64,000 bases of DNA from Nymphaea colorata. Taxonomy: Eukaryota > Streptophyta > Magnoliopsida > Nymphaeales > Nymphaeaceae. The stretch's first letter is position 1. Each line of letters opens with the position of its first letter. The stretch covers positions 22,275,703-22,339,702 of the forward strand of contig NC_045146.1 of NCBI RefSeq assembly GCF_008831285.2. The letters are read 5' to 3'. This document shows positions 1-64,000 of this stretch, one piece after another. The position numbers and the translations under genes were made by a program. The notes beneath the pieces were generated by a model. That model was not told the origin of the DNA. It was given only the letters and a program-made list of their open reading frames with translations, and made no database searches.

Positions 1-210
1 GGAACTCGTTGAGCTTATTTTTCTCTGTGGAGCAAGTGGAAATATCTAATGTGCATACGTTCTGAAACTAGTATATGCGTTCTGTATTTGGGGAATTTCA
101 TTCTGAGTAATCTACTTTTTCAATTATTCAACCATTTTATTTATTTTATTATAGAAAAGCGAATATATGAAACGGGTGAACTGAGTCAACTGACTCTTTC
201 AATATGGCAG

Positions 211-1677
211 GACAAAGGCTAATAAATAATATGCACAAACTGTTTGAAGATGTTGTGATTGAACCGTGTTTGCTTCACGGAGACCTGTGGAGTGGGAATA
301 TTAGCTCTGACAAGAATGGTGAACCTGTTATACTGGATCCAGCTTGCTACTGTAAGTTATGATCGCCTCCCTCCCCCTTATTTTTTTCTTTTTTCTTCGC
401 AAGTTTCTTGTTCTGGTTTTCTCAGTCACAACACTTCAGAAAATATTGTGCAATTGCTTTTCCCATCCTACTGCACCAGCTCATTGCCAGCAAGAAAGAG
501 CATCTTGATTATATTGTTTATTGTCTTTGGGCTCCTTGTTTTAAATTGTCCTGTTTTTCAGAAACTCCCAACTAAAGTTTCCTATGCTTGGGATGAATTA
601 TCTAAAAGGCAGGCTTGTATTATTAGGCAACTCGAAAGCATATGCCATAGATAAGTAAGACTAGGCTAAGATTATACTGAAAAATATCATTCTTAAGGAT
701 GTCTTTCATGATTTCTTAAGAGTTTTTCCTTAATCTCGTTTCTTTTGTGGAAATCTTGAAAGTCTTAAAAAAACTTAAGTATAAAGTGCACTAGAAAAGA
801 TTGGAGTTTTCTACTCCTTTTCTTCCAAAAAACAATGCCAACATTCATGTTTTTTAAATTATAAAAAATAAATATAAGTTAAAATATATATATTTGGAAA
901 GGAAAGGGAAAGACGCTGATATTTTTTGTGGTATGGCGATATTATTCTGCGTAGCTTCAAAATGTTTAAAATTTCGTGATATTTTTAAAGTTGTCGTGTT
1001 TGGACTCTGTAAAGATCATCCGTCAGTTGTCCCAAATTCACAGCCAAAAAACTGTGGATTCTGTGCATTTTGTTCTTGCGCCGGAAACTTTTATTTGTCA
1101 TCAAAACTGAGGCTCATCCAAGAGCATATAATTACTGTAGTGACGACCTTCTCTATTCTTATAGATTAACATTTTCCTGTCCGATCTTGCATTATGTTAA
1201 AAATCAAAATCCATACTGACATGGCCGCTTCTTGTGTAGATGGCCATAATGAGGCTGAATTTGGGATGTCATGGTGCGCAGGATTTACTAGTTCCTTCTA
1301 CAATGCGTATTTCGAGGTATTAGTAGTTTCTCTTATCAGTTTGCCTGCGACAATGACACGCAGAAGGTTTATGCAAGTTTATTTTCAGCCTACAGATTGA
1401 ATGATTATGCAAGGCTACTGATGAAAAAATTGAAATTTTGGCTTGACACTTCCAATGAACTTTCTCTCCTTTTTATTTTTTGGTTGGTGGGTGATGGTAA
1501 CCATTTCTGGTTGTAATTGTTTCTGTGCAGGTAATGCCAAAGCATCCGGGCCACGAGCAGAGAAGGGATCTGTATTTGTTGTATCATTACTTGAACCACT
1601 ACAATCTGTTTGGTTCTGGTTATCGTTCCTCCTGCATGTCTATAATTGACAATTACCTGCGTGCTCTGAAAGCATAA
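211..1677 (+). CDS. Fructosamine/ribulosamine 3-kinase, C-terminal part (gene enters from the left edge)
   Basis: Three exons are visible: 211-351, 1240-1316 and 1531-1677 (stop TAA 1675-1677). They join in frame to about 120 residues. The first exon carries the kinase catalytic loop HGDLWSGN and the metal-binding DPACY segment; the second carries [15 protein letters not shown]; the third ends in YLRALKA. This order matches the C-terminal half of the fructosamine-kinase family, whose plant members (Arabidopsis At3g61080 type) are predicted plastid proteins that phosphorylate ketoamine sugars on glycated proteins so that the adducts fall off. Splice sites are consistent (donors gtaagt and gtattag; acceptors gtag and gcag). 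The N-terminal exons, including any transit peptide, lie left of position 1; bases 1-210 look like intron. The gene converges on the next one. Identity is firm; substrate is inferred from the family. Confidence 0.93.
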
Positions 1678-1891
1678 GTGTTGTCTTCTTATCCTTGTGA
1701 TTACCTTTCATGGTTCTTTCTGGTACATGAGCCAAACCACCAGCTCGGTTTGATTTGTATAATGAAAGGAGAGGAGGAGGAGGAGAAGGAAATCATTCAA
1801 TAGTCTAGTCATTAGAGGTATGGCGATACCTTGAAGAAGTTAAAACTTCCCTCTCTTTAGGGTTCGAGACTTAAGTGGGGGATGTTCGACA

Positions 1892-1980
1892 GACTGAAAG
1901 GCGAGATGCCACAGATTCTAGACTGAAAGGCGAGATGCCACAGATTCTAGACTGAAAGGTGAGATGCCACACAGATTCTA
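1892..1980. repeat. 29-bp tandem repeat, 3 copies
   Basis: The unit beginning GACTGAAAGGCGAGATGCC starts at 1892, 1921 and 1950. The third copy has one base change and a 2-bp insertion. It lies in the intergenic region just after the kinase gene. Confidence 0.9.
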
Positions 1981-2231
1981 AACTGGTGGGCAGACTCGCT
2001 AAATGGGATGTTCGACCTGGGACTTTCCATCCAACAACAAAGGAAGCATCACCTAAATTAGCTGTCCTGCGTTCATAAACGTGAACGTACATTCAAATTT
2101 ATACTGGAAGTTTTTTCATGAATTTCGTTACCGGTGAAAGTCTAAGTCAATCAACCCGGACTGCAGAAAATGATTCTGATAGAAGATGAGATTTCTTATA
2201 ATGTGATACCTTGTCTACTCCTCGCAAACTA

Positions 2232-2269
2232 TAATACAAATACTTGAAACTAATACAAATACTTGAAAC
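2232..2269. repeat. 19-bp direct duplication
   Basis: The unit TAATACAAATACTTGAAAC occurs twice in a row, at 2232-2250 and 2251-2269. It looks like a small replication-slippage event downstream of the methyltransferase gene. Confidence 0.9.
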
Positions 2270-2602
2270 TGTAGCCATGCATTTGGCTGGTCCAACGTGC
2301 AGTCCAACCTCAGCAGCGTCTACCAATGAGCCATCAAGTAGGTCAGCCGAGTTCTGCGTCACGAATAGATTCCAGAATGCATCTAGCCTTCGACATGGTC
2401 ATCCCAATTCTTCAGCATTCCAAAAGCTGATGTGTTTCACTCTCTGGCAGATGCAGGATATCAGCTTACAATAAAGAGAGTATGTTTCATCTTTGGCCAC
2501 TTTGTAGTTTATCTGGTCATGACTTGCAGTGTAATATCCGTTGGTTCAAGAAGTACATTCTTGCTGAATAACTGTCAGAGCTTTCATAAATAATTTGCAA
2601 AA

Positions 2603-5600
2603 TCAGTTCTTCCCTTTAAATAGGAAATTGTGTAACCCCACAAAATCATCCAATGTGAGCTCCTCGGGACGTGACTGCATTGTTCACATCATCACAAAGT
2701 GCAAAAAAGTGCCACATGGACGGGTAAAGTAGGTACGAGATGGAAGGACAAGACATGAACCAGACTTACCGTTACAAGAAGGCCAAGATTTTCAAGTGCA
2801 TTTTCAATCTCAGCAGGCGTGGACAAATGCTGAAGTGATCTTCTTAGCATCTTCCGCTTCCCATTAAATGCAGCATTCACCTGAAAATGGCAATGATAAT
2901 GATTAAAGCAAACAATAGACGGTTGCAATAGAAAAGAGAACTTCCACAACTACTGGGCTACCTGCAAAGATTAGGACTGACTATTTACAGGTGGGCTGCT
3001 ACAAGTTCTCTTGATACAGAAAAGTAAGTGCCTGATATTGGTAGATCTTAAATGTAGTCCTATGACCTTCATCGGTTGACTCTAGAATGCTGTCTAAAAT
3101 GGTCATCTCATGTAATTACTGAGAGGATCATCACCCTTGAAAAACTTGTACGATCCAGACCTCTCTACATGCTTTTGCATTTCGCATAAGGAATCGTGCA
3201 GTTCCATGCACCCGTTTCTACATATTATCATCAATAAATTCAAAAAAGTATTGAGAGATAATATCTGAAACTGTCATTCACAATATCACAATAGATACCA
3301 TTGTGATCATTCAAAATTTTAGCGGCACTTTTCTTGACTGTTAACAAGAAGAACTAAGTCTTTCACACTTTTGCTTAGTTAAAAAGAAGCTGAGAACACA
3401 CTGGCAATAACCATAGTATCATCCTATTTGAATTTGTGGCAAGAGTTCTAACACATGCATGAGAAGTCAGTCACCCCATGGTTTGTCCACATAACTAAAT
3501 GAAGAAAATGCAATGAAGCTGAATTTGCTAATCCTTTTCCTTGTGACTGTGTGCACAAACATTTCTTTAATCTTTAGTGTTGATGCTCCCATCGTCATTT
3601 CAACTCTGACTGTAGCCGATGTTGACTATTCAATTTCTAAGTTCTATGCTAGCAACTGATGGTAAACAGGTAGACTGAAGAATAATGGGTAAGACCCCTT
3701 TGTGTTATTGAAAAAGGGACACTTAATCTGACAGCATACGTATCTTGGTTTGTTATTGCGATCCTACTAGCCAGTCAGAGCCATCTAAAAAGAAAAAAAT
3801 GTAGCAAAACTATAACTAGTAACTACCATGGAGAAGAAGGTTTTTGTTGACGTGACTTGTGGATAATCTGATGGCTGCTTTAGTTTAAATTTAGCAATAG
3901 CTCCATCAACCTGCACATCACAGAAAAAAAAGTCAGCCATATGCATGTGACTGGTCAGTCAGTTATTATATGCTCGATAGTTGGTACCTATGTCACATAG
4001 GTACGGGTACGGGTGTGGGTGCTGGTACGGGTGTGGACCATTTTAAAAAACTTGGGTACGGGGGTATGGCCCTACACACACATGCACATATACATATATA
4101 TGTCAAAAAATTTCAAACAAAATAACATATTTGCACACAATCAACTATCATAGTTAAGTTATTTGACCTCTCAATAAGAAAACGACCATCAATTAGCCAA
4201 ACGGGTTGCCAACACATTTATCAAATTATCAACACATCGAACCACTCAAAGCTAGAACCGAAAATGGATAATAGACACAAACACAAACATAGAACCAAAA
4301 ATAGAACACAAAAAACAGATGCAAACAAAGGGAACACAAAAAACAGTCTCAAGATCGCCGATTGTCGTCGATGGCGGCGAAGGTAGGGGTGAAAAATGAA
4401 AAAAAAAAATGAAAAATATTGTGGCCGTCGCCGTTCCGCCCCTGCGTTCGCGCCCTTGCCTTCACTGCCGCTACCGTCGCCGGACGTTGCTCGGTAAGAG
4501 GAGAACACCCTTAAAAGTTAAAACCTAAAACGAAAACTTGTTTTAAGTTTTAAGGGTTTCGAACTTAAGTTTTTTTTAACGTTAAAATAATTTTAAAAGA
4601 TAAAATCAAATAATCGTTAAAATAAAAAAACGGACATATTTGGACTCGGTCAACTTTGACCGTGTCTAAAAAGGACGGATACGGCATTTGGTGCGTTGAC
4701 TGTACCCGTTATGGTCAACGCCCCAAAATAGCGTACCAAGTGCCGTACCCGTACCCGTACCGGTACCGGACAGGTACTCCTCCTTTGGAGGAGTACCCGT
4801 GTTACAGAGGTTGGTACACCTATTCAAACTATAGTAACAAGTACTGGGAAGTTTTTCTTTTCCCTGAAAATTTCCCATTTTCACTGCATGAGATTCTCAG
4901 TAGTTGATACTGTGATACGATACTGAGAAAGCATGAGAATGGAAAAAAATTAAAATCATATTTTATTTGTAATTAGGATTTTTTGTATATTTTTATATAT
5001 GAAATATATGCCTGCATTTTTTCCATTTTCACAAGGATTTTTTTTTTATCAAACACATTTCAGTTACACTTTCCCTAAAAAATGATATTACAAACATGAA
5101 TTGGGCCAATTGGCGGCATATCCTTAAGCAATAATTACTAAAAGATGTGTACAAAATGCAATATCGAAGAAACATTATTGAGAAGTGTCACTACATCATC
5201 ATTAGGAATAAAATTGGTGCGATTACAGTGGCTTCTTATATTGTCAAATAAATAGAAACACAACTATGAAAAACAGAACATATAAGAGATGGTAAATTAT
5301 TTTAATTATCGTGTAAAAGTGCTGCTTTTTTCAGACATGCACAAGCAATGTTCTTTAAAATTGGAAAAATGACGGTGCATTCGGCAAAAAACAAAGAAAA
5401 GAAAACAAGAAAAAAATTTCAGTCTCCTTTTCCTTTTTTCTTTTATTCCAAATCTAAAATGAGTTTCGTACTCTACATTTTGCAGCCTTCACATACAACT
5501 GGCTCTCATAAGAGGTGCAAACATAAAAGTAAAATATGCAACAATAAACTCACATTTGGTTGGGGGAAAAAATTGGTCCTCGAGACTTTAAACTTGTATT

Positions 5601-8600
5601 CGGGTTCTGAAGCAATTGTACAAGCATGCATCCAATTAGAAAAGGAGCAGATTCCATTACATAAATAATGACGATCAGCAGGATGCACTGAAAATTTATG
5701 GAGATGCTTAGGAGGCTCATCAATTGTATCAATTATGATACCTGAATAAAAGTTCACAAAAATATTGACTGGACGGTACTCAGATGTTCGCAAAGAAGCA
5801 TCAACCAAGCGCAAGGCAGTTTCGTCCTGAAGACAAATAACCCACATTACTGCCTGTCTTAGACTTTTCCAATTAATCTGCTTTGAAGAATATCATAATA
5901 TGTAGAATCTAGAAATAACTTGCGACATAGAATTCAATTTAGTACACCAACTCTGCCTATTTCACGGTACAAGTTTCTCTGTGTTGGGTAAAAGCACTCA
6001 CATAATTCAGACTTTTAATGAATATGGTGTGAAAACAGTACCCTTTACGAGTTCCCAACCTATTGGACCTAAAGATAAACAAGTGCACAAAAAATTGCCT
6101 GGATTTCCTGGCTCATCAAACCGACGGCCCTCAGGAAATCTTAAATTTATCTGGAGGCTAGTCTGCATTTTATGTATCAGATGATAATCCCCCACCAATG
6201 GTCAATTAAGTGTTTAGCATAGCATAAGAGCAGGTTCAGAGAAGCACAGCTGAATATACTTAACCGTCACGATAGCGCTCAGTTTCTCTATACTTCAATT
6301 CAAATTTGAGAAACTGGATGATTATGAAACTTGAGCCAGCCCCAGAATTGGTTTAGTCTAGAATTAAAACATTTGGACCAGTTCAAGCTTGATGCTCATT
6401 AATCCATCCTGAGCAAGTTGGTGTTCATTAATTATCTGATTTCTCTTCTTATTTTAATAGCCTTCAAGGCTTCAACTATAAAAATGAAATATATACAATT
6501 TAAAGATGCACCCTGCGTCATTTAATCACACTTAACATGCTCAAGCTCAAACACCCAAGCATAGGACAATGCTCAATGAGCTTAGGTCAAGCTGCAAACT
6601 CGAATTGAAGCTTTAAAGCCCAGCCCAAGCAATAGGATGTTTAAAACTTCCTATGCAATGAAAAATAGTTTATAAGAAATCTAACCTGGAGTAAAAGAAC
6701 TACTTCTGAAAATATATCACCCATGGGAAGAAGTTGTTTGATCACTTCGGTGCTTATATTAAAAGGGATATTGGAGACAACCTACAAAAAACATTTGCAT
6801 AATCATCAAAGAGTTAGCAAGCAAAGTGTTCTAGCCAAAGGTGATGCAGGACAACTTGAGGAAGCTTGTCAATCAAGCCAGATCATGGGAAGCTAACAAC
6901 TGGTGTCTTGAAATGTTAAAATTGTTTATATTAGAGAAAAAAATAGGCGAGTAACAGAGTACTTATACCATTTTTCACTTCTAGCAGCATCAAGCCTATA
7001 AAACAGAATTAGTACCCAGAAAAGAACAGTGAAAACAGTGAGCAAATATGGTGGAACATGCAAAATCTTGAAATGGATGTCAAAAAGAAGGAACCTCCAA
7101 TATTCAATGTTCAACCACTAAGCTCCAGGCTCCAGCAATATAATTCACATATACAATGCTAGTTCATTCACCTGTATCCATGACTCAATTTAAACAATTG
7201 GAGTTGCTGAATAGTTTTGTTGTGGAATATTTTTCCAAAGAAAAATACATCAGACTACAGACCTATGTCACATGGACACTAATGAAAGGGCAGCATACTG
7301 GTGTCAACAAGGCTGAACACAAGTCAAGGTATGAGACACGGCTTGGACATGACAGACACTTTTTCTTTTTGTATATTCTGTATTTTTTTGATAGATAATC
7401 TACATTTTATGAATATGAACAATGAGTATATGTATTTACCCAAAATCTTATGGTACCTGCACCCAAGTTTTTGCGAAAATGCTTCCAACTGGTGTCCACA
7501 TCTGCACCTGTGTCCACACCTATACCCACACCCATGTGGCATAGCTGCCGATGCTCTATGGTCCAAACTGACAGATGAGGGCTACAAGCCTACAACCAAC
7601 TGTGAGATAACAACTAGGCGATTATTATACATGACTTTAGCTGCTGAATTTGCTAATTTTGTGAAAGTTTGGTGAGGCTGTGGATCAACCGATGAGGTTT
7701 TTCAAGAAAATAATATATTGTCTGGAATTTCTCAGTATGATTATTAAAAATATATTCATCTAAAGGATTTTATAGTTTCACCATATGACTTAAATGTTGC
7801 ACAATGTATAAGCTTGGTCATCAGACCCAATTTCTATTCAGGATGAGGAAAGGTGCAAATACCAGCTAATTTCGCCACAAAAGTTGGAATGAATTGTATG
7901 TTTTCTACCAAGTAGTGAACTGATAGGCAGCAAGGACCTGTTATTTACCACAAGAAGGATTTTTCTTTCATCTGGCTATAATCATATGCTTCTCTTCCAT
8001 AAACTCCCTTTTTATTTTTCTTTACCAATTAGTTAAAAAAGAGCATGCTCTCTCATTGTAAAAGGATAGCCTTCTCTTATGGTTGATTTTCTATCATGGA
8101 AAAGCAATGTTTCTTCCTGAAAGACAGTCATTTGGCATTGTATCATTAGCTCTAGAAGGCAGATTCTTTTTTAGTAGTTTTAAAACCTAATTTCTAATAA
8201 AAAAGGTGTTTTAGTCCAGATAACAACAGCTAATTTCCTTCAATACACTTAACCACAAAAGGGTGTCAATTTATGGACATGGACTTACAGCCATCTCAGC
8301 TCTAACATTGTATGACTTAAATGTGGGCTTCTTTGTCTTTCACCTTGTTGCTGTTGGTCACTGTTCATTTCAGTTCTCTTATACAAAATATGACAGCACT
8401 GATGGTCCGCTACTCTTCATCCGTACCAGGAATAGACAGTACAAAATAATGATTACAAATAAAGGATGCACCTGCAAGTTGGAGGAATAAAAGAAGAAAA
8501 AGCTACTCAGAAACGGACTCATGGAAGTCTCACTTTTGCATATCCTGAACCTTCCTTTGATGTTTTCTCCAGTAAAGATTCCATGTGAGAACGAATATGA

Positions 8601-11600
8601 CACCTGGTGAAGTCCTCTTGCAAAACCTACAAGCAGGAGTACATGGATAACTTAGAAGGAGAAATGCATCATCCTTTCACTGCTATAGTGGCAAAACTAC
8701 AATCCATGAACAAAGAAATAGCAAGACAAATCCAAGGAAAGATATTCCCATTCAATAGTGAAAAGATATTCCCAGTCTACTGTGTTAAACTCAGGGAACA
8801 GATGTGCCAAACTGAACAGGTTCAACAGGCAACCTGTGAGTTGAGGTGTGTCTTGAAAAAAGGAACTAAATGTCCATTTAAATTACTTTCGAAATTTGGG
8901 AGATCAGTAACCTACTACAATAAAGTACTGCAGGTAAAGCACTGAAAAAAAGAAGCAATTTTGGAAGTTTCATGTAGCGCTCAGCAAGGCAATTGAGTTG
9001 AATGGAAATGTCCAAGACCTGAATAATACAAGTTTAAAGTTTAAACCATAACCTCCTTTAATACTTTCTCATATTCTTAGTACTTCAAACAGAATCACAT
9101 ACTTGCAATTTAAATGTCAAGGCAGAACCCCATCTTCCCAAATATATGTTCATGTTTTCTTCCTTGTAACATAAATTAATTTTGTATCTAAACTTTTGCT
9201 TTAATTCTTCCAGAGCTTCCTGATCTGTCTTAACTCTAAACTGTTGGCCTCAAAAGACTATGGCCCCTCTAATATAGGAGACTTTATGATCCAGAAACAT
9301 GTTTTTCTGAAGACTTTAAATAAAAATAAAATTAATTACAAAAAGGGGGAACTGAAACAAACTTTATCAGGAATTAAAAATAGACTTTGATTAAGACTTC
9401 ATAAGAAGTTAGAAATAAGTCACTAAATATTAAATATATGAAAACAAAAAATACGTAGATAAATTTTTACCATAACATGGCCCATATCTCCAAATCTTTC
9501 TCTAACATGCATGGCCATATGAGGATCCTGCATACCCCAAAAAGAAGGGAACGTCAAATGTTGTACAATAAAGTAAGAACAAAAAAAAAATGGCAATTAT
9601 AAGTACAAGATGAAATGGTCTCAAGTTAAGATGACTAGAAAAAAATTCTGAACTGACTTACAATTGCAAAATAAAATAAAACTCTTGTGATCCACAAAAT
9701 TACATAATCTGATGAAACAAAGCAACACATAGCCTTGGAAAATCATGGACAAAAGGAAGAAATATGCCCCACTAAAATGTTCAAAATTGACAGTCTTGGG
9801 ACTCCAAAGCAACCAAGATTATGTCTGTTTTTCACTTATCCTAAGAAGATTTTTGACACCAGATGCATCTTCCAAGGAGCATCAACCAAATAATTTGATG
9901 AAAACAAACATTGAACCTCAAGGAAAAATCCCATAAACATAGTGTTGTTAGACACAGACTCCTTAAAATGTATTATCATTTCAAAAGCACTAAGATAGAG
10001 GCCAAGCACATACATGCTAAGTCTAAGATCTATTTCTTCCTGTATAGTGGCTCTTACTATAGCCGTAGTAGACTCAAATAAAAATCAGAAAGCATGAATT
10101 CATGCTCTTATGTGATAAAAAGGAAAAGTTCCATGTTTAAAGCAATACCTTTTCGATTGCAATAACTTTTGCACCTACATTTACAAGAATATTTGTTAAA
10201 GAACCTGTTCCAGGTCCTATCTCTAATACCACATCCCCACCCTTTACTTCAGCCAGATTTACAAGTTGTTCATTGATGGTGGAATTCAACATGTAATGCT
10301 GCATTAACAAAATTTCAGTATCAGACCATACTGATGAAAATGAAACAGGTTCCCATGTATCGATATAATGTGTATAAGTATAGATGTTAATTCAGAAGCA
10401 GAACCACGCAAAAAAAGGGCATGTTCAGCTTCATCAAATAGAAGGAGAGCAAGGCATCAGTATCGACAGCATCAAGTTTCTCGACCCATTTGTTGGTGTT
10501 ACTATAGAGTATACACTTGGGAAAAAAGTATGCTCTATGCACACTGGTACATGAAAAGCTGCTACCTGATTGTATAGCCTATAATGTGTATACCAGGAAT
10601 ATCATAATATATTTTGAATGACGCAAGTTAAACGTTGCCTCTGTTAAGCACGGGATGATCTCTATCACCAGCCAAGGTTAAGGCGCAATAAAGGGATTAT
10701 GAAAGCTTTTATGTTTAAATACTGAATAATATTGATATGAAGATTGAGTTAGGAACATCAGTAAGCAGACGGATCGAAAAAAGGACACATCTTTCTTCCT
10801 TGAAAACAATGAAAGTGCCTAAATTATTTATGCAAGACATTATAAAGCATTTGCGGCTTGTGATGCACCCGCGGGGACGTGAAAACAAGTTTAAAGCCCT
10901 CTAACCAGAATTAACACACCAGAGAAAATCATACAGGCCTCGCGAAAGCTACTAAACTAATGTGTATAAACATTATGTTCTAAAAACATCTGAATGCTCG
11001 GTAGGCTAATAGTTCATTACATACTCTGTAATTTCACATGCCACGAGTTAGTAAACATTACACGGCGCGTTTGAGCACTGTAAAAAGTCTTAATAAAAAA
11101 AAATGTGCGCCCATTATTTCATAGGAAAGACAGAGAACAAGAGGTTCACACTGCGATTCGACCTTTACTGTGCCGACATAAACACATGATAAACGCTGAA
11201 TATGGGGGAAAAGAAAAAAAGAAAGGTGGATTTCAACAAGAGCTGTTGTAGCTCCTAGAAGTGATATGGCACCGATTGGTTCCCTTTGTCCTCCCAAAGC
11301 TTATACAACTAAGGACCTACCTTGCAAACAGTTCCACTATTGTCAGAAAAACTGCAGCACAGGGAAGATGTATAACACATGGAAACACGCCAATGAGCAG
11401 AACCCAGGAAAGAGAAACGTGCTAACAGCTCAAAAGAAGTTACAGAAAGATCAAACCATACCTGGCCAAGGGACCTTCTGGGGGTACGGCCTCTGGCCTT
11501 AAGAGCTCTGAGAGTAGCGTGATAGTCGTCGTCTCTGTTGCTTCCAACCACGTAAAAGCTTGTCCTGCTTGGTTTATAAGGAAGACCACAAGAACCCCAT

Positions 11601-11641
11601 TTGTGGACTGGCAATTGTACTGTGTGAGCGAGAGAAACCAT
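2603..11641 (-). CDS. PFC1: Chloroplast rRNA adenine N6-dimethyltransferase (PFC1, KsgA/Dim1 family)
   Basis: Ten exons on the minus strand: 11641-11462, 10298-10149, 9527-9471, 8626-8534, 6781-6686, 5826-5742, 5606-5554, 3910-3827, 2880-2770 and 2674-2603 (stop TGA). All introns are GT-AG. The product is 326 aa, close to the Arabidopsis protein. Residues 1-45 are a probable plastid transit peptide. The KsgA signature follows: SLGQHYMLN (57-65), S-adenosylmethionine motif EIGPGTGSLT (86-95), VLQEDF (130-135), catalytic NIPF (164-167), NFFPQP, and FNGKRKMLRRSLQ near the C-terminus. KsgA enzymes dimethylate two adjacent adenines near the 3' end of 16S rRNA. The Arabidopsis paleface1 mutant fails to make normal chloroplasts in the cold. 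An in-frame stop lies three codons upstream of the chosen ATG, which fixes the start. Introns 4 and 7 carry transposon insertions. Confidence 0.96.
3988..4809. mobile_element. Non-autonomous hAT-like element (822 bp) in PFC1 intron 7
   Basis: The ends are imperfect inverted repeats: left CTATGTCACATAGGTAC, right (reverse complement) CTCTGTAACACGGGTAC, 13 of 17 matching. The 8-bp direct repeat GTTGGTAC flanks it at 3980-3987 and 4810-4817, the target-duplication length typical of hAT transposons. Subterminal GTACGGGT-type repeats lie inside both ends. A GC-rich core (about 4360-4500) contains no transposase I can recognise, so it would need a helper. It sits between exons 7 and 8 of PFC1, which splice correctly around it in the model. 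Confidence 0.75.
7263..7544. mobile_element. Related, shorter hAT-like element (282 bp) in PFC1 intron 4
   Basis: The left end CTATGTCACATGG matches the reverse complement of the right end, CTATGCCACATGG, at 12 of 13 bases. The right subterminal region, read in reverse, resembles the left part of the 3988-4809 element (CTATG.CACAT.GGT, GGTGTGGAC, AAAACTTGGGT). The flanking octamers CTACAGAC and CTGCCGAT agree at only 5 of 8 positions, suggesting an old insertion. No coding capacity is seen. Confidence 0.6.
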
Positions 11642-13273
11642 CTTCGTTTAGCAAACTCCCAACAACGACAAGTTATTCTGCATGTGTAGGAGGCCGGCAT
11701 GGAAGAATTCAGACTTAAATGGGGACTTGCGAGTTCGGAGGCAAGGCCGAAGAGCGGGTAGGATATCGATAAAGGGGTGATCTGGTAACCACGAATGACC
11801 GAAATATCCCTGTGAAATCAGAAACGGCAAGAAAAGAATGCGGCAGATTAATTATAGCGCACTGCCAATCGCGTTCTGAAATTTTTATAGTTCTTAGGGC
11901 GCGGCGCATATCAGTAATTCAGTGTCGGCTTCCATCTCAAACTTGTCCACAGACCGGTCGATACGCATCTGATGTATCGAGCCACATAGGCCCGATAAAA
12001 TTATCGGCCGACTCGCCTTTCTTGTCATTTTGGTCTTCTTCCATAGTTTAGTTAGTCAGACAGGGGTCAGCGAATGTTCAAACATCAATTCTATTTTTGT
12101 GGGCAAAACTCCTTTATTTAGATTCCTGTAGGCAATACTCCTTTGGACTACAACTTATAGATACACAACACTCTAATTGAGAGGTGTTCATCTCCCTACC
12201 CAAGACTCCATGCAACCCTGCATCCCGAGAATAGGGAGAAAGGAAAGAGTTGCTTCAATTTGTTTTTCCGAAGGATGTATTTGGTACTTGTGACGGTGGT
12301 CAAGGCCTTGAGCATGTTCATATGTTCAGCCGCTCGGCTCCAGGGTTGTTTACTGCGTACAGATTGATATAGATTGCTTATTCGATTGGCCAGTTCAGTT
12401 GATATGATTTTGTCGAGGGACCGGACTGAACTTTGATGATAAGGCGCTGGACACCGTTCCCATTCAAATGATAGAGAAATAAAAAAGCACCAGCAACTAC
12501 GGGCTGCTCAGGATAAAAACAAGAGAAAAAATGATCCATTCAGTGAAGAATTGGATGCCACCGCCACCGGAAGATACCTGCAACAATCAGCAAATGTGTC
12601 GCACGATTTGCTCAATTAGTAAGCAGTAACCAGCACCCAAGTCGCGCACAGTGCAGCCCGAATGAAGCTCACTAGTCACTCCTGACTCAAAGCTGGACCG
12701 TTCCCTTTATGCTTCAAGAACAGGACGAGCCCGCAGGGAACCCTCGCCCAGCAACCCATAGTTGGGTAACGCTGTTGTCCTGTCCTGAAACTGATCTATT
12801 AATAGACTGCACCCAGTTGAGCTCAGTCCATGTATAGATAAATGGAGCAACCTTGTATCTGTGCAGGCAGACGTTAGCAGAATCCTGCCGTTGTCCATCA
12901 AGTGCACCCCATTTAGAGTTCCAAGGACGTTCTATCTATCCAAATATCTTTTAACCTAACGTGCTCGGGTAGATAATGAGGGTGGTACTTGTCCTTTTGG
13001 ACATCAACAAGATATAGAATTTAGTGTACCATTTTGATTATCAAATTAATCAACAGGAAATGGCAAAGCAGGTTGCAGTAAGCAAATGGTAAAAGCATGG
13101 AGACTCTGAGCACTGAGCAGGTTCAGGATCTATCTATATTCTGACGTGAATGTGCACATATTACAATGTTTGGGAATAAATTTTGTTGCTGGTTCATTCC
13201 ACGAACCTTAGCTAAACATTCACATTTTTATCTCTCATTTGACATTTTGCTTGATCTTCCTGTAAGGCCAATG
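11642..13273. other. Intergenic region upstream of PFC1 and downstream of the TraB gene
   Basis: Both flanking genes are on the minus strand, so the left part holds the PFC1 promoter and 5' leader (11642 to about 12050) and the right part the TraB 3' region. Short reading frames over 11648-12051 and 12707-12907 match nothing I know. Otherwise I see nothing notable in 12050-13270. Confidence 0.5.
11881..12012 (-). promoter_or_regulatory. Putative PFC1 core promoter with TATA box and CRT/DRE core
   Basis: On the minus strand TATAAAAAT (11889-11881) lies about 240 bp before the PFC1 start codon, a reasonable TATA position. About 120 bp further upstream is GCCGAC (+ strand 12007-12012), a CRT/DRE core bound by DREB1/CBF factors. 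It abuts an inverted repeat, CCGATAA-AA-TTATCGG (11992-12007), that contains two opposed GATAA boxes. Motif matches only; function is not shown. Confidence 0.4.
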
Positions 13274-16200
13274 TTATCTCAGTGCAGAGTCCACCAATCC
13301 TCCAGCTTTTAATTTTTCAAAAAGAACCCATATCACTATGCCAATGACTGTATCTCGAACTAAACCTTTCAAAAATGTGTCGAGCCAACCTTTCGCACTT
13401 GAGGCAGGCCATTTTCCTCCAACAAGATCACGGAATCGCAACTGCCCCTGATCACTTGCTAATGCATGGATGACTCCATTCATATGGCTCTCTCCAATGA
13501 CCCCAACTACTTGTTTACAGTTATTGACAGCTTTGCTCCGCTTCAGTGACCAGGCAAGATACTGAAAAGGACAATGATCATGTACAAATTTCAAAAATAA
13601 AGATCCAGAATCAATGACAATCATGCCTATTCATGGAACAGTCTGGGTTAAATCAACTTGATTCAATCTAGAATGGATTGTTACCTTCCCAGTAAGTAAT
13701 ATTCCTCAGGTTTTCTAGCAACACTAAAAATTAGTTTTGCAGATATAATAAAATTTAAGCATCTTCAGACTAAAATGTAAAATAGAATATGTGAAAGAAA
13801 AACATTTCAAGAAGGCTTTGAGCTTACAACATCACGCTCGTACATGAGAGGTTGCAGAAGTGAAGGGAAACACAAGCTCAATTTTTTGTAAAGTTGAGAT
13901 GGGCTATCAGGTGCTTGAAGATCCTGCATCAAATTCAAGATCTAAAGAAAATCAGGTAAAGTGCAAAAATATTGAGTCATCGAACCAGAATTAAATTTTT
14001 GCAGAGCTATTTAAAACATGAGATGCATAATGGCCAGAAAAATCTTTTTTCTGTGACTTCATCCCTCATACAAAATGTTAGATATACGCATCAAGATCTT
14101 CATTCTATTCAAGGAGCAGAACCAGCACATTGTACACAATCAATGAGCGAAGCGCTACATCCACAATCCAACTAGGCACCAGCTCTCCAGCAAGTCCCAG
14201 TATAACTGGCAAAGTTAAGAGACACCTTTTTTACCCCTTTCCCTTCTGGTTAGTGTTTGAGGAACCCCAACAAATTATCGTCTCAACGCTCTATCTCCAC
14301 CCAACTTTCATTTGTTTGTGTTATACTTCTTCCTTCATTTCCTGCACCTCCAATTTTCCTTCCTCTTCTTGTTTAAACTTACTTTCATTGTTTCAATTGT
14401 TTAAACCTCTCTCTCTTTCTCTCAGGTTGTAACAGAGAGAGGTTTCAATACGATGTTGTATGTGCTTAACTCAGAGGCTGTGTAGGTTGGAAGAGAAAGA
14501 GTTTTGAAGTTGATGCTCTATGTGCTTGTGGTGTGGGTAGGCTGGAAAGAGAAAAAGGTTTGATGATGATGTTTATGCACTTGTGAGGTGGATAGGTTGA
14601 AAAGGGAGAGGTTCAAGGTGATCTCGTATGCTCTGCCCTCAGCAGTTTAAAGTTTGTGCACACACTAGATGACTAAGCAATCTATGCTAAATCCATAAAC
14701 AGAAAAACGCAAAAGAAGAAGCAGACCTGAAATTTTTAGAGAGGATTGAGTAAAGAAAGGGAAACATATAAAAATACAGTTTTAAAAATTTCATCCAGAA
14801 GGTGATGGTTGAACAACAAAACCAAGTGCATGTTAGATTACGTTATGTAGTCCACAACACAGTTTAACTAAAACGGGTGGTTCAAACTGACATTGAAACT
14901 CCTAGGTATTTCAGAAATTTCATAATGATGTGAAGGTCCTAAAAGATTCTTCTTTCATGTAGCAAATGTTTTCTGCTTGACCTGTTGATCAGAGGATTTC
15001 TTCAGCTGCCGTGCCACACAGGATTGGATGCTAAGATTAACTAACAGTTTAGCAAAACATTCCAGAAAAGGTAAAATAATGAATTTAGAAAACAAAGGAA
15101 ACATAGAAGGATTCCCAAAATTTATGAAACATAGACAGTTAAAGTCTGTTAAAACAAAATAACCTCATTGACTCTTTCAGTTAGCTCCAAATTTGAAGAA
15201 CTTATGCCTTGGAATAGTATCTTAAGCAGCTTCAATTTCTCATCCCACTTGAGAGATCGCCATGCACGCCCAAGCTAAAAGACATGCCCATGAAGAAAAA
15301 TAGAATGTTAAGAAGCAAGCTTTGCAGATTAACAACTAAAGAGAGGGAAAACAAAATCATCTGACCCAAAACCCAAAATGTTTGAGACAAAAAATGATCT
15401 TAAATTGATCAAGAATATACATACTGTTATTTCAATCGGCCGATCACCCAAAACTATCTGGGCTCCAATCTCTTCAGATGCACTGCGAGCTGCACGAAAC
15501 TGAGAAACAAATTTAAAAGGGAAAAACAAAATCAGTTTGACATGATTGATTATGATAATGGGTTACTGTGTAGTTCCCAAAGAGAAGAAAAGATATGGTA
15601 TCTGGTTTTGTACCTCATCCCCAAAAGATCTGCCTGCAGATGAAGAAATTTTAGAAGAGAACATTGCAAAAAGCAGACGCAGAGCAAGAGCAGACTGACC
15701 ACCTGAATAATAAGATGTAGGAATGAATTAACGAGAGACTAAAGGGCCAACAAGGAACTAGATACAGAAGCTGAACAAAAGTAAGAAGTACGGTCAAGTG
15801 GCTGCAGAAATTCCCTTAATGTGCTTATTACAAGCAGTAAAAATTTTCAGTTTGGAGTGAAAAACAATCCATGAACTAACATAGCAATCAGTTTCATCAA
15901 AGGAAAGGTGTCTACAACTTCTGCAAGTTTATAAAAATTAACTTATGATATCTCCTCATCATCTCCAATAAATCAAGTGAATTAAGAACGGATCCAAGGA
16001 CTTAAAAGTTCACTTACCCAAACTCAAGCTCCTGCCTATGTCACCAAAAAACCTCTGTCCACTCAAAGAAAACATGTTTGATTTCATTGAAACAGCTTCA
16101 TCAGCACCAGATGCAGGGGTAGTGAACATTATTCCAGCTCTGAAATTGGGGCTTGCAGAATTTTATGTTCATTTCTGAATGAAAAGACCATGATTACTCT

Positions 16201-17564
16201 ACTTCATCTTAAACCTTCTCAATCAGGATTGTAGACTACAGCCTAGTACACATCATTGAAAAGCTTCAGGAATAACACATACATTATGCAAACTTTGTGG
16301 TTGCTACACAGTAAATGTTTCAGCCGGTGAATGTTTCATAACATTGACTATGCTTCTCGCATGACGTGAAGAATAGGTGGTTCAAATCTGTTTACCGTTT
16401 CACCATTAAAAGGAAAAGAGAGAAGTAAGAGAGAGATTTGATATGTACGTTTTATGTGATTCCTCAGTCTAACCCAAGAATCCGTATGACATGCACATGA
16501 TATCGCAAGCATTGATGCGCATGAACAGGGTAGGCGACATTGGCTATTTAATGACAAGAGGAATGGGAAAATACAAATGCCCAATCACTAAATTATCAAA
16601 TATATTTAACTAAACGTGGATCCAGAAGGACGGCCCTGAATCAGACCAGATTCCAAGTACTGACAGCTATTTAACTCGATCGTGCTTTATTTCTTTCAAA
16701 CTTGTGCGTCACTATTTTACCAGAATTTTCACTGGAACGGACTCTGTATACAATATAATTTCCGTGTTTTTAATTAATCTTCGTGATTCACTAGATTGAT
16801 GGTCACTTGCCATCCCACGGGACATCTTTCAGTTGACCAGCATCACAGCCAATTGTGTTATTTTAGACAAACTACTCTCCCTAGGAAGAAGCTACCAATT
16901 TCAATAACTTGAAACCAGAGTTCGATCTTCATTCCGGTCCTAAACATCTATAGGCTGCAAAGAGGGATGGACAACCAATGCAATGGCAATCTATTATTCA
17001 TTTCGACCATAAATTCAAAATTTCTGTAACCCAATTGTCAGTCGCAAAGCAAAGAAATCCTAACCCACAACTAAGAAAAAATTAACGCAAAATATATCAA
17101 GGAGATCAAAACAGATAAACCGCTCCTTGCCTGCTTCTGCATAGCTCGACAACAACATTATCCGGCCTCACCGTCTTCACCACGCGCTCGACATCCGCCG
17201 CCGACTCTGCGTCCACGTGATTGACCCCAATGATCCAGATCATCTCCGGCTCCACGAAACCATCCCCCCTTCTCGAGCCAAGGCGCGACTTCTTCACGAG
17301 GACCAGCCTCCCGCGTTCCACCAGATCAAGCAGCCTTGGGTGAAGCTCGGCGACCTCGGATTTCGATTCGGGCAAGAATTCCAATCTATAGTCGAAATCT
17401 AGAGGAGGGGGACTAATTGAAACCCTCGGGCTAGACTCCTGCAACCTCGTTCTCAGCCGTTTACAAGAGAAGACTGTCGGACTCTGACTGCGGAAGGATA
17501 GGAAAGGACATGAAACTAGGGTTCTGGTGAGGAGTGAGGAAGGAGGAGCACAGATTGACCCCAT
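13274..17564 (-). CDS. TraB/PrgY/GumN-family protein, probably plastid-targeted
   Basis: Seven exons on the minus strand: 17564-17131, 16139-16018, 15702-15614, 15499-15425, 15274-15164, 13923-13828 and 13561-13274 (stop TAA). The product is 404 aa. Three motifs define the family: GVNHVDAES (113-121), GDRPIEIT (233-240) and GVIGESHMNG (329-338); the two GxxH-type motifs are thought to bind metal in TIKI-type relatives. VVVELCRSRAG around residue 140 is also typical. Residues 1-60 are rich in Ser, Arg and Pro, like a transit peptide. A hydrophobic segment (about 378-391) near the C-terminus could anchor it in a membrane. The closest plant gene I recall is Arabidopsis At1g05270, whose role is poorly known. 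Intron 1 has a GC donor. A telo-box (AAACCCTA, 17596-17603) lies just upstream of the start codon. Confidence 0.93.
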
Positions 17565-20500
17565 TTCTCGCTAGGATTTTCGCCGCAACGCAGAGAAACC
17601 CTAGAAATTGAGGGGAGAGATGATCGACGACGTAGCCGCGGGATAAGAACGGGAACCACAGCCACGCTCTTGTTAACGGCTACTTTTGGAGGGAGCGGAA
17701 CTAGAAAAGGCGCGTGAAAGTAACGCCACGGACGGTGACTGCAAAACGGCTTTAAACGTTAAAAATGTCATACCGTGAAACTATCGAGAAACATAATAAG
17801 CCGATATGAACAAAAGAGAACAATTATCTTCTGAAAATGAAGGTAAATGAATTTTTGTCACAGCACGAAACTGCAGTTCGGGCGCTTAACCTGGTTAATA
17901 TTAAACAATATATTAAATAATAAATATAATCGATCATAATAAAAATATAAAATTATATATTAAAATTTAATAAAATAATATTAAAGGCAAGTTATCGAGT
18001 AGAGCCGAACTGGGTTGGGTCAGTCTAGCCCAGTCCAGCCCAACACCCAATTTTGAGACTTAAGCTGGGTAAGAATTAGGCCGAGTATCACGCATTTGTC
18101 AGGTACCCAACTTAATGGTCAGTCCTACCAGTACTCTCATCATTTTTTTTTTTTACATTTTTTTCTATCGGATCTCATGCAATGTATATTGATAAGTTGC
18201 TTTAAAAGAAATGGTCATCCAACATTAAATGCTAGCAACAATTAATAAGGATGAAGTTCTCATGAGTTGTCAATCTATTGCTAACATGAAAGTTGACCAG
18301 AAGATAAGAAAAAAAAAAAAAGATACAGACACAGAGAATTGCCTGCTGACCTTTAATGCATAACTTTAATTAACAATAACGTCCATGTGGAAGGCCAGTA
18401 GGAGTAGGGGTGCAAAATGAGTCGGATATGGCATGAGCTGCAAGCCATTTTTGTCAAGTTGGTATCTATAGTTTGAAGCTGATAATTTAGTATGTTAGGG
18501 CCCTGAATGTTGCAGTATGATTTTGGGTCTTAAAGGACCAGAATGCCCCTGTATGATAAAAATGGAAAAACTCCTTGTAAAGGCAAAAATGAACACGATA
18601 TTGGCCTAACATGCATTATATTAACATAAAACCCAAAGTAAAAAAAAAAAAAAAAAGCTCAAGAATGGTCCCTTTCAAAAGCCTATCAGCCATATTGTCC
18701 TATACAGATCGGCTGCCGTATTAATAAAATAACACATAGAAAGTAACTTGAACCATATTGTAACCCTAAAGTAAAGTCGCTGAATGTCTAGACATCAAGG
18801 TAACTTCCAGTTCACTTGGCTTACCATTCTATTGTGACCGATGGACAAAGAAAATGTTTAGCGGAAGGTTCTGCTTGTCTTGCTCCAACTGCAGACATTG
18901 AAAGCGAAGACAGATAGCACCGTATGTCTCTTTGTCTGGTTCTGAGTATCAGTTAGGACAGATCGATGGCCTCTCTTGTGCTGCATAAACTGAACACCAC
19001 CATTTGAGATGTTCAGCTCATGGCAGTATTTTATAAGAGTCAAGCACATGCCTCTGCATTTACTTCAATCTTCTGATGTTGGACGAAGGATTAATGCATG
19101 ACCCTAAAATAATATGGAGTTGTCGAATTGATACGATCATTACATCTGATTTGTCAGATATCTTACATTATAATAAACTTGATTGGTCATATCCTGCCAT
19201 TTTGGGCTGTAAAAAGTGAGAGATGGAGAAATGTCAGTGGATTTTGCTGTTTTTGGATCTAACCAAAAGAAGTTGTGTTTGAGTGGGGAGCAATGATTTA
19301 GGAATCTAGGAATTAAAATTCAGGAAAAAAGTAAGTTAGTATCTTCATTTTAAATAAATAAAATGGGTATGTTGGGTAAAACCTAAACATAAATTAGGAA
19401 CATGCCCCCTCTTTTAGAACAGGCGGTTTCCTGGTATTTAGAAAAGAACAAAACCAAAAACAAACAAAAAATAAAAGAGGCGCTTATAGAAAAATAATAA
19501 TAATAATAAAATGTGTCTCTTGGAGGCCCAATCACATGGCAGGGCCTCTCATAGTCTCCATAGTAATTGTAATGTATTGCTTGGTTCTAACATCTATTCA
19601 AAGAAATCAATACTTCTTTAATATGGAACTTGAGCTATCACGTCGACTGTATCGTATTCTTCTTTCGAGTTGAGAAACAACACCATGAAAAAAAAAAAAA
19701 AAAAAAACACAGAGATCTTCTACAGCAGGATGTAACTTGACATAGGACCTTCAACTCATTGGCACTCTTTTTTCATGGCTGCCGCTTTATTCCTGGGGAT
19801 TTACCATGGCATCAGGCAAGTTGCACTGCATTCACCATTGGTGGGAGAGGGAATGGGAGTCTGTGTTCGTAAGGAAGGAGGTCATTTTCCTGGGTTGGAT
19901 CCATTCTTCCCTGACCGAAGGCGGTGTCTTAAAATGACGCCCGTATGAGGCAGAAAGCAAGTCACTGTCAGCAACTGCACCTCCATTGAAGGATCTCGAG
20001 ATTGATCTTCATGTTGGGATGGTGGTGGTGGCGATTTGGACTTACTGTAATATTGGCCTGACGCGGAACACTACGGAACTGCTCAACCTTGGCTCTGTCT
20101 CATTGGAATGAACTTCTCTTCAGGCATTTTGGCTCATAATTTCAGGTCCTGTGGCTTCTGCCCACAATTATGGGCAGCGCGCGTCTGAGACTTAAGAAAG
20201 AGCTACTGCTCATAGAATTTTTCTCCCTTTTTGAAGGCTTTTATATATGTATTTTTTTCTTTTCACTCCTTGAATGTGTGTCTTCTTAATTCTATAAGTT
20301 TATCTAGTGTTGTCAAAATCGGGCTGAGTTGCCCAATTCGGCTTCCACTCCAGTGATTGCAACATGAACTCTGGATCCCGCTATCGATTTCTCGAAATAA
20401 TTTTCTGAAACCGATTCAATTGAGATCCCGATTTAAAAACATTGGGTTTTTCCTTAGGACTAATGAGGGGGAAATATTTCCCAAGGAAAAGTGGAGAGCG

Positions 20501-21966
20501 CTTCTACCCTCAAAACAGAAAGTGAAATAATGTACTCTATGAACGTAAAGAATGGTAACTCTTGTTTGGCAATTTTCTGATATAGCATGCAAAATATCTT
20601 GCTATATATATGTTTGGCCATTTTCTCCCAGATAAATTAAGGTAAATAAAGGCAATTTTCTCACATGCACTGAAAGCAGGTCCGATACCATGAGAAAATG
20701 GGAGGAAGGGTTAGGGTTTTGGCTCTCAATCAGCCAATAGAATAAAATATTCTTGGTACTCATCAGAATTAATTAAAGGCAGTAGTGTATGGTCACGTTT
20801 TCCATGGGCAAACATGAACTTTGCAGTTGCCAGATCGAAACATTATTATGTATATTGGATCTGTCCCCGCAGAATCAAATTACTAGCAGAACAGGTAGGT
20901 TTATCTATTTAAGAACTCAATCACTCACCTGGTCAGTGAAGAGTCGGGGTGTTTCCAACCATATCATATTGAAATGCTTAGGATTCAAACCAATATTGTT
21001 AAGTATCGGAACTGCAGGTGAATTGTTTCTCCAAAATAATGATGGTAATTACAGACACATTGAGTCCGGGAAACGTTCTCTCTTAGTTAAATTATGTATA
21101 TATAACCAACTGAAAACCTGCAAGTAATAGAATTATCAATTTGACAGACAGCGAAAGACTCCTCTATGCTGCCTCATTCTTGTGAAGAGCACCGAGAATG
21201 AAATTGAAGGAGGTTGAACCGGCCGGTACCATTTTGAGATTGATCATGCGACCATTACCTTAATTATTTAACATTTTCGCAAGTAATTATGAAAATGCGA
21301 TCTGCAGATGTTTTTAGGACATGCATGCATGTAAGATGAATTAATCTTGTAAGCCAAAAAAGTTTCAAGGCTTAGACTGTTCATTCTAAAGTTTTATGTT
21401 TTAAATATGAAAATAATATTTACAAAGTAGATTATAGGAGAAAATGGATGAAAAACATTAACAATAAACGGATTGGGCAGTCCAGGGGTTGACACATGTA
21501 ATAGCTAAATAGATACAGACTTACTTAGATAAATATATATATATATATATGATCTTGAAGAATGGATTTTGGTTCTTCAGTTACCATTTTCATATGTAAC
21601 AGTTGAGTTGTATATGATCTTTTTGGTTGTCTGTGAAGCAGTCCCTGTGAGGAGCGGTTGATTCTTCTCATAGTTAGCACTCTCTGTCATCGAATTTATT
21701 GGTAGTATTCATTCTCATGTAGGATGAAGCAAGGGAACTAAACATTTCGCACCAGTCGTTTCTTCTCAGTGATACTCTGCTACATTTAGAGCTGCTGCCA
21801 ACTTCTTGTTTAGCAGAGTCACACGCCCATGACCAGAGAACCGACTTTCTTTTTCTGAAAAATTTGCATCTCTGCTTCTCACCACTTCCAGAAATCTTCC
21901 TGTTTTTGCTCTCCTGGTTCCGTTTCACGTAAACATTTTCTGTATCTTCATTATCAGGTACAAAAC

Positions 21967-21968
<2 letters not shown>

Positions 21969-22016
<48 letters not shown>

Positions 22017-22040
22017 TCTCTCACACACACCCACACACAT
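21969..22040. repeat. CT/CA compound microsatellite
   Basis: A run of about 15 CT units passes into about 8 CA units, then degenerate CA repeats. No coding role is apparent. Confidence 0.9.
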
Positions 22041-22253
22041 ACGCATGTGGTTGCAGAAGCGCGCGGAATTTTAAGCGAGTGTGGACAAAGAGAAATCAAA
22101 GAGCAGCATCCACTGGAAGTGCTGCCATCAAGGAGATGGGGATGGGACTATGGAAATCCATTTATTGACATGTTCCCCCTAGGGTGGGCACAAGCCTAAG
22201 CGCCTCTGCCACTTTATATGTAAGTCGACTCGTTATATAGTAAGAGACCGATC

Positions 22254-22345
<92 letters not shown>
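22254..22345. repeat. CT/TA compound microsatellite
   Basis: About 12 CT units are followed by more than 30 TA units. The long TA run can form cruciforms and is likely length-polymorphic and error-prone in assembly. Confidence 0.92.
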
Positions 22346-22348
<3 letters not shown>

Positions 22349-24696
22349 GTGTATTTTTCATATGAGCTTACGTTTTCTTCCTTGTTGCCAGCTCTGACAA
22401 CGTCTTTTAATTTGTGCTACCTTTTAATTGGTTATGTGATTGACAGTTGGAGCCATCAATATAGTGAGTAATTTACATGTAATGTTGTCATAACCAAATT
22501 TAATGTTCATAAAAGCACTTAATTTCTTGTCGAATCTAGGTCAAAGAAAGTCTATGAATCCACCTATTCAGAAAGTATATATGTATTTTCAACCATCACA
22601 TATTTGAAGCGATCCAAAATTATTTAATGAACCAAACATCAAATTAATCGGAGTCATACAGAACCATCCATACATCTTGATCATGTCTATAAGACAACAA
22701 CTTCCGTGCAGCCATTTCCCATATTAGAGGTTTTTTTTTTCCTCTTTGCTATATACCGATGTGTGACAATGGAATGCCATACTTAATTTGATCAAGTAAA
22801 ACAAAAATCTCAATACTTATTCAAAGTGCATCTGCTTAATCTAGTTATAAGGCCTGCTGCATTCAAACCAATTCATCAACTGCTTGATTTCTTTCTTAGA
22901 TCCACTTTTACCTTGGATGTTAACCTGGTTTGCATCCATATATGCTCTATTTCTCTCACATGGTGGCAGCCATGAGAAGCTAGCCATGAACGATGAGTTT
23001 GCTTCGGTTTGGGCACAAAAAAAGAGGGAGGGAAAATTGTACAGCCAAACGAGTTCGGATATGGGTCCCAGTGCAGGGGACAATACCCGGATCTAACTGA
23101 TCGGTGGCCTCCACGAGGAGGAGATCGCTTTTCAACGTAGCAGAAAAGTGGTATAGCCTCGCAATAAAAGTCTGAAAATCCTGTAACAAAAAGTAAGGTC
23201 CTAAGGTGAAGAGAGTTTTACCATGTCATGAAGGAAGATGAAGCCGCTTCATAAATCTGGAGATCGCTCAACTTCAAATGGCTAGTTGTTGTCGCAAGAA
23301 ATCACCGCTTATTTTGAATTTTTCAAGTATTTGATGAAACCAATAATACTAAACTTTTTCAGAATTTTAGGTAAAATAAAAAAAATATTTTTTTTTTTGG
23401 TGAGCATGAGATTAACAATCTACTGTCTGGAAAAGGCATGAAGGACCCTCATTTTCCCTGCCTTCGGAGTCTTGGGTTGCATTAGAGCCTGGGTGGGCAA
23501 TGGACCACCTTCAACTTGACCAAGCACATCCATCTTTTATAGCTTATGAGAATAGCACCCATGGAAATCCAACAATGTGTCTCCTGCCCCTACCAATTAT
23601 GATATGTCCCTTACTTAGGGCAGTGACACAGTTAGTGAGGTAAAAGCAAAATCTTTGATGAGAAGCATTAGGAATGTTGAAACGCTTGATTTGGGTAAAC
23701 TTGAAGACAAGAACCAATTTATGAAAAAATAATTATACGGTGCGGATGTGTGGGTGAACGAAAGGTTTACCAATATTTCTTATAAGCTTTAACTAACATT
23801 GCATGATGCTGATGAAGAATATGTAGTTAATACAATGAATTTGGTTCCTGCAACACAAGAGATGTCTAAAACCTAAGAAAGATAATTGTAACTGGAATTC
23901 TCATAGGGCTTGTTCGGCAACAGTAACACTAGCATGATTTTTAGAGCAGGTTTATTAGTAACAACTTGCTATTGTTTTTCAAATGTCTCATATCTTTTGC
24001 CAAAAATTAATACGATAATATTGTCCTTTTTGGTGTAGGTGATCCATATGCAGCGCAAGGACGATCAAGACATGTAGCTGTCAAAATTTAAATTTTACAT
24101 TCTTATTGTGTTAATTAAAGTAGTATACACGAGTATTGGTATAAGTGGCTTCGTAAATTTGAATGATGATTTCATAAAAATCAGTGTATATAATTGCTTC
24201 TCTTTGGTACGTGTGACATGTCGAAGTTTAAAAAATTAATTACCTTTTTCGTTTCATAATGATTTGCCTTGTTCATTTTATCTTTACGGACTCCATTCCA
24301 CAATAGATTTTTATTGATCCTTGACAATGAAATTCATTGTGAATGTATCGTACCATCGATACCCGATAAAATGCAGAGATTTCAAATCTAAATTGCAATT
24401 GGTAGCTAGTGCCTGCGAAAATGAGGACAGGAAATAAACGACACTTTGTACTTCCTTCTTCTTTATTTGTTCATCTAGTTAGCTTTGCCTCTACCAATTA
24501 CTATATTAACAAGCCTTAAGCTATTGACATCCAATGAAATTCAACTACATAATTGATTGAGAGATAAATGGCTGAATGATGCTTTACATACTAAGGTACG
24601 CTCAACAATGACATCCCTACACTATTGCCGATAATGTGATTATTAATTACTTTTAGAACATGGTAAATGGATGAGGTTAATTATAAAAGTACATAT

Positions 24697-24725
24697 TACA
24701 GATTTTTTTTTAAAAAAAATCTGTA
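24697..24725. repeat. Perfect short palindrome
   Basis: The arm TACAGATTTTTTTT (24697-24710) is followed after a single base by its exact reverse complement (24712-24725). It would form a 14-bp hairpin. It could be the remnant of a small inverted-repeat element; no flanking gene is near. Confidence 0.85.
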
Positions 24726-25413
24726 GTTTAATCGATTATTTATTATGTGTCATGCGTATGGTTTGTGCACGGTATATAAGTTAAGAGGCTTGTGCATATA
24801 ACCAACTTCGCTATTTTAAACTTTGTTGAACATTTCTACCTGAAAATGCATCCGAATGTAAAGAATTAATGGAGTCCGATTAGAACCACATCCAACACAA
24901 ACACAAAACAGAAGATCGAGGAGCTTTCTTCCTTGGCATTACCATAGCATTAAACCGTTTGAGTGGGAGTGCTTAATTTTTAATCTCCTTAATTCATCTT
25001 AAGGAAGAAGTCGACTGTGATTCGCCAGTTGTTAGTTAGTCGTTGGTGAAAGCGAACTCGACCCCCCATTAGAGGAAAAATGTTAAGATTCGTGGTGGAA
25101 ATTACGTCAAACAGTGGCGGCCGAAATGAAATTTTATAAAAACAATCCCCACTTTCATTATGTCGCCAAATTATTGCCGATGTTCTTCCTTGGTTTCTAT
25201 TTGTGGATATATAAGCCTGTCAAGAAAAAGGACCTACTTGCCGCCTTTATATATATATATATATATATGAAGAGAGAGAAAGAGATATATTTTTCAACGT
25301 GGTGAAAGGGAGATCTTGATTTCAACTGCTCAGAGTGGGGAGAGAGAGAGAGTGCAGAACAGCTGCAGCGGAGTGACAGTTTAAAGCGTGTTCCGTCCTT
25401 GAGGACAAAGGTT

Positions 25414-25585
25414 GGCTCTCTCTCTTTCTCTCTCTCTCTCTCTGTCCGCGATTAACCCGCGCTTTGGAGAAACTTTCATCCGGCCTCCAAATCTCTGGTT
25501 CTCATCGACTCCTCCATCACATCCCATTCTCTTTCGTTCGCCTTCCATATCTGCGTTTAACTACGTGTACATACCATATATATAG
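25414..25585 (+). promoter_or_regulatory. Putative promoter of the DREB A-4 gene: CT tract and TATA box
   Basis: A CT-rich run (about 25414-25443), of the kind bound by GAGA-binding BPC proteins, precedes a TATATATAG box at 25577-25585. The box lies about 165 bp before the start codon, giving a leader of roughly 140 bases. TACGTGTA (25563-25570) contains an ACGT core. A second TA run at 25243-25268 is an alternative but would imply a much longer leader. Confidence 0.4.
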
Positions 25586-25693
25586 AAGCAAGCAGAGGGG
25601 GGGGAAGGAGCAGGAACCACAGTCCTCTTACGGTGTCCTTCATTCTTCAGTACTTCAATCAGAAAGACCATTCTCTCAGGAATCATCCTTCTC

Positions 25694-25738
25694 ATGGTGT
25701 TTACCACCCCTTCCACAGTGTTGCTGTTACTATCGTGA
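25694..25738 (+). CDS. Upstream open reading frame in the DREB A-4 leader (14 codons)
   Basis: The only ATG between the proposed TATA box and the main start is at 25694. It opens MVFTTPSTVLLLLS and stops at TGA 25736-25738, 11 bases before the main ATG. If the transcript starts near 25610, ribosomes would meet it first, and it could reduce translation of the main frame. Peptide conservation is unknown. Confidence 0.35.
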   Translation: MVFTTPSTVLLLLS

Positions 25739-25749
25739 ATCCTTGATAC

Positions 25750-26403
25750 ATGGAAAGCTCCCACTCCCAAGTGCCGGAAGATCCACCCACTCATGAAGGT
25801 GGTGGCAAGGCACCGGCAGGAAAGCTGCCGCCGGCGCCCGGGAGACACCCCATCTACCACGGAATTCGGTGCCGCAGCGGCAAATGGGTGTCGGAAATCC
25901 GGGAGCCCGGCAAGATGTCGCGAATTTGGCTCGGTACGTTCCCGACGCCGGAGATGGCCGCCGCTGCCTTCGACGTGGCCGCCCTCGCACTCAAAGGCGA
26001 AGCCGCCTTGCTTAATTTCAGGGACCTAGCGGCTTCCTTCCCAGTTCCTGCATCCACGTCAAGGGACGACGTCCGGGCGGCTGCCATGGAAGCTGCGGCG
26101 AGGTTCCGGCCGCCGGGCAGTGACGGCTCATCCTGTTCCGGGAGAGTCTCGCCGCCGGACAGTGGTCCCGTCTCAACGCCGACGCCCAACGTCGCGGAAG
26201 CTTCCAGTTCGCAATTGCCGGGCGACAGCGAGAAGGCGTCGGACATGGGGGAGTTCATCGACGAGGAGGCACTTTTCTACATGCCCAATCTGCTCGTGGA
26301 CATGGCGGAAGGGATGCTCCTGAGTCCGCCAAGAATTGGCCCGTTGGTGCCAGAAAACTCGCCGGAGAATTCTGAGAGCGACACTCTCTGGAGCTACCAG
26401 TAA
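25750..26403 (+). CDS. AP2/ERF transcription factor, DREB A-4 subgroup (ERF025-029-like)
   Basis: Intronless, 217 aa, GC-rich. A single AP2 domain spans about residues 33-91. KWVSEIREP carries the Val and Glu that mark DREB-type domains, and the short [10 protein letters not shown] turn is typical of the ERF025-029 clade. After the domain come SFPVPASTS and [14 protein letters not shown] (about 97-118), then the acidic C-terminal block [24 protein letters not shown] and the terminal LWSYQ. These fit the A-4 group, nuclear factors that bind DRE or GCC-like sites. At residue 37 the usual YRG reads YHG (codon CAC, 25858-25860), so a DNA-contacting Arg is missing. Its C-terminus closely matches the DREB1 protein 18 kb downstream in the same orientation. 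An upstream frame lies 11 bases before the start. Confidence 0.93.
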
Positions 26404-26783
26404 CTTTCTCACCTTCTCCCTCCTTTTGAAGGTGACCGAGAAAAGAGGAAAGGTTTCATCAATCATTGGACGTAGCGAGGGGTACATGCTGGTTGTGTTC
26501 TACCCTGATGATCGATTTTATGGTGGTTTGTCGTTTAATTTGGAGAGTCTTTGAAGGACAATAATAGTTAGTACTCGTGATGGGTAATAACGCCATTGAA
26601 GATATGGATGATGACAATAGCACCAATTGTGATCGTCACTTTGAGATTGCTTCTGCTATTTTCAGTATCAGATAGTACATATATTATTGGTCATATTACT
26701 GCATTCGAAGGTACCATTCTATCAAGCATCAACAATATCTCTCTCTCTCTTTCTCTGTGTTCCACTTTCTATGAAGATTTGGG

Positions 26784-27076
26784 GTGTATTTGAATGACTC
26801 CCTTAAAGGGCATTGTCGAGACAAACAGTTGTTTTGTCATTTCAGGTGTGTTTGGGTGACAGTCAAAACTAAAACACAGACCCTCCAAAAAATAGAGTTT
26901 TCAGAAAGGAAGGAATAACTTGACCTCCATGTGGTTTTTCATACGAAACACCACTTTATATGTATTACTCAAACAAACAAAACCAAGTTCTGAAAACTGA
27001 TAAAAGAAGGTCAAGTTTTATTATACAATTTGATCTTTACAAAATGATGTTCTTTAAGGGTGTCACCCAAATGCTG
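26784..27076. mobile_element. MITE-like element just downstream of the DREB A-4 gene
   Basis: The left arm ATTTGAATGACTCCCTTAAAG (26788-26808) matches the reverse complement of the right arm (27052-27072) at 18 of 21 positions. About 290 bp in all, with no coding capacity. Target duplications are not clear, so the superfamily is unassigned. Confidence 0.55.
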
Positions 27077-29915
27077 CATTAATGTTATACGTTTCACATA
27101 AATGTGAATCTAATTACAGAAACGGCTCGATCTACGTATCTGTAAGAACATCTGTAACACAAATCAACTTACCATGTCGATGGGCTTAATCTCCTTTTGT
27201 ACATGCTTCAATTCTAATATCAAGACCGATCAATAGCTGATCAAAGTTTATGTATATACAAGTATTTGAAAACAGTTCGTGTCTGACGTTCCAGACTATG
27301 CTGTCTGAACATTCATAGAATCTCAAGCTTTCTTTATTCCTGTCAATGTTGAGGCGCTGTCGGGTCGGAGCCGTTTCTCATTTTAAGAATTAATAAACAA
27401 ATGGAGATTTTTTAATGAAAAGAATAAAAATGCATGGAGCTAGCAGTCAGGGATGCAGCAGTTGTTGTTTTGTTCGAACTGGGAAGCTTCCTTTCCCATC
27501 TGGGCCTTGATCGTACTTCTCCGGGACCCGATTCCTCTCGTGCAAATTGTCTACATTAGATCATAATTTGTATTCACATGTAGCAGCCTAGAGTTTGCGT
27601 AGGACACCAACTTTGGTAGTCCAACGTTGATTTAAATAAATGATTATATTATATATCAGACCATGTCATTTCATGATATATCTGTGATGAAGGCAGAATT
27701 AAGGTTAGTCTAGATTAAAATTAGTGACTCCTTAACAATTTTTAGAATGATAAGTCTGCAAGTGATAAAAAAAGCCTCAACTGATCCATGTGCAGATTTA
27801 TTATAAAATTTTAAACTAACTGGTAGATGTGGTTACTCATAAAAGTAATTGAGAGAAAACAAAAGATGTGGTGGTCTATTTGTTGAATTCTCGTAGTTCT
27901 TCAGGTCCAGACAATTATTCGATGGAGTGCAGAAGCAGCAGAACAACATAATTTTGTCGAGCAACTGCTCTAATCTTGTCAATTTTTTGATCCAAAACTG
28001 ATAGGAGAGAAAGAACGATAGTCAATCATATTGTGGTTTCTACCATTAGCCGCAAAGACCAAAGATACAAATTAACCATTGAATCTGAAATTAAATTGTG
28101 TTTGATTGTCCTAACAGCTAGCAGCTTCCCTGCCAAGAGTTCCTTCCTGTTAGAACATTGACTCAGGAGATTGGATATTATTCCGTTCTCCTTCCTTTGG
28201 TTCTTGAAAAACTGAACTTTAACTTTCAAGATGGAGAAATTGAAGTCGGCCATGAAACCAAAAAGTTTTGCTTTCAGCCTTTTTGTTTTGGTTTGGCCGG
28301 CTGGCGTGAAAATGAGAGAGAGAGAGAGAGTCGTGTTCTTTTACCATAATATTTTTTTCTAATCAATTGACAGCTCCATGGCCAGTCAATATTGCGGCTT
28401 CTATACTTGACCATGACAAAATACAGAGAAAGAGAGAGAAAGAGAACTAAGACTCAGATTTGAGATCACCAATTTCAGCTTTGGACAAATTCTTTCTACT
28501 TCGCTCTCGAATTCATCACCGAGAAGGTTGTTGAAACTGCCACAACACTGTTGTTTGACTTGGAGGTTTTCTTCTTCTTCTTTTTTCTTGCTTGACGTGC
28601 TATAGATCGAGGAAATTGGTTCCATTCAACAAACGCTTTGATCAGTTCAATCATCATGCTATTGGTCGATTCTCATTTAGTAATGTTTTATTTGTTTTGT
28701 CATATCTCTATGCTCACGATTTTTTTCTTCACAGTAGAAGTTTATCATAATCGAGAATCAAAAGATGGCTAGTATTGATTACCATTAATAACTCGAAAAA
28801 GAAAAGGATGGTTACAATTCCCTTAAGAGGTGAATCAGATTTTTTTATGTTGCAGCCTAGTTTGATATCAGAATGGCACCATGCCACTTTTTCTGGGCTG
28901 TGGTCATCGTTCATTTAAAAGGATAAAACCCATAAGGTAGATTGCTTCAGTATGTTGCTAGCTCACAGATCTTGCTTGAAGTTTCCACTGTCATCAATTG
29001 TTCAATATACAATATATTATTATTTTTCGATAAATATCATGTTAATTGAACTTAAGTAGTTAACCTTCCGTTTACTTGAAATAGTCTTATGGAAATTTAC
29101 TCATCATGATATATTAGAGAATTTTGAGTACGTTTGAGAGTTTTCTTTTCCTCGTTCAACCTAGTCCTGGGGTGTGTCACTCCTTGTATAAATTGGCAGG
29201 GTTCTACTTAAGCCCAGAATGCTTAAATATGTGTTGTGTGTGTGTGTGTGTGTGCAACTCATGGACCTCTACACTTATAGTATATATTTATGGATTTCAA
29301 ACTTATGACCTCCTTCTGAAGTTCACATGTCACTCATATCAATGAGGTCCTTTCAAATACAACCGCTTTACAGTTTTGCACATTGTTCAACAAAAAAGGA
29401 TCTAACAAGAGCGTTTAGCACACCTCTAATGCAATATTGGACTGTTAATTTATTGGTATATTAATATATTCAAGAAGTCTTCAAATCATGGTTAGCAAAG
29501 ATTGATTAGATTCGTTCAAACGCCTATGTATATTTAAATAATGACATCGAAAGTAGGTGTGGTTGGCATTTAGCCAAGTGTCGGAAATAATTTGTTTATG
29601 ATTTCGGCGAAGCAGACAACATGAGATTGAGAGAAAGGAAAGAGGTCAGCAGGCCGATGGATTAGGTGAACGAGAATGAAGAATATGAAGAAATTGTTGG
29701 CGTCGTAAAAGAATGTTGCTGTTGCATGTGGCTACAAGGGTGGCCCTCCTTTTCCATTCTGATAAGAAGGGGCCACTTCAGAGAACTTCTATAGCGCTAT
29801 ATGGGGAAGCCAGATCTTACCAAGATGAAGTCCAAAGTTCAACGATGTCGAAAATTCATTTCTTATGTTACAAAGATAAACGTACGTATTTTTTAGAAGA
29901 TATTATACCTACGTA

Positions 29916-30552
29916 ATTTATCATGAAATGGCAGATTTATAAATTATGGTTAACTATCTACCTCAATTTTGAAATATAAATAAATATATATGTATATAGT
30001 GTGTTAATGATGACTTTGAATCACCCAGCTATATAATTCAGTATCATTTATCTAAAACATTGTGTGTGTGGGTGTGTAGTGAGAGAAAAACAGCTCTGCC
30101 ATATCCCTTTTTTCTTTTTGTTTTTTCTTAACCATCCATCATGATTGATCGAACGGCTTTAATTAGATGCTTATGTGATTTTGGAAAGATAGAGTCACCA
30201 CTAAATTTTCTTTTATATGCATATGTATGTGTGCATTTATCGAGAAATGGCAAATTTATAAATCATTGTTAACGATCTACCTCAATTTTGAAATGTAAAT
30301 AAATATATATGTATATAATGTGTGAATGATGACTTTGAATCAGCCAGCTATCTAATTCAATGTCATTCATCTGAAACATTGTGTGTGTGTGTGTGTATAG
30401 TGAGAGAAAAATAACTGTGACGGATCACCTTTTTTTGTTTTTTTCTTAATCATTCATCTTGATTGATTGAGTGGCTTTAATTGAATGATTATGTGATTTT
30501 GGAAAGACAAAGTCACCATTAGATTTTATTTTATATGTATATATATGTGTGT
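29916..30552. repeat. Tandem duplication, two copies of about 319 bp
   Basis: Copy 1 (29916-30234) and copy 2 (30235-30552) both begin ATTTATC.(G/T)GAAATGGCA and share GATGACTTTGAATCA, a TG run, and GTGATTTTGGAAAGA. Copies differ by scattered substitutions. The sequence ATTTAT recurs at both junctions and at the right end. A diverged relative is at about 37575-37800. Confidence 0.85.
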
Positions 30553-32334
30553 ATTTATGAAGTAGACAAAAATAAAGAAAAGGTTGCCATGAGGAGGTCG
30601 GGAAGGAGTAAGGTCTCCATCATCTAGCTAGCGCCCCATGTGGGTCAATATTGGCTAACATGCATGGTTGCAGTAACATGGTACTGATGTGGATATGTGT
30701 AACTGTGGTCCTAATTGTTAGGAGTGATTGGATATGATCAGCAGCCAGGCCTTGTGGCCGTCGTCTTCAAGCTTTGTGATCAGGTTCGATCACAACAAGT
30801 TGGCGGCCTTATTAATACATATTCGTCATATGAAACTCAATCTAAATGCCTAAACTGATCGATCGAGCCGACCATCTGGACCTCGATTTCCAGGAGGCAT
30901 GACAAGTCGATCTGCAAAGCGAATAGGAAGAAAAGGTAGAGAAGCAAATTTCTTTTTCTTCTTTTCTTTTTTTTTTCCCCTTCCTGCCTTTTCTTTTGCG
31001 CGTTAAAGTTGACATTGTCTTCTTTATATATATATATATGATCTACAACTTAGTTTTTTGGTTATGACAACATATTTCAGACTAAGTATACAACTTTCCT
31101 TTTTCTTTGTGAAGAAAAGGTCCAACACCGACAGTGGGCACTTCCGATTGATTAAATCCTTGAGTTCCCCTTCTGATTGGACACCGATCGACGTTTGCTT
31201 TGCACCTGGTTAGCTACAAATATCTTTTGGACCATGAGTTTCAATACTCCATTTATTTGGTAGCTGTCAGTTTGCCGTTTTTGTCTTTAGCCTTCGAGCG
31301 GTTACATGTGCATGATTTTCTACTGCATTATGTGGAAACGTTTTTCTGTATTTTTTCAAAATTATATATATATATCTATATCTGGTGTGGGGTATGGATG
31401 TAAAAAAAGAAAAACAAGTGTCTTTCAAAGGTCTGTGTCGAGCGTTTGAGGAAAGGGGAGTCTCCTTTCCCATCAGCGAGGGGTGGGCCCCTTGCCGTCG
31501 GCAGCGTGCTGCTGTCTTGCGGTGGCCGCCGGACGGGCCAGCGATGGCAGTCCATCAGCTATCGCAAGGCGGCGGCAGGCTCCTGGTGGTGAAGGGGGTT
31601 ACTAGTGTTTTTTTTTTTTTTTTAATTATTAACGTTAAAAAGTGGACGGAGGCCGGTAAGGGCAAGATGGCTGGTTATTTAGAATCATCCACTCAAGATC
31701 GTTCATCCATAGCAGATGAATAGTTGAGAGAAAAATCTGCTAAATAATAATAGATGACAAAATATCTATCATTTTTTTTCTTATTTCTCTCTAAATTGTC
31801 TATTATGTGGAATGTATAAATTACATGGTGTGACTTAAAAAAGATAGTATATATAAAGGTGACTATATATATTCAGCTAGTTATCTAAATATATGAGTAA
31901 CTAAATAAAAACTAGTCATCAAAATAGGGCGCACTGATCATATGTATGAGGTTTTAAACATCGGATTTTTCAGTGTTTTTTCTTTTCAAGTGTAGATTTA
32001 TCTGATCTCATCTATGAACTCCAATTTGAAAGAAATAGCCTCCACAGCCATATCCACAAACGTAGGTCAGGCTGCTGTAGTGATTTTTAAATCCAATCTA
32101 GCTAGTCGAAATTCTTTAACCCAAAGATTTAATTTAATTTTTGAATGAATATGCGTACAGAATAGTGAAAGCTCATCAATCAATTCATAATAGTTTACAT
32201 TTTTTTAACCAAGAAAAATATGTTTTGCCGCTAATTTTTTGAGACCACAAAACTATATCTTGGTGATAGCGGTCAAATTTGGTGACAAAGCGGGTTTCCA
32301 TTAAACCTACTTGGATGGTGAGTAGGAGGAGTAT

Positions 32335-32783
32335 TTAGAGGTATCAATATATATTTGATTTGCATCGGATATTCAATGGAACTGTTCCAAGAAAACGAAT
32401 GCGCAAGAAAAATTTAATATCCGATTAAGAAATCGGATTAGACTTGGATTTAAGAAATGACATTTGATTGGATTTGTATCGGATATGCATAAATATCTTA
32501 TTGGATTTGGATATGTATTCAGATCAGATTTACTTTAAAACAAATATCTATATCTAATACTCTTAGATTTTGAAAATCAGTCAAATTTAGATTTGGATTC
32601 AGATATCAATGTAAAAATCAGATTAGAATTGAATTCAGATTATGAAATCGGATTCAGATTCAGATATTATTTTTCTTTTTTTGTATTTGAATCCAAATTT
32701 GAATATGAATTTGTGAATTTTCGAGAAAACAGATAAGGTTAAAGATATATCTGATTAGAATCTGATCCGTTGACATCTTAAGA
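32335..32783. repeat. Degenerate GGATTTGGAT/TCAGAT repeat block, possible old transposon
   Basis: The block consists of diverged short units (GGATTTGGAT, CAGATTCAGAT, ATCGGATA). The left edge TTAGAGGTATCAA and the inverted right edge TTAAGATGTCAACGG resemble each other, as in many small plant inverted-repeat elements. No coding sequence is seen. Confidence 0.4.
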
Positions 32784-34484
32784 GTATCTCATCCTACCAC
32801 CTAATAAGAGAGTCAAAAACCCTAAGCTTGCTTTCAGTGTCTGAGGTGATGCTCTTCTGTAATGCTTCAACTTATATGTTGGTGTCTTCTTTTACAATAT
32901 AGCAAGTTGACTCCTTGAAAGATTGAAATGAAAGCTGAGAGCCTACCAACCCCCACCCTCTCAAGGATTCCACGGCACCTACTTAAGATCACAGACCACA
33001 TAAATTGCTTATTTGCATATTTTAGTGTCGTTTGTTTATTTGCATGTTAGTGCCCTTTATCTATTTTTCTATATTTTTGAAGAGTTAAGATTTTCTAAAA
33101 AGCCTAATATATAATTGCTATGTATTAGTGCCATTCAGCCAAAAATCTTTGGCTCTATCACGGCCTCGATCAACATACTAAGGCCCATTATCTTTGCTTT
33201 TCTTAATTTTTCAGATTTTTTTTATGGACACAATCTCCTAGAGACATGTTTGGCAACATTAATAAGTTGTTATTGTTTCATGAACTTACCTCAAAAAATA
33301 GGACATACGCATGAAATATTACAACATAGTCTATACTATGCATCTACCAATTTTTTCATTGGGGCATTGTTCGCATCCCCAAAATTTTTTGGTTTTGGAT
33401 TGCTCTAGAAAAATGAGTTTTGTTTTGAAAATGAGAAAGAAATGGACTTGCCCGTCGGTACTATAATCGATCGTTTCTGACGCCTTTACCGGGGGTAATC
33501 AATCCAAGGTCTATGTTTATTATTGATGCACTTCATTTTGGCTTAAACATATTTTCTATATGCGGTGTGGAAAAATATTAAAAATTTGATGTTTCAAACT
33601 TTTGAAAATGTTCTTGAAAAATTGTTTGAGAATGTGAAATATTTTGAAGAAAATTAGAGTTGGGAAATCTTTGTAAATATCATTTGAAAAAGCTTGGGAA
33701 ATCATTTTGGGAATCACTTTGGTGTTCTTTTAATACTTTAAGTATATTTGAGGTTTTGCTCTAATTTGGTTACCACCTAGTTAGAGTTTCATCTCATCTT
33801 GCTTAAGTTCTTTTAGACATGTAATTGTGCTCATTTGATATTAAATAGAGGTGAATGCATAGATGCATTGATCTTATATGATTTGAAGAAAGCAAAACAT
33901 TTCTACCACAACATACATCTAAAGGCATTCCTACTACAACATACATATAAGATTTTTGTTTTACAATTAACATAAACATTTTTTTTTACAAAAAAGAAAA
34001 GATTTTGGAATTGGATTTAAATTGTAGACCATCAAGCATGAATCCAATATTGAGTCATTACTTGAGTTGTGGTCTTAGTGAAGTCGGTAAATGAAAATGA
34101 TCTTCAAGAAGAAAATGTCCAAAATGATGCAAAAGATGAGATATTTGATTGTGAGGAAATGTAGAGAAGGAGAGAGAGAAAGAGGTCTCGAAGATCGCAA
34201 AATGAAAAATTTAAAAGAAAGAGATATATGCATTCATATACATATACATATACACATATACATATATATATATGTATATCTATATATGCATACATACATA
34301 TATGTAAGTTTATGAAAATGAGGTTTGAATTTAAGTAGAAAAAAAAAATGAAACTTCCAAAAGAAAGAGAAAAATAAATGGAGATAAGAAAGATGCACAT
34401 ACATGTGTATATACTATCACATATATTCATATATGAAAGATCGTAAAAACTTCCTTAGTTTGAAAAGAGAAACTTTTAAAGGAA

Positions 34485-34592
34485 AAGAAATATATATATA
34501 TATATATATATATAATTTGTAGATGTATGTTGTATTAGGAAAAGAAATATATATATATATATATATATAATTTGTAGATGAAAGCATTTGAC
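34485..34592. repeat. Duplicated TA-microsatellite cassette
   Basis: The cassette AAAAGAAA-(TA)n-ATTTGTAGATG occurs twice, around 34480-34525 and 34540-34585. It lies in a wider AT-rich, ATACATAT-rich tract (34215-34310 and 34630-34740). Confidence 0.8.
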
Positions 34593-35329
34593 TTGAAAAG
34601 AGAAAAAGATTTTAAAGAGAGAGAGTAAGAGATTCATATATGCATTCATATTCATACAAAAATTTGTAAAATGAAATATGTAAACATAGAGAGAGGATGA
34701 TAAAAATCATCATGTGCATACACATGTATATACATGTATGTCTTCAAGATATTAAAGATAAATTAAAACATCCGACTTCAAGTTTGATGTAGGCTGGCGG
34801 GGAGCTTCGACTCATGCAAGAGTTAAAGCTAAGTCTCTAAAGCAATATTAGAAAGGATTCTTTTGAAAATATTTTGAAAAACGTAAACATAAAACATAGT
34901 TATTTCATTGGTTGCAAGGGAATATGTTTCTTCCACCGTTGGATATGGAAGAAACTCAAACCACATGATAGGGCACTCAATAGGTTTCATAATCGGTCGA
35001 TTAAAAGGAAACTAACGCGAAATGATATGAAAATGCACTTTAACATGTACAAATTCGTGAAGGTTCCTCTCGGGTTGGACAAGCCCCAACCTCAAAAATT
35101 AATCAACACAATAATAAAGAGAGAATCTCAAACCACACTCTCATTCTCATCATGCATTCGCATATAAATGAAAAATTAAGCAAGCATGTATTGATAGTAT
35201 ATAAACAATATTCAAGGAAGGAAAGCAAGAGAGAGAGAGAGCATGATGGAGGGAGAAAGAGAGAGAGAACATGATGGAGTGAGGGAGAGAAAAAATATGA
35301 TGTAAAGAGAGATAAAACATGAGGTAACT

Positions 35330-36060
35330 ATGAAGTGATATACCATTTCATCTTTTCATGCTCTCGGCGCACTCAAGCATAGCCTCTTGTCTCTAAAATA
35401 GAGATTGAGTGCTATCTCTTTTAGCCATGGGGAGATGAAGATGAGAAGAAAATGAAGACAATGTCATATTTAATAGCAAATATGATTTAAGCATGAAATG
35501 AAAGATCATCTCATCTTTCCATGCTCCCGGTGTACTCGAGCATAACCTCTTGTCACTAAAATAGAGATTGAGTGTTATCTCCTTTGGTCATGGAGAGATG
35601 AAAATGAGAAGAATATAAAAAATGAAAGACAATGCTATATTTAATAAAATAAAAAGCATGATTTAATCTTGAAATGAAAGATCATCTCATTTTTCCATGC
35701 TCCCGGTGCACTCGAGCATAGCCTATTGTCTCTAAAATGGAGATTGAGTGTTATTTCCTTTGACCATGGGAAGATGAAGATGAGAAGAAAATAAAGAGAA
35801 CAACAACCAAACTATATTAAAAAAAAAAAGAAATAGCAATAATAACAAGAATATATTAATAAATGGAAAGAACAACAACAACAACACTATAAACAAGAAA
35901 AGAAATAACATGATTTAATCATAAAATGAAAGATCATCCATTCTTCTTATGCTCCCGGTGCACTCGAGCATAGTCTCATGACTCTAAAATAGAGGGTGAG
36001 AGTTATCTCCTTTGGTTATGGAGAGAGGAAGAAGAGAGGAAAATGAAGAAAGAAATATGT
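35330..36060. repeat. Tandem repeat family, four diverged units
   Basis: A unit containing ATGCTCCCGGTGCACTCGAG, an ACTCTAAAATAGAGATTGAG-like stretch and GTTATCTCCTTTGG recurs at about 35358, 35520, 35696 and 35948. Spacing grows from about 162 to 252 bp because AT-rich, AACAAC-rich spacers are inserted between units. No open reading frame runs through it. It may be part of a retrotransposon terminal region, but I see no paired terminal repeats. Confidence 0.8.
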
Positions 36061-39000
36061 GAGATATTGATTACATACCTCTAGTGAGAATAACTTTTGA
36101 AAAAATGAACACCTTCGCTTGGAGATCCCTTTGAGTGAAGCTCCAAGACGATGCCTTCAAGAGGGTTGTGACTTAATGAAGCTTGCTCCCAAATTAGAAA
36201 AAAATGAAAATAGGAAGAGAGAGAGAGAGAGCTCGAGAGAAATTCTAAATCTAAGTGAGAATACACTAAAGTTTCTCCTAAAGACCAACTCTTGCTCAAG
36301 AAAAGGTATTGTAGGGGTATTTATAGAGAGTTTTGGAACCAAAACTCAAAATTTGATTTTTTTTTATTTTCTCAACATTTTCATCCGAATTTCGAAGAAT
36401 TTTGAATTATTTTCTAATAATTTTTTTAAAAAATAGGTTTTCACTAAGTGGGATTGACCACTAGCCCTGCAAACACCCATTTGAGGTGTGGGTAGGCCTA
36501 TTGCCCACCCAACGAAATCAAATCCGCCCCCTAAGGGGCTGTTTTTTGCAAGGAAAAGGAAGGGGGCATGCAATAACAGGCCCCTACCTGGGCTCTTGAA
36601 GACCACGCGTGGCAGCGTGCAAGGCACCGCACGCGGCAGCGTGCAAGGCACCACCATGCGCAGAGGTGCTGCAGCGACCGCGTGACGTGGTTGCTATAGC
36701 GATCGCTCACGCCAACGCGTAGCGCGTGAAGCTACGTGATCGAGCGCGCACATCATGCGACGCGCGGTCGCGCAACGTTCTATCGCGGGATGCGCAATCC
36801 CCTTTTTTTAATGAAATTCATTAAAACATATAAAAAAACTATTTATATAGGAAGCATGATATATTTTTTATTTAAAATATAAAAAAAAAGTTTTTCAAGT
36901 AAAAACATAAGAATTCATTTTTTTCTTGTTTAATTTACCTAAAAGACATATAAAATAAAAATTTTTGTTATATAAGGGGTGGTCGACTCCATTTTTAGCG
37001 ACTCTGAACTCCCTCCAAATCCAATTTTGGTTTAGTTGGTTGTCGACTTGTTTGAGCATGCGACTTGGGTTTAAAACACGCTTTAGCGTGAGACATGAGT
37101 TCTTAAAACAAAGAAAAGGTCTGTGCAAGCACGATGCTCAAATTTTGTCGTTTCGAACGCGGTTCGAATTTTGGGTCTGAAATGCTCAATTTGGATTTGA
37201 ATTTAGGTTTTGGATCTAATTTGGATCTTAAAATTGTGTTTTGCATTTTGATAAAAGAGTGTAGCCCTTTGAAAAAATTTAGGGTGATTACAGGCACGTT
37301 CATAAAACAATAACAACTTGTTACTATTGTCCTACGGGTCCTAATTATAGAGCCATCTATAAAGCAAGTCCAAAAGTCCAAAAATTTTGATTAAGATGTG
37401 GTTGGCCCACATCTAGTATGATTCAAGTTGTCGACCTAATGGCAGTAGGGTGTAGATCTCTTGAATAAATTGTTCTTTTATTATTAGATGCATATTATTA
37501 GATCCGAAATAGAGTCAAACTCAATTCAGTTTGATACTGGAACACTTTATATATATATATATATATATATATAAAGGTGAGTAAATGATGACTCTGTTTA
37601 TAATCACCCAGCTATTTAACCATGGTTGCCCATATAAAGAAAATGAATAGGTGAGAAAAAAACAAAGAAAAAGAGGTGCAAAATAATATTAAATAATGAA
37701 ATTAACCATAACCATTTTCTCTTTATTTTTGTCATCACAGTCTATCATGTTGGTTTCAACGGTGCAAATTAAATGGTTGAATGACTTTAATATATATATA
37801 TATATATATATAAAATAACGTGATGGCTTATTTTTGGCAAAGCCTGCCTGAAAATCTGGAACCATTTTTTGTTGTAAATATATCTCCATCAACAAAATTA
37901 AAAGAAAGGGGCTATCCCCACGCACCCTTTGTCCGAAAGACGAGAGCTTACAATCGACTCCTTTTTTCTCGTCATGTCGTTCCCTCTAGAAACAAGTACT
38001 TTGACAATTGACAATGCTTTTCTATAAAATTAGCCATGAAACTGAGATCGGTTCCTACATACATATATTATTTTCTTAGTGTTTAGAATAGAATCGACTA
38101 GCCACAAAAGATAAAATGACCGTTAAATATATAAAATTTGGCCTACGCGAAAAAAAAAAAAACGAAACGAAAAAACAAGAATTGAACTTTATGTCAAGTT
38201 CTAAGCTTTTGATTTTGAAAATCATATGCGTAGGTTATGAAAAGGCCGACTTGAAATATGTATTGGGGACTTGAAATATGTATTGCCATTAAAAGGTTTA
38301 GATCACGAACGAACGAGGGAAGAAAACTTTTACCTCAATTGTTTATCACAGTAACTATAGTTTAATTATAAAGATGACTATACCAGACTGGTAGTAGGGC
38401 GCGGCATCAAAGTTGAAGGGTGTTCTGTTCTACCACTGACTCAGGACCCCAAAGGCAGGGAGAATAGAGGGGGGGTCTTACCGTATTGATGCTACTGGAA
38501 TTCAAAATAAATATTGACTGCCTGCCAACCCCCTCAAATGTTACAGACTGCCCACCAACCCTCTCAAGAGTTGAGTTGCAGCGTCAAACTTTTACGCCAC
38601 CAAAGGTGTTGGTCTTGTGTGGCCGGCTTCATGTCCCTGAAGACGTTTGGTAACAAGAATATTGTGTCCTTCAAACAAGTACACTCTTAAAACAACATTC
38701 TAGAAACATGTGTTCTACCAACACTTGCTCTTCTTACTAACAAAAGTGATAAGGAATCTTGAAATTATATCGATCAAACAGCTACCCCTCAGGTTATTCA
38801 TTTAAAACCGAGATTTTGGTTGCCCTCCCAAACATGAAAAAGATATTCTTCAAAACTCATCAAGAAATTCATTTTTTGAAAATCAAGTTTTTTGAAAAAT
38901 CATTTTCTCAATGTAATAGTAATACCCAAACACTGCCATAATGTGTGTTCGGCCCTCGAACACCCACGAGGAACTACCTCGGGCCTTAGTCCATAGAAAA

Positions 39001-40649
39001 TTTTATGTTCGACGTCCCAACACCAACGACCTTATGTAGCACAGCTGCCAATTAGTGGGAGGCACCTGCCAAAAGGACAAACTTAGTTTCAAAGCAGAGG
39101 CAGCCGTAAGGAGAAGGGACCTTGAAAAGTAGGGTTGAGTACTCAACCTTCAACCACAGTTGGCTGAATCGCATCAGTTAGCTCGGATCGCTAAAAAACC
39201 TGGCCACGAATCAGGGTTGGCCCGACTCACCTTTGCCTCGGCCAAACTTGGCCTTGACTTGCCCAATTCAAGAAGTCAACTTGCTGACCCAGTGACCCGG
39301 TCATCTGTTGATCCGAATATCAGTCACGGGTTTGCCAACTATGCCTTCAACAGCCCTTTCAAACTCCACCGACCATGCCACATTTATTCTATATGCAAAT
39401 ATAAATATTAGTCAGACTCTTCTCAATTTCTATTAAAAGCTGCGCCTCCACAATTGAACTCCCCTCGATTTCTTTAACTCCAAACTACGCCTCAGTTCAA
39501 CCCCCAAATGAATTATACTGCCTTTGGTCTTACGGCTAAAGCAAGTGTTTCTGGTAGGCGAAGAAAGTCCGTTGAAGTTGTTCTATGAGGGACAGCTAGA
39601 GCCAGGCAAGTTGTGACGCATCCAAGAGACTCGCTGGAAAAGCAAATTAAAAGAAACACGATCTGGATACGGAGTTTCGCTATCTGCACCACAAACACAA
39701 ACGCAGAAGAACAATTTGAATAGAATTGTCGCAATCACTCCATTCGATCAAATGAGTGTGTGCCATGTGAAAGCAAATGCGAAGCTTTAAAGCAAAGGAA
39801 AAGGACGGGGATTTGGCCATGAAAAGGTAGCTTTGCTCCAGTTGCCGGATTCGATATTTTTCCATCTCGTTTCATGTGAACAAACCCGTATTGGTTCTCC
39901 ATGCAACTAGATGAGCCTAAATTAACGATAGAATTAAAGAAGCCGAGCCTGAGCTTGGTCGAGTGCCCAGCATGGGCCGATGCAGATGTGGAAAATTATC
40001 TAGACAGATCCCAAAAGAAGTTTTATTTTCATGTTGTCACTTCAATATAATTTTTCCCATTTATATATTCGTACCCCTTAAAAATTTTAAATTTTATACA
40101 TAACGCCTTTCAAATGGAATTTTCTGCTCTGCCACCTGAATTCCAGTCAGTGGCATATATACACTAACTAAATATCGTTACTTTTCTTTTTTTTATATAT
40201 AACGAGCGCTTAATTAATTCTGTCTTAAGTTTTTTCAAATGCTGATATAAAATAGTGCATATAGGATTTGGAACTTTTTGTTCCACCTGAAAACTACCAT
40301 TAGACAACAAATGGGAAAATGATAAAGCGATTATCTTCTATGGATAAATTTTAAAAAGCAAAAAAGTTAATTTTGCTGAAAAGAACAAAAATGCCCTTAA
40401 AAAAAATACTCATTGCATGGGAAATTAAAACCAGCCAAATGCATGGTGGATGTTACTGGGGGTTGAATATTTATGATCATTAGTGCACCATAAATTGTGG
40501 TATACTACTATAAAGAGTTGCTCATACTCATATAGTATAATATTTTTTAGAGACTGTTTTCATATACTTAATCATCTGATAACATCCGGCAACCAATTGA
40601 TTTCAATTTCTCCCCATCTTGCGCACAAATTGCATGGTTGCTATGTGAT

Positions 40650-40837
40650 CAAGGGCGGAGCCAAGGTAGGGCCCTGGCCTCATCTCAACTTTTTTTTTTT
40701 TTAAAGTTTACATGTAAAATTTTAAAATATTTCACTTGTTGTATATAAAAATTTTGAAAAATAACATTTTGATTCTAGTTAAACTTTTGAAACTTTAATT
40801 TGGTTCGCCTTATGAAAAACTTCTAGCTCCACCCTTA
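40650..40837. mobile_element. hAT-type MITE (188 bp) with exact 8-bp target duplication
   Basis: The left end CAAGGGCGGAGCCAAG and the inverted right end TAAGGGTGGAGCTAGA match at 12 of 16 bases. An exact 8-bp direct repeat, TATGTGAT, flanks it at 40642-40649 and 40838-40845. The GGCGGAGCC-type terminus recurs in many plant hAT MITEs. It has no coding capacity and includes a poly-T run. Confidence 0.8.
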
Positions 40838-41635
40838 TATGTGATGGATTCCGTTCCGTTCCTGCAGAAGTGAGAAGACGCTTCTCTTGCAAAATGTCCA
40901 AATAAATTTCTAAAACAATAAAAGAGTATGTGGTAACTAGTGATGATGATTTGAAGAGCAAGAGAGAGATCAAGAAGAAGTGCATATATTTTAAAGGGAA
41001 AGTTGACAGTCGGTGAACAACCAAAAATAGGCTTGTTTGAGCTTTGATCGTTTGTTTTTCATCTTGCATGCAGGAACCATTATAACCTGATTTATATCTT
41101 GTTGGAACACCAACCTAAAGGATATTATGTAGTTGCATGACTGTTACATCTCTAGTTTTTGCGATATAACGTGATATGATAGAATACTCTTTGGTATGAC
41201 TGAAGGTAATTAAATTTATATTTGAAAACTGAGGGGAGCCGAAGCAGATGCAACCTGACTTGTTAGCCCCGCAAGTAAAGCACAACAAAAGAGACCTGCG
41301 GTGGTCCTGTTAATGGCGGTTTTAATCAATTAATCATGCAATGAAAGGAGAGTAGTGAATGCGTTACTGCAAATTGAAATTGAGGCCAACCGGTCATCAT
41401 CCCCGTCGCTTTACGCATCATTAACTAATAATAAAAAATGGTGCAAGCTATCAACTCGGTACGTTTTTCCGGCAACTTGGCATGTGCTAAATTGTTCAAC
41501 CAGCACGCACATGGTGCTACTATCCACTTGTTGAACAAGTAGAAAGAAGAAAATTTTCTCAGCCTCCTCACTATTTGACTTTCAGTTCACTCACAACCAA
41601 CTGCCCGGAAAAGAGTCCAAGATTCTTCCTATCTT

Positions 41636-42019
41636 TAGGACCGGTTTGATGCATTAGAAATATTAAGTAAGTTGGAAAGAAGTTTTCATAAACTTATTTG
41701 AAAAAATGAAAACAAAATCTATCTTTCCAAAACCTTTTTGTGTTTGTTGTACATGGGTTTATGTTTTGCGAAATAAATTTCTCAGTTTGATAAGAATGGA
41801 AGAAGAAAAAACAAAATAGTTGGATTAAGCATTGCTTGAAAGTCCAACGGTAACTTTCTTCATTCTGGAAATGTTTTTTCCACCCCTTGAGATGGAAAGA
41901 AATTTATGAAAAAGACTTTCTGAAAACCAACTCAAGGTTCACTTTTTCATCTCAAGTTTGATGGGCAAGAAAAATTTTCAAAAATTTGAATTTTATTTAC
42001 ACCAATCAAACAGGCTCTT
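41636..42019. mobile_element. Possible MITE
   Basis: The left end GGACCGGTTTGATGCATTAG and the inverted right end GAGCCTGTTTGATTGGTGTA share a CC(G/T)GTTTGAT core, as in many small plant transposons. Flanks TCTTTA and TCTTAA are only a rough duplication. Evidence is modest. Confidence 0.35.
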
Positions 42020-43441
42020 AAGGTGCGGCCTGCATTAGCATCAATGATGGCAGCAGTCACACTCCATTATCTAAAACATAGATGTATAATGCCCATAAGA
42101 ATTGATTTGCCTCTTGGTTCTCCAGTCAAACTAGTTAAACACTTTGAAAGTGTTTAATAAATTTATCCAGAGATTGAGTAGTGTTCTAGTGTTTCATGAA
42201 TTTGATTTAACTTTTGATATAAATTCATGGAATGGTCAGAGATTGTTGTTTGAATGGTCAAATAATTTCTATGATGAGATAAAGAAACTTTTCCTGTTTA
42301 TCTTTTCTTACTCGTCAATTTCAAAAAGCAACAAGTATGGAAGTCATTCTCACCATCTGTTTGATTGCCTTGTGCAATGAATTCGACCTTTTACTTTTAC
42401 TGGCTTTGAGACGCCCGACCTCCATGCCCTCTCTGTCTCAACTCACACACGCAATGAACAGCTAGGCTGACTTGGGCGCCGCTGCAAACAGGACAGCTAT
42501 ACACATGTTGACACACGCTCCGCGACCCCTCTTCAACTCAAGTATACACCTTTACAGCAAGTCCAAGCCATATAAAATAATCCCCCAATTATACTTTGTC
42601 AACAAACATTATTAACTGGCATACCAATTCTTTCATATGGATCAACATTCTTCTGACTCCAAACAAAACCCAACAGCAACGGAGGCCCCCTTTTTTATTT
42701 CTTAATCACTCAACTTTATATCCCAACATGATATTGATATATAAAGTTGTCGTTGTCTTCCCTTCTTTTCTCTCTCTCTCTAAAAGGTGAGCCCCCACCT
42801 TTATAAAAAAAACAAGACCATGAGGAAAAGAAACACGCGGGTAAGCCCACCCCACCGTACTTCCCGCCTCCTGTGTGAACAAAATCTAAAGGGGGGCGGG
42901 CTCGCTCGCGATCAACTTCCGTACCTCACAGATGAGCTAGCTCCCCACTACTCTAACCTTATCTGCTAAACCGCTAACGGCTAATCATTCCGGTGGACAT
43001 ATTATATAATTCTATGGTTCACATCCGTCGGCCTCACAGTAACAAAGGTTTTGCCTGATTGGAACATAATAAAATATTGTGAGGCAACAAATCAATTTAG
43101 GTATGTTCATGTAGACAGCCAAATGTGTAATAAAACAATTTATCTGTGTTCATGTGGGCAACTGTCACACATATGGCTCTGCCGCCTATAGCTACTCAAT
43201 TCAGGTTATAAAAAAAAATCCACAATTGGTTTGAACAGTGAGTCCCACAGAGGGAGGTGATTTCAGATCAGCTTCTTTTAAAAGCAGTCATGTAACCCAA
43301 AAAAAAAAAAAAAAAAGGAAGAGATGCACGCTTTTCCCAAAACCAGGGGAGGAGGCCGTGGAGTGGAAGTGCGGATCCGAACGTCCGGTTTTGTTGGTAT
43401 GTTGTTACGAAAAGGAGGAGGGGCCCGCACGTTGTAATTGT

Positions 43442-44252
43442 CACGTGAGACGCGGTACCGCGGAAAGCCAACCCAAACGGTCTCTCTTACCTGTCTAACC
43501 GTGTTGGGTCCTACCCGCCTGCCTTCCAACTGTCAGGTCACCCTCCGAAGTCCAAGTGGGCTCCCCACCCCCGTGCACTTCACTCGCCGATCATGATATT
43601 ATTTTCTGATATGCTCATCGATTAAACTGAGCCCTAAACAGACTCAAATTTAACAGCAAACGGCTCCCGTCCATGTCATGGAGAGAGCAGCTGACTATGG
43701 AGAAATGGACTCGTCGAGACTCCAAGTCCAGTAGGTGGGTCGCTTTCCGGGGGGATATTTCCCCGTCCGTTCGGAGTCAGTCACATGTAGAGGGAAGGGA
43801 GGGAGGGAAGCTCGGTCCAGCCCATTCGATGCACTCCAGCTGTTTGACTGCCGGGGGGCGTTGAATAGACGCCTTCCTTTTTTTTAAAATCCAAACAAGT
43901 CCAGGTCAACCAAACCATCTCCGTCACCCCCCACTTGACCACCGCCGGACCTCCGTCACCGGAACTCCCCCACCACAACTCACACGCTGTTCCTCTGTTT
44001 CCGGACGGAAGAAAAATCGCCGGGGGCCCCGCAGGTCGTCATCCAGTCCGGAGAGAATTTTGGTGCTTTTGTTTTTTTTCTTCACCAGAACGCGTGGCCC
44101 ATCTGCCACATCAGCGGATATGGTGACGTGTCGTCTCCAGCTGGATGTGAATCAGCCTATTGAATGCCGAGAAGCGCCCGTCCAGGCTGGTGACCTAAGA
44201 GAGAAACCGTGTGTGCTGGGCCCCCACGACTGAGGAACCCAAAACTATAAAG
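43442..44252 (+). promoter_or_regulatory. DREB1 promoter: TATA box, CAMTA-type, G-box and ABRE-like sites
   Basis: TATAAAG (44246-44252) lies 131 bp before the start codon in a good core-promoter position, followed by a pyrimidine-rich leader with no upstream ATG. Upstream are ACGCGT (44090-44095), ACGCGG (43450-43455) and CCGCGG (43458-43463). These fit the vCGCGb site bound by CAMTA factors, known activators of CBF genes in the cold. A palindromic G-box CACGTG is at 43442-43447 and ACGTGTC at 44126-44132. Motif matches only. Confidence 0.5.
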
Positions 44253-44382
44253 CCCCCGCCACTTCCCTCACTCCCCTCTCGACCAACACCTCCCCAACTT
44301 TACTTCCCCTCCAACTCAATTCTCAGCTTACTCCTCCTCTTCACTTCACTGCTCTCCTACCAATCGTTCTCTAATCCTGCAG

Positions 44383-45072
44383 ATGACGGACTACTCCAAC
44401 TTTCCGGCGCAGGGCTTCCCCTTCCTCTGCGGCACCACCGACAACAAGCTGTGCCTCGAAAACGCCCAGGGCTCGCCCCTTTCCGACACCGGCGAGCTGC
44501 CACCCAAACGCAGAGCTGGCCGCAAGAAGTTCCGCGAGACCAGGCACCCCGTCTACCGTGGCGTTCGACGCCGTAACGGTGGGAAATGGGTGTGCGAGGT
44601 GCGTGAGCCCAACAAGAAGACGAGGATATGGCTCGGGACGTACCCGACGCCGGAGATGGCGGCGAGGGCACACGACGTTGCGGCCCTCGCGCTCAGGGGG
44701 CGGTCTGCTTGCCTCAACTTCAAGGACTCCGCCTGGCTGCTCCCTTCTCCCCCCTCCTCCAGTGCGAAGGACATTAGGCGGACGGCGATGGAGGCAGCCG
44801 AGAGGTTCCGGCCCAAGGAGATGGAAGGCGTGGAGGGAGAGCAGGCGGAAGGGGCCGGTGGAGCCAATCCGGCGGCGGCGTCTGCGGGGGCGGCGACGGG
44901 CGGCGGCCGGGACAGCGTCTTCTTCATGGACGACGAAGCGGTGTTCGGGATGCCGAGCCTGCTGGACAGCATGGCGGAAGGGATGCTTCTCTCGCCTCCC
45001 TCGTGTGGGTCCCCCTTCGATGACATGGAAGACGACGACGCAGACGTCCAGCTCTGGAGCTACTCCATCTGA
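44383..45072 (+). CDS. DREB1: DREB1/CBF cold-response transcription factor
   Basis: Intronless, 229 aa. The CBF signatures flank the AP2 domain: [16 protein letters not shown] (41-56) before it and DSAW (115-118) after it. The domain (about 58-113) includes [20 protein letters not shown], with the DREB-type Val and Glu, and [20 protein letters not shown]. The C-terminal half is acidic and carries [19 protein letters not shown] (188-206) and the terminal LWSY motif (224-227), expected to activate transcription. DREB1/CBF proteins bind CRT/DRE (RCCGAC) sites and switch on cold-tolerance genes. The motif reads DSAWLL rather than the usual DSAWRL. The stop TGA lies 443 bp from the stop of the convergent GEN1 gene. 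The start is supported by a TATA box at the right distance and an ATG-free leader. Confidence 0.97.
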
Positions 45073-45515
45073 CCGAGTCGCTCCGATCAAAGGCCAAAAG
45101 GACGTCCCGGGTCGGCATTTTATCGCCCTCGCCCGCCCTCGACTCTTCTTGTCTAAGAAGTATTCGGAGTTTGTGTGATGAGAGAAAGCTCGGTAGGTTT
45201 TTTTTTTTTTTTTTTAATTTTCCTTCTGAATTTTGGTTCGTTTTTTGTGTTCTTTGGCCAAGAACCGTTGGGCAGAGTACTGAACTCTTGACCTTCTTCA
45301 AGTCGAAGGTCTTAAGTCCAAGACTCTAGCAAGCGGGACGGTGTGTTCTTCTTGGGCAAAATCAGTGAAAGTGTACTTATTAAGCCTGTAAATTTGCAAG
45401 GTGCAACTATTATTGTACATATACCAAAATAACAGTTGCTTTACATTGAAAGATGATCTCCACAAGTTCCTCCCTTTTCATAATTTACATTATAAACAAA
45501 AATGGCAAGGCCAAA
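45073..45515. other. Short convergent intergenic region between DREB1 and GEN1
   Basis: Only 443 bp separate the two stop codons, so the 3' untranslated regions probably abut or overlap. A T-run at 45199-45217 and AT-rich sequence follow the DREB1 stop. Antisense overlap of the transcripts is possible but not shown. Confidence 0.6.
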
Positions 45516-46621
45516 TTAGTTAAACAGAAGCCTTCTCCGCGCAGATTTCGATAATTCTGCAGCCGGAGCAATTGTACGCTTGTCGACATTCTGTGACGGT
45601 GAAGCAATGCCGGCATCCTTGATGGGTATGATTTGATCAGAAGAGCTTAGCCTCTTTGTTGATCGGAAGTACTCGGTGATGCTGCGCTGTGCGGTTCCTT
45701 GATCAGTGGGGGATTTCCGGCGCCCAGATTTGGCCTTCTTTACTTCCTGCAGAGAGCGGGAAATGGGCTCAGAGGAGAAATGAATTACTCAGAGTTGGAA
45801 AAATAGCGTTGATTTCACGTCAAACTCAAACAAATGTTCGAATTCCTCAAGCGGGCCATGTTTGAGGCTGTAAGACCGTCTGAGAGTCGATGCAAACCCA
45901 GTTCGATACATGAGCAAAAGAACAGCCAGTTCGTAATTAAGCTGCATCTACAAGTTGAAACATGAACCGGTTCAAGCAGTGGAGTTGGGCAGATTTTTAT
46001 AAATCGACCGTTGTAATGGGGAGCAGGAGAACTTTTTGTCTTTATGGAAAGAACCCCACTAGATTTTTGCTGCAGCTTTCTGATCGGTCGGTCACGTATT
46101 TTGCCGAAGCTTTTTGGATCACGTGCTCAGGAATTACTATTCTCAAATATGATTTAATAATGATCCATATGCATCAGCTTGGCAGACGGAAAAGGATTGA
46201 ATCCATGCCGTAAAACTTTTTGGTTTTTAACTGTAGTTTCGAGATTGAGCAGCGACGACCCGTTCTTTGGTGTCTTTAGTGCTGACTGAGAGCAAAGGTC
46301 GTGAACCAGTCAGGACATCGCTTGGGCGTCTCGGTTTCTTAGCTGTACCGATTGAATCTGATTTTCTATGTATTTAAATTTATTTCTTGAGTCAACAAAT
46401 TAATGCAAGAGCTGTAATGTCAAAACCGTCCCCTCTTTACAAGTAGATGGTTAATTGGAAGAATATCATGGTTAGTCCAGGGTCCAATTTGCGAAGAAAT
46501 GCTACATGCATGTCTTTTACACATCATGCAAGATCTGTAGGTTAACAAGGTGCCTTTCTGTGCATGCATGAAATTAGATTTTAACGGTTTAAAAGATTTA
46601 ACCTTTTTAGTTTTATAAAAT

Positions 46622-46696
<75 letters not shown>

Positions 46697-49600
46697 TGCT
46701 ACCTGTTCCTTGAGGAACTGTTCAACTTGCTCAGGAAATGCAGACTTCACGAGTTCCATATTCTCATCCGTTGTTATGTAACATGAACCATCATCTGCAA
46801 CAAACTTGGCAATATCTGCAGCATCGTCTAGCATGTCAGTAAGTTCATCAGTTCCAAATGATTTTCTTTCTTGATCATTGGATTCTCCAGTCATTGCATC
46901 CGGATCAGTCTGACAGATGACTGAACCACCATCATCTGACTGAGCACAAACTTCACTAGCTCCTGACGGGTTTTTATCTTGACCATCATGCCATGGTCTT
47001 ACTTGTGGTGCCTCATCAATCCGTTGCCTCGGTTCAGGCCATGCTCTTTTCCATTTTATCACATATGACTGGATGCCATTCCGGACTTTCACCCGATGAA
47101 TGGAATCAAACTTGTACTGATCGAACAAAAGCAGATCATCTGAATGGTTGGACGCCATCTCCCTTAGAAAGAAGGTAGACAGCAAGGGAAGCAGCCTTTC
47201 ACGAATATATGATGGTTTCCAGTTTTGGTAGTAGGACAAGAAATCTATCAGACATCCAGCTTCAGGCTTTCTCCATGAGATAGCCGGCCCAGTTTCCTCT
47301 GCAACAATAAATGCCATCTTCAGTCTAATACATCAATCAATAATGTAAAAATTGATTAGATGGACGACACAAAAAGTTCAAGCCCAAAGTTTGAAGGAAC
47401 GAAGAGATGAATCATTCCAAGCACAACTTATATTTGGTTGTCTCACAGTATAGATGCAACTCAAAACTGGATCATTTGCTGAAATTAATCATCCTGCCAT
47501 GATTCATGTAAACAAATTCTCCAATTATTTCAGTATCGAGTCAAGACAACTTGTATGTAAAATTCTCTTTGAACAGTCTCAAAACATACACTTCAACAAC
47601 CCGCCGTGGCCCCAACAACCCCTCTCTTTGGAACCTCACACAATGCAGATGAAACAGTGGAACTGAACTTTAACGTACCAGAGAAATAACCATTGTTGCT
47701 AGCAAGAAACATTTCCACGATCTCCTGGTTTGGGAAATTCTCTTCTGCTCCAATCAGCCTACAGACTTTGAGCTGCCAGTTCTCTTCCTTCTTACTATTC
47801 TTCCTTCTCACCATCTAACACATAAGATAAGGAAAGTGAAGAAAGATGAATCATTAAGCATCAGCAGTCTGACTGGATGTTTACAGCCTACGACTGATGA
47901 TGGCATTCATCAAAGATCAATTGGCAAAAGAACAAAATCAAGGTGAAAAGGGACAGAAATAAGACATGATGGCATTCATCAAAGATCAAGAATGAGACAT
48001 ACAGATTGGTTGCCATCATTTTAAAAAAGAAAAAAATCAAAACCTTGTTAAAATGAATCTTAGGCAATTTAAGTTGAAAAAATATTAATGGACGAAGTGC
48101 AGTTAAGGTCCACCACCAGGTGACCTTATGACCGCACACCACCACCAGGACCCCACATCTACTAGTTGGTGAGCCAAAACAGTTAACAGGGTCATGGTCA
48201 CAATTGTGGGTCCTGGTTGTGTTGAAGATACAACGCGGTCCTGGTTGTGTTAAAGATACAACGCTGGGCTACCTAATCTGAATTTACATGGGGTGTACAG
48301 AAATCGAATGCAGTCAATTCAGACCATTCTGAATAGTAAATGGATGAATAGCTTCACAATTTCAAGCTGAAAAGCCATTATTATTGCGAATATTATGTAC
48401 GATGTTACTTTCAGAACAGTTACTTCTTTATCTGCTCTCCATCTTTGACAACCCAACTCGCATGGATAGCGGATAACACATTGAAAAAATTTATCAAACT
48501 TTTACTAAAGCTGAAGATTGTGTTTGTTAGGAAACTATACTTATTTAAAATATATGCAAATGTATCCGGAATAGCAAATCTAGAAGCAAGATGATGAAAG
48601 CATAAAAAAATGAAATACCTCACAGCAGCTAGAGCATGCACACTTGAAGCCCATAGGCTTCTGAATGCAGCCTTCAACACCACTAACATTGCAATATTCA
48701 CAAGCACCCTTGCAATGAGCATCTCTGGTACCAGGATGACCACAATGTGAACAATGGTTAGGCTTACGCTTTGGCAAACTAGTCTCAGCATCTGCAGCAT
48801 CAGTGTCTGGATTTTTCAAACCATGGAAGATCAATTTTGGGTCTTTCTTCCCCACTTCATGCAATCTGCATACCAAAAAATAACATATTGAGAACAAGCT
48901 GGTATGGTCATCAAAGAGAGAGGAATTCATTTTACTAAAATGCTTTACAATAACTTGTACTACCGATCCAGAATGTCATCTTCATGAAATAGTTGAACAA
49001 AGCGAACAGCATTGCTAAAACCAATGCCCTGTATCCCTTTCAGATCATAATCATTTCCAACCAAGAGACCAATAGCAACCAAGTGCTTTCTTCTCAATCC
49101 AAGATGAGCTTCAATGTCTGACATATGGTAACATTCAATAAATGAACCCTGCAAAAGAAAATATGAGAAAAATGTGATGCATATGATCCATGAGCTACGA
49201 CTAATAGGTGAATCTAGCAACAAAATAAAAACCAAGCATTACTGCAGTTATTAATCTAACATATACAACATAAAACATACCAAAATGGCCCTTAACCTAG
49301 CAATCACAGACATATACATTTGCACATGCACGTACACTCACAAACACAAAATTATGCATGGACAATGGTCAACTCACAATTTACCTGTGAATCTTTTCTT
49401 GGCAATTCAGTCAACTAAGATCAAAATATTCTATGATTCTATCTATTAGCTAGTCCTTGGTAGAACCAATTTTCTTTTATATTTAAGGATATTGTTATCG
49501 AATATGAACTTGCAATTACCACCATTGGCAATTCAGTCAACTAATATCAAAGACTTCTATCAATTAGCTAGCCTTTGTCATAACAAATTCATTTGTATTT

Positions 49601-52488
49601 GGTGATATTGTTATTGAATATGAGCTTGCAATCACCACCAACAAAGATACCCATGGTAAATATGCAGGGCTCAGGAGGCAGATAAGGAGGGATCAAGGTT
49701 GGTGACGCTTATGGAAGAAAAGTCAGCTAACAAAGAAAAGGCACTGGGTAAAAAACAAAAATGGATAACTTGCCGACACTGAGTAAAATAAATCATATAC
49801 AGATTTTAGTCTACAATTGATTCAGTCTTTCAACATGAGAATTTGTCAAGCTCTTTACAAAAAGAAAACCAACATTTACTTCAAATCCATCTGCTAATGC
49901 TTTTGCAAGACAAATTATAAATATATTAGAGGTCAAAATAGTACCACTTTCTCAAATCACTGCCTACATAGAAAGACTTTCTTATTAGCTGGTGGTTTTG
50001 CCATTACAATATGCCTCAAACAGCAAAACTAACCTCGTGCAATACGTGCTTACTTGCATTCAATCTGAAGGCCCTCGTTCAGGACTCAGGGTAATGAAAG
50101 TCTAACCACCCAATAGCTTATTAGCTTCCAATCAACCTTACACATATAGATTCTCCAAAGTTGAGATAGGATTTACAAGGGTATTTACTGTTTTTACTGA
50201 AAGGATAAATAAGGTATGGCTACTCTCAAGATTGATGGAAAAAGGAAATAAAATGGAACAGGAAAGGGACCACAGGCACTTGAGCGCAACCCTAAGGCAA
50301 ATGTTCAACCCTTTAGTCCAAATATGATGACTAATGCAACAATATGGAAACAGAAAACTCTATAGCCAGCAAACTCCAAGAACAACCTAAAGCACTCACT
50401 CAATTTTTTATGGAAAAGGAAAGCAGTATATTCATGTGACCCATACTCACTGAACTAGGAAAGGCACTTAAGACTGAACGAGGAAAAGCACTTAAGGCCT
50501 ACAAAGCAAACATCACCTAGGTGTAGCTTGAGGCATGACAGATATGGAAATGTTGTCTACTTCATAGAAATAATACTGGAGACAGGAACGATTTGTATTC
50601 ATAAGCACAATAACCAAGCTCAATTGTTTTAACACAATCACAACAATAATAATAAGCAACACAAAGATAATAAGCAACACAAAGAAAAAATTTGAACAAA
50701 TAGCCTCGTTTCTCAGATCCCACTTTTCAAAAGATTTTCCTAAAGATGGATAGCCTAATTCTGGATGCTACAATTTCTTATATATAGTTGAAAGCAATGG
50801 AATAAAAAACTTTCAAAGAAAGCAGCTGCAGAACTCACTTTGTGGTTGGGCTTGAGATCCTTTATTACACAATTTGCTCCAAAAAGAAATGCATCACCGT
50901 CAGCAGTTATGCAAGCGTCAACATGACCATCACTGTTCAACTGTGCACAAAGAGCTTCCGCTTCAGATCTTGCCTTGAGAACAGGCATTCCCAACAGTTC
51001 AAGCAGTTCCTATGGTCACAATTACCATGGCATAACCAAGTGAAACTCAAAGAAAATGAAATATGATGCTTTTTAAATCAGCATGTCAAAATTGATCATC
51101 GTCATCACGTTATAGCAAGAAATAAATATGAATGCCAAGTCTGAAATATTTTCAACAAAAGCAAAACTTTTGACATGAATTCTGGTTCAATTAATAAAAA
51201 ATAATCTGCAAATGCCATGTTAATCAAACCCAGAATTTTCGCTCTACATTGCAACGTTGTGTTTAAACAGGTATGCAAGGTAGGAACTTAGAAATGTCCT
51301 CATTTGGAGTCATTGAAAAAGTCGCATCAACTTATCTTGCATCCTTGGACCTTCCAGATTCCTGGTGCCTGCTGAGGGCAACCATGGTGGCACAAAAGAT
51401 AGCTGATCATGCCCTTGTCCATTCCAGGCAGTGCCAGCAAAGAAGAACCAATGTACTATTGTTAACCATGTATCTTCCATTATAAATCAAAAGGAGAGGC
51501 ATTTATTCCAGCAGCTGGTGTTTTAGTAGGAATGGAACACGATATCTTCCACCATAATATGAAAAACAGAGGCTTCAACTCAGTAATTGATGTTCTAATA
51601 TGAACGGAGAACATGATGTCAAAATGGACCCATTCCGATATCTCTAGCTTGCGGAGTATCTATCGCAATAGAAACGACAGTCACATGTTAAAAATCACTA
51701 ACTGCACATTACACAAGACCAAGCTACAGATGTCCAAGATACCAACAGTAGCCACCGAAGATGGATTTGTCTAGAAGATCATTTTTTTGCCAATTAAGAC
51801 TAGCAGCAGCTAAAGACTTAAGAGTCACCGTGAAAAGGGTGCAAACTAACCACACATTCTCGGACACATTTGACGAACCTCCCATTCCTGGCAACAATGT
51901 TACCATCAGGCTTCGGTAAATCGGTCGTATCGATACCACTCATTCGAAAGAATCGGTCGATCCTTGCTTTTGTCTTCAACGGGGAAGGATCGCCATCCAC
52001 AACGAAGACCGGAAATGCACCAAACTGTAAAGCCAAGTTAGCCATTATGTTTTTGCACACAAGCTGGATAGTAAAAGATAGTTAACAATAGCCAAATACA
52101 CTGACAAGAAAATGGGGATAAATCAAAATGGAAGTAACAAAGAAATGCACAAACCAAATTCCGTTTACAAATTTTTCCACCACGGCCATGAGAAAAAGGC
52201 CACAAAACATGAGAAAATAAGAAAAAGGAAAGCCACCTACAGAAGAATAGTCAAAAAACCGAAATGGACAGACCAAGGAAGAGACCTCGCCTTGGAGAAA
52301 AGATTGATTGTCCGAAAGAAGGTGAGTCTCAGATGGGGGTTCCTCGCGCTCCCTCTGAGAGCAGTCTCGTGCTGAACTATCCAGTAGGAGAGGTCCACTG
52401 CCACCTTCTTGTCTCTAAGGAACTCGAAGTCCTCATATCTCGCCAATGGCTTCAGCAACTCCCAAAACCCTCCTCCCCCAACACCCAT
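45516..52488 (-). CDS. GEN1: GEN1 flap endonuclease-like Holliday junction resolvase (XPG/Rad2 family)
   Basis: Eight exons on the minus strand: 52488-52291, 52024-51851, 51009-50839, 49148-48964, 48865-48619, 47814-47679, 47298-46703 and 45746-45516 (stop TAA). The product is 645 aa, similar to plant GEN1 proteins of about 600-630 aa. The XPG N-terminal domain starts at MGVGGGGFWELL. Acidic catalytic positions are D32 in VAVDLS, E140 and E142 in SEAEALCAQL, and D161 and D163 in ITADGDAFLFG. The helix-hairpin-helix region includes GNDYDLKGIQGIG (212-224). A cysteine-rich segment (about 280-324, ten Cys) looks zinc-binding and is typical of plant GEN1. A chromodomain-like stretch lies near YVIKWKRAW. 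The C-terminus carries QRSITEYF (589-596) and ends SARRRLLFN. GEN1 cleaves four-way DNA junctions symmetrically during recombination repair. Intron 1 uses a GC donor. Confidence 0.96.
46625..46695. repeat. TA/GA compound microsatellite beside the GEN1 intron 7 donor
   Basis: About 23 TA units (46625-46671) run into about 12 GA units (46672-46695). On the coding strand the tract begins only 7 bases inside intron 7, right after the 5' splice site, so read-through would add a low-complexity Ser-Leu/Tyr-Ile tail. Confidence 0.92.
47897..48268. repeat. Small direct repeats in GEN1 intron 5
   Basis: TGATGGCATTCATCAAAGAT occurs near 47897 and again 70 bp later. GGTCCTGGTTGTGTT(G/A)AAGA recurs in tandem near 48207 and 48238 with a 31-bp period. 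These look like local duplications and have no coding role. Confidence 0.8.
49399..49640. repeat. Tandem duplication of about 120 bp in GEN1 intron 3
   Basis: Copies 49399-49524 and 49525-49640 both start TTGGCAATTCAGTCAACTAA and end TTGCAAT(T/C)ACCACCA. They differ by substitutions and a short indel, so the duplication is not recent. Confidence 0.85.
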
Positions 52489-53392
52489 CCTGATGACAAT
52501 GTCAGCACTCGCCCAAAAGCTTTCATCCGTAGGTAAACCCAGACGTAGGTGAATCCAGACGGCCGTTCAGCTCCCTGCAACTGCAACCGTTTCATCCAAG
52601 CCGCACCAACTAGCGCCTACAGAAGAAACAGTGAAAGGGAGACGTTACTCCTTCCCGTGACCGTTAAGTTGTTCTGTGGGTTTGGGAAGGCAGGGAGGTT
52701 GCCATTCCCCCCCTGGCAATGCTTCCGATGCCCTAGCGGCTTACCGGGTCGGCTGCAACTTGGTTCAGACCCGAATATTTCATGATCGAGCAAGAGAACC
52801 GGGCTTGAATTTAGTATGTGTTTTTCCTCGCCAAATTGGGCAGATGGAGACTTGATCACATTAGGCGTAAAAATTTAGAAAGTGAACATTCTTCAAATTC
52901 GTGCCTTTTTGGGCTACAAGTTACTTCGCTATTACTGAAAACTTCTCAAGCAGTGAAACGATTGGTCTTCTTGTTTGGTATTCAAATTGCCTTCCTGTTT
53001 GGGCTACAAATTTGCTTTTCTTGTTTTAGACTCAGGTCGGATCTACCGTGGCCGCATCTAATTTAGTCAGATCTTTCTTAATCAAAGTACTCACAAAGGT
53101 ATAAAAAAGAAGCATGTGTACCCAAGTGGAGCTCCAGGAATTGAAGAAAAAGAAACTAGATTGTGTTTGGCATACTCTAGTGTGAGTCAACGTTGCAGAA
53201 GAGACGTTTAAGCATCTAATGATGCTCTAACTTGCACATTTGCTTTGTATTGAGAAACCATATGCTAAGAAATTATGATGGTGATTTCTCTTTGAACGCG
53301 ATCACCAAGTTCGTGATTGTATGGTACCACCTATTTGGTTGGTGCTTCAGGTTGAGTTTAAGATTGCAGTTTCAGTTTCTCCCAGCGGCGGA

Positions 53393-53508
53393 GCCACATG
53401 TAAGCTTCAAATGTTTACTGTTTTATACATATTATGGTCCTTCAAGACATGAGGGTTTCTTAATTACTGTACCTCAGGCCAAATTTTTTTTTTTTTGCTT
53501 CACCACTG
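53393..53508. mobile_element. Short hAT-like MITE upstream of GEN1
   Basis: The left end CAGCGGCGGAGCCA and the inverted right end CAGTGGTGAAGCAA match at 10 of 14 positions and resemble the 40650-40837 element. Flanking octamers GTTTCTCC and GTTCCTAT agree only partly. It contains a poly-T run and no coding sequence. Confidence 0.5.
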
Positions 53509-55918
53509 GTTCCTATTATAGTAAGCTCTTGTCAAGTGGTTTAGGCTATAATCACCAAAGCCTTTCTTGCATTTTAAACGACGAGTTTTCCTCGAGAATC
53601 ATGCGGCGAGCTTAAAAAAAGGGGGGACAAAACAGGAAAAAATGGTAACTTTTTAAAGAATTAAAAAAACTAAAAATTAGGAAAAATAAAATAAGTGAGA
53701 AAATAATCGTGCAAACATCAAAAAATAAGCAGATTTGCAACAAATAAAAATTAAAACATGAAAACAATCAGTTTGGCATTATAAAACGTGAAAAACGAAT
53801 AAAAAAAGTGGAAAAAGATGTATTTTTTAATGGTTTTTTTCGTGTTCTTTTCCTTTTGGCTTCTTTATTTTTTCAAATTTTTTTAAGTTTTAAACTGCTG
53901 ACTTATTTATTGTGTTTTTTTTTAACTTTTCTCAAAAAAAAAAAAAACATTCTTTTGTGACTGTGGTTTACACTCTGGTCCAATCTGAAACTGACTTGAA
54001 CTGCTCCAAATTGATCTAAACACCTACCTGACCATTTTGAGTTGGAGGCAACCCAAGTTATTTGCTTAAAGCTAAGGTCTGGATTCTACTAAAAGGGTAG
54101 TTTGACAATGGGAACGACAATATGTTGTTTCATGTGTTTGCTTCAAAGATTATAGCAGATTCATGGAACCCTATGTTGCCAACCTTTGGGGTGGATAGCA
54201 TGTCACTATTACCCACATCAGTTCCAATCCTCAGGATTCAGAATTTTCGGATCCATTTGAACCAAACCCATTCATTATCACACTATTTTCTGTGGAAATT
54301 CATACTATGATCCTGATTATCCAAAACAGCATGTGCAACTAGTGGTGGCTCATCACTTCCAGTAGCTAGCGGAATGTTGTTCCATCAAACCATGTCTGCA
54401 CCCAGACAACCCTTGCTTAACCTACAACTTGCTGCCTGTATACAGGGAAAAGGTAAGCCTATGTCCAACAACTTTGCCCCAATGGTATTTATTTACATAT
54501 TGGTTATCTCCAACCATTTAATTGCTTATTGGTATATTGATTCCCCTCAAACATTTCACTATATATTTGAAGGTTCTAAGATACTTTGAATTAGTGTCAC
54601 TCAGGCAAAAGTTTCTATCTCTGCCACTTGAATAGATGAACCTTCTTAATTACTGTGAAACGCCACCAGAGACCAGGGTCTTCTACACAGGTATCACTAG
54701 TTTATTGCCATCTTGATTATTCATGTTTCACACTAAGAAAGTGAGCCAATGGCTAACCTAATCTGATCTCCTGCTGAAGCCCAAGTCCCGCAATTTAGTA
54801 TTTTAGTGAGGGGCACAAAGATGGCAGACAAAAATTCCATTTCATGCACGTATAACAACTCGAATATGTATGTCATATAAGTTCTTTTACAAGCATATTT
54901 TAATTTCTGATGATGAACATGGTTTCGGAAAGAGTAAGTGGTCAATAGTATAAGTGTTACATTCTCTGTTTCATGTTGATTATGGTAACAGGATGGCTCT
55001 TCCTGAGTTCGTGGTCTGTTATGAGGCCGTGTTCTTTGATTGGTCTTATCTTCTAGAAAGTTTCTTAAAATAATATCATGCCCTAAAACATCTGACAATC
55101 CTCTTAGCATTTGGCAATTAGCTTCAATATTCACAAATCAGATGACCTTTTGTGTCGATGAATTTCCTGGAACAGCATCAAGTCCTAGAACAGAGAGAAA
55201 GGCCTCTTAGGCGTCCATTCAACTTCACTTATTAATCAATTCCTTTGAAGAGAATGATCCATAAGTCATTCACAAAAACAGAGGATGTGAATAAGGGCTG
55301 TGGTGAAAAAATTTAACGTCAGAATTTGGGCTGTAGATAATCTAGAGAGATCAAATAATAGGTTTCACTTTGAACTTTGAAGTATTATAAAATGTCTCTG
55401 CTCTGCCCATACAGGTCATACCTAGCTAAAGAAACTAGGCTAAACAGGCCAAGTTAAATTTTTTATACAAGACTATGTTGCTGTCACTCAGTAGCTTGTA
55501 CTTTCGGCTCTATATCTATGCGAGTGTGTGCCTGTATGCGCGAATACAGTAGTATGTCACATAAACAGTAGAGTGAGTCTAGAATAGAGACAATACCTCA
55601 GGGAACAGCAAGAGCTGCCTACTTTGAAGTAGCAACTGTTTCACTTTTTAAGTTGAACCCAAATTTGTATTGTTGTCATGCTGTCTAGAGTTGAAGGCCA
55701 TGACAAAGAGAGGGCGACCTATGTGGTTAATGTGAAAAGGCTGGCATGCGCCACTTCCAATTGCAGTTTCTCCATGTGAAAGATTTCTAATCGAAGGCTG
55801 TCAATCAATTAGATGATAAGTATGATTTGCTGACCGACTGTTAGTCAGAACAGCAGTTGCCAAAGTGGGAATCAAACACGAGATCAGTATAGGGATCAAT
55901 CGTTTCAAAAGTTTGGAA

Positions 55919-56028
55919 GCCTCTGAACCAACAACAGTAAGCTGCCTCTGAACCAACAACAGTAAGCTGCCTCTGAACCAACAACAGTAAGCTGCCTCTG
56001 AACCAACAACAGTAAGCTGCCTCTGAAA
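55919..56028. repeat. 25-bp tandem repeat, 4.4 copies
   Basis: The unit starting GCCTCTGAACCAACAACAGT begins at 55919, 55944, 55969 and 55994, with a partial copy at 56019. The four full copies are identical, so the expansion is recent or actively homogenised. One minus-strand frame reads through it, but it repeats out of phase and is not a likely protein. Confidence 0.95.
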
Positions 56029-57709
56029 ATCTGGACAGTATGTCAACGTGGGTGTAACTTGAAAAGGGAAAATAGAAGGTAAGGAATGACTAAGGGTAGA
56101 ATTGCTTTGGGAATGAGAATCCCTGACTTGCTTTTGATTCCTGAAAAGTGGGGTTTCGTAGGTTTTACTTATCTTAAAAGGTTCCAGACTTCCAGTAATT
56201 GTACAGGTTTAAAGTTTAAACTGCAGAAAGTGCTGTAACCAAGAACTGTAATTCTGAAGTGGAACAAATGAGGGGAATTTAGCATGGGAATCTCTGTTCT
56301 CATGAGAAACATGTTGTTTATGTCACAGAAAGTGCGTTTCTCGCTTTTAACATTTTGTTTTCTGGTGGTCGTTTCATTTCTTTCTGTTAGTGCACGCTTC
56401 CTCTCCCTTTCTGTATCCTACCTTTTCTGGTCAGTTTTTTCTCTTTTTCATATTTTCTATTCTTTTTCCAATTGGTTTTTACTTCTTTTTATGCTTTCTC
56501 CATTTAGCTTACAATTTTGTTGTTTGTAACTCAAAATTCAAACGCATTTCATTTTTGTATTGTATTTTCTCGCGGACAGAGTCATTTCAAGCTGACAATA
56601 ACACTTTTTTCTTCTTATCGTTTCTTCTTATCTTATAATATTCACCAGCCAGCTTCTGCTTCATGCGTCATTGTCCATATTTTACTTCATCTGACCGATA
56701 AGAACGTCATGTAAAGAAGTACAATGTGGCAATCGAAAGACAACTGAAATTCAAATTCATTAGCTCTAGGCATCAACCTAGAACTAGGTAATTATTTCCA
56801 CGCACATGAAGAGTTCCACCAACTTTGAAATTCAAAACTAAATGCATTGTCGATTGTCTTTGAATAAGAAACAGTGTTTGTTTACTGTTATATCATGCAT
56901 GTAACCAGTGTTTTCAGTATCGAGTTCCGTTTCGCATTGAGACATTCCAATAAAAAAAACAACTATTTTATTAAATATAATGGGTAACTTCAAATGTGCA
57001 GTGTTCATCTTATACCGTATGTGCAATATTTGACTGAAAGAACTACATATGTAGCTTTTATCCTGTACACTTCCTTGGCTGGCTGTTTCTAATTGCGAAC
57101 CTTAAATATTTATACTGTCAGTCTACTTATTACTGGATTATGCATCTACAGTAAAATGTTCATTTTTAATCTTAAATTTTATTGATTGGGTAGTGGGCAC
57201 GTGTTAATGGATCAGGAAAGGGTCCAGCTTGAAAAGGGACGGCTCAATCTTTTAAATAGGGTCCGGATTAATTTTGTCCCTCCTCACCAGTGCTGTGCGG
57301 TCCACGCCAACAGAGCAGGATGACAGAAACTTTGAGAGAGTTTTCTGAGGGAATTGGTACAGATCAGGTACATGGCATGTGCTGTTGATGTGGACAATCC
57401 AATGTGAAAGTTAAAACTGATATTGGATTTGGTTCTTCTCCACCAAACCTCAACTCTAAATGAAGGGTGGTCCTGCTGAAATTTGAACCATATACTCTCA
57501 AACGTCACAATGTTTTAAAAGTATTGTATATACCAGATGCTTTTGTTCTGCAGTAACTAACGAATCTTTCGTTAAGGCCATGTTGTTTTTTTTTTATCTG
57601 TCTTAAGATATTTTGCTGTATATTCCTTTCATTTCCACATTTTATATATGGTTCCCTGATGTTTTATATAAAAGAATCAAACTCTACGTCATCATTATTC
57701 GTTTAGAAA

Positions 57710-57976
57710 ATGTTGGCAGTTAAGAATGTTGTTTTTGGTCAAAAATCAAATCAAGGATCCATAATGTTTTTGTTCTACAACAGGTGCATCAAGAGCCACA
57801 GGAGCAATATTGCATTGTTGGCAATCATTATTTTCTTATTGCTTCATCTTTGGGAGTTGACGCTGTTACCTTATAAAATCGAGAAAGTGTTGTCAAATCA
57901 CACCTCTACACGCTCCTTAGCAGTAAGTGGGAGGAAATTGACTGCATGGCAAAAGGGACGAGACCCAGATATCTAG
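57710..57976 (+). CDS. Unrecognised 88-aa reading frame with a membrane or signal segment
   Basis: The frame has a short N-terminal part, then a strongly hydrophobic stretch around residues 35-52 (ALLAIIIFLLLHLWELTLL) preceded by basic residues, then a short polar tail ending RKLTAWQKGRDPDI. The layout recalls small secreted or type II anchored proteins, but the tail matches no peptide-hormone motif I know (not CLE, CEP, IDA or PSK). A splice-acceptor-like TTCTACAACAG ends at 57783, so the true exon might begin there. It may be a chance frame. Confidence 0.2.
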   Translation: MLAVKNVVFGQKSNQGSIMFLFYNRCIKSHRSNIALLAIIIFLLLHLWELTLLPYKIEKVLSNHTSTRSLAVSGRKLTAWQKGRDPDI

Positions 57977-60055
57977 ATTGCCGACTTTCAATGCTCATGA
58001 TTCAGTGTGTCCCATGCCTTCCCATTCCCCTCTTTCCCCCACCGCATTTATTCCATCCACAGTGCTGCTGTTAGGTTTGAGGAAGAAGGATCCAAGAAAG
58101 AGAAAGAGCGAGTTACTGTTTTGGGAGAGAAAGAGAGAGAGTTTACTGTTCATTGCAGCAGATAACATCTTCCTGTTGCACAGTGCTGTGTTCTGATGCT
58201 TTTAAATTGCTAGCCATATCCGCCCGTACGATCACGATGCATCTTATCAGCACGGTCTACATAGTTATGTTCTGCTTGGTTTTGACATGTCATCTTTCTT
58301 TCTTTTCTTCTTTTTTCTCCGTTCACAATTCACTGAAAGGGAAAAGAAAAATCGACTTTTGAAGAGGGAAAACAACAATTCTTGTACTTGGCTAGATGCG
58401 GAAACGGATGGGGGCACTGCCGGCCATGACCAGCGGCTCAAATGCTGGCCAAAAAAGTGTTCAAGAGTTGGGAACACAGCCAACTGTTCTGGACAAGAAA
58501 AAGGGGCAGATCGATTTCTTGGTCCCTTATTTTTCAATTGAAATCTGCGCCAAATGTCTCAAATCTCATCTCTATTCCTTTTTCTTAATGAAATAAACAA
58601 TTTTGGAATCGTTGGTACGTGTTTGGGAGCATAGCGGTCTGGTGAAGTTTGTGGGCTCTTACACTGTACAGTTTTCAAATCCAATTTTTTAGTAGAAGGA
58701 GATGATTCTTTCGATTCCTGATCTTCAATTTTCTTCAAAGCTATGTCACCTTTGTGCATATGGGTACTTGAAATTTTTATCATGGTACATGCAGCAGATG
58801 AGGAGGCAATCTGTCATCAGCAATCCTTCGTCATGACTCCAAAAAGATAATGGCGATTTATAAAATAATCTTGAGTGCCAAGTTCATATGTGATCATTTC
58901 TGAAGGAGGAGTTTATGGGCTCAATGCATGTACACTAATCAAATAAAAAAAATGACTTGGGTAGCTGAGTATTTAATTACTTGTGGTTCCCCACATGGTC
59001 TACAAACCGTCTTTTAGGTCAAGTCCATGGCAAGGACTTACTGTAGATAAGGGTTCAGCATTTTCTTTTTCCTTTGGTTTGAACAAATATAATATGGCCA
59101 CGTCTTTCCTAAGTTTCCAAGATTCTTTTCATTTGATGTAACTTCATCCTAAAAGAAAGCCAAAGTTGTATCAACATGAACTGATTTCTCTATCGCCAAA
59201 GAGAATATGGTTGTTAAGAAGAATCATTGTTTGGTGGTGATGTTCTCTTCTTTCTTTGTCCTTTTCTCATCATGTTCCTCCACCACTAATCATATGCGCT
59301 TAGAGTGCTTGGATAATGATTCACTGCGCGTGCAGTTTTAATGTTCTGACTTACTTTACTATGGAAAGGACATCTGCAGGGAAGCTAATCTTGCTCTCAG
59401 CAAGTCAGCTATATGGAATACGGATCATTGATGCAATAATTTATACAGCATGCTTTTAACTAGGAAATGCAAAGGTTAAATTAGGGGCAGAATACAAAGG
59501 ACCCCAAAAAAAAAAAAAAATACATGATCACAAGGAACTCTTACCTGGAACTTTTTGGCAGCATTGGTAAAGCTCCTTGCATATCTTTCATTAAGGTAAC
59601 CATTTCCCCCACAATGAAAAGAAGCAACATTCCTGGAATTTGAGTGTGCCACTATTTCAGGTGCCGGATAAATGCATCGCTTTTAATGTTAGCCAACCCT
59701 TTGATGTATGATCAACAAGGACACCACACCTAGCTTAGCTTAGCTTGTTAGAAACCCCAAGTTCTCAATTTAGGACAAGGTGAAGAAAAACTCTAATGAA
59801 GCTTGGAACAGCTTGTTCTCGAGATGCACCGTGAGTGGTCGAGCCCGGATCAGGTAACTTGTATAATAATAAAATATGCACCACAAACTACACACATTCA
59901 TCTCTCGAGAACTTATTTATTATAATAGTCCATCGCATGTCAACTACTACATATATATATATATATATATGTATGTAGTTCTAAATCTCTAATCACATTT
60001 TACATTCAAAAAAGTACACCACGGAACGACTCGATCTGCGTACTGCAGTACTAAA

Positions 60056-60111
60056 AAGAGAGAGAGAGAGAGAGAGAGAGAAGAAGAAGAAGAAGAAGAG
60101 AGAGAGAGAGC
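60056..60111. repeat. GA/GAA microsatellite
   Basis: AG units pass into AAG units and back to AG units. Simple sequence with no other signal. Confidence 0.9.
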
Positions 60112-61346
60112 GTGAAGGAATTTCAAAAATTTTAAAAAATTGACCTCGGGTCCTAACTCGTGTGTTTAAACCACACGGTGGACCAGAAACTGGTCCCACT
60201 ATTGGAAGCGTTTGCTGACCCCTACTCCGGTTTAAGGGCTTTTTTGGTAAAGGGTGTGGGTTTCAGCTCTCAACCAGGCTCACGGAAAAAGTATTCAACA
60301 CAAATAAATATCTTTTAATTATTTGTGAAATCATTATAAGGGTGAAAGTGTCAGTGGATCGGATCTTGAAAGTTGACAATCGATGCTAGGGCGGTCCAGA
60401 CAACATCCGGATTGGATCTTAGTTCCCGTGCCAAATCCTGGGAACCGGTCGAAGATGGTACCAAAGTGTGGAAAACCACTTGCAGTTTTTGTGAATGGGC
60501 CACAGCAGTGTCGGCTTTGAAAAGTGCAACCGGATCCGACCGAATTTGACCTGAGTTTTGGATTCGAGTATCAAAAAAAGGCCACCATGCCTGGTCCATC
60601 TAACTTCACTAGAAATCAGATACGGGTCTTTGCAGGTTTCGGATCGCTAAGGTTTTCAGGACCGTTAAAGGAAAGAAAATGTCGACAAAATCTTGTGGCT
60701 CAAACTGACTCCAATCTCGATCCAGATCTACTATGCCCCAGCGAGGTTTAAAAGATTGAATATAATTAATTACGGTAGTTGATTGATCTGCCACTTGCAA
60801 TCTAATTCAGATCACAGTTGTACTGAATCAGCTAGAGAACCCCAAATCAAATTCGTATAAGTTTAGTTTTATTGCTCAATTGGACTCCGAAGTGAAATGG
60901 AAATATCGAAAAAAATATACCAAAATCATTGCCAGGGAATTCCCTGTCTTTTAAAAACAGTTTTTAACTACTAAATTAAAGAAGAATCGAACTGATATAT
61001 CGATTGAGAATAGACCAAAAAACTAGGAAGTTAGATTGAAGGAGGAAAGCAAACAAAACAGCGTTATTTTGGGGACACCGACAATTTTGGGGAGGGTTGT
61101 TATTATTGGGGGAGGAAATTAATGCTACGGCAGGTCTGTCCTTCAACTGTACACCTTCCATCACGCCAATCTGATGGTGTAGATTCGCCCAGTCGATTGG
61201 GGCCCACCTATTATTGAGCCTTGCTAGTCGCCGTTGCAGTCACTTACCCTTCAATCCCTCGACCAAAATTCTTCTCACCGCCAATCTCTCCACCTTCCTT
61301 TACACGCCTCTTCTCCTTTCAGGCCTCAACCCATGCTCTGCCCACT

Positions 61347-61431
61347 CTTATATACTTGTTAGAGGTAGTAGTTAGTCGACATTATATTCTTATATACCTT
61401 TTATAAGGTATTAGTTAGTCGATATTATATT
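61347..61431. repeat. Imperfect 42-bp tandem duplication
   Basis: Two copies share CTTATATAC, AGGTA and TAGTTAGTCGA(C/T)ATTATATT. It lies just left of the GC-rich block. Confidence 0.75.
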
Positions 61432-64000
61432 TCAAAAGCATAGTATTCATAAAAATCAAATACCGTAAGATTCGCATTATAGACGGCTTAGTTGCGCTTG
61501 TATAAGCGCCAAGAGTAAAAGTGTTGAAGGCAATGAAAGCGGTAACGTTGGAAACAGGGGAAAAAGTAAAGAAAAGAAGGGGTTCAAAAAGCAGACGGCA
61601 CGCCGGGACAATTATCTATGTGGAAAGTCCAAACTGCCCTTTGGATACAGCCATCGGGCAGGTAGTCCTGCGCGTAAATAAGGAGGAGTAGCGGGGGCAT
61701 GGGGTGAGCGACGGCATCGGTGCGGGTAGGGAGGGGACAGAATCCTCGCCGGATGATTTTCCAGGGCGTCGGCGGGGTCCACCGGAAAACCCTAGCGCGC
61801 GGCGTCGGCGTCGCGACAAGGAGTCAAGGAAGCCCACGAGCGCCACCGTTGCGGGCCCCGCTGGAGCTGACTGAAAAGTACACGTGGCGTGCGGACGCCT
61901 CCCACCACGCCCCCGTCCAGGTCGTCGCCGAGCGCCGCTGGAAGACAGGTTCAAAAATTTTTCCTTTTTTCGTGAATGGTAAAAAGAAAAGAAAAAAAAA
62001 TTCCCCGTACTGGCCTCGCGTGCGCCGATCATACGGACTACCTGGAAACCTAAGCCGTAAATTATGGTATTACCCTTGGACTGTGTTTAATAAAGTGGGT
62101 TTTGTTAGGGGCAGTTTTGTCATTTATTAACAACATCGAAATTGGATGCCCTGCAGTTTTACCAGACCCTTGAACACCTCAGACCGACAGATCGAACGGA
62201 TCGGATCCGCTTGTTGCGCTATAAAGAATCTGCCGGATCCAGATCGCATGATCTGGGATTTGGTTTCCGTGCTTGCAGGCCCGAACCCGAGCTAAAACTA
62301 GAGGCGCGGAGGGGTATTTTAGTCATTTGGAGAATTAAAAAGCCGAAACGCGCGCTGAATGGAGCGGACCTTGCCGGTCAACACCTTCCGCCCCGACATG
62401 CCGTCGAAGTTGGTCCAACTCGGATCTCGAATTCCACGTGGCGCTTTCCTTCAAAGCAACGCGAAAAGGAATTTTGGCTCTCTGAGCGACGGCCCCGTGA
62501 AAGGCGAAAATTTCACATAAAGGGGGGCGGACCTTAAATTATTTACGAATCATCGCCACGAATTTCGTTATTACGTACAAACTGTTTGCTTCTTTTTCTC
62601 GTTCCTTTCACGGTGGTACAGTCAACTAAAACAATTAGAACGCTTTATTGTTCATCAGCTGCACGATGAATTAATACTTGAATGAGATTTTACGTCGCAT
62701 TGAAGCATTTGAAATGCATTCATTTCTAAGTTAGACTTTTTAGCCTCAAGGTAAAAAGAGAGAAAAAAAAAAAGCTTCATGTGAAAATGAGCTACAATGA
62801 CATCCAAAGCAAGAAGCAGGTCGAATCTGGGTAGTATGAAACCCTTTTAAGCAAGATCACGTTCAAAGTTTATATGTGACCTGGTTATAGGCGTTGTGGT
62901 AAAAAAAAAATTGACATAGAGAGATGAAGTTTTCACCTAACTCTTATCTTCTTAAAACTCTTATCTTCTTAAGGTGCTTTTGATTCTACAGTTCAACTTA
63001 CACACACATTGGTCTCTCCATCCTCTTTTTTTTTTTTTTTGCTTCATATGAAGTTGATGCTTCTAACATTCAACATAAATACTGACCAACTAAGTCATTG
63101 CACCAACTCATGTTCAATTTATCTCTAGCTTGGACAGAAGAGCGAAGTTGCCCTTCATTAATTCAAAATTCGTCTTTAGCCATGTGGTCAAATTCATTTT
63201 CCAATGATAAATATGGCTTCCATAGCTGCTATGGTACTTCTTGTATCCTAACTTTAAACGAACAACTCATTAACTTGATTTGCCTTTTTCTAAGTTCAAC
63301 GAAGAATTGAATTCATGATTTATGAGTTCATGACTTTTTTCAAATTCATCTTTCTTTGGATCTCACTGCCTTCAACTTTGTGCCGCTTCCTTCCTTACAA
63401 ATCCTTCAAAGAAGGTCATTGAATGCAAACAGGACAGGACACCTCTTTGTCAACAACTCTGGAAGATGAAAACTTTTCAAATTTACCGAATATGTGGAAC
63501 TACTACTCTATAGCAAAAGAGTTAGCTGTTAAATAAAGTTCAAACTTAATTTCATATCTTTCACCATCCATGTCCTGCCACTTTGATCCCTGAATCGAGG
63601 CCTTAATTATCTGATTCTATAAAATCAAATCCAGATTATATCATTTTGCAGATAGAAGTCACCCGTGATTTTGCTTTTTTTGTAAAGTATAGAAATTCCG
63701 GGCTTGACCTTAGTTTAGTTGCCAAAGGGAAATGAAAAGTAAGGTGGTTTTTATCTTATAGAGTGGGCCAAGCCGACAAATAGCTTTTCCATTTAGAAGA
63801 AAATAGAAGTAAAACGTACACTTTTCGCTAGTTTGAATTTAGCTGCCTTAAAGCTTGGCGCCCATGTTTGATATTTATTGGAAAAAGTTGAGCCCGTATC
63901 TGAAATACAAAAAGTCGGAGGCTCTTATTCAAATAATGGTAAAAATCGAGACTTCAAATGAAACCGAGCACCCAAAAAATCCAAACCGTAGCGGGGGAGA

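What the first reader, a model, noticed from the sequence alone, without database searches (positions are those of the whole stretch)
25750..45072. Linked DREB A-4 and DREB1/CBF genes look like an ancient tandem pair
Both genes are intronless and in the same orientation, with no recognised gene in the 18 kb between them. Beyond the AP2 domain they share an (D/K)-(D/I)-x-R-x-x-AMEAA-x-RFRP helix, then MPx[12 protein letters not shown] and a terminal LWSY. In Arabidopsis, as I recall, DDF1 (At1g12610) and ERF027 (At1g12630) are also neighbours, and an origin of CBF genes from an A-4-type gene by tandem duplication has been proposed. This window keeps one copy of each, which would make it a good outgroup for the expanded CBF clusters.
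Basis: partly seen in the sequence, partly recalled or inferred. Interest (0 to 1): 0.7.

Follow-up and report, generated by a model that had tools for sequence, protein, structure and literature searches.

The report
Ancient neighbouring plant cold-response genes
Two neighbouring plant gene-switch proteins, one of them of the CBF type that controls cold acclimation, look like an old side-by-side gene duplication whose neighbourhood is also seen in grape, Arabidopsis and rice; the origin story is already published, and this stretch is one more, unusually complete, example of it.

Summary
Two uninterrupted ORFs, 25750-26403 and 44383-45072, both on +, encode AP2 proteins: one A-4 type (HARDY/ERF025/ERF027-like), one A-1 type (DREB1/CBF). 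After AP2 they share a helix block and a C-terminal block far beyond chance (0 of 5000 shuffles each). Pfam found no credible domain in 136 of 144 ORFs in the gap. [quoted passage not shown] 2022, seen only through citing papers). I add gene order: the window reads PFC1-like, TraB, A-4, CBF, GEN1. Printed tables show the same linkages in pieces: DREB1B-ERF025-ERF027-TraB in grape; TRB3, At5g52020, CBF4 and PFC1, GEN1 by locus number in Arabidopsis; DREB1-TraB and GEN-L/DREB1B in rice. The linkage thus probably predates the monocot-eudicot split. Species, genome-wide copy number and outgroup value could not be tested: the genome search did not complete eight times.

The parts
25750..26403 (+). 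Intronless A-4 (HARDY/ERF025/ERF027-like) DREB gene, 217 aa
   Evidence: ORF; AP2 36.1 bits; 23 of 25 identical to Populus MEME motif 6 (motif read); WVSEIRE in the AP2 domain
25858..26019 (+). AP2 DNA-binding domain of the A-4 protein (about residues 37-90), with His at residue 37
26062..26103 (+). Post-AP2 helix (residues 105-118) in a block shared with the CBF protein
   Evidence: predicted helix; shuffle test of the 40 residues after AP2
26254..26400 (+). C-terminal block of the A-4 protein, from [14 protein letters not shown] through [10 protein letters not shown] to LWSY
   Evidence: (D10)
26404..44382 (.). 18-kb gap without a recognised gene; holds diverged tandem repeats (two copies of a unit of about 318 bp at 29916-30558; four copies of about 169 bp between 35290 and 36049)
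44383..45072 (+). Intronless A-1 (DREB1/CBF) gene, 229 aa
   Evidence: ORF; AP2 60.2 bits; CBF signature at 13 of 14 fixed positions; DSAWL and LWSY
44246..44251 (+). TATA-like element 137 bp upstream of the CBF ATG
   Evidence: 0.09 expected; 8% of simulated promoters have as many
13274..17564 (-). TraB-family gene with introns, left flank of the pair. Only the first exon (17106-17564) is recognised by a model; the rest and the end at about 13274 are judged by eye
   Evidence: NCBIfam TIGR00261 traB 26.7 bits, E 2.5e-6, and Pfam PF01963 E 0.0068, both partial and below the curated cut-offs; the ORFs 15332-15562 and 13277-13630 gave no TraB match
5506..10391 (-). KsgA/RsmA-type rRNA dimethylase gene with introns; PFC1-like only by eye against recalled PFC1
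   Evidence: exon 10140-10391: PF00398 35.7 bits, above cut-off, TIGR00755 E 1.9e-11. Exon 5509-5892: TIGR00755 E 0.0045 only, no Pfam hit, no relevant PDB match
46613..52488 (-). GEN1-type Holliday-junction resolvase gene (XPG_N, XPG_I and Chromo_2 exons), right flank of the pair; start at 52488 read by eye, 3' end uncertain
   Evidence: best PDB match of the XPG_I exon is human GEN1 5t9j at 4.4e-14, next 2.6e-6
180..359 (+). Fructosamine-kinase exon near the left edge of the window; outer flank
   Evidence: PF03881 59.1 bits; 3 ORFs of the left flank match the family

Best explanation
Two paralogous DREB transcription factors of AP2/ERF group III stand side by side because CBF/DREB1 arose next to an A-4 (HARDY/ERF025/ERF027-type) gene by tandem duplication early in angiosperm history, and the neighbourhood has been kept here. 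Shown: two intact single-exon AP2 genes in the same orientation; homology outside AP2; flanking genes that match partial linkages printed for grape, Arabidopsis and rice. Inferred from family knowledge: the CBF protein binds CRT/DRE ((A/G)CCGAC) and activates cold- and dehydration-response genes through its acidic C-terminus, while the A-4 protein is a DRE/GCC-type regulator of development or ripening. Inferred from gene order: an ancestral block PFC1-TraB-A4-CBF-GEN1 that later lineages broke up after genome duplications.
For: Similarity beyond AP2. A-4 assignment: 23 of 25 identities to Populus motif 6, against 16 of 25 for the CBF protein. A-1 assignment: signature and LWSY (definitions). 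Grape chr16 order DREB1B-ERF025-ERF027-traB within 41 kb. Arabidopsis TRB3 At5g52030, At5g52020 listed as one entry with HRD and At1g12630, CBF4 At5g51990. Rice Os08g43200-43210 (DREB1) and Os08g43230, matched to AT5G52030, colinear with the CBF4 region. Rice OsGEN-L Os09g0521900 beside OsDREB1B Os09g0522000 by number. PFC1 At1g01860, GEN1 At1g01880. 3 of 4 A-1 loci of Arabidopsis have an A-4 gene within 3 locus numbers; 0 of 20000 random placements reach this. Tree: window A-4 with ERF025 (SH-aLRT/UFB 88/86), window CBF with A-1 (99.8/86) (JTT). Third-base differences at 39 of 62 fourfold sites, so the duplication is old. CBF genes found only in the angiosperms of a 43-species survey.
Against: The branch uniting HRD, ERF025 and A-1 to the exclusion of TINY has low support (79.9/39 JTT, 78.1/41 LG), and the AP2-only tree does not recover it. 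HRD falls with A-1 rather than with ERF025 in the full-length trees (66.9/41, 80.5/50) and in the C-terminal-only tree (84.9/83), but with ERF025 in the AP2-only tree (79.5/74). Locus-number adjacency is not a map. The TraB gene was not shown to be the TRB3 type, nor the dimethylase to be PFC1 rather than Dim1, except by eye against recalled sequence. CBF1-3 of Arabidopsis have no A-4 neighbour (nearest 731 or more locus numbers away). Grape has two A-4 genes, so 'one of each' need not be the starting state.
Confidence: 0.8

Rival explanations
1. The two genes are linked anciently, but not as sister products of one tandem duplication: the block once held several group III genes (A-4 copies and CBF) and what stands here is a remnant of a larger cluster.
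For: Grape has ERF025 and ERF027 beside DREB1B. HRD groups with A-1 rather than with ERF025 plus window A-4 in the full-length trees (UFB 41-50) and the C-terminal-only tree (UFB 83).
Against: No third AP2 gene or relic found in the window. The AP2-only tree puts HRD with ERF025 and window A-4 instead (79.5/74); rows recalled.
Confidence: 0.13
2. Chance or recent neighbourhood: two group III genes brought together by rearrangement in this lineage.
For: They are 18 kb apart and share 47% identity over 179 aa; many DREB genes exist in a plant genome (75 in Populus).
Against: Same linkage with a TraB flank in grape and, by locus numbers, in Arabidopsis; random-placement test.
Confidence: 0.03
3. 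One of the two genes is decaying: the A-4 protein carries His where the other AP2 domains looked at have Arg, and has a low AP2 score.
For: His37; Arg in the other ten rows of the alignment (nine of them recalled) and in the two PDB alignments shown; 36.1-bit AP2 match against 60.2 for CBF.
Against: Full-length open frame with GC3 0.72 and 23 of 25 identities in motif 6 argue for constraint.
Confidence: 0.04

Closest known systems
Grape chr16 Ver1 interval: Vitvi16g00941 (DREB1B), Vitvi16g01860 (ERF025), Vitvi16g00942 (ERF027), Vitvi16g00944 (traB) (PMC11376399, Table 3)
   Same: Order CBF - A-4 - TraB within 41 kb (names are that paper's BLASTx predictions)
   Different: Two A-4 genes; the gene listed beyond DREB1B is a valine-tRNA ligase, not GEN1; ARR genes lie beyond traB; no PFC1 among the 12 genes of the interval
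Arabidopsis At5g51990 (CBF4), At5g52020 (ERF025, name recalled), At5g52030 (TRB3)
   Same: A-1, A-4 and TraB genes within five locus numbers
   Different: PFC1 (At1g01860) and GEN1 (At1g01880) have locus numbers on another chromosome
Arabidopsis At1g12610/At1g12630 and At1g63030/At1g63040 (DDF1/ERF027 and DDF2/ERF026; names recalled)
   Same: A-1 and A-4 genes two and one locus numbers apart
   Different: Next to the paralogue pair AT1G12640/AT1G63050 (recalled as MBOAT acyltransferases); no MBOAT family appeared in the window scans
Rice chr8 and chr9 DREB1 clusters
   Same: DREB1 near Os08g43230, matched to AT5G52030, on chr8; DREB1B beside GEN-L on chr9 by number
   Different: DREB1 in tandem clusters; no A-4 neighbour mentioned in the part read
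[quoted passage not shown] 2022, 10.1111/jipb.13357)
   Different: The paper is not held; known here only through passages of PMC11897497 and PMC12559889

Membership tests
DREB A-1 / CBF (gene at 44383) | AP2 domain | tested here: met
   PF00847 60.2 bits
DREB A-1 / CBF (gene at 44383) | PKK/RPAGRxKFxETRHP before AP2 | tested here: met
   13 of 14 fixed positions, so not letter-perfect; R for P at position 4, as in Populus motif 14
DREB A-1 / CBF (gene at 44383) | DSAWR after AP2 | tested here: met
   DSAWL: 4 of 5, containing the shorter DSAW form also named in PMC3473061
DREB A-1 / CBF (gene at 44383) | C-terminal LWSY | tested here: met
   LWSYSI end; motif named
DREB A-1 / CBF (gene at 44383) | Binds CRT/DRE; induced by cold or drought | not testable with these tools
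   no assay; promoter scan without clear signal apart from a mild E-box excess (9 against 3.9 expected)
DREB A-4, HRD/ERF025/ERF027 type (gene at 25750) | Ser at the A-4 position of the AP2 domain | tested here: met
   WVSEIRE; position named for A-4
DREB A-4, HRD/ERF025/ERF027 type (gene at 25750) | [25 protein letters not shown] block (Populus motif 6) | tested here: met
   23 of 25 identical; the parts of the paper read give the motif without naming its group, so the tie to A-4 is inferred
DREB A-4, HRD/ERF025/ERF027 type (gene at 25750) | Groups with ERF025/HRD in a tree | tested here: inconclusive
   with ERF025 at 88/86; HRD moves between trees; 11 rows, 9 of them recalled
Ancient tandem pair (A-4 beside A-1) | Same orientation, no recognised gene between | tested here: met
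   (136 of 144 ORFs, Pfam only)
Ancient tandem pair (A-4 beside A-1) | Linkage conserved in distant genomes | tested here: met
   grape, Arabidopsis, from printed tables and locus numbers only
Ancient tandem pair (A-4 beside A-1) | A-4 (HRD type) and A-1 are sister clades, or A-1 nested in A-4 | tested here: inconclusive
   weak or unrecovered
Ancient tandem pair (A-4 beside A-1) | Linkage in early-diverging genomes (Amborella, Nymphaea) | not testable with these tools
   no plant genome collection on hand; the genome search on the window's own assembly unanswered

The most novel reading that the evidence does not exclude
The window keeps the neighbourhood in which CBF was born nearly unbroken: PFC1-TraB-A4-CBF-GEN1 in one 47-kb run, of which grape, Arabidopsis and rice each keep only a part. 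If so, it ties the origin of CBF to one datable block, and PFC1 and GEN1 become markers for finding the birthplace locus, and its epsilon duplicate, in any angiosperm.
Probability: 0.5. Interest if true: 0.5.

Novelty: new member of a known kind. Interest (0 to 1): 0.33.

Why it matters
CBF/DREB1 genes are central regulators of cold acclimation and have expanded in many crops. The tandem-duplication origin is published; this locus offers a compact, well-flanked example with which gene order, not only trees, can test it. The flanking markers (TraB and PFC1 on one side, GEN1 on the other) make the test straightforward in any assembled angiosperm. In grape an A-4 gene of the same neighbourhood (VviERF027) is the candidate for the veraison locus Ver1, so the two halves of the pair appear to have taken quite different roles.

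Tried and rejected
Searches for relatives in the collections on hand gave nothing: CBF protein in plasmids and in viral contigs, the pair alignment in viral contigs, the A-4 protein in prokaryote genome contigs. These are collections of prokaryotes, plasmids and viruses, so this says nothing about the genes in plants. Rfam at gathering thresholds and ARAGORN found nothing in the window. Promoter scan of 1 kb upstream of each gene: no clear cold-response signature; two GCC-box matches upstream of the A-4 gene against 0.13 expected, and an E-box excess upstream of the CBF gene (9 against 3.9); ten motifs in two promoters with no correction, so not used. A joined tblastn hit of the CBF protein reaching 69 bp upstream of the A-4 ATG crosses an in-frame stop and was dismissed. 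Populus locus numbers place A-1-like genes beside other DREB genes (0001s08710/08720 with 08740; 0012s13870 with 13880; 0015s13830 with 13840), but the paper states group membership for few of them and its tandem-pair numbering disagrees with its table, so I do not count them. The Arabidopsis A-1 and A-4 lists used were read from the order of a table column, with group membership inferred; the number of locus positions per chromosome there was recalled. A PDB search with the second dimethylase exon gave no relevant match.

ORFs dropped before the Pfam scans: 8 of 144 in the gap and 17 of 268 in the flanks, overlapping or directly bordering the two DREB genes. The flank set was also filtered beforehand for length (52 aa or more) and composition. 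Beyond the families named in this report the flank scans gave weak single matches that I did not follow (for example DUF267, XK-related, DUF1340).

Full report
What is there. The window holds two uninterrupted ORFs on the + strand, 25750-26403 (217 aa) and 44383-45072 (229 aa), each with one AP2 domain. The first has an in-frame stop just before its ATG; the second has a TATA-like element 137 bp upstream of its ATG. In a 43-species survey CBF genes were found only in angiosperms: none in the algae, mosses, Selaginella or Picea listed, three in Amborella (PMC7607821, passages). The window therefore most likely comes from a flowering plant; which one I could not determine.

Identity. The second protein fits A-1 (DREB1/CBF): 13 of 14 fixed positions of the signature PKK/RPAGRxKFxETRHP, DSAWL after AP2, WVCEVRE within it, and a terminal LWSY (definitions from passages of PMC7607821 and PMC3473061, and section 13 of PMC3845248). 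The first fits A-4: WVSEIRE, no CBF signature, and a C-terminal block identical at 23 of 25 positions to motif 6 of the Populus DREB survey (PMC3845248 Table 3; comparison; the CBF protein has 16 of 25). HRD, At5g52020 and At1g12630 are listed as one entry, which I take to be an orthogroup, in PMC11461274 (passage). The names ERF025 for At5g52020 and ERF027 for At1g12630 are recalled; grape's genes carry these names.

Shared ancestry. BLASTP aligns 179 residues at 47% identity. After AP2, two blocks are shared beyond any of 5000 shuffles, while the linker is at chance and the N-terminus near chance. AlphaFold predicts a helix (residues 105-118) in the first shared block, after a three-strand-plus-helix AP2 fold; the model is low-confidence overall (mean pLDDT 54, two sequences). 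PMC6399210 (passages) reports that the region after AP2 and a region near the C-terminus are predicted to be ordered in DREB III proteins. At fourfold sites of shared residues 39 of 62 differ, so the split is old.

Phylogeny. The node joining HRD/ERF025 with A-1 to the exclusion of TINY has 79.9/39 (JTT) and 78.1/41 (LG), and the AP2-only tree does not recover it. HRD falls with A-1 in the full-length trees (UFB 41 and 50) and in the C-terminal-only tree (84.9/83), but with ERF025 and the window A-4 in the AP2-only tree (79.5/74) (all). This is compatible with A-1 beside or inside A-4 but is not a test passed.

The gap. Of 144 stop-to-stop ORFs of at least 48 aa touching the 18-kb gap, 136 were scanned against Pfam; two families appeared once each, at E 0.0044 and 0.0079, about what chance gives for 136 queries. 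No transposon domain was seen. The gap holds diverged tandem repeats. No AP2 relic was found. A gene without a Pfam domain, or an RNA gene outside Rfam, is not excluded.

Neighbours. Left of the pair: a fructosamine kinase at the window edge, a KsgA/RsmA-type dimethylase (5506-10391, -; one exon strong, a second weak), and a TraB-family gene (about 13274-17564, -; only its first exon recognised). Right of it: an XPG nuclease with XPG_N, XPG_I and Chromo_2 exons (46613-52488, -), whose XPG_I exon has human GEN1 as best solved relative, 4.4e-14 against 2.6e-6 for the next. That the dimethylase is PFC1 rather than Dim1 rests on a by-eye comparison with recalled PFC1; that the TraB gene is TRB3-type was not tested.

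Gene order elsewhere, from printed tables. Grape chr16: DREB1B, ERF025, ERF027 and a traB gene in that order within 41 kb (PMC11376399 Table 3, section 13 part 1 read). Arabidopsis: CBF4 At5g51990 and At5g52020 (PMC3623832, passages), TRB3 At5g52030 (PMC9513094, passages); PFC1 At1g01860 (PMC2860759, passages) and GEN1 At1g01880 (PMC7516265, passages). Rice: Os08g43200-43210 (DREB1) and Os08g43230, matched to AT5G52030, in a segment colinear with the CBF4 region (PMC3473061, section 14 part 1 read); OsGEN-L Os09g0521900 next in number to OsDREB1B Os09g0522000 (PMC5655823, passage). Three of the four A-1 loci of Arabidopsis have an A-4 gene within three locus numbers, the CBF1-3 locus has none; 0 of 20000 random placements of 17 genes did as well (with gene lists inferred from the order of a table column). 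The window thus unites linkages that three other genomes keep in parts. The simplest reading is that the window's order is close to ancestral and predates the monocot-eudicot split. Locus numbers are a proxy for position; I saw no maps.

What is known. [quoted passage not shown] 2022, which is not held. The main idea of the finding is therefore in print. I did not come across the five-gene block PFC1-TraB-A4-CBF-GEN1 in the listings of my searches or in the parts of papers that I read, but the most relevant paper could not be read, so no claim of priority is made.

How it works. Inferred from the families: the CBF protein activates CRT/DRE-containing stress genes. The A-4 protein is a DREB-like regulator; in grape its counterpart VviERF027 is the candidate for onset of ripening. 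The duplicates kept the helix and C-terminal blocks, while the region before AP2, which carries the CBF signature, shows little similarity (221 of 5000 shuffles), so that signature is the likely CBF-side innovation.

Verdict. A real, old, conserved pair: a new example of a known linkage, with unusually complete flanks. Its value as an outgroup depends on the species and on copy number, neither of which could be determined.

Noticed in passing
window 25858-25860 (A-4 protein residue 37): The AP2 domain reads YHGIRCR where the two solved AP2 domains shown have Arg, as do the other ten rows (nine recalled). That Arg is, as recalled, a base-contacting residue in AtERF1, so DNA binding may be altered.
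   Followed up: partly
window 29916-30558 and 35290-36049: Diverged tandem repeats inside the 18-kb gap: two copies of a unit of about 318 bp, and four copies of about 169 bp (TRF: 176 bp x 2.8 at 35314-35795).
   Followed up: no
window 55919-56027: Perfect 25-bp tandem repeat, 4.4 copies.
   Followed up: no
window 5506-10391 and 46613-52488: A PFC1-like dimethylase and a GEN1 gene flank the pair here; their Arabidopsis counterparts At1g01860 and At1g01880 are two locus numbers apart, so the DREB pair may once have stood between them there too.
   Followed up: partly
window 24750-25749: Two GCC-box matches (GCCGCC) within 1 kb upstream of the A-4 ATG against 0.13 expected, suggesting possible regulation by ERF proteins; not corrected for the number of motifs tried.
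   Followed up: no
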